Shown: piece after piece, positions 1-64,000 of the stretch
How the letters are laid out: each line of letters starts with the position of its first letter
Numbering within the stretch: the first letter of the stretch is position 1
From: Agarophyton chilense
Lineage: Eukaryota; Rhodophyta; Florideophyceae; Gracilariales; Gracilariaceae
Length of the DNA: 64,000 bases
Direction: 5' to 3'
NCBI GenBank assembly: GCA_030374765.1
Contig: JARGXX010000121.1
Location: 558,001 to 622,000, forward strand
Translations under genes and position numbers: made by a program
The notes under the pieces: model-generated
The model's input: the letters and a program-made list of their open reading frames with translations, nothing else
Database searches by the model: none
What the model was told of the DNA's origin: nothing

Positions 1-506
1 GCTGGCACATCCTACACGTGTGTTACAGCAGTGCCGGAACATTCCACACGTTCCGCGACCCACAGGGTGCTTGTTTCTACTATGGTTTAAGCAATCGGGT
101 TGTTTGTGTCGGTAAAATGGATTCCATGAAGTACTGCAAGGTGTTGCAGAAAAAATTGCTTCTATTTGCGGCGGAAAAAATCGGAGAAAGTTTTAGTTTT
201 CAGCGAGACGGGACTTCTATACACCGTTCAGTGTTTACTACAAAGTGGTTGGCTTATCATAATGTTAATGTTTTACAGTGGCCAGCCAAGTTACCTGACT
301 TGAACATTATGGAAAACATTTGGGGGGTTTTAGCACGCCGCGTTTATGCCAATCAGCGCCAATTCTAAGATGTTGGAACGCTTTTGGAATGTGTGACTGA
401 ATGTTGGAATAATTTGAGCGAAGAGTTTATTAAATCACTTTACAGCTCTATACAAAAGCGCTGTATTCAAGTGGTAGAGAAAAAGGGGGAAATGACTAAG
501 TATTGA
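1..506 (+). pseudogene. Tc1/mariner (DD34E) transposase, C-terminal part
   Basis: This is the C-terminal part of a Tc1/mariner transposase, the enzyme that cuts and pastes its own element at TA sites. The frame is already open at the left edge, so the start and the first catalytic Asp lie outside the window or are lost. The second catalytic Asp sits in FQRDGTSIHRS. The Glu sits in WPAKLPDLNIMENIW, 34 residues later, which is the DD34E spacing of Tc1-type enzymes. The same frame runs to the TGA at 504-506 and is broken by one in-frame TAA at 366-368. The tail after it still reads like a normal Tc1 C-terminus. No terminal inverted repeat was found on the right side. It is an inactive relic; family assignment is confident. 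Confidence 0.85.
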
Positions 507-955
507 ATGAAATAAATGTGCTTCTTTGTTTTGGCCTTTATTTAGATTTCGCTATCTTGTTCAGGATTTTGTAAAGTTAAGAAAACTGTGGGCTAGGTCT
601 GGTTCTGCAAAGCTCTGAAACTAGTTTATTAATGGTTTTCTAAGTACTGACTACGGTAAAAGTCCCAGTTGCCGACTGTGGATGGCAGTAAGGAGGAATA
701 GGGTGATGGCTTTATCCAGATTTCGCGCACTGATAGAGAAAAAGACAACGCCGTATTTCTGAGTTGTAGAGGAACGTGTAGATTTCGCTTTCTGAAGTAC
801 ACTTTTCAGAGATATTACCATAACAGTCATCCTTTCGATTCCTAAGGAAATACGTGTATTCGAGATGAGATCCGCACACAGATCCGTTCTCTGGTACGTC
901 GCGACCCCTCCACCCCACCCCCCAACATCTCCATATCTATTTCACCTTCCAACAA
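507..955. other. Spacer after the Tc1 relic
   Basis: This is moderately AT-rich sequence with no convincing gene. A weak minus-strand frame at 712-918 may be decayed continuation of the LINE endonuclease to its right, because the order along the minus strand fits, but no motif confirms it. Confidence 0.4.
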
Positions 956-1237
956 CTAAGAAGTTCTATATCCTGGATTTTTATCCTCTTTACTTGGATG
1001 TACTTCTTGCAAACATAGAATGTCCATCCCCCAACGATGCACAAGTTGCGCGATCTCGGCGCGTTTCCTCGGAGCGAGAAGACCCCTACAGTTCGGTTGA
1101 AGAATGCATAGTGTCCTTCGGGCATCCTGCTTTTCCAATTTTTCATCTTCGTAATATGAAAGACGTCGGGCTCCGTAGTAGACCCAACCGCAGATCTGTT
1201 TCGCTTCTCTAAAGAGAAGGGAAGTCAGGCACACCAC
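956..1237 (-). pseudogene. LINE (non-LTR retrotransposon) endonuclease, N-terminal scrap
   Basis: The minus-strand frame contains LCILQPNCRGLL followed, about 20 residues on, by GMDILCLQEVHPSKEDKNPGY. This is the start of the APE-type endonuclease of LINE ORF2 proteins: the usual ILQWNCRGL motif, then DIxxLQE with the metal-binding Glu. The usual Trp of the first motif is Pro here. The endonuclease would nick target DNA to prime reverse transcription. The frame stops soon after the LQE motif, and no RT domain lies downstream, so only a fragment remains. Assignment rests on these two motifs in the right order and spacing. Confidence 0.65.
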
Positions 1238-1468
1238 GTGAGGGCGGATCGCATGTGCCCAGGATTCCCACTACAGCGAGAAAGTTCAATGTAGCGAGAA
1301 AGTACACTGTATACCCTGTTCATCGTAACGAGCTTTCACTCTGTACTAGGTTTTCGATATGACTCATTCGCAGATGGCGCCAATGCTCGGAACAAGTTGT
1401 CTCCAGAGACAATTTGAACAAATGAAAAAGATACTTTATGCTGGGAAACCTATGAAGATCATAGGACT
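1238..1468. other. Spacer downstream of the hAT-like gene
   Basis: This is the region 3' of the minus-strand hAT-like gene. A short imperfect direct repeat (TAGCGAGAAAGT-like, near 1274 and 1293) is visible. No terminal inverted repeat of a hAT element was recognised here. Confidence 0.4.
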
Positions 1469-4165
1469 TCAGGTATATCCCGTGTTAATTCCCAAATGGT
1501 CGGTCTTTCTTAATTTCAGATTCCAAGATATAAACCGCCGTTTTTCTCGAAGGGGATCTCGTGAATGGCCTCGGAGATCGTCGCACTTAGCATTAATATT
1601 CGTGATGAAGCGAATCACTGAGAGACATGTCGCAGGTATACCGAGGACTCGAAGCGCAATATTGTACAACTCCGGGACTTGATTCCCATGCTTCATCCAC
1701 CACACTAGAGGATCGGCGTTTTCATTATCGGAAAAAGAACCGTGTGGGGTAGTACCAGAAAACTTCTTCTCGCTGTTCATTCCTTGGCCTTCACCCTTGC
1801 ACTTTTGAAATTGGAACAAGCCTCTTTCCAAAGCAATTTGTGATTGACTGTCTCTTCTCAGACTCCGAAGAGCTCTGGAAAGCACTTCTTTCCTGGGGAA
1901 GAAGCTTGTATCTACATCAACAGCGGGGTTAAGAATCGCTGCAAGGCAACAAACGTTGTTGACAATCGGTGGCAGGCCGTCAGGCTGTTGCGTGAAAAGC
2001 CTTGCGAACACATGAGCTCTTAAAGTTTGAAAATCTTTGTCATTCTGCTTGATGTGAACGGATATCTCACTGAAAACTTTAGTACAATCGTGGAGAACAT
2101 ATCCAATGGAGCGTGATTTAAGGATATGTGGCAATGTTGCACAATGGTGCGGAAGAGAATATGAAGAACAATGCAGCAGTGCATCATTCTTCCCATACAT
2201 AGAAATAAGATTTGTTAGCGGTTTCAGGAGAGTTATAAACCATTGCAGATCTTCAAGATAAGCTGGAGACATGAAAAGACGAACAACTTCTCGGCATAAC
2301 GGGATATTCCCACATTTTTCATCAGAGAGTGATGTAAGAAAGCAATGAACCCCCCTTATATGATGTTCGCATGTCTGCCCATTTTGTGTCACTTGAACTA
2401 ATCTGCATGTGTGAATAGCGAATTGCACAGCATAGCAAGAATACCAGAAGTGCTCCGAATTCGATGAAGAGCCCGAAGCAAATGAAATGTAGCTCCGGAA
2501 CAAATCCTTCTCTGAAAAAGAGCCACTAAACAATTCTCTTCCTGTACTTTCTTGGTCTAATTCCAAGAAAAATGAAGCAATCAGTCTGGTACATCTATGG
2601 ACTCGTGCAAGAACGGGATCAGTGTTCAAAAGATCTCGACAAAGCACATCAACTTCTTGGCATACATCCAAAGTCACGCAAGGTGATAGGACATCCTCCA
2701 GAGACGTCTGCATTCCACCTCCAGTAGGTCGACTCAACAAAGTGTGGCAAACCTGGACAGCAACTTGATTTTCTGCCTCGTCAATGATGCCTGGCAAACA
2801 TTTGGAGAGGGGGCTGCCACCGACATTTCGAGAACCGATGTAAGACAACTGTTTTCCCAAACCAAGGAAAAAGTACGACGCAATATGCGACTCATACTTA
2901 ATGCATGAAGATCTGCCGTTGGGATTTGAGTGAGTTGGATTCTCGGTATTCGCAAAGCATATTATCAGATGAATACTAGCAACATCGGGTGTTGTTTGGC
3001 TACTGAAACCATTGATGATTTCCAAACGGGCCGAATTAGTAAGGCATTCCTGGAGCTCATTTCCAGACGGTAAAGAACTTCTTCCGAGCACATTGGGACT
3101 TTTTGGGGTACCGACTTCCTTTCTAGCATTTTCGGACACCTTGATGCTACAAACATGTACTTGTTCGAAAAGAGGACCTTCTACAGAGCTAAACGAAATG
3201 TGGCGTGCCAGCAGGAAGCGTAACACGGATGATATCCTATCTATTGGTTGTGGCTTCAGTGGTCCTCTCCCATCCCAAGACGGTCGTCGAAGTTCTGGTA
3301 TGGAGTTGAAACAGGATGATGTGCGAGACACACTCTTTCCCAAATATTTTCCATCCGAGAGGGCAAGTGGACCTTGAATTGCACCGTCGATGGGGGAAAG
3401 TCGCCTCGGCGTCACGAGTTTTGGGGATTCTTGGATTCGGGGGTTCGGAGAGAGAAAAGAATTACGTTCAGTTCCATTGGTTCGTGCAACTATACGGCTG
3501 ATACGTTTGTTTCTCGAATGTGGTTGGTGTGGGGTTTTTTCAACACCAGAACGAAGAAGCTTGGTTGAGCCGCGCTTGGACACGGCAACATTACCATCGC
3601 CCGAGTGCGACAATTGACATCTTGAACTTGTGCGGAGCATCAGATTCGAAGTCGCGTTAGAGGTCATGGTCTGCTTTTCGTGTAGACGCGCATGTCGAGC
3701 GAGCATTCCTACATGGAGACCGCTATGATCCATTGGAGAAGCCGCTTGGAAATTCCTGTAGGTCTCAAAAACGTTCTGGTAAGTTGGGGATGAAGAAATT
3801 GGCAAAGGAGACGCGAGGGAAGGGCTCCTGGTACTCAAGGCTCGTTTGACGTGATCTGGTGCACTGCACCTCGTCCGAATATGGCGACTTAAATATGTTG
3901 GGTTCTCTGATTTATCGCGGGATGTAAATGAACAAAACCGACATTTGTTTCCAAGGAATACTCCATTTTCATCTTCAATACGGCTGAAGCATACGAAGAC
4001 AGAGGAGCGAGGTCGACCACGGCGCTTTTGGGACTCTCCTTGGACAATGCAGGCTTCTGGAGCTTTGCTAATGTTACTGGCGGCATGTTCTGTAAGTTGA
4101 ACGAACGAGCTACGACAAGAAGCCCAGGGCGTCCTGACTTGCTCCGTGGACTCTGAAGTTCCCAT
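1469..4165 (-). CDS. BED zinc-finger / hAT transposase-derived protein, long open frame
   Basis: A single open frame of about 900 codons is read from the first ATG at 4165 (MGTSESTEQ). The frame is open further upstream to 4387 but without an ATG. Near its N-terminus lies a BED-type finger (CRFC, then H-x4-C about 17 residues on) after an aromatic VFVCF stretch. A long Ser/Arg-rich linker follows. The C-terminal third reads like a hAT core: NVCCLAAILNPAVD resembles the hAT LxPRYK-type segment. A C-terminal dimerisation domain follows (PLVWWMKHGNQVPELYNIAL, then LGIPATCLSVIRF). hAT transposases bind their termini with the BED finger and multimerise through the C-terminal domain. I could not place the catalytic acidic residues or the usual RW motif with confidence. 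An intact frame with an eroded catalytic core points to a domesticated gene or a young non-standard hAT. Confidence 0.7.
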   Translation of the reverse strand: MGTSESTEQVRTPWASCRSSFVQLTEHAASNISKAPEACIVQGESQKRRGRPRSSVFVCFSRIEDENGVFLGNKCRFCSFTSRDKSENPTYLSRHIRTRCSAPDHVKRALSTRSPSLASPLPISSSPTYQNVFETYRNFQAASPMDHSGLHVGMLARHARLHEKQTMTSNATSNLMLRTSSRCQLSHSGDGNVAVSKRGSTKLLRSGVEKTPHQPHSRNKRISRIVARTNGTERNSFLSPNPRIQESPKLVTPRRLSPIDGAIQGPLALSDGKYLGKSVSRTSSCFNSIPELRRPSWDGRGPLKPQPIDRISSVLRFLLARHISFSSVEGPLFEQVHVCSIKVSENARKEVGTPKSPNVLGRSSLPSGNELQECLTNSARLEIINGFSSQTTPDVASIHLIICFANTENPTHSNPNGRSSCIKYESHIASYFFLGLGKQLSYIGSRNVGGSPLSKCLPGIIDEAENQVAVQVCHTLLSRPTGGGMQTSLEDVLSPCVTLDVCQEVDVLCRDLLNTDPVLARVHRCTRLIASFFLELDQESTGRELFSGSFSEKDLFRSYISFASGSSSNSEHFWYSCYAVQFAIHTCRLVQVTQNGQTCEHHIRGVHCFLTSLSDEKCGNIPLCREVVRLFMSPAYLEDLQWFITLLKPLTNLISMYGKNDALLHCSSYSLPHHCATLPHILKSRSIGYVLHDCTKVFSEISVHIKQNDKDFQTLRAHVFARLFTQQPDGLPPIVNNVCCLAAILNPAVDVDTSFFPRKEVLSRALRSLRRDSQSQIALERGLFQFQKCKGEGQGMNSEKKFSGTTPHGSFSDNENADPLVWWMKHGNQVPELYNIALRVLGIPATCLSVIRFITNINAKCDDLRGHSRDPLREKRRFISWNLKLRKTDHLGINTGYT

Positions 4166-4395
4166 GCTCCAGCTTTTCGAGTCTTGGTATTCGAAAAGAC
4201 AAGCCGAAGTGGGCAACACATGTAAAATTGCTTGGGCGCTTTTGAGTGTGGGCCTGTCTTCACAAGCGTGAACGTAAACGTGAACAGAAACGGAGCGTTG
4301 ACGGAACGTGAACCAGTCCTGATCACTGCCCGCTAGGCAAGTGAGTAATCGACACGACGTCCTCGCGTCGCATCTGTTGCAAATCAAAGGCCTCG

Positions 4396-4645
4396 TGTCT
4401 ACACGCCCGGCGGATTGGCCTCATATGAGGCCAGTTCTTTTTTCCAAAAAATTAGTAAAAATCGCTGGTTTCCATATTGCAGTGGCGTATTCTATTTTCT
4501 AAGAAAAAAACTAATTATTCTAACTATGTTCCTCCTGCTTTTAAAGTACATTCTTTAGGCAGTTGTCTTCAGTAAAAGCAGCTCAGTGGTTTCACGACCG
4601 CTCGGAGACTGATAAACACAGGGTTCAAGCTTCGTTGAGTTCATT
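4396..4645 (+). repeat. Left copy of a ~250-bp inverted repeat
   Basis: The segment starts TGTCTACACGCCCGG and contains the perfect 18-bp palindrome TGGCCTCATATGAGGCCA (4416-4433). It matches the reverse complement of 38705-38955 at roughly 80% identity by eye. Both copies keep AAATTAGTAAAAAT, TAAAGTACATTCTTTAG and CAGCTCAGTGGTTT in order. The two copies point inward like terminal inverted repeats of a DNA element later filled with retroelements. They could equally be two independent copies of one interspersed repeat. No target duplication was found at the outer ends. Confidence 0.6.
4582..4645 (+). other. tRNA-like A-box/B-box stretch inside the repeat
   Basis: AGCTCAGTGGTTTCACGACC resembles a tRNA D-arm/A box. 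About 30 bp later GGGTTCAAGCTT resembles a T-arm/B box. The stems do not pair as a real tRNA should, so this is not a functional tRNA gene. It suggests a tRNA-derived (SINE-like) component within the repeat. The right-hand partner keeps the A box well and the B box poorly. Confidence 0.4.
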
Positions 4646-5339
4646 GTAACTCGAATACTTTTACGGGAGTTCGACTAATCCTAAAAAGTATTATGGTCTA
4701 AGGACACATTTGCGTCTTCTTGAACAGCAGACAAAATAAGGCAAACTCTGCTTACGGGATAGTTTCATCAGAGACCATAATATATCTGACAGGTAGAATA
4801 ACGCTGATTCAATAAATAGGAGGCTTAATATAATTTGAACTTCTATTTTATGCTTTGAGAAGCGATATTTGGTTTTTCTATTTCATCTTTCTGTTATGGT
4901 TTTCGTTTCATAGTTTCAATAGCATCACAGTTGTTTTATATTAATTCGTCTAAAAAATTGCAGGCCATTGTTTGTATAGACACCAGTGTCTATACGCCCG
5001 AGATCTTAACCACAGAAGACGCCAACTTGGCTTCAAATGAGGCCCAAATTCTTCTCAAAAAGAAACTGAAATTCAGTCAAGATATGAACTTTCAAAATTA
5101 GAGTGAAAATGAATAAATCAAAAACAAAAACCATTCTTTTTTATGGTTGACAAAAAACCTCGTGAATTTTGTCAAACAGAGCTTTAATGCTTTTCTTAAA
5201 AACAGTATAATTTTAAAGTAGCAAACTTAAGAAGTCGCAGAAAAAACAACAACCAAATATTTTTGGCCTCAACTGATCCAAAAAAATCGAAAAGAAATAT
5301 ATATTTCAATCATTTAGTAATGTCAACTTTAAATGTTTA
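4646..5339. other. AT-rich spacer with a short terminal-repeat-like palindrome
   Basis: No gene is seen. Around 4975-5000 two 10-bp arms face each other (GTATAGACAC, CA, GTGTCTATAC), followed by GCCCG. This resembles the TGTCTACACGCCCGG end at 4396, as if two termini of the same repeat family abut. A diverged version of the following repeat sequence (GGCTTCAAATGAGGCC) lies at about 5028. Confidence 0.4.
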
Positions 5340-5905
5340 GTGTCGTACAATCACCTCTGGGGGTATGCCACTGTCTTGTCTCGGAAGCGTAGTGACGCTA
5401 AACCGTAAGGAGCGTGTTGACGCTCAACCTTAGAAGGGCGACGTAGTAAACCTCGATGGTAACAGGGCACCGTGAAAACCCGCAAGGGCAAACGGTGGAG
5501 CGACTAGCCTTTACCGTGTAGGTGAACAATGGTAGGCGTCGACGCGCGGTAAAGCCTGTGTGGTAGTTGAGAAACAATGAACCAAAAGGTATAGTCGTGA
5601 CCCAAGTGATGCCTGTTGTAATCAGATTAGGATGAGGGAGGTGCAGTTCGTTATATGCAATGGACTGCACTCTCCAGATCACCCGGGAGGTGCCAGCAAG
5701 GCACGGTCTCTGATCTAGTGTCAAAGACCTGGCCAGCACTGGCTACAGTGCCAGATGGCCACTCCACTACTGTACTAAAATAAATATAATTACAATTACA
5801 ATTACGAACAATTACTGAACCAAAAGGTACATTGTCAACACTACACGTGGCTGACAACACGTAGATGGTAGCTCGCCCGGAGCTGCGTGGCCGATGATCC
5901 CTCGC
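5340..5905. repeat. GC-rich LTR-like block, family unknown
   Basis: This block stands out from its AT-rich surroundings by base composition. It contains an ACACGTGG motif (CACGTG at 5844-5849) of the kind found in every LTR of this window. It also has two copies of GAACCAAAAGGTA (5579-5591 and 5817-5829) about 240 bp apart. No long protein frame was recognised. It may be a solo LTR or a fragment of an undescribed retroelement. Exact ends and target duplication were not found. Confidence 0.35.
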
Positions 5906-6470
5906 ATCCATCACCTACAGGGTCAGTGTAGTATATCGACATCCTCAAAGGTCAGACCTTCTGCCATTATACGACATTTAGGCCATCGAAGAAAAGGTGT
6001 TCAGCAATATATTGCAGTTATGGAGAGCTTTCATATTTCACGTATTGCTTTATTAAAAGGAAATAAAAGATGGCCTCATATGAGGCCAAAATTACAACAT
6101 CAATCATTCTTGTAAACTACGTCAATTTTCTTAATTTTTGTGCCTAGACGTTTTCAAGACTCTCTTCTTCTATGGTGTCAACCTTAAAGACTACGAACGA
6201 TCGTCCATATCCTGTAAACAACATCATCTTTACTCTATTCTTTCATGATTTATCAAATATGTCATCATCTATATTTCCTGACGTCTAGTTGGAAACAGAT
6301 TAAACACCCGCGTGAATCTCTTTACATTAGAGAATGGATGTAAAAGTTTCTTCGAAACAAAATGAAAGACAACCCTCGTAAGCGAAGGTGTTACAAAAGT
6401 GGACTTTGTTCTCAAGAATAATCGGAAACACACTTTTGTCATCATAAGCTTCGAGCTACCTGGTCGAAAG
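5906..6470. other. Spacer left of the A-B tandem
   Basis: This is AT-rich and has no recognised gene. A second perfect copy of the palindrome TGGCCTCATATGAGGCCA lies at 6071-6088. The last bases before the LTR are GAAAG. Confidence 0.4.
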
Positions 6471-7334
6471 TGTAGGACAATGCCCCCAAGGAGGAAAACC
6501 TAGGAAGACGTCCGGATCTTCCTCTCACGAGGTAACCGGCGCGGTAGAGCCCTCCCAGGGATCGGCGCGCAATGCCGGGTGTAAGCCGGAGCCGAACCGT
6601 CGCGACGGGCGCAGGGAGGCTGAAAGAAGCCGAGAATATCCGCTGAAGCGGTGCTTGCGTATCCTCTGAAAAGGCAAAACCCACGAGAGTGGCGAGCACG
6701 ACAGGTGTCAGTGCGAGCCGCAACAGCGGGAATTGCCCAATGAAGGGGAGGAAAAGAGAAGGAAAATGGGAACGGAGGCAAGAGGGCGAGGTTGACCACG
6801 AGTCGCAAGAGGGGACTCGGGAATAGCCGGCACTGCCGGTTGTAGCAAACCGTATACACGGGCGGAACTACGAAAGTGGGAATAGATACCCAACACACGA
6901 AGGCTGCTTGAACGTCCAAGGGGGTTGGGAAGCCGTGCACCACGGAAAATCCCTCCGTAAGGAGTTATATATCCGCGCAGGCGGTTCGACCCAGAGCCAA
7001 GATCTGGAAGACCAAGATCACCCTTGTTGGGGAGACTTCACTGGACCGGCGGCCGCAAGGCCGGCGGCCTAACTACTGTAGTCACCGTAGAATACAATAA
7101 ATAAAGTCTATCCTAAATAGCTAAATGTCCGTCTAACAAAGGGGCCAATCTGGCGGCCACGTGTCGCGCGGGCGCTACGGCCACGTGTATGGCACCCGGT
7201 CCCGCCGGTGCATCACCGGCGTTCCGGCCATCGCCGTGAAAACGGACTACTCCTACTCATAACGAGGTTGCACGCCGGAGGCTCCGGAAAAAACTTTAGT
7301 CCCCAAGAACCTCCCTGGAGGACGTTGCTCTTCA
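6471..7334 (-). repeat. LTR 1 (3' LTR of element A)
   Basis: This is an 864-bp LTR with TG...CA ends. The polypurine tract of A abuts its inner end. Two CACGTG hexamers lie at 7158-7163 and 7182-7187. An AT-rich patch (ACAATAAATAAAGTC, near 7093) stands out in otherwise GC-rich sequence and could serve transcription of either strand. Confidence 0.9.
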
Positions 7335-7353
7335 TATCCCCCCCCTTAAGACA
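7335..7353 (-). promoter_or_regulatory. Polypurine tract of element A
   Basis: On the minus strand the sequence reads CTTAAGGGGGGGGATA directly before the LTR start TGAAGAGC. A purine run at this place primes plus-strand DNA synthesis in LTR elements. It fixes the orientation of A as minus. Confidence 0.8.
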
Positions 7354-7381
7354 GGGCGAACACCTCGAAGAGGAAGTCGGC

Positions 7382-9156
7382 ATGGCAGCTCGTCATGATA
7401 AGAGCGCGTCCGACACCGGGTCTCCGGAAAGCAACACACCTTCACCAAGGATCCCACGCCAGCTCTTCGCCTGCGATTCCAGCCACAGCACACCAACACG
7501 TATCATGTCCAACCCCGACCGTCATAACACATCCGCGACTCCCGCCCTTTGCGGTTCCACAGGCTTCCGGTCCGCCCCCCACCCTGGGGATGTTACTAAC
7601 CTCGCGTACGAGAACCGCCGTATTGGCGCCCGCTTTTGCGGACAGGCGGACCCACCGCAGTGGCCGGCCTACGACGCCTTTGTGGGTGCAAATCCGAGAA
7701 CTCGGCGTGGCTCCGCGATGTTGCGGTATGCGCCTTGGTTTCACCCATTGGCTGTCCGCGACGAGGATTTGATCCAATCCTACACCGATAATTCGGAGAT
7801 GCTCCCGGGCGACCTGCCCGGCGTGGTGACCATGTACTGGGATTGGCGTAATTGTATCGCCATCCCGGTACACCACATACTCCGCCGACGCGGTGAATCC
7901 TCTGCGGAGGCTCAGGCCGCGCTTGTGCGCATCGCTTATCTCAGGCACCATCGGGCGCCTTTCTAATTCCCGATACCGCCCGCGGTCGAATTCGACGTCC
8001 ACCTTTACCGCACTCGCGGGAAAATGTCGTACTGTGACCGTCTTAACGTATTGGAAACCCTCGCTTGGAGGGGCACACCGATCGCTCGGCAAGAAGCCCT
8101 TTGCTGGGGACGACCGATTCTTCGGGCAGAGTTCCGCTACCAACCGCGGCAGTCGCGCTCGAAATTTCTTCAGAACTTCATCCGCGATGAGCGGCGTTGG
8201 CGAGCTCGGACCGGGTATTTCGTACCGTACCAGAACACGGAGATTGAGCGCATCGCGCCTGCTCACCGACGTGGTCGGTACGTCAGTCTGCCAGACTGGT
8301 GGTCCTCCTTGGAGGCGTGCTGGGGTTGCTTCATTGAGCTGCCCCCAGTCTTCACCTATGTAGGGTCGTTGTTCTTGAACGATCCCCACTCGGGGTGGTG
8401 GTCCGTCGTGGTAAGCGAATGGGCCGTCCGCACTGCGGCCTTTATCCTCGCTGAGGCGTACGACCAATACCGATTGTGGTACGTGCCACCGCGTGTGCAG
8501 GCTGCGATCCGCCGTTTGGACATGCGCATCCCCCTCGAGGGCGAGGCGAACGAAGAAGAGATGCTGGGCCTCCTCGACTTTGTGGAGGGGGTCCAGTGGG
8601 ATGAGGTCCCGCTGGAGAACTCCCAACGCATTCAACCGCGTCGCGGGTCTGGCCCCGGATTCGGGAGGAATACGCGCTAGCGGGGGATTTCATCTACTTC
8701 GACCCCTGGGATTACCACGAGATCAGCCGCGAGGAAGCGGAAGCCAACCGGCATGCGCCGCGTGAAGTCCCGGCCGACCACCCGCGAGGGTATGCCGACT
8801 CGAGCGACTATTACCGCGGCTATGCGGATGGTGACCCGATGGTCGACAACGAACCGGAGGATCCGGGTCACGCTCCGATGGAGGGTGACGAGTCCGGCGA
8901 GGCCGGTGAGGAGTCCGTTGAATACGGTGGTGCGGCTCCATCCGGGGCTGCTAATGCCGTGCGAACGGATTTCTATCCGACTTCATCGGTGGCAGGCGGG
9001 CCCGCCACCGCCGCTGGCGTGGAGCGGGGCGAGGTCATCGCGCGCTTCCTTCGGGAGGTGGGGCTTCGCCCTTCCGAGATCTCGGATGATGTGGCCGCTA
9101 TGCGGGATGCCTTAGCCAACCGCCTGGGCGGGGGTCCACCTCGTGCGGAGGAATGA
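7382..9156 (+). pseudogene. Antisense gene of element A, conserved protein of unknown function
   Basis: This gene lies inside element A but on the strand opposite to gag-pol, between the chromodomain and the 3' LTR. It starts at an ATG (MAARHDKS) about 50 bp from the LTR. Its product of roughly 590 residues is nearly the same as the one in B and clearly related to those in D and F. Conserved blocks include YAPWFHPLAVRD, GYFVPY, ELPPVFTYVG and DQYRLWYVPP. It is rich in Trp, Tyr and Arg. No membrane segment or known enzyme motif is seen. The C-terminal third is acidic and ends GGGPPRAEE. The frame carries about two breaks. Function is unknown. Confidence 0.7.
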
Positions 9157-9392
9157 CCGGAGCTTCCGGTAGAATGTAGGGCGGCGCCACTAGAGCGCCC
9201 TTGCCAGTAGTGAGAAATAAAAAGAAGAGGGTCGCCTTTCCGACGCTCTTTCCAAAGTCCACTTCTTTCTTTCCGGGGTACGGGCCTTCAACCGGGGTTC
9301 CGGCGTTGCAGGGAACCAGCCTAACTGGGAGTTCCGTGTTTAACGGTGGGCGCTTCGCGCGCAGACCAGGTAACTGGCACGACCACCAACGA

Positions 9393-9462
9393 CGTTGGGA
9401 TAGCGTGAGCGGTTGCTTCCTTCCCCGCGTTGGGATAGCGTGAGCGGTTGCTTCCTTCCCCG
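9393..9462. repeat. 35-bp tandem duplication in element A
   Basis: Two exact 35-bp units (9393-9427 and 9428-9462) begin CGTTGGGATAGCGTGAGC. Element B has a single unit at the matching place (near 19974). The duplication is therefore specific to A, and lies in the spacer between the antisense gene and the chromodomain. Confidence 0.9.
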
Positions 9463-9524
9463 CGTTGGGACATGGACGGAGATGGCGCGTGGCGCCATCA
9501 GCCATTCCATTCCGTGTTCACGGT

Positions 9525-12500
9525 TTATCCCTCTTGGGCTTTTACCAGCGTGGCTGGGAGTGCGGTCCCCGCAAGGCGGTGGTATCGCATTACCGCGGAG
9601 CGCGGGAGGTGCTCGATGGGCTCCGGGGTCTCCCAGTCCGGCCCGTATCCGTACCAGCGTGTCCGGTACTGGAGCACCCCGTGCTCATCGTAGCTATGTC
9701 CGACGATTCGGTCGAGGACGTACTCCTGCACGTAAACTTGCCGGCCTTGCCGGGTGGTGGTGACCCGAGCCTCAGCGCCGCGTGGTGCTGGGCTCTTCGT
9801 CGCCTCTTCCGGGTCACCCGGTTTGTCATTCCGCTCTGCGGTGGTTGCCAGGTTGCCGGGGCTGCCGTACCGCTTCGCGGAAGTTGCCGGCACGGCCGGG
9901 TTGTGTTTCCGCTGGGCGGTAGGGGCTTCCCTGAAGTCCGCCCTTACCGCGAGTTTGCGGGGGTCCTTCCGTCTTGGTGACGGTTAGCCGGAGGCCTCCG
10001 CTTGATTTGCGGCATGCGGCGTTCCCATTGGTGGGCAGTTTCCGCTGTGCGGTGCGCCTTGGGCGGTGAGTGGTTCACCGTCCCGGCGATCCGCCTCCGC
10101 GGGGTGGCTGTCAGCCAATGACCGGGATGCCGGGTGCCCATTGGTCCGATCTCCCGCTCGGGTCACGTGACCTTGAGGACGGGTGGTCGGGCCGTCGCGG
10201 ACGGTTGGCTCCGATTGTTCGGCAAGGGAGGCGGTTTTCGACTTGTCGTTGCGCCCCTTTTCCCCCATTGGGTTCGTACCGTTCTCAACGGAGTGGCTCG
10301 CTAGACCTGCTTGGGCAGCGCCCGCCGGAGTACCGGTATCGACCGAAACGCTCGGTGTGCCACCGCGAATGTGCGGGGAGCCCTTAGTTGCTTCCACGCG
10401 ATGCGGAGCGTCCGTGGGGTCTCGCTTCCCGGCTTCGGGTCTTCGAGTGCCTAGGTCCCCCTTGCAAAGGTGCCTTGCCGGTCGGGTTGACCGCCGCGTC
10501 CCGCGGGAGCGGAGTAACGTCCGGCGACGATGCTGGATGCCCGCTCGGGGGTCTTGCCCGGGGTGTCCGGTTAAACTTCCGTTGCGACGGCGATGCTTCC
10601 GCGATTGAGCGGGTCCCCTCCCCCTCCTTAGGGCCGCGAGGGCCAGGTGTTTCCGGCATTGCCGGTGGTTCCGATAAAGTCGGTATATAGGAGAGACCCC
10701 GTGGGGGGTGCGGTACCACGGTGGGGCGTGGTCCCACCGTTGTACCCGTGGTATGCGAGGCCGTTTCGACGGGGGCTGATGCGTTTTCCGCCTGCGGCGG
10801 TGGGGCGGCTACGATGCGGTCTTGTGAAAGACGTTCGTGGTCGCCGTTCTTGTCCACCACAACGGTACCGGGGAGGGAGGACACGACCCGGAACGGACCT
10901 TCAGCGACAGGCGAGAGCTTGTGACGCTTGTCGGTCCGGGGGTTGTAGTACTCCCGGCTAACGAACACGTAGGTTCCCGGCTTGGGCGGTGCCGGTAGTG
11001 GTCCGCGTAAGCGGTTATCAAAGTCCCGCTTGTAGGCGGCCTGGGCACGTTCCATGGACTTCCGGGCGACTGGTACGAGCTTGGTAATCCAGTTCTTCCA
11101 CTTGAGGCGGTACTGGCCCACGGATGGGAAAGAGTTGATCCTGTGTTGGGGTTCGACCGCCACTGGCGGGCGTGTCCTGGATAGCACAAGCTCGAAGGGA
11201 GTCAGACCGGTTGTCCGGTGGACCTGCGTGTTGTAGGCGTAGGTGATAGCATCAGAATAAATGTCCCACGTCATTGGGTGATGGGATACGTAGGAGCGTA
11301 GCGACGCGAGTAGGGTGCAGTTGAAGCGTTCCACCTGCCCGTTTGTTTGCGGGTGGTAGGTGTTAGTAAACAGGTTCTTGACGTCGAGGATGCGGCAGAC
11401 GTCCTGAAAGAACTTAGAGGCGAACTCCTTACCGTTATCAGATAGAACCTCTATCGGAGGGCCATAAACGAACGCCCAGTGCTTAACGAAGGCGTTCGCA
11501 ACCGTGAAAGCGGTGATCTTCCGTAAAGGTACGGTGTGCACCAGCTTCGAAAAGTGGTCAGTGATAACCAAGAGGAACTTGTTTCCCTTGCGCGTCTTGA
11601 GTAGAGGCCCGAGAATGTCGATTGCGACAAACTCGAGGGGCGCCCTTGCGGGGAAAGGCTTCATCCGTTTGGAGTGCTTCCGGAGTTTCACCCGGTTCTT
11701 TGCGCATTGGATGCAGAACTGCACGGTAGCGTAGCAATCAACCGCCATAGCGGGCCAATAAAAGTCCCTTCGCAGGGTTAGATAAAGTTTTCTCCCACCG
11801 GAGTGTCCCCCGAGGGTCGGGTAGTGTGAGAGGTGGAGCACCCTGGTTTGCAGGGTGTGAGGGACCACGATCTGGGATCGGTGGTCCACCGTCCGGACGA
11901 GGTAACCGATGTCGTTTACCTCGAACGGGAGGTCCTCTCCACCGTATAGGCGGGCCCGTATGCGCGTGCAGAACGGGTCGCCGAACTGTTCTCGGATCAT
12001 CTCCTCGGTGAAGATGGGTACAAAGGTCCCCGGTACGGGTGTTTCATTCTCGTGCGCTCTGAGTAGCTCATCCATTTCCATGGTGTCTCCCCCGGTTTCG
12101 GGCCAATCCGACTCCGTCGGTGTTTCCCCTTCCAAGGTAAAGCACGGGATCTCGTCGACCTCGGGGTCGGCAAGTGCTTCACCTGTCGTAGGTAATTGAG
12201 AGAGGGCGTCTGCTTGGGTGTTCTGGACACCCTTTTTGTAGACGACCTCGAAGTCGAATTCCGCTAAGCGGAGGCGCCACCGCATTAAGCGGTTAGAAGG
12301 ATCTGCGATGTTCAGCAGCCACCTCAACGAGGCAGGGTCCGTGTACACGGTGAAATGAGCGCCCATGAGGTATGGGCGCAGAGTGGATAGCGCCCAGACC
12401 ACTGCGAGGCACTCCTTCTCGGAGACCGAGTAGTTGCGCTCGTGGACGTTCAGCGTGCGGGACCAATAGCCAATTGGTTTGCGTTCCCCCTCGGGGGTGG

Positions 12501-14724
12501 TTTGGAACAGTGCGCAGCCCACCTGGTGGTCGCTGGCGTCGGTGTCGATGGAGTAGGGAAGCCCAGGTTTGGGCAAGGATAGGATGGGAGCTGTCGTAAC
12601 TTCCTTAATCAAGGAGCGAAAAGATTCCGACTGATTGGTGATAAATGGCGCAAGCTTCGGTGGCTGGCCCTTCCGCAATAGCGCGTTTAGCGGAGCGGCA
12701 ATATCCGAGAAACTCGGTATAAACCGTCGATAGACGTTGACCAGAACTAAAAAGGATCGGAGCTCCGTTTGAGTACGGGGCTCCTTCGCCTCACAGAGGG
12801 ACTTGATACGAACTTGTTCGATCATTAACCGTCCTGGACGGATGACGTGCCCGAGATACTTCACCGTGTCGGTGAAGAACTCGCACTTCCTCAACTTGAG
12901 GGTTATTACTGCGTCTCGCAGTACGGTCATCACGTCCCGCACGTGGATCAGGTGATCGTCCATGTTTCTGGAAAAGACAATGATGTCATCCCAGTAGACA
13001 AGGCACGTGCGCCACTTGAAACGCGACATCAGTATGTCTATTGCCCTTTGAAAGGTGGCCGGTGCATTGGTTAAACCAAACGGCATCCGCTTGAAGCGGT
13101 AGGAACCCGAGTGGCAAACAAACGCGGTTTTGTCTCGGTCCTCTTCCCGGACTGGGACTTGCCAGTAGCCCCAGTTAGCATCCAGAGCCGTAAACACGGT
13201 AGCATCCCCGAGCGAGTCTATACACTCGTCCATGCGCGGAATTGGGTAGGTGTCCCTCACGGTGACGGCATTGAGGCGGCGGTAGTCAACCCAAAACCGC
13301 CCCGTGCCGTCAGCGTTGAGGGCCCGCACCACCGGTGAAGCCCACGGAGATTGGTCGGGCTCGATGACTCCAGCACGGAGCATCTTGTCCACCTAAAACT
13401 CTTCCTCCTCCCGAGCTTTCGGTCCCGCCCTGTAAGGGGGGTGTGCAACCGGACGTGCGTCTGGTAGCAAGTCTATCCGATGTTCGGTTGTATTGATCTC
13501 ACCCAGTGAGCCGTCCCACATTGTGGTAAACTCTCGTAGCATTCCGCGTAAGCGGTCCAGGTGTGAGACCGGTACATGACTCAGGTCCAGGTTCTCGAGG
13601 GCCTTGATCGGGTCTATCTTATCGTAGCTCGTAGGCTGTGCCCTGGTGTCAGGTGTGGGAACCGACGAGGTCGGAAATGCATCCGTCTTGACGGTTTTAT
13701 CGAGCGCCAACTGCTGTGCCTCCCCGGAGGTTTCTGCACCGGATTCCGGGAGACCATTCTCGGTAGAGGGAGTTATTCCGAGTACTTCGGCAGCCGTCAT
13801 CTTTGTAGGAAGCATCGCGAGCGGGTGCGGCGTCACAGACCCAATGACTTGGTTCTTTGCCAGCGTCTGGGGAGCCTTTCCCAGATTGGCAACCAACACC
13901 CGGAAAGGGGAATTCGGCGTGACTTGCACGATTCCGTTCGCAACGGTTAACTGAAATTTCCCGTACAACCAGGACGAGGGCTGAACAACCCGAAGACCGT
14001 GTTGACGGGAATTGACTGAAAGCATAACCTGGCTCTCCGGGGGTATGGTTACTGACGAGGCAACGCGTAGCTTCGAAGAATCCCGGTTCGCCGGTGTGGG
14101 TTCCTGCGCAGCAGGTAGAGGAACGTGTTTCCTCGATTCCCGCTTCAGCGGTTGACGAATAATGTGGACGGTCGATCCGTCCTCAAGTTCCACCTGCTTA
14201 AGGCGTGGGCGGATGGCGTCGACAAACCTGTCGCAGTAGTCACATCCCAGTATAACTGGCGCGGCCAGCGAGCGGCACACAATAAAAGTTAGTTTAATCA
14301 CCATCCGCCCTAGCCTGACGACCAGGTCGATGACACCAACCGTTTTCAACGGGTTGTTATTGGCGTTTGAGACGTCGGGTACCGTTTCAGAACGGATGAG
14401 TGACCGCAATGGCGGGGGTAAAACCGATTCCACAATAAAGTTCGGCCCAGCACCTGTATCCAGAACAGTGAGATGTCTCACCATAAACTGCGTGTGCAGA
14501 CCAAGGTCAGCGTAAACCTTGTAGTTACGCTTGGCCATTACCAAGACTCTATCCGGGATCCGGTTATTTCTAATCCGTATCCACGGTCGACGCAACACAC
14601 TGAGGTGTTTAGAGTCCGCGTCTGCGGTGTCCTTCCTTGTCAGGATTTTCACCGGGGAGCGAGGTATCGGCGCCTCGGGCGTCGTCAGCCTCAACTCTGA
14701 CGACGCCTCTCCCGAAGGGGACAC
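9525..14724 (-). pseudogene. pol of element A: protease, RT, RNase H, integrase, chromodomain
   Basis: This is the polyprotein that copies and inserts the element. In order along the minus strand come: aspartic protease (VLDTGAGPNFI near 14460); reverse transcriptase (VFTALDANWGYWQVPV, then YWDDIIVFS near 12985); RNase H (DTDASDHQVGCALF, EKECLAVVWAL); integrase with an HHCC finger (HLSHY...CIQC) and the DDE core (FVAIDILGP, LSDNGKEF, NGQVERFN); a linker with HKLSPVAEGPFRVV; a Pro/Thr-rich tail; and a chromodomain (YVLDRIVGHSYDEHG, RWYGYGPDWETPEPIEHLP). Chromodomains of such integrases are thought to steer insertion to marked chromatin. Pol is in the -1 frame relative to gag. It has about two or three breaks, and at least one is shared with B. 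Confidence 0.9.
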
Positions 14725-14745
14725 TCCCTCTATTCTTTTCCCTGT
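14705..14745 (-). promoter_or_regulatory. Candidate -1 frameshift site at the gag-pol junction of A
   Basis: In the gag frame the codons read CAG GGA AAA GAA TAG, giving the X-XXY-YYZ heptamer G-GGA-AAA one codon before the gag stop. The pol frame is exactly -1. Directly downstream TCCC-CTTC-GGGA can form a small hairpin. Programmed -1 shifting is known for several Ty3/gypsy-type elements. The same layout is seen in D and E with different bases. Confidence 0.6.
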
Positions 14746-16850
14746 ACAGGGTCCTGGTCGGGCGAAGGCCCGACTTCCTCGGCAACGAGTGCATGATTCC
14801 GTTGCACGGTAGCTACCGCAGGAGCGGGTTGAGATCCACCAGCGTGGTTTGGCGCTGGTGCGGCGCGTGCCGGCTGAGCCGGTTTGTACCGATAATTCGG
14901 AGTGTGAGCCAATGCCTTGGGGAAGTCCGTCTTCGCGCGGAGATATGACGTGAGTGGCACGGAGCCCTTCTCCTGGGGGGAGAGGGCTTCGTAATTATCC
15001 ACCACTCGCGCCATATCGCGTAGCGATAAAAGGCATTGCGGGGAGGTGTGCCCGCGCTCGTAGCACAAGTGGCACACCAACGTCACTCCCGCGTTTCGCG
15101 GTACGGCATTCCGAGCATCGGTGTATCTCCCGGGTTCCCGGTTTCCAACCCATCCAGGGCGCTGACTTCGTGTCATTCCGTTCGAGTACGGCATATGGGG
15201 GGCCGGAGTGCGGCGGTCATTAAGATAGAAGACCTGCCCGTTCTCCGTGTCCCTTGCGGTTGAGTCAACCGAGCCATCCGTCGTAGACGGTAATTCCGTT
15301 GTCGGAATATATAAACCATCGTGATGGATGACATTCATATTGTCACAACCCTGTTTGGGGATGCCATCCGTCCCAAATGACGGTGAAGAAGAGTCCGACT
15401 CAAGCAGCAATGCTTTAGCGGCCTTCGACCGGGTTCCCGGATTGCGTGCACGTAGTGCATCTCCCTCTGCGCGTGCAAACTGTACGAGTTCAAGGTAGGT
15501 CACTTTCGGCTCTTGTTCCCTGTAACGGGCGACAAGAGTCTTGATGGCTGGATCCAAGCCATCAATGAACATCGTACAGCGTTCCCCAGCGAGGTATACA
15601 TTACCACAACGGTGGAAAGCCTTATTCAGGCGTACCGAGTAATCGATCCCGAGCTCGCTGGAGCGTTGTCGAGTGTCTCGCAAAGCGAATATCGCTGCTT
15701 GTATCGCGGAGTTGGTTGCGTAGGAACGCAGGAGGTACTGCACGGCCTTGGGCCAGCAGGGCACACCTCCTTCGGAGGCTCGCGACGAGCCCCGGACCGA
15801 CAAAAACTGATCTTCAGCGACACCCCGTAGAATGTAGGGTAGCGCCAAGTAGGCTTGTCCTTCGTTCATTCCGAGTATATCGGCTTCCGCTATAAAGCGG
15901 TGTAGGAAATCCAAGACCAGAATTGGATCATCTCCAGTAAACCACTGGTTACGAAGTGAAAGCTGCATCCGCTTGATGCAGTCTTTCACTTTACCCGTGT
16001 CACGCGGTGTCCGACCTAAAGAGGAATCTTCTAGCAGGTAATACCGGTAGGACAGAATTGTCCTGTACAGAGGGTTGGTGGGCTTCAAGGTTTTGAGGCC
16101 CGGAAGTCGCCGACCCTTGGGGCGCGACCGGATGGCCCCGTAGGTGGCAGAGGACCGCTTTGAGCGGGAAGAGCGCCCATAACGATCCTTGGGGTCATCG
16201 CTCACCGACGAATCGGAACTCTCCGAGTCACTCGGTTTAACGTCCGACTCAGATGATGAGTCGGACGGGTGCCCCTGCTTACGGTCAGAATCCCGGTTCT
16301 TCCGGCTCTTCCGGTTCCGCGACTGGGTCTCCCAATGAGAGACAACCGGTCTAGCCGCGTTCGCGGGCGAGGTTAACGTCCTCTCCACCGACTCAAGTCG
16401 GCTTCGGAGACGCTCGAAGCGATTCTCCATACCTTCTGCGAAGGAAGACGGAGCGCCAAAACACTCGAGTAGTGTATTGACGTCCGACCGCAATACGCGG
16501 ATATCCTCGGCTAACTCACTTGGAGGGGGGTTAGCGAGGCTTCCTCGTAAAGAGGTGAACTCCCTCGAGAGGGTATTGTGAGCAGCTCGCAGGGAGCGGA
16601 GCTGCTCTTCCAAGCGTACAATCCGCGCTTGGTCGACCAACCGCGGAGGCGGAGAAACCACCGTTGCGACGGTCGTTAACCCGGAATCGGGCTGCGGGTC
16701 TTCAGTGCCGGTGACCAGTATCTCCCGGGAATGGGATGTTGGAGCCAGGGCCTGTGGAACATCAGTGCCCCTAGCATCACCGCTTTGGCGGGAATGGCTG
16801 CGTGTTGCAGGAGGCTCCATGCTAGGTGGTTTCCTTGGCATTGGCCACAC
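14730..16850 (-). CDS. gag of element A, open throughout
   Basis: This 706-codon frame begins MWPMPRKPP. The N-terminal part is Pro/Ser-rich with a predicted helical stretch (VRLEEQLRSLRAAHNTLSRE). A Ser/Asp/Arg-rich segment follows. Next comes a capsid-like core (LKPTNPLYRTILSYRYY, WFTGDDPILVLDFLHRF, LLRSYATNSAIQAAI, KAFHRCGNVY) and one CCHC zinc knuckle (CHLCYERGHTSPQC). Gag proteins assemble the particle in which reverse transcription takes place. This is the only gag in the window that is open from end to end. It ends at the slippery site, with pol in the -1 frame. Confidence 0.9.
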   Translation of the reverse strand: MWPMPRKPPSMEPPATRSHSRQSGDARGTDVPQALAPTSHSREILVTGTEDPQPDSGLTTVATVVSPPPRLVDQARIVRLEEQLRSLRAAHNTLSREFTSLRGSLANPPPSELAEDIRVLRSDVNTLLECFGAPSSFAEGMENRFERLRSRLESVERTLTSPANAARPVVSHWETQSRNRKSRKNRDSDRKQGHPSDSSSESDVKPSDSESSDSSVSDDPKDRYGRSSRSKRSSATYGAIRSRPKGRRLPGLKTLKPTNPLYRTILSYRYYLLEDSSLGRTPRDTGKVKDCIKRMQLSLRNQWFTGDDPILVLDFLHRFIAEADILGMNEGQAYLALPYILRGVAEDQFLSVRGSSRASEGGVPCWPKAVQYLLRSYATNSAIQAAIFALRDTRQRSSELGIDYSVRLNKAFHRCGNVYLAGERCTMFIDGLDPAIKTLVARYREQEPKVTYLELVQFARAEGDALRARNPGTRSKAAKALLLESDSSSPSFGTDGIPKQGCDNMNVIHHDGLYIPTTELPSTTDGSVDSTARDTENGQVFYLNDRRTPAPHMPYSNGMTRSQRPGWVGNREPGRYTDARNAVPRNAGVTLVCHLCYERGHTSPQCLLSLRDMARVVDNYEALSPQEKGSVPLTSYLRAKTDFPKALAHTPNYRYKPAQPARAAPAPNHAGGSQPAPAVATVQRNHALVAEEVGPSPDQDPVQGKE

Positions 16851-16943
16851 CGTCTCGTCGGAAGAATAGAAAGCACACCGGTGAGACCGGAGAAAACCCG
16901 TTAAACGGAAAACAACCTCAAAGAGGACACAAGCGGCCTTGAC

Positions 16944-16961
16944 TTCTAAGTCGGGAGACCA
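16944..16961 (-). promoter_or_regulatory. Primer-binding site of element A (tRNA-Tyr type)
   Basis: On the minus strand, three bases inside the 5' LTR, stands TGGTCTCCCGACTTAGAA. Its complement ends ...GTCGGGAGACCA, which fits a tRNA 3' end with G72 and A73. That is the tRNA-Tyr signature, and yeast tRNA-Tyr ends CGGGAGACCA. The identical site occurs in B, D and E. Confidence 0.75.
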
Positions 16962-16964
16962 ATT

Positions 16965-17913
16965 TGTAGGACAATGCCCCCAAACGGGAAAACCTACGAA
17001 GACGTCCGGATCTTCCTCTCACGAGGTAACCGGCGCGGTAGAGCCCTCTCAGGGATCGGCGCGCAATGCCGGGTGTAAGCCGGAGCCGAACCGTCGCGAC
17101 GGGCGCAGGGAGGCTGAAAGAAGCCGAGAATATCCGCCGAAGCGGTGCTTGCGCATCCTCTGAGGAGGCAAAACCCACGAGAGTGGCGAGCACGAGAGGT
17201 GTCAGTGCGAGCCGCAAGAGCGGGAATTGCCCAATGAAGGGGAGGAAAAGGGAAGGAAAATGGGAACGGAGGCAAAAGGGCGAGGTTGACCACGAGTCGC
17301 AAGAGCGGGAATTGCCCAATGAGGGGGAGGAAAAGGGAAGGAAAATGGGAACGGAGGCAAAAGGGCGAGGTTGACCACGAGTCCCAAGAGGGGACTCGGG
17401 AATAGCCGGCACTGCCGAGTGTAGCAAACCGTATACACGGGCGGAACCACGAAGTGGGAATAGATACCCAACACACGAAGGCTGCTTGAACGTCCAAGGG
17501 GGTTGGGAAGCCGTGCACCACGGAAAATCCCTCCGTAATGAGTTGTATATCCGCGCAGGCGGTTCGACCCAGAGCCAAGATCTGGAAGACCAAGATCACC
17601 CTTGTTGGGGAGACTTCACTGGACCGGCGGCCGCGAGGCCGGCGGCCTAAGTACTGTAGTCACCGTAGAATACAATAAATAAAGTCTATCCTAAATAGCT
17701 AAATGTCCGTCTAACAAAAGGGGCCAATCTGGCGGCCACGTGTCGCGCGGGCGCCGCGGCCACGTGTATGGCACCCGGTCCCGCCGGTGCATCACCGGCG
17801 TTCTGGCCATCGCCGTGAAAACGGATTACTTCTACTCATAACGAGGTTGCACGCCGGAGGCTCCGGAAGATACTTAAGTCCCCAAAAAGCTCCTTGGAGG
17901 ACGTTGCTTTTCA
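16965..17913 (-). repeat. LTR 2, shared by elements A and B
   Basis: This is a 949-bp LTR with TG...CA ends. It is both the 5' LTR of A (primer site at its left) and the 3' LTR of B (polypurine tract at its right). It is longer than the other two by an 85-bp tandem duplication. Confidence 0.9.
17213..17382. repeat. 85-bp tandem duplication inside LTR 2
   Basis: The units 17213-17297 and 17298-17382 both begin CGCAAGAGCGGGAATTGCCC and differ at very few positions. LTR 1 and LTR 3 have one unit only. The extra unit accounts for the whole length difference of the middle LTR. Confidence 0.9.
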
Positions 17914-17932
17914 TATCCCCCCCTTAAGACAG
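17914..17932 (-). promoter_or_regulatory. Polypurine tract of element B
   Basis: The minus strand reads CTTAAGGGGGGGATA directly before the LTR. It matches the tract of A apart from run length and sets the minus orientation of B. Confidence 0.8.
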
Positions 17933-17959
17933 GGCGAACACCTCGAAGAGGAAGTCGGC

Positions 17960-19735
17960 ATGGCAGCTCGTCATGATAAGAGCGCGTCCGACACCGGGTC
18001 TCCGGAAACCAACACACCTTCACCAAGGATCCCCCGCACGCTCTCCGCATCTGATTCCAACCACAGCACACCAACACGCACCATGTCCAACCCCGACCGT
18101 CATAACACATCCGCGACTCCTGCCCTTGGCGGTTCCACTGGCTTCCGGTCCGCGCCCCACCCTGGGGATGTTACCAATCTCGCGTACGATGCCCGCCGTA
18201 TTGGCGCCCGCTTTCGCGGACAGGCGGACCCACCGCAGTGGCCGACCTACGACGCCCTTGTGCGTGCGAATCCGAGAACTCGGCATGGCTCCGCGAGGTT
18301 GCGGTATGCGCCTTGGTTTCACCCATTGGCTGTCCGCGACGAGAATTTGATCCAATCCTACACCGATAACTCGGAGATGCTCCCGGGCGACCTGCCCGGC
18401 GTGGTGACCCTGTCCTGGGATTGGCGTAATCGTATCGCCATCCTGGTACACCACATACTCCGCCGACGGGGTGAATCCTCTGCGGAGGCTCAAGCCGCGC
18501 TTGTGCGGATTGCTTATCTCAGGCACCATCGGGCGCTTTTCGAGTTCCCGATACCGCCAGAGGTCGAATTCGACGTCCACCTTTACCGCACTCGCGGGGA
18601 AACGTCGTACTGTGACCGTCTTAACGGATTGAAAACCCTCGTTTGGAAAGGCACATCGATCGCTCGGCAAGAAGCCCTTTGCTGGGGAAAACCGATTATT
18701 CGGGAAGAGTTCCGCTACCAACCGCGGCAGTCGCGCTCGAGCTTCCTTCAGAACTTCATCCGCGATGAGCGGCGTTGGCGGGCCCGGACCGGGTATTTCG
18801 TACCGTACCGGAACACGGAGATTGAGCGCATCGCGTCTGCTCTCCGATGTGGTCGGTACGTCAGTCTCCCAGACTGGTGGTCCTCCTTGGAGGCGTGCTG
18901 GGGTTGCTTCATTGAGCTGCCCCCAGTCTTCACCTATGTAGGGTCGTCGTTCTTGAACGATCCCCAGTCGGGGTGGTGGTCCGTCGTGGTAAGCGAATGG
19001 GCCGTCCGCACTGCGGCCTTTATCCTCGCTGAGGCGTACGACCAATACCGATTGTGGTACGTGCCACCGCGTGTGCGGGCTGCGATCCGCCGTTTGGACA
19101 TGCGCATCCCCCTCGTGGTTGAGGCGAACGAAGAAGAGATGCTGGGCCTTCTCGACTTTGTGGAGGGGGTCCGGTGGGATGAGGTCCCGCTGGAGAACTC
19201 CCAACGCATTCAACCGCGTCGCGGGTCTGGCCCCGGATTCGGAAGGAATACCGCGCTAGCGGGGGATTTCATCTACTCCGACCCCTGGGAGTACCACGAG
19301 ATCAGCCGCGAGGAAGCGGAAGCCAACCGGCATGCGCCGCGTGAAGTCCCGGCCGACCACCCGCGAGGGTATGTCGACTCGAACGACTATTACCGCGGCT
19401 ATGCGGATGGTGACCCGATGGTCGACAACGAACCGGAGGATTCGGGTTACGTTCCGATAAAGGATGACGAGTCCGGCGAGGCCGGTGAGGGGTCCGTTGA
19501 ATACGGCGGTGCGGCTCCATCCGGGGCTGCTGATGCCGTGTGAACAGATTTCTATCCGACACCATCGGTGGCGGGCCCGCCGGCAACTGCCGCTGGCGTG
19601 GAGCGGGGCGAGGTCATCGCGCGCTTCCTTCGGGAGGTGGGGCTTCGCCCTTCCGAGATCTCGGGTGATGTGGCCGCCATGCGGGATGCCTTAGCCAACC
19701 GCCTGGGCGGGGGTCCACCTCGTGCGGAGGAATGA
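17960..19735 (+). pseudogene. Antisense gene of element B, best-preserved copy
   Basis: This is the longest-open member of the antisense gene family: more than 500 codons from the ATG (MAARHDKS) run without interruption, with about one break near the end. Order of blocks: a Ser/Thr/Pro-rich N-terminus; a central conserved domain at roughly residues 110-430 (YAPWFHPLAVRDENLIQSY, EEFRYQPRQ, GYFVPYRNTEIERI, GRYVSLPDWWSSLE, ELPPVFTYVG, SGWWSVVVSEW); then a Tyr/Asp-rich acidic tail (GDFIYSDPWEYHEIS, PADHPRGYVDSNDYYRGYAD). No signal peptide, membrane segment, zinc finger or catalytic triad is evident. It lies convergent to pol, whose chromodomain ends about 330 bp away. A promoter in the adjacent LTR reading outward is an inference. 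Confidence 0.75.
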
Positions 19736-20067
19736 CCGGAGCTTCCGGTAGAATGTAGGGCGGCGCCACTAGGGCGCCCTTGCCAGTAGTGAGAAATAAA
19801 AGAAGAGGGTCGCCTTTCCGACGCCCTTTCCAAAGTCCACTTCTTTCTTTCCGGGGTACCGGTCTTCAACCGGGGTTCCGGCGTTGCAGGGAACCAGCCT
19901 AGCTGGGAGTTCCGTGTTTAACGGTGGGCGCTTCGCGCGCAGACCAGGTAACTGGCACGACCACCAACGACGTTGGGATAGCGTGAGCGGTTGCTTCCTT
20001 CCCCGCGTTTGGGCATGGACGGAGATGGCGCGTGGCGCCACCAGCCATTCCATTCCGTGTTCACGGT

Positions 20068-23000
20068 TTATTTCTCTTGGGCGTTTACCAGCGTGGCTGG
20101 GAGTGCGGTCCCCGCAAGGCGGTGGTATCGCATTACCGCGGAGCGCGGGAGGTGCTCGATGGGCTCCGGGGTGTCCCAGTCCGGCCCGTATCCGTACCAG
20201 CGGTTCCGGTACTGGAGCACCCCGTGCTCATCGTAGCTATGTCCGACGATTCGGTCGAGGACGTACTCCTGCACGTAAACTTGCCGGCCTTGCCGGGTGG
20301 TGGTGACCCGAGCCTCAGCGCCGTGTGGTGCTGGGCTCGTCGTCGCCTGTTCCGGGTCACCCGGTTTGTCATTCCGCTCTGCAGTTGTTGCCGGGTTGCC
20401 GGGGCTGCCGTACCGCTTCGCGGAAGTTGCCGGCGCGGCCGGGTTGTGTTCCCGCTGGGCGGTAGGGGCTTCCCTGAAGTCCGATCTTACCGCGAGTTTT
20501 CAGTGGTCCTTCCGTCTTGGTGACGGTTCGCCGAAGGCCTCCGCTTGATTTGCGGCATGCGACGTTCCCATTGGTGGGCAGTTTCCGCCGTGCAGTGCGC
20601 CGTGGGTGGTGAGTGGTTCACCGTCCCGGCGGTCCGCGTCCGCGGGGTGGCTGTCAGCCAATGACCGGGATGCCGGGTGCCCATTGGTCCGATCTCCCGC
20701 CCGGGTCACGTGACCCTGAGGACGGGTGGTCGGGCCATCGCGGACGGTTGGCTCCGATTGTTCGGCAAGGGAGGCGGTTTTTGACTTGTCGCTGCGCCCG
20801 TTTTCCCCCATGCGATTCGTACCGTTCTCAACGAAGTGGCTCGCTAGACCTGCTTGCGCAGCGCCCGCCGGAGTACCGGTATCGACCGAAACGCTCGTTG
20901 TGCGACCGCGAATGCGCGGGGAGCCCTTAGTTGCTTCCACGCGATGCGGAGCGTCCGTAGGGTCTCGCTTCCCAGCTTCGGGTCTTCGAGCGCCTTGGTT
21001 CCCCTTGCGGGGTTGCGTGGCGGTCGGATTGACTGCCGCGTCCCGCGGGAGCGGAGTAACGTCCAGCGACGATGCTGGATGCCCGCTCGAGGGCCTTGCC
21101 CGGGGTCTCCGGTTAAACTTCCGTTGCGACGGCGATGCTTCCGCGATTGAGCGGGTCCCCTCCCCCTCCTTAGGGCCGCGAGGGCCAGGTGTTTCCGGCA
21201 TTGCCGGTGGTTCCGATAAAGTCGGTATATAGGAGAGACCCCATGGGGGGTGCGGTACCACGGCGGGGCGTGGTCCCACCGTTGTACCCGTGGTATGCGA
21301 GGCCGTTTCGACGGGGGCTGATGCGTTTTCCACCTGCGGCGGTGGGGCGGCTACGATGCGGTCTTGTGAAAGACGTTCGTGGTCGCCGTTCTTGTCCACC
21401 ACAACGGTACCGGGGAGGGAGGACACGACCCGGAACGGACCTTCAGCGACAGGCGAGAGCTTGTGACGCTTGTCGGTCCGGGGGTTGTAGTACTCCCGGC
21501 TAACGAACACGTAGGTTCCCGGCTTGGGCGGTGCCGGTAGTGGTCCGCGTAAGCGGTTATCAAAGTCCCGCTTGTAGGCGGCCTGGGCACGTTCCATGGA
21601 CTTCCGGGCGACTGGTACGAGCTTGGTAATCCAGTTCTTCCACTTGAGGTGGTACTGGCCCACGGATGGGAAAGAGTTGATCCTGTGTTGGGGTTCGACC
21701 GCCACTGGCGGGCGTGTCCTGGAGAGCACAAGCTCGAAGGGAGTCAGACCGGTTGTCCGGTGGACCTACGTGTTGTAGGCGTAGGTGATAGCATCAGAAT
21801 AAATGTCCCACGTCATTGGGTGATGGGATACGTAGGAGCGTAGCGACGCGAATAGGGTGCAGTTGAAGCGTTCCACCTGCCCGTTTGTTTGCGGGTGGTA
21901 GGTGGTAGTAAACAGGTTCTTGACGTCGAGGATGCGGCAGACGTCCTGAAAGAACTTAGAGGCGAACTCCTTACCGTTATCGGATAGAACCTCTATCGGA
22001 GGGCCATAAACGAACGCCCAGTGCTTAACGAAGGCGTTCGCAACCGTGAAAGCGGTGATCTTCCGTAAAGGTACGGTGTGCACCAGCTTCGAAAAGCGGT
22101 CAGTGATAACCAAGAAGAACTTGTTTCCCTTGCGCGTCTTGAGTATAGGCCCGAGAATGTCGATTGCGACAAACTCGAGGGGCGCCCTTGCGGGGAAAAG
22201 CTTCATCCATTTGGAGTGCTTCCGGAGTTTCACCCGGTTCTTTGCGCATTGGGTGCAGAACTGCACCGTAGCGTATCAATCAACCGCCATAGTGGGCCAA
22301 TAAAAGTCCCTTCGCAGGGTTAGATAAAGTTTTCTCCCACCGGAGTGTCCCCCGAGGGTCGGGTAGTGTGAGAGATGGAGCACCCTGGTTTGCAGGGTGT
22401 GGGGGACCACGATCTGGGATCGTTGGTCCACCGTCCGGACGAGGTAACCGATGTCGTTTACCTCGAACGGGAGGTCCTCTCCACCGTATAGGCGGGCCCG
22501 TATGCGCGTGCAGAACGGGTCGCCGAACTGTTCTCGGATCATCTCCTCGGTGGAGATGGGTACAAAGGTCCCGGGTACGGGTGTTTCATTCTCGCGCGCT
22601 GCGAGTAGCTCATCCATTTCCATGGTGTCTTCTCCGGTTTCGGGCCAATCCGACTCCGTCGGTGTTTCCCCTTCCAAGGTAAAGCACGGGATCTCGTCGA
22701 CCTCCGGGTCGGCAAGTGCTCCACCTGTCGTAGGTAATCGAGAGAAGGCGTCTGCTTGGGTGTTCTGGACACCCTTTTTGTAGACGACCTCGAAGTCGAA
22801 TTCCGCCAAGCGGAGGCGCCACCGCATTAAGCGTCCAGAAGGATCTGCGATGTGCAGCAGCCACCTCAACGAGGCATGGTCCGTGTACTCGGTGAAATGA
22901 GCGCCCATGAGGTATGGGCGCAGAGTGGATAGCGCCCAGACCACTGCGAGGCACTCCTTCTCGGAGACCGAGTAGTTGCGCTCGTGGACGTTCAGCGTGC

Positions 23001-25268
23001 GGGACCAATAGCCAATTGGTTTGCGTTCCCCCTCGGGGGTGGTTTGGAACAGTGCGCAGCCCACCTGGTGGTCGCTGGCGTCGGTGTCGATGGAGTAGGG
23101 AAGCCCAGGTTTGGGCAAGGATAGGATGGGAGCTGTCGTAACTGCCTTAATCAAGGAGCGAAAAGATTCCGACTGATTGGTGGTAAATGGCGCAAGCTTC
23201 GGTGGCTGGCTCTTCCGCAGTAGCGCGTTTAGCGGAGCGGCGATATCCGAGAAACTCGGTATAAACCGTCGATAGACGTTGACCAGACCTAAAAAGGAGC
23301 GGAGCTCCGTTCCAGTACGGGGCTCCTTCGCCTCGCAGAGAGAGACTTGATACGAACTTGTTCGATCATTAACCGTCCTGGACGGATGACGTGCCCGAGA
23401 TACTTCACCGTGTCGGTGAAGAACTCGCACTTCCTCAACTTGAGGGTTATTCCTGCGTCTCGCAGTACGGTCATCACGTCCCGCACGTGGGTCAGGTGAT
23501 CGTCCAGGTTTCTGGAAAAGACAATGATGTCATCCCAGTAGACAAGGCACGTGCGCCACTTGAAACGCGACATCAGTATGTCTATTGCCCTTTGAAAGGT
23601 GGCCGGTGCATTGGTTAAACCAAACGGCATCCGCTTGAAACGATAGGAACCCGAGTGGCAAACAAACGCGGTTTTGTCTCGGTCCTCTCCCCGGACTGGG
23701 ACTTGCCAGTAGCCCCAGTTAGCATCCAGAGCCGTAAACACGGTAGCGTCCCCGAGCGAGTCGATACACTCGTCCATGCGCGGGATCGGGTAGGTGTCCC
23801 TCACGGTGACGGCATTGAGGCGGCGTTAGTCAACACAAAACCGCCACGTGCCGTCAGACTTGAGGGCCAGCACCACCGGTGAAGCCCAAGGAGATTAGGC
23901 GGGCTCGATGACTCCAGCACGGAGCATCTTGTCCACCTAAAACTCTTCCTCCTCCCGAGCTTTCGGTCCCGCCCCGTAAGGGGGTTGTGCAACCGGACGT
24001 GCGTCCGGTAGCAAGTCTATCCGATGTTCGGTTGTATTGATCTCACCCAGTGAGCCGTCCCACATTGTGGTAAACTCGCGTAGCATTCCGCGTAAGCAGT
24101 CCCGGTGTGAGACCGGTACATGACTCAGGTCCAGGTCCTCGAGGGCCTTGATCGGGTCTATCTTATCGTAGCTCGTAGGCTGTGCCCTGGTGTCAGGTGT
24201 GGGAACCGACGAGGTCGGGAATGCATCCATCTTGACGGTTTTATCGAGCGCCAACTGCTGTGCCTCCCCGGAGGTTTCCGCACCGGATTCCGGGAGACCA
24301 TCCTCAATAGAGCGGGTTATTCCGAGTACTTTGGCAGCCGTCATCTTTGTAGGGAGCATCGCGAGCGGGTGCGGCGTCATAGACCCAATGACTTGGTTCT
24401 TTGCCAGCGTCTGGGGACCCTTCCCCAGATTGGCAACCAACACCCTGAAAGGGGAATTCGGCGTGACTTGCACGATTCCGTTCGCAACGGTTAACTGAAA
24501 TTTCTCGTACAACGAGGGCAAGGGCTGAACAACCCGAAGACCGTGTTGACGGGAATTGACTGAAACCATAACCTGGCTCTCCGGGGGTATGGTTACTGAC
24601 GAGGCAACGCGTAGCTTCGAAGAATCCCGGTTCGCCGGTGTGGGTTCCTGCGCAGCAGGTAGAGGAACGTGTTTCCTCGATTCCCGCTTCAGCGGTTGAC
24701 GAATAATGTGGACGGTCGATCCGTCCTCAAGTTCCACCTGCTTAAGGCGTGGGCGGATGGCGTCGACAAACCTGTCGCAGTAGTCACATCCCAGTATAAC
24801 TGGCGCGGCCAGCGAGAGGCACACAATAAAAGTTAGTTTAACCACCATCCGCCCTAGCCTGACGACCAGGTCGATCACACCAGCCGTTTTCAACGGGTTG
24901 TTATTGGCGTACGACACGTCGGGTACCGTTTCAGAACGGATGAGTGACCGCAATGGCGGGGGTAAAACCGATTCCACAATAAAGTTCGGCCCAGCACCTG
25001 TATCCAGAACAGTGAGATGTCTCACCATAAACTGCGTGTGCAGACCAAGGTCAGCGTAAACCTTGTAGTTACGCTTGGCCATTACCAAGACTCTATCCGA
25101 GATCCGGTTATTTCTAATCCGTATCCACGGTCGACGCAACATACCGAAGTGTTTAGAGTCCGCGTCTGCGGTGTCCTTCCTTGTCAGGATTTTCACCGGG
25201 GAGCGAGGTATCGGCGCCTCGGGCGTCGTCAGCCTCAACTCTGAGGACGCCTCTCCCGAAGGGGACAC
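20068..25268 (-). pseudogene. pol of element B: protease to chromodomain
   Basis: The domain order is as in A: protease with LDTGAGPNFI; RT with YWDDIIVFS; RNase H with DTDASDHQVGCALF; integrase with AIDILGP, LSDNGKEF and GQVERFN; an HKLSPVAEGPFRVV linker; and a chromodomain (YVLDRIVGHSYDEHG) ending near 20068. It is nearly identical to A in most stretches. It is more decayed, with about four breaks. The shared break pattern with A shows that both derive from one already defective copy, or that one arose from the other by duplication. Confidence 0.88.
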
Positions 25269-25290
25269 TCCCTCTATTCTTTTCCCTGTA
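25250..25290 (-). promoter_or_regulatory. Candidate -1 frameshift site at the gag-pol junction of B
   Basis: The same heptamer G-GGA-AAA, gag stop and small TCCC...GGGA hairpin as in A are present, and pol is again in the -1 frame. Confidence 0.55.
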
Positions 25291-27393
25291 CAGGGTCCTG
25301 GTCGGGCGAAGGCCCGACTTCCTCGGCAACGAGTGCATGATTCCGTTGCACGGTAGCTACCGCAGGAGCGGGTTGAGATCCACCAGCGTGGTTTGGCGCT
25401 GGTGCGGCGCGTGCCGGCTGAGCCGGTTTGTACCGATAATTCGGAGTGTGAGCCAATGCCTTGGGGAAGTCCGTCTTCGCGCGGAGATATGACGTGAGTG
25501 GCACGGAGCCCTTCTCCTGCGGGGAGAGGGCTTCGTAATTATCCACCACTCGCGCCATATCGCGTAGCGATAAAAGGCATTGCGGGGAGGTGTGCCCGCG
25601 CTCGTAGCACAAGTGGCACACCAACGTCACTCTCGCGTTTCGCGGTACGGCATTCCGAGCATCGGTGTATCTCCCGGGTTCCCGGTTTCCAACCCATCCA
25701 GGGCGCTGACTTCGTGTCATTCCGTTCGAGTACGGCATACGGGGACCGGAGTGCAGCGATAATTTAGATAGAAGACCTGCCCGTTCTCCGTGTCCCTTGC
25801 AGTTGAGTCAACCAAGCCATCCGTCGTAGACGGTAATTCCGTTGTCGGAATAGATAAAACATCGTTATGGATGACATTCATATTGTCATAACCCTGTTTT
25901 GGGATACCATCCGTCGCAAATAACGGTGAAGAAGAGTCCGACTCAAGCAGCAATGTCTTAGCGGCCTTCGACCGGGTTCCCGGATTGCGTGCACGTAGTG
26001 CATCTCCCTCTGCGCGGGCAAACTGTACGAGTTCAAAGTAGGTCACCTTCGGCTCTTGTTCCCTGTAACGGGCGACAAGAGTCTTGATGGCTGGATCCAA
26101 GCCATCAATGAACATCGTACAGCGTTCCCCAGCGGGGTATACATTACCACAACAGTGGAAAGCTTTATTCAGGGGTACCGAGTAATCGGTCTCAAGCTCG
26201 CCGGAGCGTTGTCGAGTGTCTCGCAAAGCGAGTATTGCCGCTTGTATCGCGTAGTTGGTTGCGTAGGAACGCAGGAGGTACTGCACGGCCTCGGGCAAGC
26301 AGGTCACACCTCCTTCGGAGGCTCGCGACTAGCCCCGAACCGACAAAAACTGATCTTCAGCGACACCCCGTAGAAAGTAGGGTAGCGCCAAGTAGGCTTG
26401 TCCTTCGTTCATTCCGAGTAAATCGGCTTCCGCTACAAAGCGGTGTAGGAAATACAAGACCAGAATTGGATCATCCCCAGTAAACCACTGGTTACGAAGT
26501 GAAAGCTGCATCCGCTTGATGCAGTCTTTCACTTTACCCGTGTCACGCGGTGTCCGACCTAAAGAGGAATCTTCTAGCCGGTAATACCGGTAGGACAGGA
26601 TTGTCCTGTACAGAGGGTTGGTGGGCTTCAAGGTTTTGAGGCCCGGATGTCGCCGACCCTTGGGGCGCGACCGGATGGCCCCGTAGGTGGCAGAGGACCG
26701 CTTTGAGCGGGAAGAGCGCCCATAACGATCTTGTGGGTCATCGCTCACCGACGAATCGGAACTCTCCGAGTCACTCGGTTTAACGTCCGACTCAGATGAT
26801 GAGTCGGACGGGTGTCCGTGCTTACGGTCAGAATCCTGGTTCTTCCGGCTCTTCCGGTTCCGCGACTGGGTCTCCCGATGAGAGACAACCGGTCTAGCCG
26901 CGTTCGCGGGCGAGATTAACGTCCTCTCGACCGACTCAAATCTGCTTCGGAGACGCTTGAAGCGATTCGCCATACCTTCTGCGAAGGAAGAAGGAGCGCC
27001 TGAACACTCGAGTAGTGTATTGACGTCCGACCGCAATACGCGGATATCCTCGGCTAACTCACTTGTAGGGGGGTTAGCGAGGCTTCCTCGTAAAGAGGTG
27101 AACTCCCTCGAGAGGGTATTGTGAGCAGCCCGAAGGGAGCGGAGCTGCTCTTCCAAGCGTACAACCCGCGCTTGGTCGACCAACCGCGGAGGCGGAGAAA
27201 CCACCGTTGCGACGGTCGTTAACCCGGAATCGGGCTGCGGGTCTTCAGTGCCGGTGACCGGTATCTCCCGGGAAGCCGGTGTTGGAGCCAGGGCCTGTGG
27301 AACATCAGTGCCTCTGGCATCACCGCTCTGGCGGGAACGGCTGCGTGTTGCAGGAGGCTCCATGCTAGGCGGTTTCCTTGGCATTGGCCACAT
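25274..27393 (-). pseudogene. gag of element B
   Basis: It is homologous to the gag of A, starting at the matching MWPMPRKPPSMEPP. The Ser/Asp-rich middle, the capsid-like core (LKPTNPLYRTILSYRYYRLED, WFTGDDPILVLYFLHRF) and the knuckle CHLCYERGHTSPQC are all present. It carries about two breaks. Confidence 0.85.
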
Positions 27394-27486
27394 CGTCTCG
27401 ACGAAAGAATAGAAAGCAAACCGTTGAGACCAGGGAAAACCCGTTAAACGGAAAACAACCTCAGAGAGGACACAAGCGGTCTTGAC

Positions 27487-27504
27487 TTCTAAGTCGGGAG
27501 ACCA
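27487..27504 (-). promoter_or_regulatory. Primer-binding site of element B (tRNA-Tyr type)
   Basis: TGGTCTCCCGACTTAGAA stands on the minus strand three bases inside LTR 3 and is identical to the site in A. Confidence 0.75.
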
Positions 27505-27507
27505 ATT

Positions 27508-28372
27508 TGTAGGACAATGCCCCCAAGGGGGAAAACCCACGAAGACGTCCGGATCTTCCTCTCACGAGGTAACCGGCGCGGTAGAGCCCTCCCAGGGATC
27601 GGCGCGCAATGGCAGGTGTAAGCCGGAGCCGAACCGTCGCGACGGGCGCACGGAGGCTGAAAGAAGCCGAGAATATCCGCTGAAGCGGTGCTTGCGTATC
27701 CTCTGAGGAGGCAAAACCCACGAGAGTGGCGAGCACGACAGGTGTCAGTGCGAGCCGCAAGAGCGGGAATTGCCCAATGAAGGGGAGGAAAAGGGAAGGA
27801 AAATGGGAACGGAGGCAAGAGGGCGAGGTTGACCACGAGTCGCAAGAGGGGACTCGGGAATAGCCGGCACTGCCGGGTGTAGCAAACCGTATACACGGGC
27901 GGAACCACGAAAGTGAGAATAGATACCCAACACACAAAGGCTGCTTGAACGTCCACGGGGGTTGGGAAGCCGTGCACCACGGGAAATCCCTCCGTAAGGA
28001 GTTGTATATCCGCGCAGGCGGTTCGACCCAGAGCCAAGATCTGGAAGACCAAGATCACCCTTGTTGGGGAGACTTTACTGGACCGGCGGCCGCGAGGCCG
28101 GCGGCCTAAATACTGTAGTCACCGTAGAATACAATAAATAAAGTCTATCCTAAATAGCTAAATGTCCGTCTAACAAAAAGGGCCAATCTGGCGGCCACGT
28201 GTCGCGCGGGCGGTGCGGCCACGTGTATGGCACCCGGTCCCGCCGGTGCATCACCGGGGTTCCGGCCATCGCCGTGAAAACGGATTACTCCTACTCATAA
28301 CGAGGTTGCACGCCGGAGGCTCCGGAAGAAACTTAAGTCCCCAAAAACCTCCCTGGAGGACGTTGCTCTTCA
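27508..28372 (-). repeat. LTR 3 (5' LTR of element B)
   Basis: This is an 865-bp LTR, TG...CA, with a single copy of the 85-bp unit. It is followed by only 54 bp of older sequence before element C begins. Confidence 0.9.
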
Positions 28373-28426
28373 GTCTTTGCGCTGTGCTGCGTAGATATCG
28401 GTGGCCTGATGATCTCAGCTGATTAC

Positions 28427-28578
28427 TGTAAGCTTGTTTGTTGGGCAAGCGTACCCTTTTTCATTTTTTTCTCTCCCCTCCTTTCTCTCTACCCGGCGTC
28501 GCTGCTCGCGACGCCGGGTTTATATAATCTAATCTCCCGGGACACGTGTGGTGGGCTGTGCACCACACGTGGCCCACA
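28427..28578 (-). repeat. LTR of element C, left (3') copy
   Basis: This is a 152-bp LTR. TATATAA occurs on both strands (TTTATATAATC), so it could act as a two-way promoter. CACGTG is at 28543-28548 and 28566-28571. The GGCGTC...GACGCC arms near 28496-28517 form a hairpin (ACCCGGCGTCGCTGCTCGCG region). Confidence 0.92.
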
Positions 28579-28598
28579 CGCTCCCCCACTGAGACACG
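28579..28598 (-). promoter_or_regulatory. Polypurine tract of element C
   Basis: The minus strand reads CAGTGGGGGAGCG directly before the LTR start TGTGGGCC. This fits a polypurine tract and sets the orientation as minus. Confidence 0.65.
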
Positions 28599-28599
28599 C

Positions 28600-29030
28600 G
28601 CCATCGTGGCGCGTGTCACAAGCCAGCGTACAGTAGCTCACCAGCTCAACCTCTTGGGATTTTTCTTTTCAGATTTGCTGGAGGGTGAGCTGCAACCTAG
28701 GCAGCTTATATTGCGTGACTCCGTGCAGGTTCAGTGTGGAAACACTCGTGCGCTCCCTTTCTTTCCAACACTGCGACTCCCTCCTCACCGTCCATCTCTC
28801 CCTCCACGTTTGCGTCCTCTGCGCCGACGCGGCATCCTTACCGTCTTCGGCGCCGCCACCTTCCTCTGACTTTCTACATCTTTTGCGCTTGTTCTCTTCT
28901 ACCGCCGCTGCGAATCGTGGATCACCGCTGTGGTCCTCCTTGTGCGCCTACGTTTGTGGCACTGTACCACCTCTGCCCCGCTCCCCCTTCATATCCGCAA
29001 CCCAATTAGCGCCAGCGACTGGCTCCCCGG
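28600..29030. other. Pyrimidine-rich leader between the LTR of C and its antisense gene
   Basis: The plus strand is C/T-rich here with no conserved frame. If the antisense gene is transcribed from the LTR, this would be its 5' leader. A short ATG-started basic frame overlaps the next feature at 29031-29267. Confidence 0.4.
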
Positions 29031-29263
29031 ATGCTTAAGACTTCGAAGGCGAAGGGGCGGCGTCGTGTGGCAGAGCGTCGGGCAGGGCAGCCCTGTTCGG
29101 GCGCGCATCCGGCTGGGCCCTCGGTTTCTATGTCAAAATCAGCGAGGCAGCGCCAGCGGCGAAAGTGCCACGAAACCGCTCGCCTTTCGGCACCTTCCGC
29201 ACCACACCTTCCTAGGCCTGAACATCTCAGGAGCGCTCCGTCCGGGAATACTCGATTGCTTAA

Positions 29264-30472
29264 GTGAACCCAGAAGGAAGGAAGCCGTGTGTTGGTTTTT
29301 TCTCGTCCTGGTCCCTCCCCCCCGATGATGAGGAGGTTCCCGATCAGGGAAGCGGTGATCGTTCTATACGACCACGTACCGCCCATCGTGGCAGCGCATC
29401 CTCTCAGCGCCCTGGCCCAACTCGGACTCGCCCTCGCGTTGCGAAGAAGATCGTTCTCTCGTCTTCCTCCTCTTCCTGCTCTTCATTTTCCTCAAGTTCC
29501 TCTTCGTCTGGCACCGAGTCGGCGTCGACGGATAGTGAGTTCCACGAAGATCTCTTGGCCCACGAAAAGGGCCAGGATCCTGCACCTCGCGACTCTTCTG
29601 CTTCGAACTGGATAATCGAATCCCTCATGTATGGGTCGAACTATACCTTGGCAGGAATCAGGTTCAAGAAGGGAGTCCTCTATGCTTCAGCCAACTTTCA
29701 TGGTGGTCCTGAGCACTTCTATCGTGTTAGCGAACGATCCTTTTCCATCTCTTTCGATTATCCGGAAAGTTGCGAAGCTCTATCTTCCATTCGTAAGATC
29801 CTTTCAGGGGCGGACTGCGACGGTGCTGGAAAGGCGATTGAGGGAACCCTTCCTCGTCCTCGCAGCGACCGAGTGCGGCCTTCGACGTTAGATTCGCATT
29901 TGCGTGCGCGCATGCTGGCCATCCTCCGCCGTTTTCTTGGGGTGGCTATGCGGGTGAGCGTTCCCGGTAATCGGCCTTCCTTCTCCGGACTTCGCCGTTA
30001 TTACGATAACTCGCGTGGGTCGGTTACTTTCCCCGATACTTCCACTCCGCGATGCCTAGTGCATGCAATTGCGAATCTTGCTGATTCAGAGTGAGGTTCC
30101 GACGTCGCGCACAGGGTCCTTGACGGGCTGCGAAGATTCCGCGGCATCTTTCCTACAATCTTCTCCACCATCCGGGCCGTGCAAGCCTTCGGGCTTGGTC
30201 TGGACATGCGTCACGTTCCGCGGTCCTACTACGAGTTCACGACGTACAGAGCGGCTACTCTCACCGGACTCTACGTGGTTCGTCTCCGAACTGGAAACGA
30301 ACTTGACCACGTTGTCGGGGTCAACTTCGGAGAGGACATGATACTCGATAGCTCTGAGGAGTATCCTTTTCGTCTCTGCCCTAAAGTTCTCCATCTTTGC
30401 GGAGGCGGAGGAGAACAAACCAGAATAGCCGAGGTTCGCGAACTCTTTAAGGCTGGTCGTCAGTGCCACTAG
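29264..30472 (+). pseudogene. Antisense gene of element C with a Cys-protease-like pattern
   Basis: This gene of about 400 codons lies on the plus strand inside minus-strand element C, between integrase and the 3' LTR. The N-terminal third is Ser- and acid-rich with a long serine run. The C-terminal part is a compact domain. PRCLVHAIANL (near 30053) resembles the catalytic-Cys helix of papain/OTU-fold proteases. About 85 residues later DHVVGVNFGEDMILDSSEEY resembles their His strand and Asp/Asn turn. The order Cys, His, Asp fits that fold. It is unrelated to the antisense genes of A, B, D and F. No clear ATG opens the frame. It has about one break. Protease activity is an inference from the motif pattern only. 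Confidence 0.55.
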
Positions 30473-30808
30473 GGACCACTTCTTAGAACAGCCGTTGCTC
30501 GGCTTTATGCGTTCAGTAAAGCTTCTGGCACTTATGCGTTACAAAACTCGCCTTCCTCTTTCTTGGGTTTGGGCTCAAGTCTTGTCGCTTTATGTTAGCT
30601 CATTGACATGGAACCTAAGTCCACTTCCTTTAGTCCTGTATTCCTCCTCATCCATTCATCTTCTTTTCCTTCTTCTCTTCTTCATCACTTCTTCTTCAGT
30701 CCCACTTCTTCGTTTTTTCTTCTTCTTCACTTCTTCATCTCTCTCACATCAGAAGTCCACTTGTCCATTCACCGGCTGGCATGGTGCGACGCCATTCTCT
30801 TTACCATC

Positions 30809-33800
30809 TCAGCATACCATGTTCCTACTCTCCATGCGTAGATGCATTGGAGGCCTCTTGTATAGGACTAGGCTCCTCGCATGAATAGCCTCGCGAGTGA
30901 CTCGACCTGTCGACGACTGTAGCTCGTAGCGAGGATGATCTGCCTTCATCACACGGCAAGGCCCGTAATAGTACGACTCGAACGCAGGCCACTTCTTCAC
31001 CTTATTGAACGCGGGCCCATGAGCGACTAGAACCTCATCACCAACGTTGAAGTACTTCACCTTTCCCTTCAGTTCGCGGGGAATGTAGGCCTTCGCTACC
31101 GTGATTGGTCTCTCGCCAGCTGTTCACAGGACCTCCGGCGTCCTCTGGCTTGGCGTTGCTCCAGGCAGTAGAGCGAGTGTATCGTTGGCAATCATCCGGG
31201 GACGAAGACCATAAAGTAACTCAAACGGGGACGGCACCGTTCCTCGGCTCCTGCGTCGATATCCGTACAGGACTTGCGGCAGGCATTCTGCCCAGTCCAG
31301 GTTTGCTTGCAGTACTGTCTTTTTGATGGCCAAATAAATCGTGCCAACCATCCTCTCGGCTCTACCGTTCGCCATGGGGGCATACGGCAGGACTATCCTC
31401 CACGTAATCCCATGTCTGTTCATGAATGATGCAACCGCTCTGGCCGTGAAGGCATTTGCATTATCCGAAACGATCGTCTTCGGAGGGCCTAATGAGCGGA
31501 TTATTTCCTTCTCCACGAAGTCTATCACTGTATCGGCAATGGAGTTCTCGGTGGCCCATCCAATAGGCCATCCCGTGAGGTGCTCCACTGCAATTATGGC
31601 GAACCTCTTTCCTTCCCGCGAGGACGTCAGAGGCGCTGCAAAGTCTATCGAAAAGGTCTCGAACAGTCCCGTGATTGGTGCACGCAGGTTAGTTCGATAT
31701 GTCGGGAGTCTTCTCGCTCTTTGGTATCCTACACAACCACTGACATAATCAGTGATGTCTTGGTACACTGCTGGCCACCAAAACCTGTCGCGGACGAACT
31801 TCCTCGTGCTTGCGACGTCCCAGTGTCCAATATCGTCATGGAACATGCTCAATATCTTTGGTCGTGCGTCCCTCGGCTGTATCGCACGAAGCCCATCAAG
31901 CTCTCTACGGAATAATGTATCGTTCCACAGCATGAAGTTCTTCGCGTTACGGCGAATCGCCAGCCGGATGCGGGGGTTCTCTTCTTGCACTCGCGTTCCG
32001 GAATGGAACCGAGCAACGTTCAACACATAGGGCTCCAACCCCGACAGTTTGGGTCGGCCCACGAGATGGTTGCGACCACCTCGCTGGACAAATCGTCCTC
32101 TATCCGCGGATTCGCCCTCTTGGTCGTAGGGATCCTCGAGAGATAATCCGCGGCTGCATTGGCAGAACCTGGGCGGTACTTGACCTCGAAGTCGTATTCT
32201 GTCAGTAGGTTCAGCCAACGGGCTAGCCTTCCATGAAGGTCTTTCTTCTTAAAGGCGTACTGCAACGCCTGATGATCCGTGATCACCGTGAACGGTACCT
32301 CCGACAGAAGATACACTCGAAACTACTTCAGGGCAAACACAAACGCAAGAGCCTCTCTCTTGCATGCAGTGTACTTCCTCTCGGCTCCCGTCATCGTCCG
32401 GGAAGCATACTGAACGGGGTGATCCTTCCCGTCCTCCTTCTTCTGAGCCAGCACCACTCCAAGAGCCACCGACGATGCGTCGGTCTCCACGACGAAGGGC
32501 GCTTCGAAGTCGAAGAACGCCAGAACGGGCGTCGTCGTCAACTGTCTCTTCAGGTTTTCAAAGGCGACCTGCATCTCCGGAGTCTACTGAAACTTCTTCT
32601 TGACAGAAGTAGCGGTGTGTAACGTCGCCGAAATTTCGGCAAAGTTCTTGATGAAGCGACGATAGTAGCCTGCCAATCCCAGAAAGCTTCTCAGCTCCGT
32701 GGTGGTTCTCGGTACGGGTGCGTCAACGATGTCCGCTATCTTTCCTATGTCAACCTGAATACCTTCTTTGTTGATCACATGCCCCAGCAACTTGATCTCA
32801 GACTGAGCAAAGCTGCCTTTAGTCACCTTAACCTTTAGGTTCGCGGCATGAATCCTTTCGAAAACCTCCTGACAATGACGGAGATGATCCGCCAAGTTAT
32901 CTGAGAATATGACGACATCGTCGACGTACACCATTGCGTATGGTAGTCCGCGTAGGACTCCGTCCATCATCCGCCGAAACGTCGAGGGAGCGTTCATCAA
33001 CCCAAAGGGCATAACCTCAAACTTGTACGTGCCGTAACGGCAAGTGAACGTTGTCATCTCCTTGCAGTTCTCCGACACCCGAACTTGCCAGTATCCTGTG
33101 TACAAGTCCAGCGTCGTGAAGATCTTCGCCCCTGCTAGGTCGTCGAAGATCTCTTCGATCTTGGGGAGAGGCCAACGATCAGCCTTCATCACTCGGTTCA
33201 GCTGACGGTAGTCGACACAGAACCTTGGTCTGCCATCCTTCTTCGTCGCAATGACTACGGGGAAAGAACAGGCTGAACTGGACGGGGTGATAACACCCTC
33301 TTCCAGAAACTCATCCACATCTTTTTGTATGATTGCCCTGTACTTCGGCGGCATCCTGCGTGCTCTAGAATAGATAGGTGTATCATCGGTCAACTCAAAG
33401 GAGTGCACCACTGGAACATCAGCAGTTCGAAGGTCACTCATGTCCCAAGCTATGATGTCAGTCTCCTTGAGCGTGACGGTCAGGCTCCCTTGAACCTCTT
33501 GGGGAAGATGTTTCAGCTTCGAAGCTAGGAGTGCCGATCGGCTACTCTCCTCGTCCTCACTCAAGGTCTCCACTGCGTCCATCACCGACTCCAAGTCTGG
33601 CTCGTACGGTTCCTTATTCATGATGGCAAGAACCAATTCAGGTTCGCCATCCGATTCGTCCCCCGAACTCGACGAGGACGAAGACGACTCAACCGGAACT
33701 TCATCCGGTCCCGAGTGCTGAGGGGATGTAAATTCCTCACTATCTGTGTGAGCTCCGTTGATGATGGGAGGCTCATTGTATAGGGGCAACCACACTTCTT

Positions 33801-34380
33801 TGGTGCCAACAGAAAGACTCACCCGCTGACGGCTGAAGTCCAGCTGCGCCTGCAAGGCTTCTAACGTCGGACACCCTATTATGACATCTAATGGGTTGTT
33901 CTGAACAACCAGGAAGTACAGAGGAACTCCTAGCTTCCCGAAGGAGACTGGAATGTCATTCGCACAACCCAACACAATAGCGGCTGATCCATCTGCAACT
34001 GTCACTCTCCTCGTGGTAGGTGCAGGTTGGATGGTCAACTGCTCACACATTCGTGACGAGAGAAGGTTCGGCACTGCTCCAGAGTCCAGAAGGGCGTTTG
34101 CCTCTGTTCCATAGAGCCTGACGGCGACCACCTTCGACTGACGGGGACGGTCAGTGGCATGCAGAACGGAAACATGAGTCAACGGCACTCTGCCTGACAA
34201 AAAGCGCTTCAAGAGCTTCCTAGCCTCCTCTGCATCCCGACGCAGCAACTTCATAAAGGTCAATCCAGATGGGGCAGCCGCTAACTCAACCATAACGTTG
34301 TACTTTCCAACGTGATCCTGTAATCCATAGGAAGAACTCTTCGTCTTCCTCGTCTTCTTGGCCTTCCTCTTCTCTCGCAA
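30809..34380 (-). pseudogene. pol of element C: protease, RT, RNase H, integrase
   Basis: On the minus strand the order is: protease (ALLDSGAVPNLLS); RT (FTTLDLYTGYWQVRV, then MVYVDDVVIFS); RNase H (VVETDASSVALGVVLAQ); integrase finger region (DDIGHWDVASTRKFVRDRFW) and DDE core (FSIDFAAPL, VSDNANAF, NGRAERMVG); and a C-terminal region (FNVGDEVLVAHGPAF). The linker between protease and RT is rich in Ser, Glu and Asp. No chromodomain was seen. It has about three breaks. Confidence 0.88.
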
Positions 34381-34510
34381 CAGTGCGAGGGGCCATGGTG
34401 GTGCGGTTGACCAGGGCGTTTATGTCCATCATGTTGCTGCGGGGCTGTTTGGGGAGTGCCTGCCCATCCGCATTCCTCTTCGCGGCGGCAATGACATCCT
34501 TGGCAGTACT

Positions 34511-35427
34511 TTACTGCACAACTGCAACATGATCAACATTGTCTTCCTTCTTCAGCTTCATTTCTTCCGTTGATTCGGACCTAGCGCCCTCAAATCCGAC
34601 GACACGGGTGTTCACTCTCTTGATCTTCGACCAGCAAGTGGTCTCGGAGTGGCCCATCTTGCCACAACGCGTACACCTTGTGTCACGATGCGGGTTGGAT
34701 GGGCAACGGTTTGCTCCATGTCCTGGCTTCTTGCAATAATTGCACGTCCAATCCTTGTCTCCAGAAACTGCAGAACCTTCATACTTCTTTTTTACGATGA
34801 GGGAGAGCTCCTCGAACTGCCCCGCCAAATGGTCGACCTTGCTCTACAACTGTTGAGCGGTTACAGAGCGAGCTCCGGGCCTTAAGAGAATCTTCCTCTT
34901 CATATCCTTAACAACTTGGGGCTCTTCACGGTCGACAAAGAAGGCCTTGCGGCCAACCTCGTACTTCTGGACGGCCTTCCTCAACGACTTGTAGTCGGTC
35001 GGAGAGCGGTACATGATGAAACGAGCCATATCCCGGAGGTCCGCAACGGTATTGCGGAGCAGCCCAAACGAGGCCTTATCGTTGAACCCTGCACGGATGT
35101 ACAACGAGTCCAAATGGGCCAGGGAGCCCATCACATCCTTCGAATTCAGCTTAGCAGCGACTGCCAAGCGCACTTCCTCCTCCGGCGGGGTCTTTCTCAT
35201 GAACTCCGCCATAAGCTTCGACTTCAAAACCATATACTCCTTGGCCTCTTCGGTGAGGGAACCTTCACGTGCGAAGTTCTCGTAGAATAAATCAAACGCG
35301 ATTCCCTCCAGATGACATAATAGCTGTAGAGCGATTTATTTGTCAGACTTCCCTCGCATGACGACATTGTCATATGCGAAAAAGAAACGACCGACGTCGG
35401 CCGACGAATCACCAATGAAAACAACAC
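34511..35427 (-). pseudogene. gag of element C with two zinc knuckles
   Basis: The minus-strand frames give a capsid-like stretch (LTNKSLYSYYVIWRE; KLMAEFMRKTPPEEEVRLAV; LRDMARFIMYRSPTDYKSLR). Two CCHC knuckles follow near the end (CNYCKKPGHGANRC and CTRCGKMGHSETTC). The knuckles bind the genomic RNA in such proteins. It has about two or three breaks. Confidence 0.8.
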
Positions 35428-35463
35428 GCGGAACGTTAGATGACGACGACATTGTTACTTCTT

Positions 35464-35484
35464 CGAATCTTGGATGCGGTACCA
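35464..35484 (-). promoter_or_regulatory. Primer-binding site of element C
   Basis: Directly inside the right LTR the minus strand reads TGGTACCGCATCCAAGATTC. The complement, ending ATGCGGTACCA, looks like a full tRNA 3' end including a T-loop TTCGAAT. An A1-U72 pair with A73 would fit some tRNA-Leu species, but I cannot assign it. Confidence 0.7.
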
Positions 35485-35634
35485 TGTAAGCTTGTTTGTT
35501 GGGCAAGCGTACCCTTTTTTTTTTTTCTCTCCCCTCCTTTCTCTCTACCCGGCGTCGCTGCTCGCTACGCCGGGTTTATATAATCTAATCTCCCGGGACA
35601 CGTGTGGTGCGCTGTGCACCACACGTGGCCCACA
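35485..35634 (-). repeat. LTR of element C, right (5') copy
   Basis: This is a 150-bp LTR almost identical to the left copy, followed by the target duplication ATTAC at 35635-35639. Confidence 0.92.
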
Positions 35635-35639
35635 ATTAC

Positions 35640-37252
35640 ATCATCATCATCTGTAATGATTACACGCACAATAGGTGTCATCATCACCGAAATGTCTAGT
35701 TGTTCCTATACATTTACCTTGATTAGATGGATGAATTCATCAAGTAATAACATCTATCATACTCAACATTCAACACGTACATTCACCGCTGTCGCCTTGC
35801 TTGGAGACCAACGCTTTCTGAGCCTTTCGTGAAGACAGAGCGCGGTTTGAGGGCAAGTTTATTGCTTTCATGGAGGCTTTGTGCTACGAAGGGTATGAAA
35901 TTAGACGTTCGTTGCTGTGCATTATACTGCGTTTCGCGTCTCTTCGCGGCTGTGGTTGCTTTGCTCTCGAGCTTTAGTTGGTGATGTGGGCTGCCTCCGC
36001 GGCTGCTCATTTAGATCCGTCCCGCGACCGTGCTCTCCACAAGCAGCTTCGCGTCTATGTTTCACGATCAGCTTTCACTTGTTGGTGGCGTGTATACACG
36101 CCGCCATTCCGCTCCTGCTTCGTCCGTGAGTGGTATGTCTTCATTTGTAAGTTCGCAATTTGTCCAATGCGCTTGTTGTTTCAAGCATGAGGCGTCGAGG
36201 ATCATCCGAAGGTAATCTTCGGACACCTGCCGAAAGTCTTTCTCTATGAACTCAACCACGTTTTCGTTGTTTAATAATTCTGTGGTCTATATTTGAGGCA
36301 ATTCTGATTCAAATTCATTGTCGTTCTGTTTTCTAACCCCTTGCCGTCTTCCAGCCAAAGTGATAATCTACCTAACTTCACCATAGATCACCGCAACATC
36401 AAAATGTGCACCACGTTAACCCACCCTCTCATATGATTATGTGCAGATCAACTGTCAATGTCTAAACTCATCACAACAATAATCTCAGCGCATGAGCCCC
36501 TTGCAGACCAACAGTAAGAGGGCTACTCCAAAACTTCCGTGTTTACTCTTGTGTCTACTAAATGCGTCAAGGCCTGGTCACTTCCGCCATACCGCCACCC
36601 TTAAGCTTTACGTACTCTATAAACGTTTCATGGTTTACACCGTTCTCAACCTGGTCATCTCACCTTCTCTACTGCGCATGTTTCGTCTTATCCCACTGCA
36701 TCGCCCATATGAGCAAAACGTTCCGCAATCCTCACATATTTACCACTTGTCGAGAGACTTATTGAGCTTCCTTCAAACATGTGCCATACCATGTTCCTTT
36801 CTTGCGTAGCAACACTGCCTCATATGAAGTAGATGACATCCCCCAACACGAACAACAGCATGCTCGGTAGGGATAAGGTTACGGCTATGCGTTCAGGGTT
36901 GTACGGATTCCTTCCACGGTTGGCTTCTTGGCTCCTCTTAGCAGAACAGTCTTCAGACTGTTGCCGCTCCCCACCACGTCTGTGAATACGCGCGTGTCTT
37001 ACAGTGCACTTTTTCCATCTCTCTTGGTTTGTCTCGGCGCTGATCCTCTTCTTAAAATCGGTCAACTACCGAACGAAATTTTGTCACCAGCAACGCGCAC
37101 ATAAAACATATATCAGTGACTGCATCTTCATAAACCGCCGCCAACTTAGGGTGAGATCACATAAGAGCAACCTCTTGATCCTGTAAAATGCAGTGTTGTG
37201 ATGTGGTCCTCGTAGTTTGCTACATGTTCATTTATAGGGTTTTGAATTTGAC
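35640..37252. other. Spacer between elements C and D, left part
   Basis: No gene is recognised. The plus-strand frame at 36492-36809 and the minus-strand frame at 36068-36259 (MVEFIEKDFRQVSEDYLRMI) are open but match nothing I know. The latter begins with an ATG and has ordinary amino-acid use, so it may be a remnant exon. A 16-bp palindrome GGCGTGTATACACGCC lies near 36087. Confidence 0.35.
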
Positions 37253-37552
37253 TTATGGCGCCCCCAATGCAGTGCCCGCCCGATGCGAGGTTGCCGTTGC
37301 CGTTACTGTGGCAGATACGGAAGGCGCGGTGATGCCCTCATCTTCGCGTTTCTCTCCTTGACCAGACAGTTTCTCAGCATGTGCAGTATGAATCTGTAGA
37401 TTCTTCTCTAGCACTTCGGACAGCATAGAATCAGTCGCGCTCTTCTCAGCGCTGGAAAGAACCTCAGCACCTTTTTGAGCCTTGAAATCTGGGAGGTTGA
37501 TTCCTTCAAGACAAGCGAAGATTAACGTTGAGCAGCGGGTGCAGTTGTTCAT
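37253..37552 (-). CDS. Hypothetical ORF, Ala/Thr-rich end
   Basis: The frame from the ATG at 37552 (MNNCTRCSTLIFACLEG) is about 100 codons. It has a CxxC near the start, a Glu/Lys-rich helical middle and an Ala/Thr/Val-rich C-terminus. I do not recognise it. It could be a small host gene, an exon, or chance. Nothing nearby supports it. Confidence 0.2.
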   Translation of the reverse strand: MNNCTRCSTLIFACLEGINLPDFKAQKGAEVLSSAEKSATDSMLSEVLEKNLQIHTAHAEKLSGQGEKREDEGITAPSVSATVTATATSHRAGTALGAP

Positions 37553-37597
37553 GCTGTACAATTTTCGGGCGCTGAACACATGAAGATTGAGCGCCAC

Positions 37598-38704
37598 GCA
37601 TGCTCAAAACATATCACAACTGTTATAATAGCAAGTACATATGATATGTACCTTATAAGATATGTCATACTGCATAGCATAGTATAGCAAACAAAGAAGA
37701 TAGTAAGCGCTCGTGAGTAACGTTTTTGTAATGGGAGGGGGCTTCACAAACTCCAAGATCCATGTCGCTCACGCTGGGCTTGAGTAGCGCAATGCTCCGT
37801 AGTTACGAGGTAAAAAAGAAAAGGCGAGCTGTAACAGTAGTTGTTGGTGGAAGCAATGGACTGGCAGTTGCCAAGTAATTCTTCCGGCATGCTATCAAAG
37901 ATTCTCGACAGCTAATATTCGTTCGCAATACACGCTTGTGAGCAACCCTTCGACATTTGACAACAAGCATCAAGCTGCTACGATCATTTGCTAACGAAAA
38001 ATATGCAAGCACGCAACACAAAACGCTGAATCATAGCGTCATGAAATGAGCGCACCGCACCTACCTACCACAGCGCACTCGAACGCTCGCGCAAGAACAG
38101 CTCCGCCCTCCTCTTGGCACGCGCGACACAGTCAATAAAGGCAACCGCAAAAGCGCCGCCCCGCCTCGTAGCAGGTGAAGAGCTGGCACACAACTCGTGA
38201 CACGGCAATCGAGCCACCACTACCACCACGCACCGTCAACCACCCGAACGAAACTCGAGCATGCCCCCCAACAAGCTGCACCTCGAATGCATCAAATGCA
38301 CCCTTCACCATTCTCAAATCCACAACAGTCCCCCATTCCTCCCAAAAAATCACCCAGCATCCCACTGTCGCCTCGTAAACAGCTCAGAATGTGTCTCGTA
38401 GATGTTCAGAATGTGATCTTCGTCCTGCGAGCGTTTCTTCCTGGGCATAACGTGACCGAAACATTCAGATAGTCTTTGCTTTGCCGAAACGTGTAGAGAA
38501 CAAGAGCGAATTATTTTACTTGACAGAGTTTTGATCACATTTTGAGTGATTTCAAAACAACGAACATGTTTTGCCCATGATGGGATCTCCTTCATTTTTT
38601 TTAGAAATATTAGCTGAGCCCAATGCCCAAATTTTGTGTGCTTTTAGGCTATATTTCGACAGTATTGTACTACGATGGCCCGGTTTTGGACCACATTTTG
38701 TACT
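37598..38704. other. Spacer between elements C and D, right part
   Basis: The left part is AT-rich. About 38040-38380 is C-rich on the plus strand with many CGC triplets, which could be an old promoter or UTR. Minus-strand frames at 38132-38365 and 38350-38595 are unrecognised. No RNA gene is seen. Confidence 0.35.
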
Positions 38705-38955
38705 GAATGTAGGTTCACTGGGGTCTTCGGGCAGTCGTTAAACCACTGAGCTGATGATACTGAAGACAATTGTCTAAAGAATGTACTTTAAGCAGGTGGA
38801 ATATGGTTAGAGAATTAGTTTTCTAATTTGAAAATAGAATAAGCCGCTGCATTATGGATACCAGCAATTTTTACTAATTTCTTAAAAAAATAGAACTGGC
38901 CTCATATCAGGCCAATCTGGCTCTTTGTGAGGCCAATCTTCCGGTCGTGTAGACA
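38705..38955 (-). repeat. Right copy of the ~250-bp inverted repeat
   Basis: The reverse complement begins TGTCTACACGACCGG and runs parallel to 4396-4645. It has an extra GGCCTCACAAAGAGCCAG unit and a one-base variant of the palindrome (38897-38914). If the two copies are the ends of one DNA element, its own sequence would be about 5 kb once the A-B tandem and element C are discounted. Confidence 0.6.
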
Positions 38956-39503
38956 ATAGGCTCAGATATTGGTAACCACCACCATTGCGTCTCCTAGGCT
39001 GATTTTCTCTCTGCCAATGGCTTCGTAGTATTTAGAATATAGTTCAGTTAGAACAGTAAAGGCAGAAATCATCGCATTTCTGCCTAATGCTTCTAGTCCA
39101 ATTCCTCACTTCAGATAGTGAATATCGTCTTCAGAGCGTGACCATTGTCTTCGCATGGCCATCATTGGTATTCGGGCAAAAAAACGTTTTCCCGTTGCAA
39201 CGGTTGATTATTTAATTCTAAGAACCTTATTGTAGCGTGACTGGTGGGTTATCTTCTTTTAAAGCAGTCTGTCATCTTGAAAAAAATGCCAAACGTAGGG
39301 AATAATAGCAACAATACTTAAGGTTCTTTTTACACCAAACCCGGAAAACTCATTTTTTGTCCCCAAGAACCCATAAAAGGTATACTTTCCATTTTTATGT
39401 GTTCAGACTGTAGTGTCCGGTACAGACAGCCCCAAACGCAACATTGGGGTCGTGGGCGTAGCGGTTCCAAACATAAGACACATCGCTCTAACAACACAGC
39501 ACA
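38956..39503. other. AT-rich spacer
   Basis: No gene, RNA or repeat is recognised in this stretch. Confidence 0.4.
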
Positions 39504-39832
39504 GTGTTATCTCTTCTCATTTCCTCAAGACGTCACATATTTTTAGCTCTTTCCTTAATAATCGCAGCTGCTGTCAATGATTACGAATCTTTGCACTCCA
39601 CTGTATCCATAGTAAGTAACTCATCTGTTACCTTTGTGATCGGCAGAAAAAATAAAATCCAAGAAACAGCCAAGAAACGGACCAAAATAATTGGACTCGT
39701 ACACAAAACTCACCATCGTGAGTTGTATACTACGGACTACACGAACCATTATGTGGAATCGTCTCATTACACAGTTTGTTTTGATTTTCTGTTTTGCTAC
39801 TTTAACTTCTCGTTACCAGCATGCAATATGTA
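39504..39832 (+). pseudogene. Left flank of the PIF/Harbinger relic split by element D
   Basis: The sequence up to the target duplication ATGTA was contiguous with 52382 before element D arrived. An open frame covers it, but its match to the N-terminal part of a Harbinger transposase is weak and its frame does not line up with the right part. The link rests on the target duplication, not on protein similarity. Confidence 0.35.
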
Positions 39833-41544
39833 TGTAGAGCAACGCCCAGTTAGGGGATACTTGAAGATGCCACTCATAGAATGAGGATTGAACCCTCCGA
39901 GGGTTATGATTATGATCCCCTCTATAATGTGCTGAGGTGGCACTGTTTTCTGGTTTATTTCGCCTATAAGGGAAAATTCGGATGACCCATGGTTGGATTG
40001 GCCCCATGATACACGTGGCTTAATTTTGGCACCGAATTTCGGATATTTGTTAGAACGTTGGATTTTTGGGCCCTGGCAGTGGGATCTCCACGTGTATGGC
40101 CCTGAGCAGGTGTGCACTACTGTAGAGTTTAGTTAGTGTAGTGCAACGCCAAGGGCGGCGGAAACACACGAAGATGTCCGAGTCTTCCTCCAAGGAGGGT
40201 AGCACGGCGACGGAGCCTCTCCGGAGTGAACACGACTAAGTCGGGGTGTAAGGCCGAGGTTCACCGGCACGCCAAGCGGGGAGAGTGCGGGATGCTAGAA
40301 GGGAGCAGACCAGGTATGAGCTGTATTCCACGGGAGTGGGCAAGTGATAAAGGGGGGACCACCCAGTGGGGGCGATCGGGGGCATGGGCCACGAGAGCCA
40401 AAAGAAATATGTAGCAAACCCAATACTGGGGCGAGAACACGGCAGTGGTATGAAAGATATACACGCTAACAGCGGTGAGTCTCCTGTTGACGCAGGGTGG
40501 ATAAGTCTACCGTTAGTAACGCGGCTTCACCTCCGTAGAGTGTGGAAGACTCGCAAAAGCGGAAAAAGACTTAGAGCCAAGAACCTTGGTTGGGGAGGTT
40601 TACTGAGTGTCAGGGCGAGATCGCCCTGGCACTATATAGTGTAGACTACTGTAGAGAGCTCCCTAACCTAGTGTAATAAAGCTAAATAAATAGAGAAATA
40701 TCCAGCTATGCTGTGCCAACCTGTCCTGGGCCACCCGTGGTACACGTGGGTAAGTCACACCCGAATCGGGGCCACGGCACACGGCCGCCGGTGCACTTCG
40801 CGTACAAAGCGTATACCCCTGGCTACGCCAGCCCGCTAGTAGCGGTATTACTTATAGATCTCACAAGTATCGCACGAGGCGGAAAAACAACCATGTCCTG
40901 GAAAACGGCCCTCACGAGGGTTGCACTTCAGTTAGTGGGCCCTACTTAGGGAGGCGAGATCTGACGGTCCGAGCTCAGAGTAAATGACAACCAAGGTTGG
41001 TTTTCGATACCTTTAGAGGTTCTTCGTCGCCATCTTTTCGGCCTTACAACCCGGAACGGGCTCTGGTTAGCAACGCCTGCGTAGGGACACGACTCCACTT
41101 GGAGAGTGCCCACGTTTGGGTTCCGTGCAACCACCTCCTTGGGACCGCTCAGACGACCTGCGTGCACGATACCCCGTGGGGGTTCTGCTTACTTGTTGCG
41201 TGCTTTTTGTGTTTACTTTCGAGGACAGGTTTTCGCCCTTGTATTGGGTTTCTTTTGTTGTTTCGCCCTTTTTCTGGTTCTCGGGTCCGGTGCCTGTTAG
41301 TGCCCAACCCTCGCCCCGTTTTTCCTCTTCGCCGGATTTTCCCCCATTCTTTGGGATACCCATACCCATTCCCGATCCAACGGTTTCTACCCCTCACCTC
41401 CGTCGGTACTGCCGGAATCCCCCGTGGGAGTTACACCCACCACTACGGGTGGAACGGAGGGCTCTGTCTCTGAGTCTGCCTCCCCCAGGGAGCAAGGCTT
41501 CGAACACCTTGAGAGCACTTCCCGTCGCCGGGTTTTGCTCCACA
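39833..41544 (+). repeat. Left (5') LTR of element D, with a nested insertion
   Basis: It spans 1712 bp including the nested solo LTR at 40137-40930 and one copy of that insert's GTTAG duplication. The LTR proper is about 913 bp. CACGTG occurs at 40012-40017 and 40089-40094. Confidence 0.9.
40137..40930 (-). mobile_element. Solo LTR related to the A/B family, nested in the LTR of D
   Basis: This 794-bp segment begins TGTAGTGCAACG and ends GGTTGCACTTCA, flanked by GTTAG at 40132-40136 and 40931-40935. It aligns along its length with the A/B LTRs, for example CGAAGATGTCCGAGTCTTCC against CGAAGACGTCCGGATCTTCC. It also has the GAGCCAAGA and TTGTTGGGGAG-like blocks in order. Its sense strand is therefore minus. 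It is a diverged sister family, left behind by LTR-LTR recombination, and it is younger than D. Confidence 0.88.
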
Positions 41545-41546
41545 AG

Positions 41547-41564
41547 TGGTCTCCCGACTTAGAA
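41547..41564 (+). promoter_or_regulatory. Primer-binding site of element D (tRNA-Tyr type)
   Basis: TGGTCTCCCGACTTAGAA stands two bases after the LTR and is identical to the sites of A, B and E. Confidence 0.75.
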
Positions 41565-41772
41565 TCCGTTCTCGGACTTTTGGGTTGGTCATCCACGTGT
41601 TGGAATATCTCTTGGAAGAGGAAGCACCGTCGTGAAGATTTGTTGTAGTGGTCCCCTTTGGAAAGGGTGGAATTGGTTTTTATTTTTTGGAAAGTGTTAC
41701 GTCATCCGTTCTCCGTGAATCTCGTGATCGAATTTCATCATTACCCCGAATCGTCGGTGTCGTGTCTGCAGC

Positions 41773-43806
41773 ATGACGCCACCTACCCGTGGTTCCAGGA
41801 CTGGATCGAACCATCAAGCGGATTCAGTGCCCCCGGCCCCGCCTAGGTCGAGAAGCTCAATTCCCGAAGGTCGGAACGATTTCGGTATCGATCCGGACAC
41901 TCGGGGAGCACCCTCAGTGGTTTCAGGTCCTCGAGAGGTCGTGGCTGTGGGCCCAGCTCCAGTGGTGGAGACCCCCTCAGCAGCACCCCGAAGTCGGGCC
42001 GACCCTGAATTACAGCGCCTGGAGACTCGAATCGATATCGCCAACGCGGCTCACGTCGAGCTCCTTCAGGAGGTTACTACCCTCCGCCTCAAGGTGGAGG
42101 ACGCCCCGGTGCGGGGAGTCGCCGATGACCTTCGTACCCTGAGGAGGGGTGTGAACTCCTTTTTGGAAAGCTTTGGTACCCCTGGGGTCTTTATCCAGGA
42201 GTACCGGAGCCTCGTGGAGGAACACCGCGTGCAAGCAGAACGCTTCCGAGCTCGGCTGGACACCCTCGAGGCTATTATCCGTATGGATGGAGACACAGAA
42301 GCCTCGAAGGATAAACCCGACGTTTCGGAAGACGAAGAACAGCGCTTCGCTACACGGGACCGCCGCAAGTCCAAGAAGAGGGTTCACCTCCAAGAGGATT
42401 TATCGGATTCCGATCCCAATCGCTCGTCATCGAGTTCGTCCTACGAATCTTCGGATAGTGAAGATGAACGCCAGTCATCCCGGGCGACTCGGTCGAAGGC
42501 TACTTACACCTCTCAAGGTGCAATCCGTACCCGGAAGAAGGGTAGGAAACACCTTGGATTAAGGGAGCTGAAGCCGACGAATCCTCTCTATCGGAAGCTG
42601 CTATCGTACCGCTATTACCGGTTGGATAACCCTTCGGGAGATCGAACATCCCGCGGAACGAGTAAGGTCAAGGACTACATCAAAAGGCTGAGCACCACCC
42701 TACAGAAGAGGGAGTTCACAGGAACAGACCCAATTCTGGTGCTCGATTTCCTTGCGAGGTTCGTCCAGGAGGCTGACATCCTCGGTATGAGTGAAGCGCA
42801 AGCGTATCTTGCATTACCCTATTTCTTAAAGGGGATGGCTGAAGACCAGTTCAACTCCGTCCGTGGATCGTCCCGAGCCTCGGAAGGGGGAGTCACTTGC
42901 TGGCCCGAAGCGGTGCAGTACCTCTTGAGGTCATACGCTACTGGAAATGCGATTCAGGAAGCAATCCTTGCATTAAGAGATACGCGGCAGAAGCCGATGG
43001 AAACCGAAACGGTGTATTCAACTCGCTTGAATAAAGCGTTTCACCGATGCGGGAATGTATTCCCCGCCTACGAGAGATTCTCCATGTTTGTGGATGGTTT
43101 GGACCCCTCGATAAGGGCATTGGTTGCCCGACATCGGGAAGAGAAGCGCAAGCTGACCTACTTGGAATTGGTTCAGTACGCTCATGCTGAGGGGTATACT
43201 CTCCGTGCCCGGCAGAACCGAAAGAGTCGGCCGACACGTGCACTCCTCGCCGATGGAGGTAACTTGTCTTTGTCACTCGCAGGAGGCCCTGCCCCTATGG
43301 GGGTCAATGATAACATTCACTTCATGGGAAGTAACTCCGAATCTATGGGTACGTCTGAGTTGCCGTCAACATCCGCTCCGACTACGGATGAAGACCCTGC
43401 GCTCTATACCCACGGACGGAGGGTGCCAGCCGCATCGCTACCTTTTGCGAATACCGCTGCTCGGTTCTCTTGCCCCGGATGGAGGGATACAGCACCACCA
43501 CGTCGCGTGGATTCACGTCCACAACCGAACCCGGCAGAGCTTATTTGCTATTTGTGATACCTCCGTGGTCACAAAGCACCAGACTGCACATTTCCCCTGC
43601 GAGAGGGTTCACGAATTATCGCTCAGTACGAGGCTCTGACCCCTGAGGAGAAAGCTCGAGTCCCGAGTAGGTCTTATGAGAAACAAAGGATACTCCGAGC
43701 TCACCTTGCTGACAGGGATACAGAACTTGTACCCACGAACGGGGAACAACCAGTCCTCTTCGAGGCAGATGCACCGAATTCGGTGGGGTCCGCTTCGAAA
43801 AACTAA
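41773..43806 (+). pseudogene. gag of element D
   Basis: It begins MTPPTRGSRTGSNHQ. An N-terminal helical segment (LETRIDIANAAHVELLQEV) and a Ser/Asp/Glu-rich stretch precede the capsid-like core (LKPTNPLYRKLLSYRYYRLD, FTGTDPILVLDFLARF, LLRSYATGNAIQEAI, KAFHRCGNVF). A knuckle region lies near the end. The core is clearly homologous to that of A, B and E. It carries about one break. Confidence 0.87.
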
Positions 43807-43840
43807 ACTTGGGAGTCTCCCCTGCGGGAGGGGCGTCTTC
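43796..43840 (+). promoter_or_regulatory. Candidate -1 frameshift site at the gag-pol junction of D
   Basis: In the gag frame TCG AAA AAC TAA gives the classic heptamer G-AAA-AAC directly before the stop. Pol (43809 onward, GVSPAGGASS) is in the -1 frame. Eleven bases after the stop CTCCC-CTGC-GGGAG forms a 5-bp hairpin. Confidence 0.7.
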
Positions 43841-46800
43841 TAAGCCGGAGTTGAAAACGCCCGAGGCGCTCCAGCTTCGCTCCCCAGCTGTGACTATCCT
43901 TTCAAGGAAGACGGCTGACACCGACGTTAACTCGGGATACTTTAGTGTCCTCCGTCGCCCGTGGATACGGTCCCACAATCTCCGTATTCCGGATCGAGTT
44001 ATGGTAATGGCCAAGCGGAATTATAAAGCATTCGCCGACTTCAGCCTGTCCAACCAGTTTATGGTTCGTCAAATATCTGTCCTGGATACAGGAGCCGCTC
44101 CTAACTTAATTCAGGTGGAATTGTTACCCCCGCTGCTCCGGGTCCAAGTTCGTACCGGTCCACGTTTGGATATCGCCGATGCGAACAACAACCCGCTACG
44201 GACACTGGGTACAATTTCCCTCATGGTGAGGTTAGGCTCCTATCTCGTTCAACTGGAGTTAGTTGTATGCAAGTCACTTGCAGCACCAGTCATACTGGGT
44301 TGTGACTTTTGCGACCGCTTCGTGGAAGCCATCCGTCCTCGGAATAGAACTGTGGAACTCGAAGACGGGTATACGATCCCAATCGTTCGTAAACCCTTAC
44401 AGGGAGCAGCGCGAACACGCGTTCCTCTCCCCGTCGCGCAGGAATCTGTGAAGAAGGACCCGGTGTCTACACGGGTAAAGGTTGCGAAGTCAGTGGCTAT
44501 CCCCCCAGAAACCCAGGCTTGGGTCACAGTTGATACCAAGCAAATTGGTGTGCATGTGGTACAACCGAACCCGTCTCTGTATACGCGGCGTCAACTCACC
44601 CTTGCGAATGGGGTTGTCTCCGTGGAACCGGATAAACCTTTCAAGGTTTTGGTAGCCAACTTTGGAAAGACAACGCAGCATTTGGTCAAACACCAGATCC
44701 TGGGTTCTGTTCTTCCACACCCGCATGCGGTCGTACCTACAAAGATCTCTATCGCAGAGGTCCTTGGTGTGGCGGACCCTAAGGAGGGGGAGGACACTGC
44801 CGAAATCGCGGAAGACGGTGAGCATACGACTGCAGCTCCACACGCTGAACAATTTAAACCTCAGAAGGTTACGGCCCCTATCACAGGAGCAGACCAGACG
44901 GATCCTGTTCAGGAATTGGAAAAATGGGATCTCAACCATGTACCCGCATCTCATCGGGAGAAGCTGAGGCACATGCTTCGTGAATTTACCCCCATGTGGG
45001 ATGGTTCCCTTGGAACTATTGGGATTACAGAACACCGCATCGACTTGTTACCGAACACTCGGCCTATTGCCCAACACCCTTACAGGGCTGGATCGAAAGC
45101 TCGGGAAGAGGAGAAATCTCAGGTGGAGAAGATGCTTAAAGCGGGCGTAATTGAACCTGCCCAGTCCGCTTGGGCCTCACCAGTGGTGTTAGTTCCGAAA
45201 CCGGATGGATCGTGGCGTTTCTGCATCGATTACAGACGCCTGAACGAGGTAACCATTAAGGATGTGTACCCGATCCCTCGGATGGACGAATACATCGACT
45301 CCCTTGGGAGCGCTACTGTTTTCTCTACCCTCGACGCCAATTCGGGCTACTGGCAAGTCCCTATTAGGGAGGAAGATCGAGACAAAACGGCGTTCGTGTG
45401 TCATCAAGGACTTTTCCGATTCCGGAGGATGCCTTTTGGGTTGCCAAATGCCCCCGCAACGTTTCAACGGGCGATAGACATTCTGTTGGCTCCCTTCAAG
45501 TGGAGGACGGGTCTAGTGTATTTAGACGACATTATTGTCTTCTCCAACAACCTGGATGACCACCTCGAACACGTCAGGGACGTAATGAAGATACTCCGCG
45601 ACGCGGGAATCACCTTGAAACTCAAGAAGTGCGAGTTTTTCACCGATTCGGTTAAGTATCTGGGTCATATCATCCGTCCCGGACAGCTTTCAATCGATGA
45701 AGTACGAGTTAAATCCTTGAAGGAAGAAAAACACTCGAAAACTCAAACGGAGTTGCGATCCTTCTTAGGTCTGTGTAACGTGTATCGCCGATTCGTCCCG
45801 AACTTTGCGGATATTGCCACCCCCCTCAACAGGCTCCTGACGAAGGGACAACCAGTTGAACTGGAACCTTTTGGCGACGCGGAAGCGTCTGCCTTCACGG
45901 CACTGGTGAATGCCGTAACATCACCGCCAATCCTGGCTCTACCCAATCCTGGGCTCCCTTACGAAGTGGACACCGATGCTAGTGCAAACCAAGTAGGTTG
46001 TGCACTGTTCCAATCCTCTGAGGATGGTGAACGTCACCCTATTGGGTACTGGTCACGTTCCCTGAATGTCCATGAAAGGAACTACTCGGTCTCCGAGAAA
46101 GAATGTTTAGCCGTTGTGTGGGCCTTAGCTACACTTCGCCCCTATCTGATGGGTACTCGTTTCAAAGTCCATACGGACCACGTATGCTTGCGTTGGCTCC
46201 TGGAGATCTCCGAACCCTCGGGCCGCCTTATGCACTGGCGTCTCCGACTGTCGGAATTCGACTTTGAGATCCTGTACAAGAAAGGGAAGCTGAACACTCA
46301 GGCTGATGCACTATCCCGCTTGGGAACCACAGCGGAAACGGAACCCTACGAGGACGATGACATCCCATGCTTTATGGTATCGGACTTCGAGGGAGGAGCT
46401 CAACCGCTGACGGATGACGTTTGTGACGATATACTCGTCAACGAGAGTCTGGATTCGCCGACCGGCTCTTTTATACCTATCTCTCCAGAGAAGATGATAC
46501 GCGAGCAACAGATCGACCCATTCTGTACACGGATTCGGGCTCGCCTCAACGGAGGATTTCAGTTACCTTTCGAGGACAACGATCAGGGTTACCTAATCAG
46601 GACCGTTGGACCTCGCCCGAGGATAGTGGTGCCGCACGCCCTACAACAGAGGGTATTACACCTCACTCACTATGTGAAGGTTGGCGCCCACCCCGGGGGA
46701 AGAAAACTGTACCTCATGTTGAGAAGGGACTTTTACTGGCCGGCAATGGCATTCGATTGTTACGCCGTCAGACGGGCCTGCGCCAATTGCGCCAAGAATG

Positions 46801-49131
46801 ACGTCAAAATTCAGAAGCACTCTAAGAAGTTGACGCTGTTCCCGGCACGGGCTCCACTCGAATTCGTGGCCATAGACATCCTAGGGGAGTTTATCAGGAC
46901 GCCCCGAGGTCATCGGTATCTGCTTGTCATTTCTGACAGATTCTCTAAGCTAACGAGAACTGTGCCGCTGAAGCGGATCACCGCCGCTACCGTCGCGCAA
47001 ACATTCGTGACCCATTCGGTGTTCGTATATGGACCGCCGGTGCAGTTGTTATCCGACAACGGAGGGCAATTCGCATCAAAGTTCTTTCAGGATGTATGTC
47101 GAATCCTTGATATAAGGAATTTATTTGTTACTACGTATCACCCTCAGGGGAATGGCCAGGTGGAGAGGTTTAACCGCACGATACTCAACGCTTTGAGATC
47201 GTATGTTGCGGATCACCCCAAAAATTGGGACTTGTACACAGACGCTATCACGTATGCATACAACACCCAGGTACATCGGGTTACATCTTTATCCCCATTC
47301 GAACTGGTACTGTCGAGGACACCGCCGCCGGTCTCCATCGAGGCTCAACCGACGCTGTCGACGTACCCGTCACCGGGACTGTACCGAGAAGCCTGGAAGG
47401 AGTGGCTTACGAAGATGGTGCCGATAGCCCGGAAAGCAATGGACAAAGCTCAACGCGCTTACAAGAAGGACTTTGACAATCGGGTTCGTAAACCTCTACC
47501 TCAGGTGGAGCCCGACGACTTCGTCTTCCTTCGAAAGGAATACTAAAATCCTGAAAAGGAACGTAGGCACAAGCTTTCGCCAATTGTGGACGGACCCTAT
47601 CGTGTGGTTTCTGTAGACCCGGACAAGGTGGTATTGGATATCGCTAACCGCTACGAACGGATCTCCAGGGACCGCATCACACGAGCGCCTAACCCAAATG
47701 TGGAAGTGGTGTCGGCACCAACGCCCTCCACAGGGGATGATTCAACGGAAGTTAACCCGTCAAGCGGAGATTCGAACACCCGCCCCGTTATACTTCCGCA
47801 CCAGGAACGTGGTTTAACCGACCTACCGGAAACTTCGGATACTCCCGAACCTGGGCCCGCTCCCCCAAGGGCCCAGCCAACGAACTCTTACAGAGTTACT
47901 CCCCCACCGGAGGTAGTCAAGCCTCCTGGCTCTCCGCCTAAGGAGGGGGAGGAGGACTTAGTTCCTTCGCAGGACGATGTTTCGGCGTCAGCCAGTCGCC
48001 CTAACAGAGAATCTAGTTCTCACAGTGAGACGACGAGCCCGACCGAGCCGGCGACAGAGTAGTCACAACCCCAGCGTATGGGTAGCGACATCACCGCCGA
48101 CCCAGCCGAGCACGACGTCAGAAAAGATGACGAAAATCCGCCTAGGGAGAGTGGTGTGGAGAACTCCGCACCCAGAACGCCTACAGAGCCGACGAGCACC
48201 CGCCGCCGCGGAAGAGACACTGAGGTGTCGCACACTCAAACCCCGCTTTCTCGGGAACGAGCTGTGTAAGCGGACCCGCACGGGGAAGATCTCGACGACA
48301 AGGTTGACAAAAATTGGCTCTCCATTATGGAATGGGAATAGGAACTCCTATGGAGACACCGGAACCCTCAGGAATGGGAAAGAAATGAGTGAGAACCGTC
48401 GGGGACAGCTCAGGAGAGTGCTAGAGCGTGCCTAAAGCGCCACCTCATATCCCCTTGCGGAGTGGCAACCGGCGCCCGCGCATTTATGTGGCCCACGTCG
48501 AATGGCACCGAGCCAATCAAAAGGCTCTGACGACCAACCGTCGCGCAAACCGCCTCCGTCGCACGGCGCGTTGCACCAGAGCAACCTTCGTCCCCGTAGC
48601 TCGGGTTGACGTTGAAGTCTTACCCCACTGAGACTGGAGACGCTACCGCGTCGCAGTTTCTCAACCGTCACGGAATCTAAGAAGACCGTTGTTATCGGAA
48701 AGATCTCAGCTTTAAGAAGAACTCAGAAGTGGGCCGTTTTGACTCCGTAAACGGAAGTTACAACGTCGCCCACAAGCCACTCGGCGCCGTTTGGACGAAG
48801 TGCTGAGACCCGCTCGCAAAACGGAAAAGAACCCACCGGGGTGTTTCTAGACCCTACGTTGACACCCTCAAGGGAACTAGAGCGTTCCAAGATGGAAGAG
48901 AAGCCCGAACAGGGAAAAGTGTACCTGCAGGAATTCGTTATCGAGCGCATCGTGCGTCACATCTACACCCCCGAGGGAGAAGTTCGCTACCAAGTCCGAT
49001 GGTACGGATTCTCGCCTGATGAAGATACAGTGGAACCCATTGAGCATCTTCCGAGGTCTAAGGTTTTATCCTATCACCAACGCGCTCGGGTAACCTTGCC
49101 TCCAAATCTGGATCGTGCCCAAGTCGGGTAA
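43809..49131 (+). pseudogene. pol of element D: protease, RT, RNase H, integrase, chromodomain
   Basis: The first 1245 codons are open. They hold the protease (SVLDTGAAPNL, about residue 93), RT (from about residue 440, with VYLDDIIVFS near 570), RNase H (VDTDASANQVGCALF near 719), the integrase finger (LTHYVKVGAHPGG near 950) and the DDE core (FVAIDILGEF 1018, LSDNGGQF 1080, GQVERFN 1115). A linker (HKLSPIVDGPYRVV) and a Pro/Ser/Thr-rich tail follow. Last comes a chromodomain at 48920-49060 (FVIERIVRHIYTPEGE, RWYGFSPDEDTVEPIEHLP). It has about two or three breaks, all in the C-terminal part. This is the best-preserved pol in the window. Confidence 0.92.
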
Positions 49132-49299
49132 ACCACCACGGGAACTGTGTGGATGCGACCTCGAAGTGAGGAAGATGCTGGACCTCTGAAGAGGAATTTA
49201 GGAGAGTATCCCGAAGAACACGTATTGAGATGGAATGCTTACTGGCCCCCGGCCTAGCGCCGTTAACCGATGAACACAACACCGGTTATTGGGACAGTT

Positions 49300-49465
49300 T
49301 ATAATGAAAAAGAAAAAGAAGACGCACGAAGTGGAGAAGAAGATTAAGAAGAAGATTGGACCCTTGGAAGGGAAGAAGATGAAGAAGAAGATGAAGAAGA
49401 TCCTAAGAAGGAAGAAGAAGAGAAGTAGAAGTTAAGATCCTAGGAAGGAAGAAGAAAGGAACTTA
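49300..49465 (+). repeat. GA-rich purine tract in element D
   Basis: About 160 bp are almost purely A and G, with GAAGAAGAAGAT-type imperfect trinucleotide repeats. The tract lies between the chromodomain and the end of the antisense gene. A and B have only a short AG-rich patch at the matching place. Confidence 0.85.
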
Positions 49466-49529
49466 TGCAAATATCAGAAGTTTACTATTGTCGCCAAGCT
49501 ATGGACTCCACAAGTGCCCGAAGGCGGAA

Positions 49530-51425
49530 CTACGGAAAGCCCGAGGAGGGACCCGCCCCACCGTTGGGATTCTGACCTTGATGGTACGCCGAGGCGAAAG
49601 CCAACATCTGGCTCACATCCGTCATACCCGGGGGAATCGGAATGCCTGCGTTTACGAGGCCTTGTCGCACACTATCCGCTTGCGGAGTGGCAACCGGCGC
49701 CTGCGCAAGGGTGTTCACATCCCACCCGGGGGGAGCAGATGAACCGCCATCGGATGCATTCGCCGCCACAGCTGAGGTCGTTCCCACTGGTTGGAATGGT
49801 GCAGATGGCTCCACAGGGAGTACTCCACTAGGAGCTGGCACTTCTTTATCCAACGCTGGATCGTCCAGGTCTACTGGAGACTCGTACTCGTAATCGTCGG
49901 TATAAATGAACCCCGTCGGGTGTCCAACCGGCATCGGTCGAGGCGAGTCAATCAGCGCCCGTGCTTGCGCCGCGCTGATGCGAACCCCTTCGAAGGGATT
50001 GTAATAGACCCAGTTACCGGAGCCCGGATCGTACCGGCCAGGAGACTTTTCTCGCGCGGATCCCTCCCCTGCGGGCTGATTTGCCACTGGAACTCGATCC
50101 CATTGGGTGTTGTCGATCACGTCCAAGATTTGATACAGGTCCTGCACGTTGCTGGCCGAACCCAACGCTGGGACAAGGTCGATTTGACGCATGATGGTCC
50201 TTAGCATCGGAGGAATATACCAGATACGTAAATGGTCATGAGCATCCCAGAGGAGGTGCGCCGCTACGCGGGCTGCTCACTCGGCTGCAACGAGGGCCCA
50301 GTATCCCGAGTTCTGGTCGTGCATCAAACGAGACCCGATATAGTAGATACATGGGAGCAGTTCAGCAAAGCACCCTCGGGGGACCTCGACCTTACTCCAC
50401 CAAGCTGGAAGAGGCACGAATCGCCCAACCTTCGCCGTGTTACGGATACGCTCCAGTTCCACGTGAGGATACGGGACAAGGAACCCGAAACGGGAGCGCG
50501 AGCGGCGCTCGAAGCGCAGGCGTCGATCGAACCCATACTGGGTAAACTGCCGCTGAAGGTACCTGAATTCAGCCCGAAGGATGGGACGGCTCCATTGGAG
50601 CATATCTTCTCGGAGAGGAAAACCCGGTCCGCAGAACTCGGCTTCGGGAAAGGCTGCCAGGTTATCCCCGTAGGAGACCTTACCGTACGTGCGGTAATAG
50701 GCGACATCGAACCCGTACTCCGGGGGAACCAGATGGTCAAAGCGTGACCTCTCCAATCGCTGGTAGGCCAGAGCCGCCATCGATGCGCGCGCCTTGTCCA
50801 GGGACTCCCCGCGACTGCGGTATAGATACTGAGGCTCTATAGCTACCTGCGCCCTCCAATCGGGAGAACGTACAACCTCAACAGGTAGGCCACCCGGCAA
50901 TAGGCCGTCCTCCACGTAGGAGTCGATGAGCTCATCGTCGCGAACCGCTGTCGGATTGAACCACGGAGCGCGGGAATATATCACCGGATCGGTAAGGGGA
51001 CTCCACCTTCGAAAGGATTCGTTTGAGATCCAACCTCTGGAGTTTGCTACCAAGGGCATCGCATGAGCGGAGTTCTACGCCATCGCAGTGATGTCCAAAT
51101 CCTCCTGAGGATGTCGGTTGCCCGCCGAGGTGGAAGGTTCGGTACCTGACGGAGCCGCATCCAAACCGGAGAAATATCCACCCTGCCGGGGAGCTTCGTT
51201 GTCCGCCGGCGCGGAGGCCGACGGCCCCGAGAGTTGGTTGATGACGTATGGGTTCATTCCCTTGAGAGGGCTAGTCGAAACCGCTGTTGCGAGAAGTTGC
51301 TTATTGCCGAAAGTCGGAGGAGTAGAAGAAAGTTGTACCGATGTGCCGGTTTTGTGGGGATCCTCAGAAGTGGTGAAGGACCCCATTGGGAGATTAGTAT
51401 GTATAGTGATCGGAAAGTTAGACAC
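49530..51425 (-). pseudogene. Antisense gene of element D
   Basis: It lies on the minus strand inside plus-strand D and is homologous to the antisense genes of A, B and F. Shared blocks in order are RAPWFNPTAVRDDELIDSY, GLLPGGLPVEVV, AEFRYLQRQ, GFLVPYPHVELERIR, GRFVPLPAWWSKVE, GCFAELLPCIYYIGS, SGYWALVAAE, then GNWVYYNPFEGVRIS and GHPTGFIYTDDYEYES. The N-terminus is Ser/Thr-rich. Overall similarity to B is moderate while the blocks are strongly kept. It has about three breaks. A promoter in the right LTR is an inference. Confidence 0.7.
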
Positions 51426-51453
51426 CCGCGGCTCGGAATGTTCTTCCTCGTCT

Positions 51454-51467
51454 TAAGGAGGGGGAGA
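51454..51467 (+). promoter_or_regulatory. Polypurine tract of element D
   Basis: TAAGGAGGGGGAGA directly precedes the right LTR (TGTAGAGC). The same 11-mer AAGGAGGGGGA also occurs twice within pol. Confidence 0.85.
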
Positions 51468-52381
51468 TGTAGAGCAACGCCCAGTTAGGGGATACTTGAA
51501 GATGCAACTCACAGAATGAGGATTGAACCCTCCGAGGGTTATGATTATGATCGCCTCTATGGTGTGCTGAGGTGGCACTGTTTTCTGGTTATATTTCGCC
51601 TATAAGGGAAAATTCGGATGGCCCATGGTTGGATTGACCCCGTGATACACGTGGCTTAATTTTGGCACCGAATTTCGGATATTTGTTAGAACGTTGGATT
51701 TTTGGGCCCTGGCAGTGGGATCTCCACGTGTATGGCCCTGAGCAGGTGTGCACTACTGTAGAGTCTAGTTAGTGGGCCCTACTTAGGGAGACGAAATCTG
51801 ACAGTCCAAGCTCAGAGTAAATGACAACCAAGGTTGGTCTTCGATACTTTTAGAGGTTCTTCGTCGCCATCGTTTCGGTCTTACAACCCGGAACGGGCTC
51901 TGGTTAGCAACGCCTGCGTAGGGACACGACTCCACTTGGAGAGTGCCCACGTTTGGGTTCCGTGCAACCAGCCCCTTGGGACCGCTCAGACGACCTGCGT
52001 GCACGATACCCCGTGGGGGTTCTGCTTACTTGTTGCGTGCTTTTTGTGTTTCCTTTCGAGGACAGGTTTTCGCCCCTGTATTGGGTTTCTTTTGTTGTTT
52101 CGCCCTTTTTCTGATTCTCGGGTCCGGTGCCTGTTAGTGCCCGACCCTCGCACCGTTTTTCCTCTTCGCCGGATTTTCCCTCATTCTTTGGGATACCCAT
52201 ACCCATTCCCGATCCAACGGTTTCTACCCCTCACCTCCGTCGGTACTGCCGGAATCTCCCGTGGGAGTTACACCCCACACTACGGGTGGAACGGAGGGCT
52301 CTGTCTCTGAGTCTGCCTCCCCCAGGGAGCAAGGCTTCGAACACCTTGAGAGCACTTCCCGTCGCCGGGTTTTGCTCCACA
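51468..52381 (+). repeat. Right (3') LTR of element D
   Basis: This is a 914-bp LTR with TG...CA ends and without the nested insertion, followed by the target duplication ATGTA. Confidence 0.92.
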
Positions 52382-53005
52382 ATGTATTAGAACGTACCAC
52401 AATCAACTATCGCACACCACTTTCGTCAGATCTGAAGCTTTCTGCTTTTGTCACGTACGCCGGTGGTGGAACTCGCAATAAAAGCATATAACAACTGGGT
52501 ATCGGTGCAAAATCCGTGTCCTTCGCCGTTCGCAAGGTTTCTAATGCGATCTGTAAAGCGTTTGTGGCGAATCTGTCTTTCCCTGCTGGTGAACAGGGCA
52601 TTGCACAGGTTGTAGACGGATGTTCTCATGTGGGGAGGATACTGTATTGCACTGGGTACATTGATAGAACACATTTGATATAGTTGAGCTGTTCATTGGA
52701 ACAGTTCTACGAGTATAAATGTTACAAAGGATACCCCATTGTGGTAACTTTAGCGATTTCAAGTGCAAATCGTAGGTTCCTTTACGCCTATATCGAAAGA
52801 CCTCGTGTTCTTGGAGACTCATCCATCTATAACAGTGTTTCCTTGAAGCGCATTATGGACAGTATTCTATGGGTTAGTTCTCATATTCCCAACCTTATTG
52901 TAGTATAGTGTGAAGGAAAATGCCGTTCAAGGACTTAGAGATTTTGCTCGCTTGAGGACTAGCTTGGTCTATGACAAGCTATATCGCTTTTCCGTGCCGA
53001 CGGCC
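52382..53005 (+). pseudogene. PIF/Harbinger transposase relic, right part
   Basis: One frame reads through SVSFAVRKVSNAICKAFV, FPAGEQGIAQVVDG, YCTGYIDRTHLI, YEYKCYKGYPIVV, RRFLYAYIERPRVLGDSS and IYNSVSLKRI. These fit, in order, the PIF/Harbinger core: the helix-turn-helix-like segment, the GAIDGTH Asp motif, YYNRKGYHS, and the W/RPGSxHDxxxF motif with the second Asp. GYIDRTH keeps the first catalytic Asp. The frame has in-frame stops at 52489-52491 and 52681-52683 and ends at 52908. It is interrupted on its left by element D. The last ~95 bp before element E show no clear motif. Confidence 0.7.
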
Positions 53006-53782
53006 TGTTAGGACCGGAAGTGCACACTGATGGAACACGTGGACTGCACGGATGCCGACGCTCGAGTGCGAGGCGTGCCACACGTGGCCCGGACTCTACC
53101 TAATGGTTAGGATTGTTTAATAATTTTTAGTATTTATTTGGCTACGCTATTGCTATTTAGTGTCTATTTTTCGGGCGTGCGCCCACTGTCAGGGGCCGCG
53201 CGCCACACTACTTAGAAGGTTGAGCACTGCTCTCCAGTAAAGATCCTCTTGGGAGATCCCAAGGAGGGAGTCTTGGCTCTGAACTTTTCGCCTTCGGCGC
53301 GTCTTCACCGCATACTGCGTGAGCGCCCGTCGCACGTTAGCTCATACACCCCTCTGTCGACCAGAGTGCTACCACCACCGTGGGTTCATATTTAATCGCC
53401 GACACTTGTCGTAGTCTCGCCCCTGTATAGCGTTTCGCCCCCGTTTTCCTCTTGTTCTCCTTTTTGGCTCTCGTGAGTGGCCGCCTCACTCACCCCGCCC
53501 GCCCCTTCAAACGAGTGTTTCCTCGCTCCTTCTCCGACAATCGCCGTGGTACCGCTCCGCCTAGGATTGGTCAAACCCCGGACTGTGCCGTGCTCACCTA
53601 AACACTCTAGGTATATCCCGCCGGATTGGCTTCGGTCTTACACCCGACTCCGTCGTGCGTTTACAGAGTGGCTCTGTTTCTGTGCTCCGTTGGGACGCGT
53701 CTCCTCCGCCTGAGGCGTGTCTCTCAAGAGAGGAAGATCCCGAACATCTTCTTCGTGTCTCCGCTCCAATTGTTGTCCTACA
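53006..53782 (+). repeat. 5' LTR of element E
   Basis: This is a 777-bp LTR, from TGTTAGGACC to TTGTTGTCCTACA. The left end is set by the TG that mirrors the right end, so it is slightly less certain than the right. CACGTG lies at 53036-53041 and 53081-53086. The second copy of this LTR is not in the window. Confidence 0.75.
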
Positions 53783-53785
53783 AAC

Positions 53786-53803
53786 TGGTCTCCCGACTTA
53801 GAA
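53786..53803 (+). promoter_or_regulatory. Primer-binding site of element E (tRNA-Tyr type)
   Basis: TGGTCTCCCGACTTAGAA begins three bases after the LTR and is the same site as in A, B and D. Confidence 0.75.
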
Positions 53804-53947
53804 GTTTGAGTCGGACACACTAAGTCACGGTTAATCGAAAAGAGGACTCACAAACTGAGGTTGATCTCAGTTGCCCTCTTTGAGGAAGTTTCCTGGCTCC
53901 ACCAGCCGATCGGGTTTGGATACTCACGTGTAACAGATTCTGATCTC

Positions 53948-56008
53948 ATGTCGTCCAAAGACCGTCCGAGGACGCGGAATCAAACCGGTGCACCGGAATC
54001 CTCGCAACCATCCCGTATCCCGGTCCGTTCACGGTCTCATACCGGTAGATCGACTGTTGTGCCAGGTGGAAGGACCTCGAGACCTCCTGTCTCTGATTCG
54101 ACACCCCCAGCAAGTGGAGCAGGACCGGCGTCTGTCGCCGCCCAGATGCTCTCCCCTGCTGGGGACGTCACTCTCCATCCCAGCTTTGCAGCTGTGGAAG
54201 AGCAACTCCGCTCTATGCGGGAAGCTCAAGTCATCCTTGCAGAGGAGTTCGATTCCCTTCGCAAGAAGGTAAATGACACTGCTACGCAGGATTTTTCTGA
54301 GGACCTCCGTGTCCTCCGTGCGGATGTGGACTCGATTCTAGAGTCCCTTGGTGGACCCTCGGCCTAGTTCAAGGACGACGCGGACAAGTTCTCGCGCGTC
54401 CGAAGCCGTTTCGAGACGTTGGAACAAACCCTAATGTCGGGGGACGATCCGACCGAGTCGGTTGCAGTATCCCACAAGGAAAGTAAGGAAAAGAACCGCC
54501 AGGTTCGAAAGAAGCGAAGGAACACGGATACCGAACCGTCAGACTCCTCATCCTCGGAGTTCGACTCTTCCGATTCATCGGTTGAAGTAGCTCGCCGTGA
54601 GCGTTCCTCACGCTCTAAGCGGTCAACAGCCACCCATGGTGTGATCCGCGCCCGCACGAAAGGAAGGAAGCACACAGGTTTGAAGGAGCTGAAACCGACC
54701 AATCCGCTCTTTAAAAAGCTCTTATTATACCGGTACTACCGTTTGGAGGACTCCACTTTGGATCCTACACCCCGTGGTACGGGAAGAGTGAAGGACTGCA
54801 TTAAGCGAATGCAGCTCTCACTACGAAACCAGTTGTTTTCGGGAGAAGACCCAATATTGGTGTTGGATTTCTTGGCACGCTTTGTCGAGGAAGCTGACAT
54901 GCTTGGAATGATCGAGGGACAGGCCTACATTGCCTTACCGTACTTTTTATGTGGGCTTGCAGAAGACCAGTATCACTCTGTCATAGGTACATCACGCGCC
55001 TCCGAAGGAGGGGTCACATGCTGGCCTGAAGCAGTTCAGTATCTCCTGAGGTCGTATGCTACTAACTACGCCATTCAGCAGGCTATATGCGCCCTGAATG
55101 ACACTCGCCAACGGCCAGGCGAGTCGGAAACCGATTATTGGTCGCGCCTTAACAAGGCCTTCCACCGCTGTGGCAATGATCACCCCACTGAAGAGCGTTG
55201 TACCATTTTTTTCGATGCTTTGGACCCGGCGATCCAGACTCTTGTTGCTCGACGTCGAGAAGATAGACCTAAAGCCACGTATTTGGAAGTATTGCAGTTC
55301 GCTCGCGCCGAAGGTGAAGCCCTGCGCGCACGCACTCCTTGATCCAGGGTTAGGTCTGCAAAAGCGCTGATGCTACAACCGGGTACCCCGTCAGCTTCGA
55401 TGATCGACGAACAGGCCTCTCGAAAGGATTATGATAACGTGCAGCTAGCCCATAGCGACGTTATTTCCATCCCGACAACGGAGTTACCCTCAACCTTGGA
55501 CGAGTCACAATACGTGATTGAGGATGACGCGCTACTCTATGCAGATAATGGTCGCGTTCGTGCGCCACGCGTCCCACACGAGAGTGTTAATGTCCACTTT
55601 TCGCGTCCTGGTTGGATAGATACCCACCCCGCGGTGAAGTTCGCCGAGCCTCGCCCCCCAACACCGGCTTCTGGTCTGATTTGTGTTCTCTGCTACAAAC
55701 CAGGTCATAATTCTCCACAATGTGTGTTGTCTCTCCGAGAACGGGCACAAGTCGTAGTCAATTAAGAGGCCCTATCCCCGAAGGACAAAGCAGCTGTCCC
55801 GATTGCATCGTATATCCGTGCTCGAACGGATGTTCTGCGTCACGTGTCGCTTCCCCGAGCTCGGGTCGTACCTGCACTGGATTTCCGTGTCACCGACGTG
55901 GTCGGTCACCCCACCGCTTCTGCGGTACCTTCTGGACCTGATGCCCCGGCGTTGCCTGCTCAGCGTCCTGAGCAGCCGCCTCCGGCGCAGCAGGCCAAGA
56001 AAAACTAG
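53948..56008 (+). pseudogene. gag of element E
   Basis: It begins MSSKDRPRTRNQ. An N-terminal helical segment (LHPSFAAVEEQLRSMREAQ), a Ser/Asp-rich stretch, the capsid-like core (LKPTNPLFKKLLLYRYYRLED, FSGEDPILVLDFLARF, LLRSYATNYAIQQAI, KAFHRCGND) and a knuckle (CVLCYKPGHNSPQC) follow in the family order. It carries about three breaks. Confidence 0.85.
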
Positions 56009-56040
56009 ATGTGGGAGTCTCCTTTCAAGGAGGGGCACCC
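55996..56040 (+). promoter_or_regulatory. Candidate -1 frameshift site at the gag-pol junction of E
   Basis: AAG AAA AAC TAG in the gag frame gives G-AAA-AAC before the stop. Pol (VGVSFQGG) is in the -1 frame. CTCCT-TTCA-AGGAG can pair as a hairpin, with base changes relative to D that keep the pairing. Confidence 0.7.
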
Positions 56041-59000
56041 TCAGAGTCGAGGTCGACGGCGCCCGAGGAGTTCAAGCCTCGCTCCCCGGTCAAAATCCTT
56101 TCAAGGAAAGAGGCCGTCAATGACGTGAACTCGGAACACTTTTTTGTTCGGCGTCGTCCGTGGAAACGTGTTTCCCATAACCGGTTCCCGGATAGAGTTC
56201 TGGTGATGGCCAAAACAAATTACAAGGTCTATGCTGACCTTGGCCTTTCACCCCAGTTTATTGTGCGACACCTTACCGTCTTAGACACCGGTGCCGGTCC
56301 GACCTTTGTCGCGGAGGAAGTGTTACCGCCTGCTTTGCAGTCTAGGATCCGCCGCGACCACGTCCCGGAGGTCGCTGACGTGAACAACAAATCGTTGGAT
56401 ACGGTGGGGTTCATATAATTGATAGTCCGCGTTGGCACTCGCGTGGTGAAACTCGACTTCGTCGTATGTCGGAAACTAGCCGCCCCAGTCATCTATGGTT
56501 GCGACTTTTGCGACTGCTTCGTCGAAGCGATCTTCCCCCGCCAACGGCGTGTCGAGATGGAGGATGGATCGTTCACTCCGATCGTTCGTCGTCCGCTTAA
56601 GCGTACCACGAAGAACCATGTCCTGCTACCGGCAGCACAGGAACCTGGACCGGATAACCGTGAATCTAATGATCTCCTGGTCGCAGCGTCGTTGTGCGTC
56701 CCGCCTGAGTCCCAAATGATGGTGAAAGTAACCTCCCGTCAACCCTGACTCCGGGTCTTTCAACCATTGCCGTCATTGTATGACAGGCACAGCCTCGCAA
56801 TTGCGAATGGAATCGTCCATGTGGAGCCAGACCAACCGTTTCACGTGCTGATCGCCAATCTAGGGACTGTACCCCAGTATCTGGTGAAGAACGAAGTGAT
56901 AGGGTCCGTCATGCCGCACCCCATCGCTATGGTGCCGACAAAGCTGACCGCAGCTGACGTTCTCGGACTCGTTCACTCTAAGGAGGGGGACAGCCCGGAA
57001 CCCGTTTCATCGCCGGTACCCGGGGTTCAACCTGTAACATCAGGGACGCAGCCCGTTTCAACGAGTGGTGACCGCCCCTATCCAGTCCAAGAGCTCGAGG
57101 ACCTGGATCTCAGCCACGTCCCGGAGTTATACCGCCATCGATTGCGAGAACTTTTAAGGGACCTCACCACTATGTGGGACGGCTCCCTTGGTGAGATTGC
57201 CACTACGGAACACCGGATTGATTTGCTACCGGACACTCGACCCATCTCTCAGCACCCATACCGTGCCGGACCCGCCGCACGCGCGGAACAACAGGCACAA
57301 GTGGATAAAATGCTTCGAGCAGGAGTCATTGAACCGACTTAGTCGCCGTGGGCTTTTCCAGTAGTACTGGCTCCAAAGCATGATGGTTCCTGGAGGTTTT
57401 GGGTCGACTACCGTCGGTTAAATGCCGTCACCGTCAAGGACGTGTATCCATTTCCAAGAATGGACGAGTACATTGACTCGCTGGGCACCGCCACCGTCTT
57501 TACAACCCTAGACGCGAATTGGGGATACTGGAAAGTTCCGGTAAGGAAGCAAGACCAGGATAAAACCGCTTTCGCGTGTCACTCCGGTCTCTACCGTTTC
57601 AAACGGATGTCTTTTGGTCTAACCAACGCCCCCGCTACTTTCCAGCGAACCATCGACATTCTTTTGGCCCGCTTCAAATGGCGTACCTGCCTGGTCTACC
57701 TGGATGACATAATCGTCTTCTCAGATAATCTGGACAAACATCTCACTCATGTGAGGGATATCATGACCACGCTTCAAGATGCGGGTGTCACTCTTAAGTT
57801 GAATAAATGTGACTTCTTCACGAACACCGTGAAGTATCTCGGCCATTTTATCTGTCCAGGACGTGTTACAATCGAGGAGACTCGTGTTAAGTCACTCAAA
57901 GAGGCTAAAGAACCGCGAACACAAACAGAGCTTCGTTCCTTTCCGGGACTCGCGAATGTCTACCCACGATTCATCCCGCACTTTTCGGACAAGGCTGCAC
58001 CGTAAAAGCGCTTTCGCGGAAAGGCCAACCACCAAAACTGGACCCCTTCACCCCCGTTCAATCGGAATCTTTCAACTCTCTTAAGGATTCTGTCGTCTCC
58101 GCCCCGATCCTCTCGTTACCCAAGCCTGGAAAGCCCTTCACCGTAGCTACGGACGCCAGCGACTACCAAGTAGGTAGTGCCCTGTTTCAAACTGCACCCA
58201 ACGGGGAAAGACGCCCCGTAGGGTACTGGTCCCGATCGCTAAATGTCCACGAGAAGAATTACTCCGTCTCGGAGAAGGAATACCTTGCCGTAGTGTGGGC
58301 ATTACAAACGTTGCGCTCCTATCTCATGGATAATCATTTCACCGTTTTTACGGACCACGCATCACTTCGATGGCTACTATCCATCTCGGAGCCTTCAGGC
58401 CGCTTGATGAGTTGGCGTCTCCGTCTAGCAAAATTTGACTTTGACGTGCAGTACCGGAAAGGATCGTGCAACACCCAAGGCGATGCTCTCTCCCGCCTGG
58501 TCACTACTGGCGAAGCACTACCCGTCAAAGACGATGAAATGCCTTGCTTTGCAGTGAATGGCGACGACGCTACCATCGAGGACGAGGAACGAGACTCTGA
58601 GTCTTCAGATTCCGGTTCGGAATTGGACGTCTTTCTTCTCTGGGCAGATTCCGAGAAACCCTTAAAAGGGAACTTCGTGGCTATTACTCCAGAGGAGATG
58701 AAACGGGAGCAATTCGCTGACCCGTTCTGCGCGAAAGTCCGCGCTTAACTCAATGGAGGAGGTACTCTTCCCTTTCAGGTGAATGACGCCGGATACCTTG
58801 TACGGACCGTCGGATCGCACCTGTAGTATTCTACTCTGTCGGGGAATCCGATATGTTGGTTTTTCGCGAAGTCGCGGTTGGAACTCATAAGTGAGTGATG
58901 TCATCAAACTTGTGATATGAAAGGGCACACCGCTTAGGATGCCAGGAGGCAGGGTATATTGTTGGAACACGTGGTATCACGAGTGGAGTGGCTTGCAACG

Positions 59001-61557
59001 GCGCATGTAGTGGCGATCCACGTGGCTGGTTTTACTACCCTTTGTAGGTAGACGTCCATTAGGGACTGTACCCATACTTGGCTAAGTGGCTGACCACTGG
59101 GTATTATTTACGTACTATTTGGGCACTCACCCTGGCACACAGTATATAATGTACCAGAGGTGAGTGCCGACTCCAAGTAAAGGCGACAACATGGGCATCA
59201 TGACTATTCTGTTCCTCGCTTAGGATTCCTTAACCGGAGATCCAGGCGAGCTATAATAGATAGTCAGCCCCCAACCACTTCACGAGCCGTCTCGTACCTA
59301 CGTTCCATCAACGTTTTACAGTTGCACTATTCACCCTCGCTGGCGAGTAGTGGCCTTACACCCCACTTCCAGCTCGCTGGTGTTGTAGCTCTACCACCCC
59401 TTTTCCTTCGCCGCAAGCGACTCATCGGCAGTCCGAACGCTGTCGCAGGTGTCTCCTCTCTCCGTTAGAGCGGATACTACAGCACCCACAAATCGTGGAA
59501 CCACATAACCTCCAGTCGAGAGTCTTGCGGCTGTCGCACTACTCCAAACTCAGTGGCCACGTTGGGGGACGGAAACTTTACCTCACCCTACCCCGTAAGT
59601 TCTACTTGCCTGCCATAGCAGTGGACTGTTACACAACGGTGCGGTTTTGTACCGATTGCGCTCGGAACCGTGTCAAACTCCGCCTTCATGCGACGAAGTT
59701 GAAGCTGTTTCCAGCTCGCGCTCCATTGGAGTTTGTGGCCATCGATATACTCAGTCCCTTCCTCACCACTAAGCGGAATTACAAGTTCTTACTCGTAATT
59801 ACGGATCGCTTCTCCAAGCTGGTCCGGACCGTATCGTTACTGAAGATCTCTGCTATGAGCGTGGCTCAAGCCTTCGTCCTACACTGGGTCTTCGTCTACG
59901 GTCCACCGGTCAACCTCCTCTCCGATAACGGGAGACAGTTCGCCTCTCGTTTCTTCGAGGATGTGTGTGGCATCTTGGACATTAAGAACCTGTTCACGAC
60001 CACTTACCACCCCCAAACTAATGGGCAGGCTCAACGGTTCAACCGGACATTACTTGCGACGCTCCGTTCATACGTTGCAGACCACCCTAAAGATTGGTAC
60101 TTGTTCACTGATGCGCTCACCTTTGCGTACAATACGCAGGTGTACAGGACAACTGGATTAACGCCCTTCCAGCTGGAACTCTCCCGTACCCCACCGCCGG
60201 CGGCTCTGGAACCACAGCCCACGTTGGATACCTTTCCGTCACCGACTTCTTACCGCAAAGCGTGGAAAACTTGGCTCACGAAGCTCGTTCCCGCCGCACG
60301 GCGTTCCATGGGCCGAGCCCAGGCCGCTTACAATCGTGATCTTGATACAAAAGACCCTCGCTCGCCGCCATGTCTCGCCCCCGATGGTTATGTATTCATC
60401 CGCCAAGAGTATTGGAACCCAGAGAAGGAGAAACGCCACAAGCTGTCACCCGTCGCCGACGGCCCCTTTCGGGCTATTTCGGTGGCTCCCGACACTGTCG
60501 TTGTTGATCTCGCTGTTAATCACGAACGCATCTCCCGCGATCGCGTGGTATCGGCTCATCCGCCGTTAACATCCCAACCTACTGGTGTGACTGCTCCCGT
60601 TGAAACGGATTCATCGACCCCGTTACCCCAGGTCCACCCGCGTCTCAACGCGTTACCCCACCCATCTCGGGGTTTGTCTGACTTTCCGCTACCCGCGGCG
60701 CCCAACCCGCAAGGAATCGTGTCGCGCATTCGTCACACCTCCCCAGTCGACCCGACGGACACCGACTCCAGTGCATCGTCTAAGGAGGGGGAGGCGCCCG
60801 ACAGCCGTCGTAATGCGGTCGATACCATCGCTGGAAACGCCGCACCGTCGCGTGTCATTCTTCCCCCATCAGGGGTGCCTGATGCTGACGTCCTGCACGA
60901 CTCGACGCAGTCGATATCCAAGCCTCAGAACGCAGCTGCGGATAACGCCACCAACACTCGCCGAGGTGTCACCACACGTGCAATACGCAATGCAAATGCG
61001 CTCGACGCACTGCAGCCTGATACAGTACGAGTGGACGACGCACCTTCAAGTACCCCGCACAGGGAGGCGGATACATCCACGGCGCTGACGCCGGACAGCC
61101 AGCCATTGAAACCCTCACGTGACTACACAGAACCTCGCCGTGGGACAGAGAGGTGCGACAATACGCCACCGCCCCAGCGAATCTCACCGCCAAAGCGAGC
61201 TTCACCACGCCGATTAGCGGAACGACCACCTGTGTTACCCGCCGGTGTGGGCCCTCCAACCCAAGTGGAAAACGCTGAAGCAAACCAGGCACTTGCTGAA
61301 GATGAAAAGCCGAAGTCGGCTCGACATTTCACTCAGCCGAGGACTGCCTTGCGCGCTACACGGTCCAACTGGAACGAAGCCGCCCAACACTTGATCACTT
61401 CGGTACGCCCCTCGCTCAGGACGGGTACCACCCGTAAATAGCGACACCGCCATGCGGGATGGCCGGGAAGTGTACCGACAAGATTTCGTGGTCGGACGCA
61501 TTTTGGAGCACTCCTACACCCCAAAGGGTTGTATCCAATTCTTGGTCCTTTGGTACG
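56011..61557 (+). pseudogene. pol of element E, split by a solo LTR and cut off by F
   Basis: Domains in order are: protease (TVLDTGAGPTFV); RT (VFTTLDANWGYWKVPV, then VYLDDIIVFS); RNase H (VATDASDYQVGSALF); integrase finger (LSHYSKLSGHVGG, CTDCARN) and DDE core (FVAIDILSPF, LSDNGRQF, NGQAQRFN); the HKLSPVADGPFRAI linker; a long Pro/Thr-rich tail; and the first half of a chromodomain (FVVGRILEHSYTPKG). The solo LTR sits between RNase H and the integrase finger. It has about four breaks besides the insertions. Confidence 0.87.
58822..59481 (+). mobile_element. Solo LTR of the F family inserted in pol of E
   Basis: This 660-bp segment runs from TGTAGTATTCTAC to GCGGATACTACA, flanked by GCACC at 58817-58821 and 59482-59486. 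It carries a TATATAA box in AGTATATAATGTACC (near 59141) and CACGTG at 58968-58973 and 59019-59024. It differs from the LTR of F at about 25 of 660 positions by eye, so the two insertions are of broadly similar age. Confidence 0.9.
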
Positions 61558-62217
61558 TGTAGTATCCGCTCTAACGGAGAGAGTAGACACCTGCGAAAGC
61601 GTTTGGACTGCCGATGGGTCGCTTGCAGCGAAGGAAAAGGGGTGGTAGAGCTACAACACCAGCGAGCTGGAAGTGGGGTGTAAGGCCACTACTCGCCAGT
61701 GAGGGTGAACAGTGCAACTGTAAAACGTTGATGGGACGTAGATACGAGACGGCTCGTGAAGTTGTTGGGGGCTGACTATCTACTATAGCTCGTCCGGATC
61801 TCCTGCTAAGGAATCCTAAGCGAGGAACAGAATAGTCATGATGCCCATATTGTCTCCTTTACTTGGAGTCGGCGCTCACCTCTGGTACATTATATACTGT
61901 GTGCCAGGGTGAGTGCCCAAATAATACGTAAATAATACCCAGTGGTCAGCCACTTAGCCAAGTATGGGTACAGTCCCTAATGGACGTCTAGCTACAAAGG
62001 GTAGTAAAACCAGCCACGTGGATTGCCACTACATGCGCCGTTGCAAGCCACTCCACTCGTGATACCACGTGTTCCAACAATGTACCCTGCCTCCTGGCAT
62101 CCTAAGCGGTGTGCCGTTTCATATCACAAGTTTGATGACATCACTCACTTATGAGTTCCAACCGCGACTTCGCGAAAAACCAACATATCGGATTCCCCGA
62201 CATAGTAGAATACTACA
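61558..62217 (-). repeat. 3' LTR of element F
   Basis: This is a 660-bp LTR, an inverted copy of the solo LTR at 58822-59481, with TGTAGTAT...ATACTACA ends. Flanks GTACG and TAATC differ, as expected if this is one end of a longer element. Confidence 0.88.
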
Positions 62218-62236
62218 TAATCCCCTCGTTAAGTGC
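62218..62236 (-). promoter_or_regulatory. Polypurine tract of element F
   Basis: The minus strand reads CTTAACGAGGGGATTA directly before the LTR, similar to CTTAAGGGGGGGATA in B. It is shorter and interrupted by one pyrimidine. Confidence 0.6.
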
Positions 62237-62385
62237 GAACCATAGGGGACGCAGGAAGCGTTTATACGCAGTCGGACCGGTGTTCCGGGTACTCATCGCC
62301 ATCATGAAATCCTCGCCGCCCGACCAACTCTTACAGTTCTCAACAGCATTCTGTTTCTCACCGCTCTTCAGCTCGATCTCTCGCG

Positions 62386-64000
62386 ATGGATCCGAACGCC
62401 GGGTCCAACCCGTTTCAGCCCTCCTCTGAGGATGTGCCTTCTGGGGCTCCGTCCAACACTGCTGGTTATGCGTCGCAGCCTAATGCTCAACTCGGTCCAT
62501 ACCGTTCGTTCCCCACACCATACACCGGATTCCGGTCGGTACCGTTACCTCAGCCAACCGTGGCTCCGATGCTGAACGCGGCTTACGTCGCCTCTGGGGG
62601 TGTGATTTGAGGTCTTTCTCGTCGTGTTCAGCGGAGCTACCCGCACCCTGCGGAATTATATGGACGAGATCCTCTCGACAACGTTGAACTTTTCGCGCAA
62701 GCGCCCTGGTTTGATCCAGTTGCAATCCGCGATGACGCGTTGATACAACGGTATGTACACGGTGGGTACTTCCCCGACGGTATTACGGAACCCGCGATTT
62801 ATAGCGACGACTGGGCGAGCCATATTGCTTTGCCAGACAACGCGATTGCGTGATATTCAACGGAAACCTTGTCCGAAGCCCGTACGCGCTTCACCAAGCT
62901 GATTTACCAGCGTCTTCACCGATTCATCAGTACGGTTCTCCTCTTGCAGGACTGGGAACTAGATACCTGGAAAGCCCGTACCGATGGTGAAGGTTACTCG
63001 TATATCGAGATACTCTTTAAAGTCGATGTTAGCGGTTGGCGCGGTGTGCGCGGTGTGGGTGATGCAGCTCTCTGCTTTCAGCAACCTCTTCTCCGTGCGG
63101 AGTTTCGCTTCCTTCGAAAGCATGACATTCCCTATTGGGATTATCCCCGTTGGGAACGTCGTACTCGATCATGTTTGGGCTATTTGGTGCCGTATCAAAT
63201 GATAGAGATTGACCGCATCCGGCGGAACGCGCGCTTCGGGCGCTACATCGGTATTCCGGAGCATTGGGCGGAGATTGAGAGTCCTCGTGGTTTCCCTGTG
63301 GAGCTCCCACCGGCGATCTCCTACATCGGGTCCGCGTTGGTTAACGACCCGTTCTCGGGATATTGGGCGGTGGTTTATACCGATTTTATCGCCAAGATGG
63401 CCGTCTTTATCCTATGGGATGCTTATTATACCTTCAGAGTGTGGTACATGTCGCCCACAGCGCGAAAGTATGCGAGAGACCTCAATCTTTCCCTTGTCCT
63501 GGGATGCCGTGCGAACCATGCCGACTTCATCCATCTTGTGGATTTGATCGACAGTGTCGATTGGTCTGGAGTGCCAGCTGATCAATCCGCTCGCGGAATC
63601 CGTGCAAGACACTACGGCCATTCTCCTGAATGAACAGCAACTGCGGGAGATTTCGTTTGGTACGACCCAGGGACGCGCCAGTTCATCACCTCCGAGCAGG
63701 CTCGCTTTATTCGGGAGAACCCGCGTGACATGCCACCGAACCAGCTTACTGGATACGTGTACGATGCTACTCCATTCGAGAACGGAGAGGAACCGTAGAA
63801 GGAACCGCCGGGAGCTGAGGCTGAACTCGGTTACGAGGACGAGCCAGAGCTGGCAGGCATAGCGACTTCCGTCGATCAATCCACAGCGACGGGAGTTGCT
63901 CAAGAGAACGTTCATGGGTTTACCAAACAACCGAGTGCAGTGCCGGTCGAAGATCCAGGCTTGGATTTGCTGAGGCAGTTCCTCTTAGATGTGGGCTTTC
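62386..64000 (+). pseudogene. Antisense gene of element F (runs off the window)
   Basis: It begins MDPNAGSNPFQPSSEDVPSG and shares the family blocks: QAPWFDPVAIRDDALIQRY, AEFRFLRKHD, GYLVPYQMIEIDRIR, GRYIGIPEHWAEIE, VELPPAISYIGS, SGYWAVVYTD, AFILWDAYYTFRVWYMSP. The tail follows with GDFVWYDPGTRQFITSEQA and NQLTGYVYDATPFE. It continues past the right edge. It has about three breaks. It is about as distant from B as D is, so three separate families keep this gene. Confidence 0.72.

Follow-up and report, generated by a model that had tools for sequence, protein, structure and literature searches.

A conserved antisense protein gene beside the 3′ LTR in three families of chromodomain Ty3 elements of the red alga Agarophyton chilense

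Three families of chromodomain Ty3 elements of the red alga Agarophyton chilense (here B, D and F) carry, on the strand opposite to gag-pol, a real and conserved protein gene, which has been kept by purifying selection in all three of them. We analysed a window, i.e. a whole stretch of 64,000 nt (positions 558,001 to 622,000 of contig JARGXX010000121.1), to which all the coordinates refer unless a locus outside it is named. A preliminary description of this window had proposed a conserved antisense protein gene in three Ty3 families, and a codon-choice test, dN/dS ratios and the fixed position of the gene all agree with it. As regards its role, we consider it quite possible, if short of probable, that this is an accessory gene of Gracilariaceae chromodomain Ty3 elements, whose product would be made from its own mRNA starting in the 3′ LTR and would act in trans, in the nucleus, as a regulator or anti-silencing factor; the confidence that we attach to this function is low to moderate.

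The coding nature of the frame was evaluated both between and within families. In local alignments the antisense proteins shared 40% identity between B and D (254 bits) and 34% between B and F (214 bits). When intact copies were compared, the identical residues were 212 of 567 aligned (37.4%) for B-D, 186 of 552 (33.7%) for B-F and 198 of 583 (34.0%) for D-F. We then considered the identical residues with degenerate codons and counted those in which the codon differed, obtaining 124/200, 119/177 and 127/188 for B-D, B-F and D-F, respectively, against random expectations of 132, 119 and 129. Between families, hence, synonymous positions have been randomised, whereas about one residue in three has been kept.

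Within families, the dN/dS of the antisense frame was 0.50 for D (30 copies), 0.53 for B (5 copies, namely four loci plus window copy A) and 0.70 for F (30 copies; 0.60-0.80), so that the constraint on the gene is weak in the last family. Related pairs are pooled in these ratios, which also contain the drift that follows insertion, and this drift shifts them towards 1. Third positions held 45%, 43% and 37% of the within-family differences in D, B and F, respectively. Calculated by blocks, dN/dS was lowest in the core of the protein (D 0.38, 0.27-0.56; B 0.44, 0.28-0.70; F 0.63, 0.51-0.78) and highest in its tail (0.72-0.82, with confidence limits that cross 1) in all three families. The ratio near 1 across all blocks that, according to the preliminary description, would argue for chance open frames was therefore not observed. 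The A-B pair taken alone gave a value compatible with neutrality for the antisense gene (0.72, 0.47-1.22), as it did for pol (0.67, 0.44-1.15); in the same pair the values were 0.54 (0.35-0.86) for gag, 0.65 for the protease ORF and 1.45 (0.42-7.16) for the chromodomain.

That the gene is instead a chance open frame, or the shadow of another frame, has next to no probability. The strand opposite to the antisense gene does carry an open frame of 397 aa in both A and B (18020-19213 in B, minus strand), but across copies this frame contains on average 3.6-9.7 stops and is only 17-20% identical between families, and its comparison with D gave 24% identity and 70 bits, stops included. We rejected it as a gene and consider it a shadow of the antisense gene. 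In general, the other five frames had a mean of 3.6-30.5 stops per copy and none was stop-free in any copy. One minus-strand frame showed dN/dS ratios of 0.50, 0.67 and 0.75 with 21, 20 and 31 stops per copy (D, B and F, respectively); low ratios are expected there, since this frame has the same third positions as the antisense frame.

All four copies of the gene in the window (A, B, D and F2) are disrupted. The span proposed in advance for B, 17960-19735 on the plus strand, is right as regards the start ATG and the family length, which is 591 codons plus stop (the alignment extends to 19732 and the stop up to 19735). The window copy itself ends earlier: its open frame runs from 17894 to 19543, with the first ATG at 17960 and a nonsense codon at 19541-19543, past which lie 64 codons of the family length, final stop counted. 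The A copy (7382-9156, plus strand) is split into two frames by a frameshift near 8.65-8.67 kb. The D copy (49530-51386, minus strand), 94.7% identical to an intact relative over 51386-49533, has at least two stops, one at 50277-50279 and another upstream of a 260-aa ORF. The F2 copy (62242-64000, plus strand) continues beyond the end of the window into locus L066; it has four stops in the scored stretch and its start position is not an ATG.

Intact relatives were found elsewhere in the genome, encoding proteins of 591 aa (B family; L002 and L003), 618 aa (D; L010, L013, L027, L032 and others) and 608 aa (F). We searched 79.8 Mb in 135 contigs and scored at least 79 matches for B, at least 147 for D and at least 149 for F, as subsets of 1821, 1523 and 1532 first-look candidates, respectively; the preliminary description would have taken a lack of homologs in other elements of the genome as a sign of chance frames. 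Three families with so many matches in one genome offer material for a direct test. We considered as open any locus that, read in its own frame, was uninterrupted between the start codon and the C-terminus of its family, and these were 2/4 for B, 11/30 for D and 5/30 for F. Counting in the register of the intact reference, which conceals frameshifts and start-codon losses, gave 2/5, 12/30 and 7/30 stop-free copies, respectively. Both sets of fractions are biased upward, because the loci counted were the best-scoring among the scored matches. In a hand count restricted to elements with the gene, 49 of the 79 B-family matches were stop-free across the 549 aa searched.

The position of the gene was determined in 64 copies (4 B, 30 D and 30 F, with one copy of each family coming from the window). 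The chromodomain lay downstream of it on the opposite strand in all 64, as anticipated by the claim that the gene is outside pol and opposite to it, and the family LTR lay immediately upstream in 63. In the copies examined, therefore, the gene lies between pol and the 3′ LTR on the strand opposite to gag-pol, which are the location and the orientation of the aORF-3R class. In B, the chromodomain region (20074-20436, minus strand) is convergent with the antisense gene and separated from it by a gap of 338 bp; across families this gap is about 320-400 bp. A genomic RNA that reaches the 3′ LTR has to span the antisense gene from end to end, hence it and the antisense RNA would be complementary over the gene.

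On the other side, the start of the gene is very close to the LTR. The LTR that serves as 5′ LTR of A and 3′ LTR of B (16965-17913, minus strand) has its upper edge 46 nt from the B antisense ATG; the 3′ LTR of D (51468-52382, plus strand) has its edge 81 nt from the antisense ATG, and that of F2 (61558-62217, minus strand) 24 nt from the start position of the gene. In B, the 3′ LTR and the gene are separated by a polypurine tract read at 17914-17923 on the minus strand, and in D and F a polypurine tract likewise lies between them. Since only 24, 46 and 81 nt are left, a promoter of the gene's own would have to sit in the LTR or in those few bases, and from this arrangement the 3′ LTR is the probable starting place of antisense transcription. 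We also observed that, read on the gene strand, the polypurine tract is followed by TTAAG in all three families (17914-17928, 51452-51467 and 62218-62233), which could be a shared signal.

As a candidate signal for the end of such an mRNA, AATAAA occurs on the gene strand at nt 60 after the stop in 5/5 B-family copies (19795-19800 in the window, counted from the family stop) and at nt 53 in 30/30 F-family copies, while in the D family neither AATAAA nor ATTAAA was found within 150 nt after the gene (0/30 copies). When 100-nt stretches were drawn at random from the plus strand of the A/B elements, 5.4% contained one or the other of these hexamers, a background that is too low an estimate of chance for F because the A/B elements are GC-richer. 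In the F family the AATAAA that follows the antisense gene stands right after a short hairpin (about 3578-3594 of L065).

The elements that host the gene are the following. On the minus strand, A and B form a tandem of Ty3 elements that share the LTR at 16965-17913; head-to-tail at 6471-28372, they show three LTRs and two bodies, the structure that recombination between LTRs would be expected to give. The gag, protease ORF and pol of B (20920-27393, minus strand) are spread over more than one frame. The central A/B LTR contains an 85-bp direct duplication (17208-17394), and a tandem-repeat scan showed no such array in the outer two. In D, the 5′ LTR is interrupted by about 790 bp at 40139-40929 relative to the 3′ LTR. 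The Pfam Chromo domain, whose cut-off is 25.1 bits, was matched by D with 37.5 bits, and A (25.0) and B (24.0) fell just below; a chromodomain placed after the integrase, as in chromoviruses, is thus predicted for D by its Pfam match, and F1 and F2 have a homologous region.

The F element of the preliminary description is not a single element. Precisely, the gag-pol seen in the window (54008-61556) belongs to an element, F1, and lies on the plus strand, hence on the same strand as the antisense gene, which belongs to another element, F2. The F1 chromodomain is cut by the minus-strand LTR at 61558-62217, after which the antisense gene starts at 62242, whereas the chromodomain and pol of F2 lie past the window end on the minus strand (locus L066). 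Consequently the F gene does run opposite to the pol of its own element, as claimed, but this element is F2 and the relation is not visible within the window. The 5′ LTR of F2 is also outside it (L071, 992-1657) and is 93.8% identical to the 3′ LTR. The far side of F2 (L071, from 1658 onward) showed neither a match to the remainder of F1 nor a target duplication with respect to the junction at 61556, so the F1/F2 junction is either a rearrangement or an assembly join. The pol of F1 holds a solo F-family LTR at 58822-59481 with GCACC on both sides, which together with the F2 3′ LTR at 61558-62217 forms a 660-bp inverted pair.

The antisense protein is about 600 aa long. Its N-terminus is rich in Ser, Pro and Thr, its conserved core measures about 300 aa and its tail has a low pI, with a short motif shared at the C-terminus. 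In the B, D and F proteins, Ser, Thr and Pro make up 31-35% of the N-terminal part, and the pI is near neutral in the core (5.7-7.3) and 4.3-4.9 after it. The blocks listed in the preliminary description (APWF.P.A.RD, GY.VPY, EL.P...Y.G and SG.W.VV) were all recovered in the alignments, with family-specific changes. Among eight chosen rows, and requiring a letter in at least seven of them, 51 core positions were invariant, of which 11 were Arg and none Lys. Basic clusters, considered as candidate localisation signals, were weak in B, D and F, and only P0006 had longer basic runs, at its ends. No membrane segment was predicted in any of six proteins, whose maximum hydropathy over 19 residues was 0.91-1.45.

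Searches of Pfam, of PDB by sequence, of viral contigs and of folds returned no convincing match to the antisense protein, which bears out the earlier remark that no fold is recognised in it. In particular, PF04195 (TRP28) had no match at E ≤ 10 in 9/9 members, nor at E ≤ 1 in P0001, P0006, P0007, P0012 and P0013. The fold model reaches moderate confidence over the core, which is predicted, with moderate confidence as well, to be mostly helical. Since the core model is only moderately confident, the missing fold match argues weakly for a new fold.

Each protein search scored roughly 8,000 candidates sharing most words with the query, and among them there were at least 13 relatives. The eight of these 13 that carry a species name are all from Gracilariaceae (Gracilariopsis chorda 3, Gracilaria domingensis 1, A. 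chilense 4). As relatives come from protein records, and gene annotation often masks repeats, a wider range in red algae is possible. The A. chilense protein P0011 of NCBI (502 aa) occurs letter for letter in one genomic copy, and for the other three the best local identity to the 64 copies, none of them exact, was 89%, 78% and 88%. Between A/B and D, the local identity was 62% for pol, 55% for the protease ORF, 48% for gag and 42% for the antisense protein, which changes fastest of the four, as accessory proteins tend to do. A/B and D are the closest pair for the antisense protein and also, by a small margin, for pol; this agreement fits a co-descent of the gene and pol, which three families cannot prove.

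Among known systems, HBZ of HTLV-1 is, like the algal gene, an antisense gene of an LTR element; it is a regulator and a basic-zipper protein, whereas Pfam found no such domain in the algal protein. In HTLV an antisense promoter has been reported in the 3′ LTR (PMC7264820, available part). VANC, as presented in the accessible portion of its source, is encoded by the element and opposes silencing in trans, which is the working principle proposed here, although VANDAL elements are DNA transposons and the algal host is an LTR element. According to the available parts of PMC7264820 and PMC11963269, antisense additional ORFs between pol and the 3′ LTR are found in Grande (gene23), RIRE2, Retand (ORF4/TRP28) and PvRetro13; they occur in most copies of their own families, their function is unknown, and in position and antisense orientation they are like the algal gene. 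The gene23 product of Grande is described as nuclear and as transcribed from a promoter that lies upstream of gene23 (PMC7264820, same portion). Retand elements are non-chromovirus elements of flowering plants and carry PF04195 in 97% of their clusters (PMC11963269, in part), whereas in the algal proteins this domain is absent at the thresholds given above. Another antisense additional gene of a Ty3 element is brtn of the fungal Boty/BcGypsy1 (PMC7264820 and PMC8365987, available parts).

The preliminary description knew of no such protein in chromodomain elements. This stands for the protein family, which is unrecognised; the kind of arrangement is not new. Chromodomain elements with additional ORFs are described in the available part of PMC11728184: those of plant Tekay elements are about 400 aa long, with three helical coils and long disorder. 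In both cases an extra conserved protein is found in chromodomain Ty3 elements, but it is 5′ of gag-pol in Tekay and beside the 3′ LTR in the alga. Within the open-licence papers searched we recognised no antisense gene of this kind in red algae, and none is described in the accessible portions of PMC6338049, PMC5408684 and PMC2864245. We therefore regard the algal protein family as new, and the kind of arrangement in which it is encoded as known. A further unrecognised protein at the same slot, this time in red-algal chromodomain elements, would suggest, provided that it is unrelated to brtn and gene23, that antisense genes have been acquired repeatedly beside the 3′ LTR, and this in turn would indicate that being expressed antisense from the LTR confers an advantage common to such genes.

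For antisense accessory genes of LTR elements, which are known from flowering plants and a fungus, the function is unknown according to the available part of PMC7264820. For the algal gene, among the three roles named in the preliminary description (to regulate, package or protect the element), we ranked regulation and protection first. A promoter inside the 3′ LTR, active in the antisense direction, would make a separate mRNA ending before the chromodomain; the protein would act in trans, and its target, reached most likely in the nucleus, would be the DNA or the nascent RNA of its own element, contacted through the many invariant arginines; and the transcription of the element would be set or protected, by activation or anti-silencing, with a logic like that of VANC of VANDAL or HBZ of HTLV-1. 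This reading was ranked first because the strand separates transcription of the gene from that of gag-pol, no membrane segment is present, arginines are invariant and the Grande product is described as nuclear with a promoter of its own (PMC7264820, available part). Against a nuclear regulator, the near-neutral pI of the core is atypical of a nucleic-acid binder and there is no clear localisation signal; against an mRNA end of its own there is the D family, lacking both hexamers, and against any hint from the fold, the lack of a fold match. A more specific version, which we regard as rather unlikely as a whole, is that this undescribed protein family, known only from Gracilariaceae, has a helical fold that is new and, encoded antisense in chromodomain Ty3 elements with its expression driven by the 3′ LTR, acts as a family-specific anti-silencing factor, i.e. 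a red-algal counterpart of VANC and HBZ of separate origin.

The same invariant arginines, together with the Ser/Pro/Thr-rich N-terminus, the low-pI tail and the strict linkage to the elements, would also suit a cytoplasmic role in which the protein, bound to Gag or to the genomic RNA, aids packaging, reverse transcription or the import of the cDNA into the nucleus. We hold this to be unlikely, as a separate antisense transcription, such as that proposed above, would uncouple its dosage from Gag and Pfam found no known RNA-binding family. It is less likely still that the antisense mRNA pairs with the genomic RNA and that the protein shields the element from the resulting small RNAs: the two RNAs would indeed be complementary over the whole gene, and the additional ORFs of maize and sorghum Tekay are reported to be similar to a protein with a dsRNA-binding motif (PMC11728184, in the part available), but neither Pfam nor the fold search found a dsRNA-binding domain and the position of the gene differs from the Tekay case. 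A cofactor of the chromodomain integrase, for the choice of integration site or chromatin targeting, would fit the adjacency of the gene to the chromodomain region in 64/64 copies; however, this adjacency follows from position alone, and we give such a role little credit. Non-coding antisense transcripts are known from other retrotransposons (PMC7264820, available part), and the antisense RNA could be what matters, with the protein incidental; this is contradicted by residues that are conserved while the synonymous choice is random between families, which makes it highly improbable. The location between pol and the 3′ LTR would also be that of an envelope-like protein, but the gene is antisense and a membrane-spanning segment is absent in 6/6 proteins, so that this reading is even harder to credit.

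Two other features of the window were annotated. Element C (28427-35634), in which no match to the antisense gene was found, belongs to a different Ty3 lineage, its pol being 40% identical to that of A over about 400 aa, and it has short repeats, about 150 bp in length, on either side. In AT-richer DNA, a frame of 972 aa (1469-4387, minus strand) matched Pfam Dimer_Tnp_hAT with 25.6 bits, above the cut-off, and may encode a hAT-like transposase or be a hAT-derived gene.
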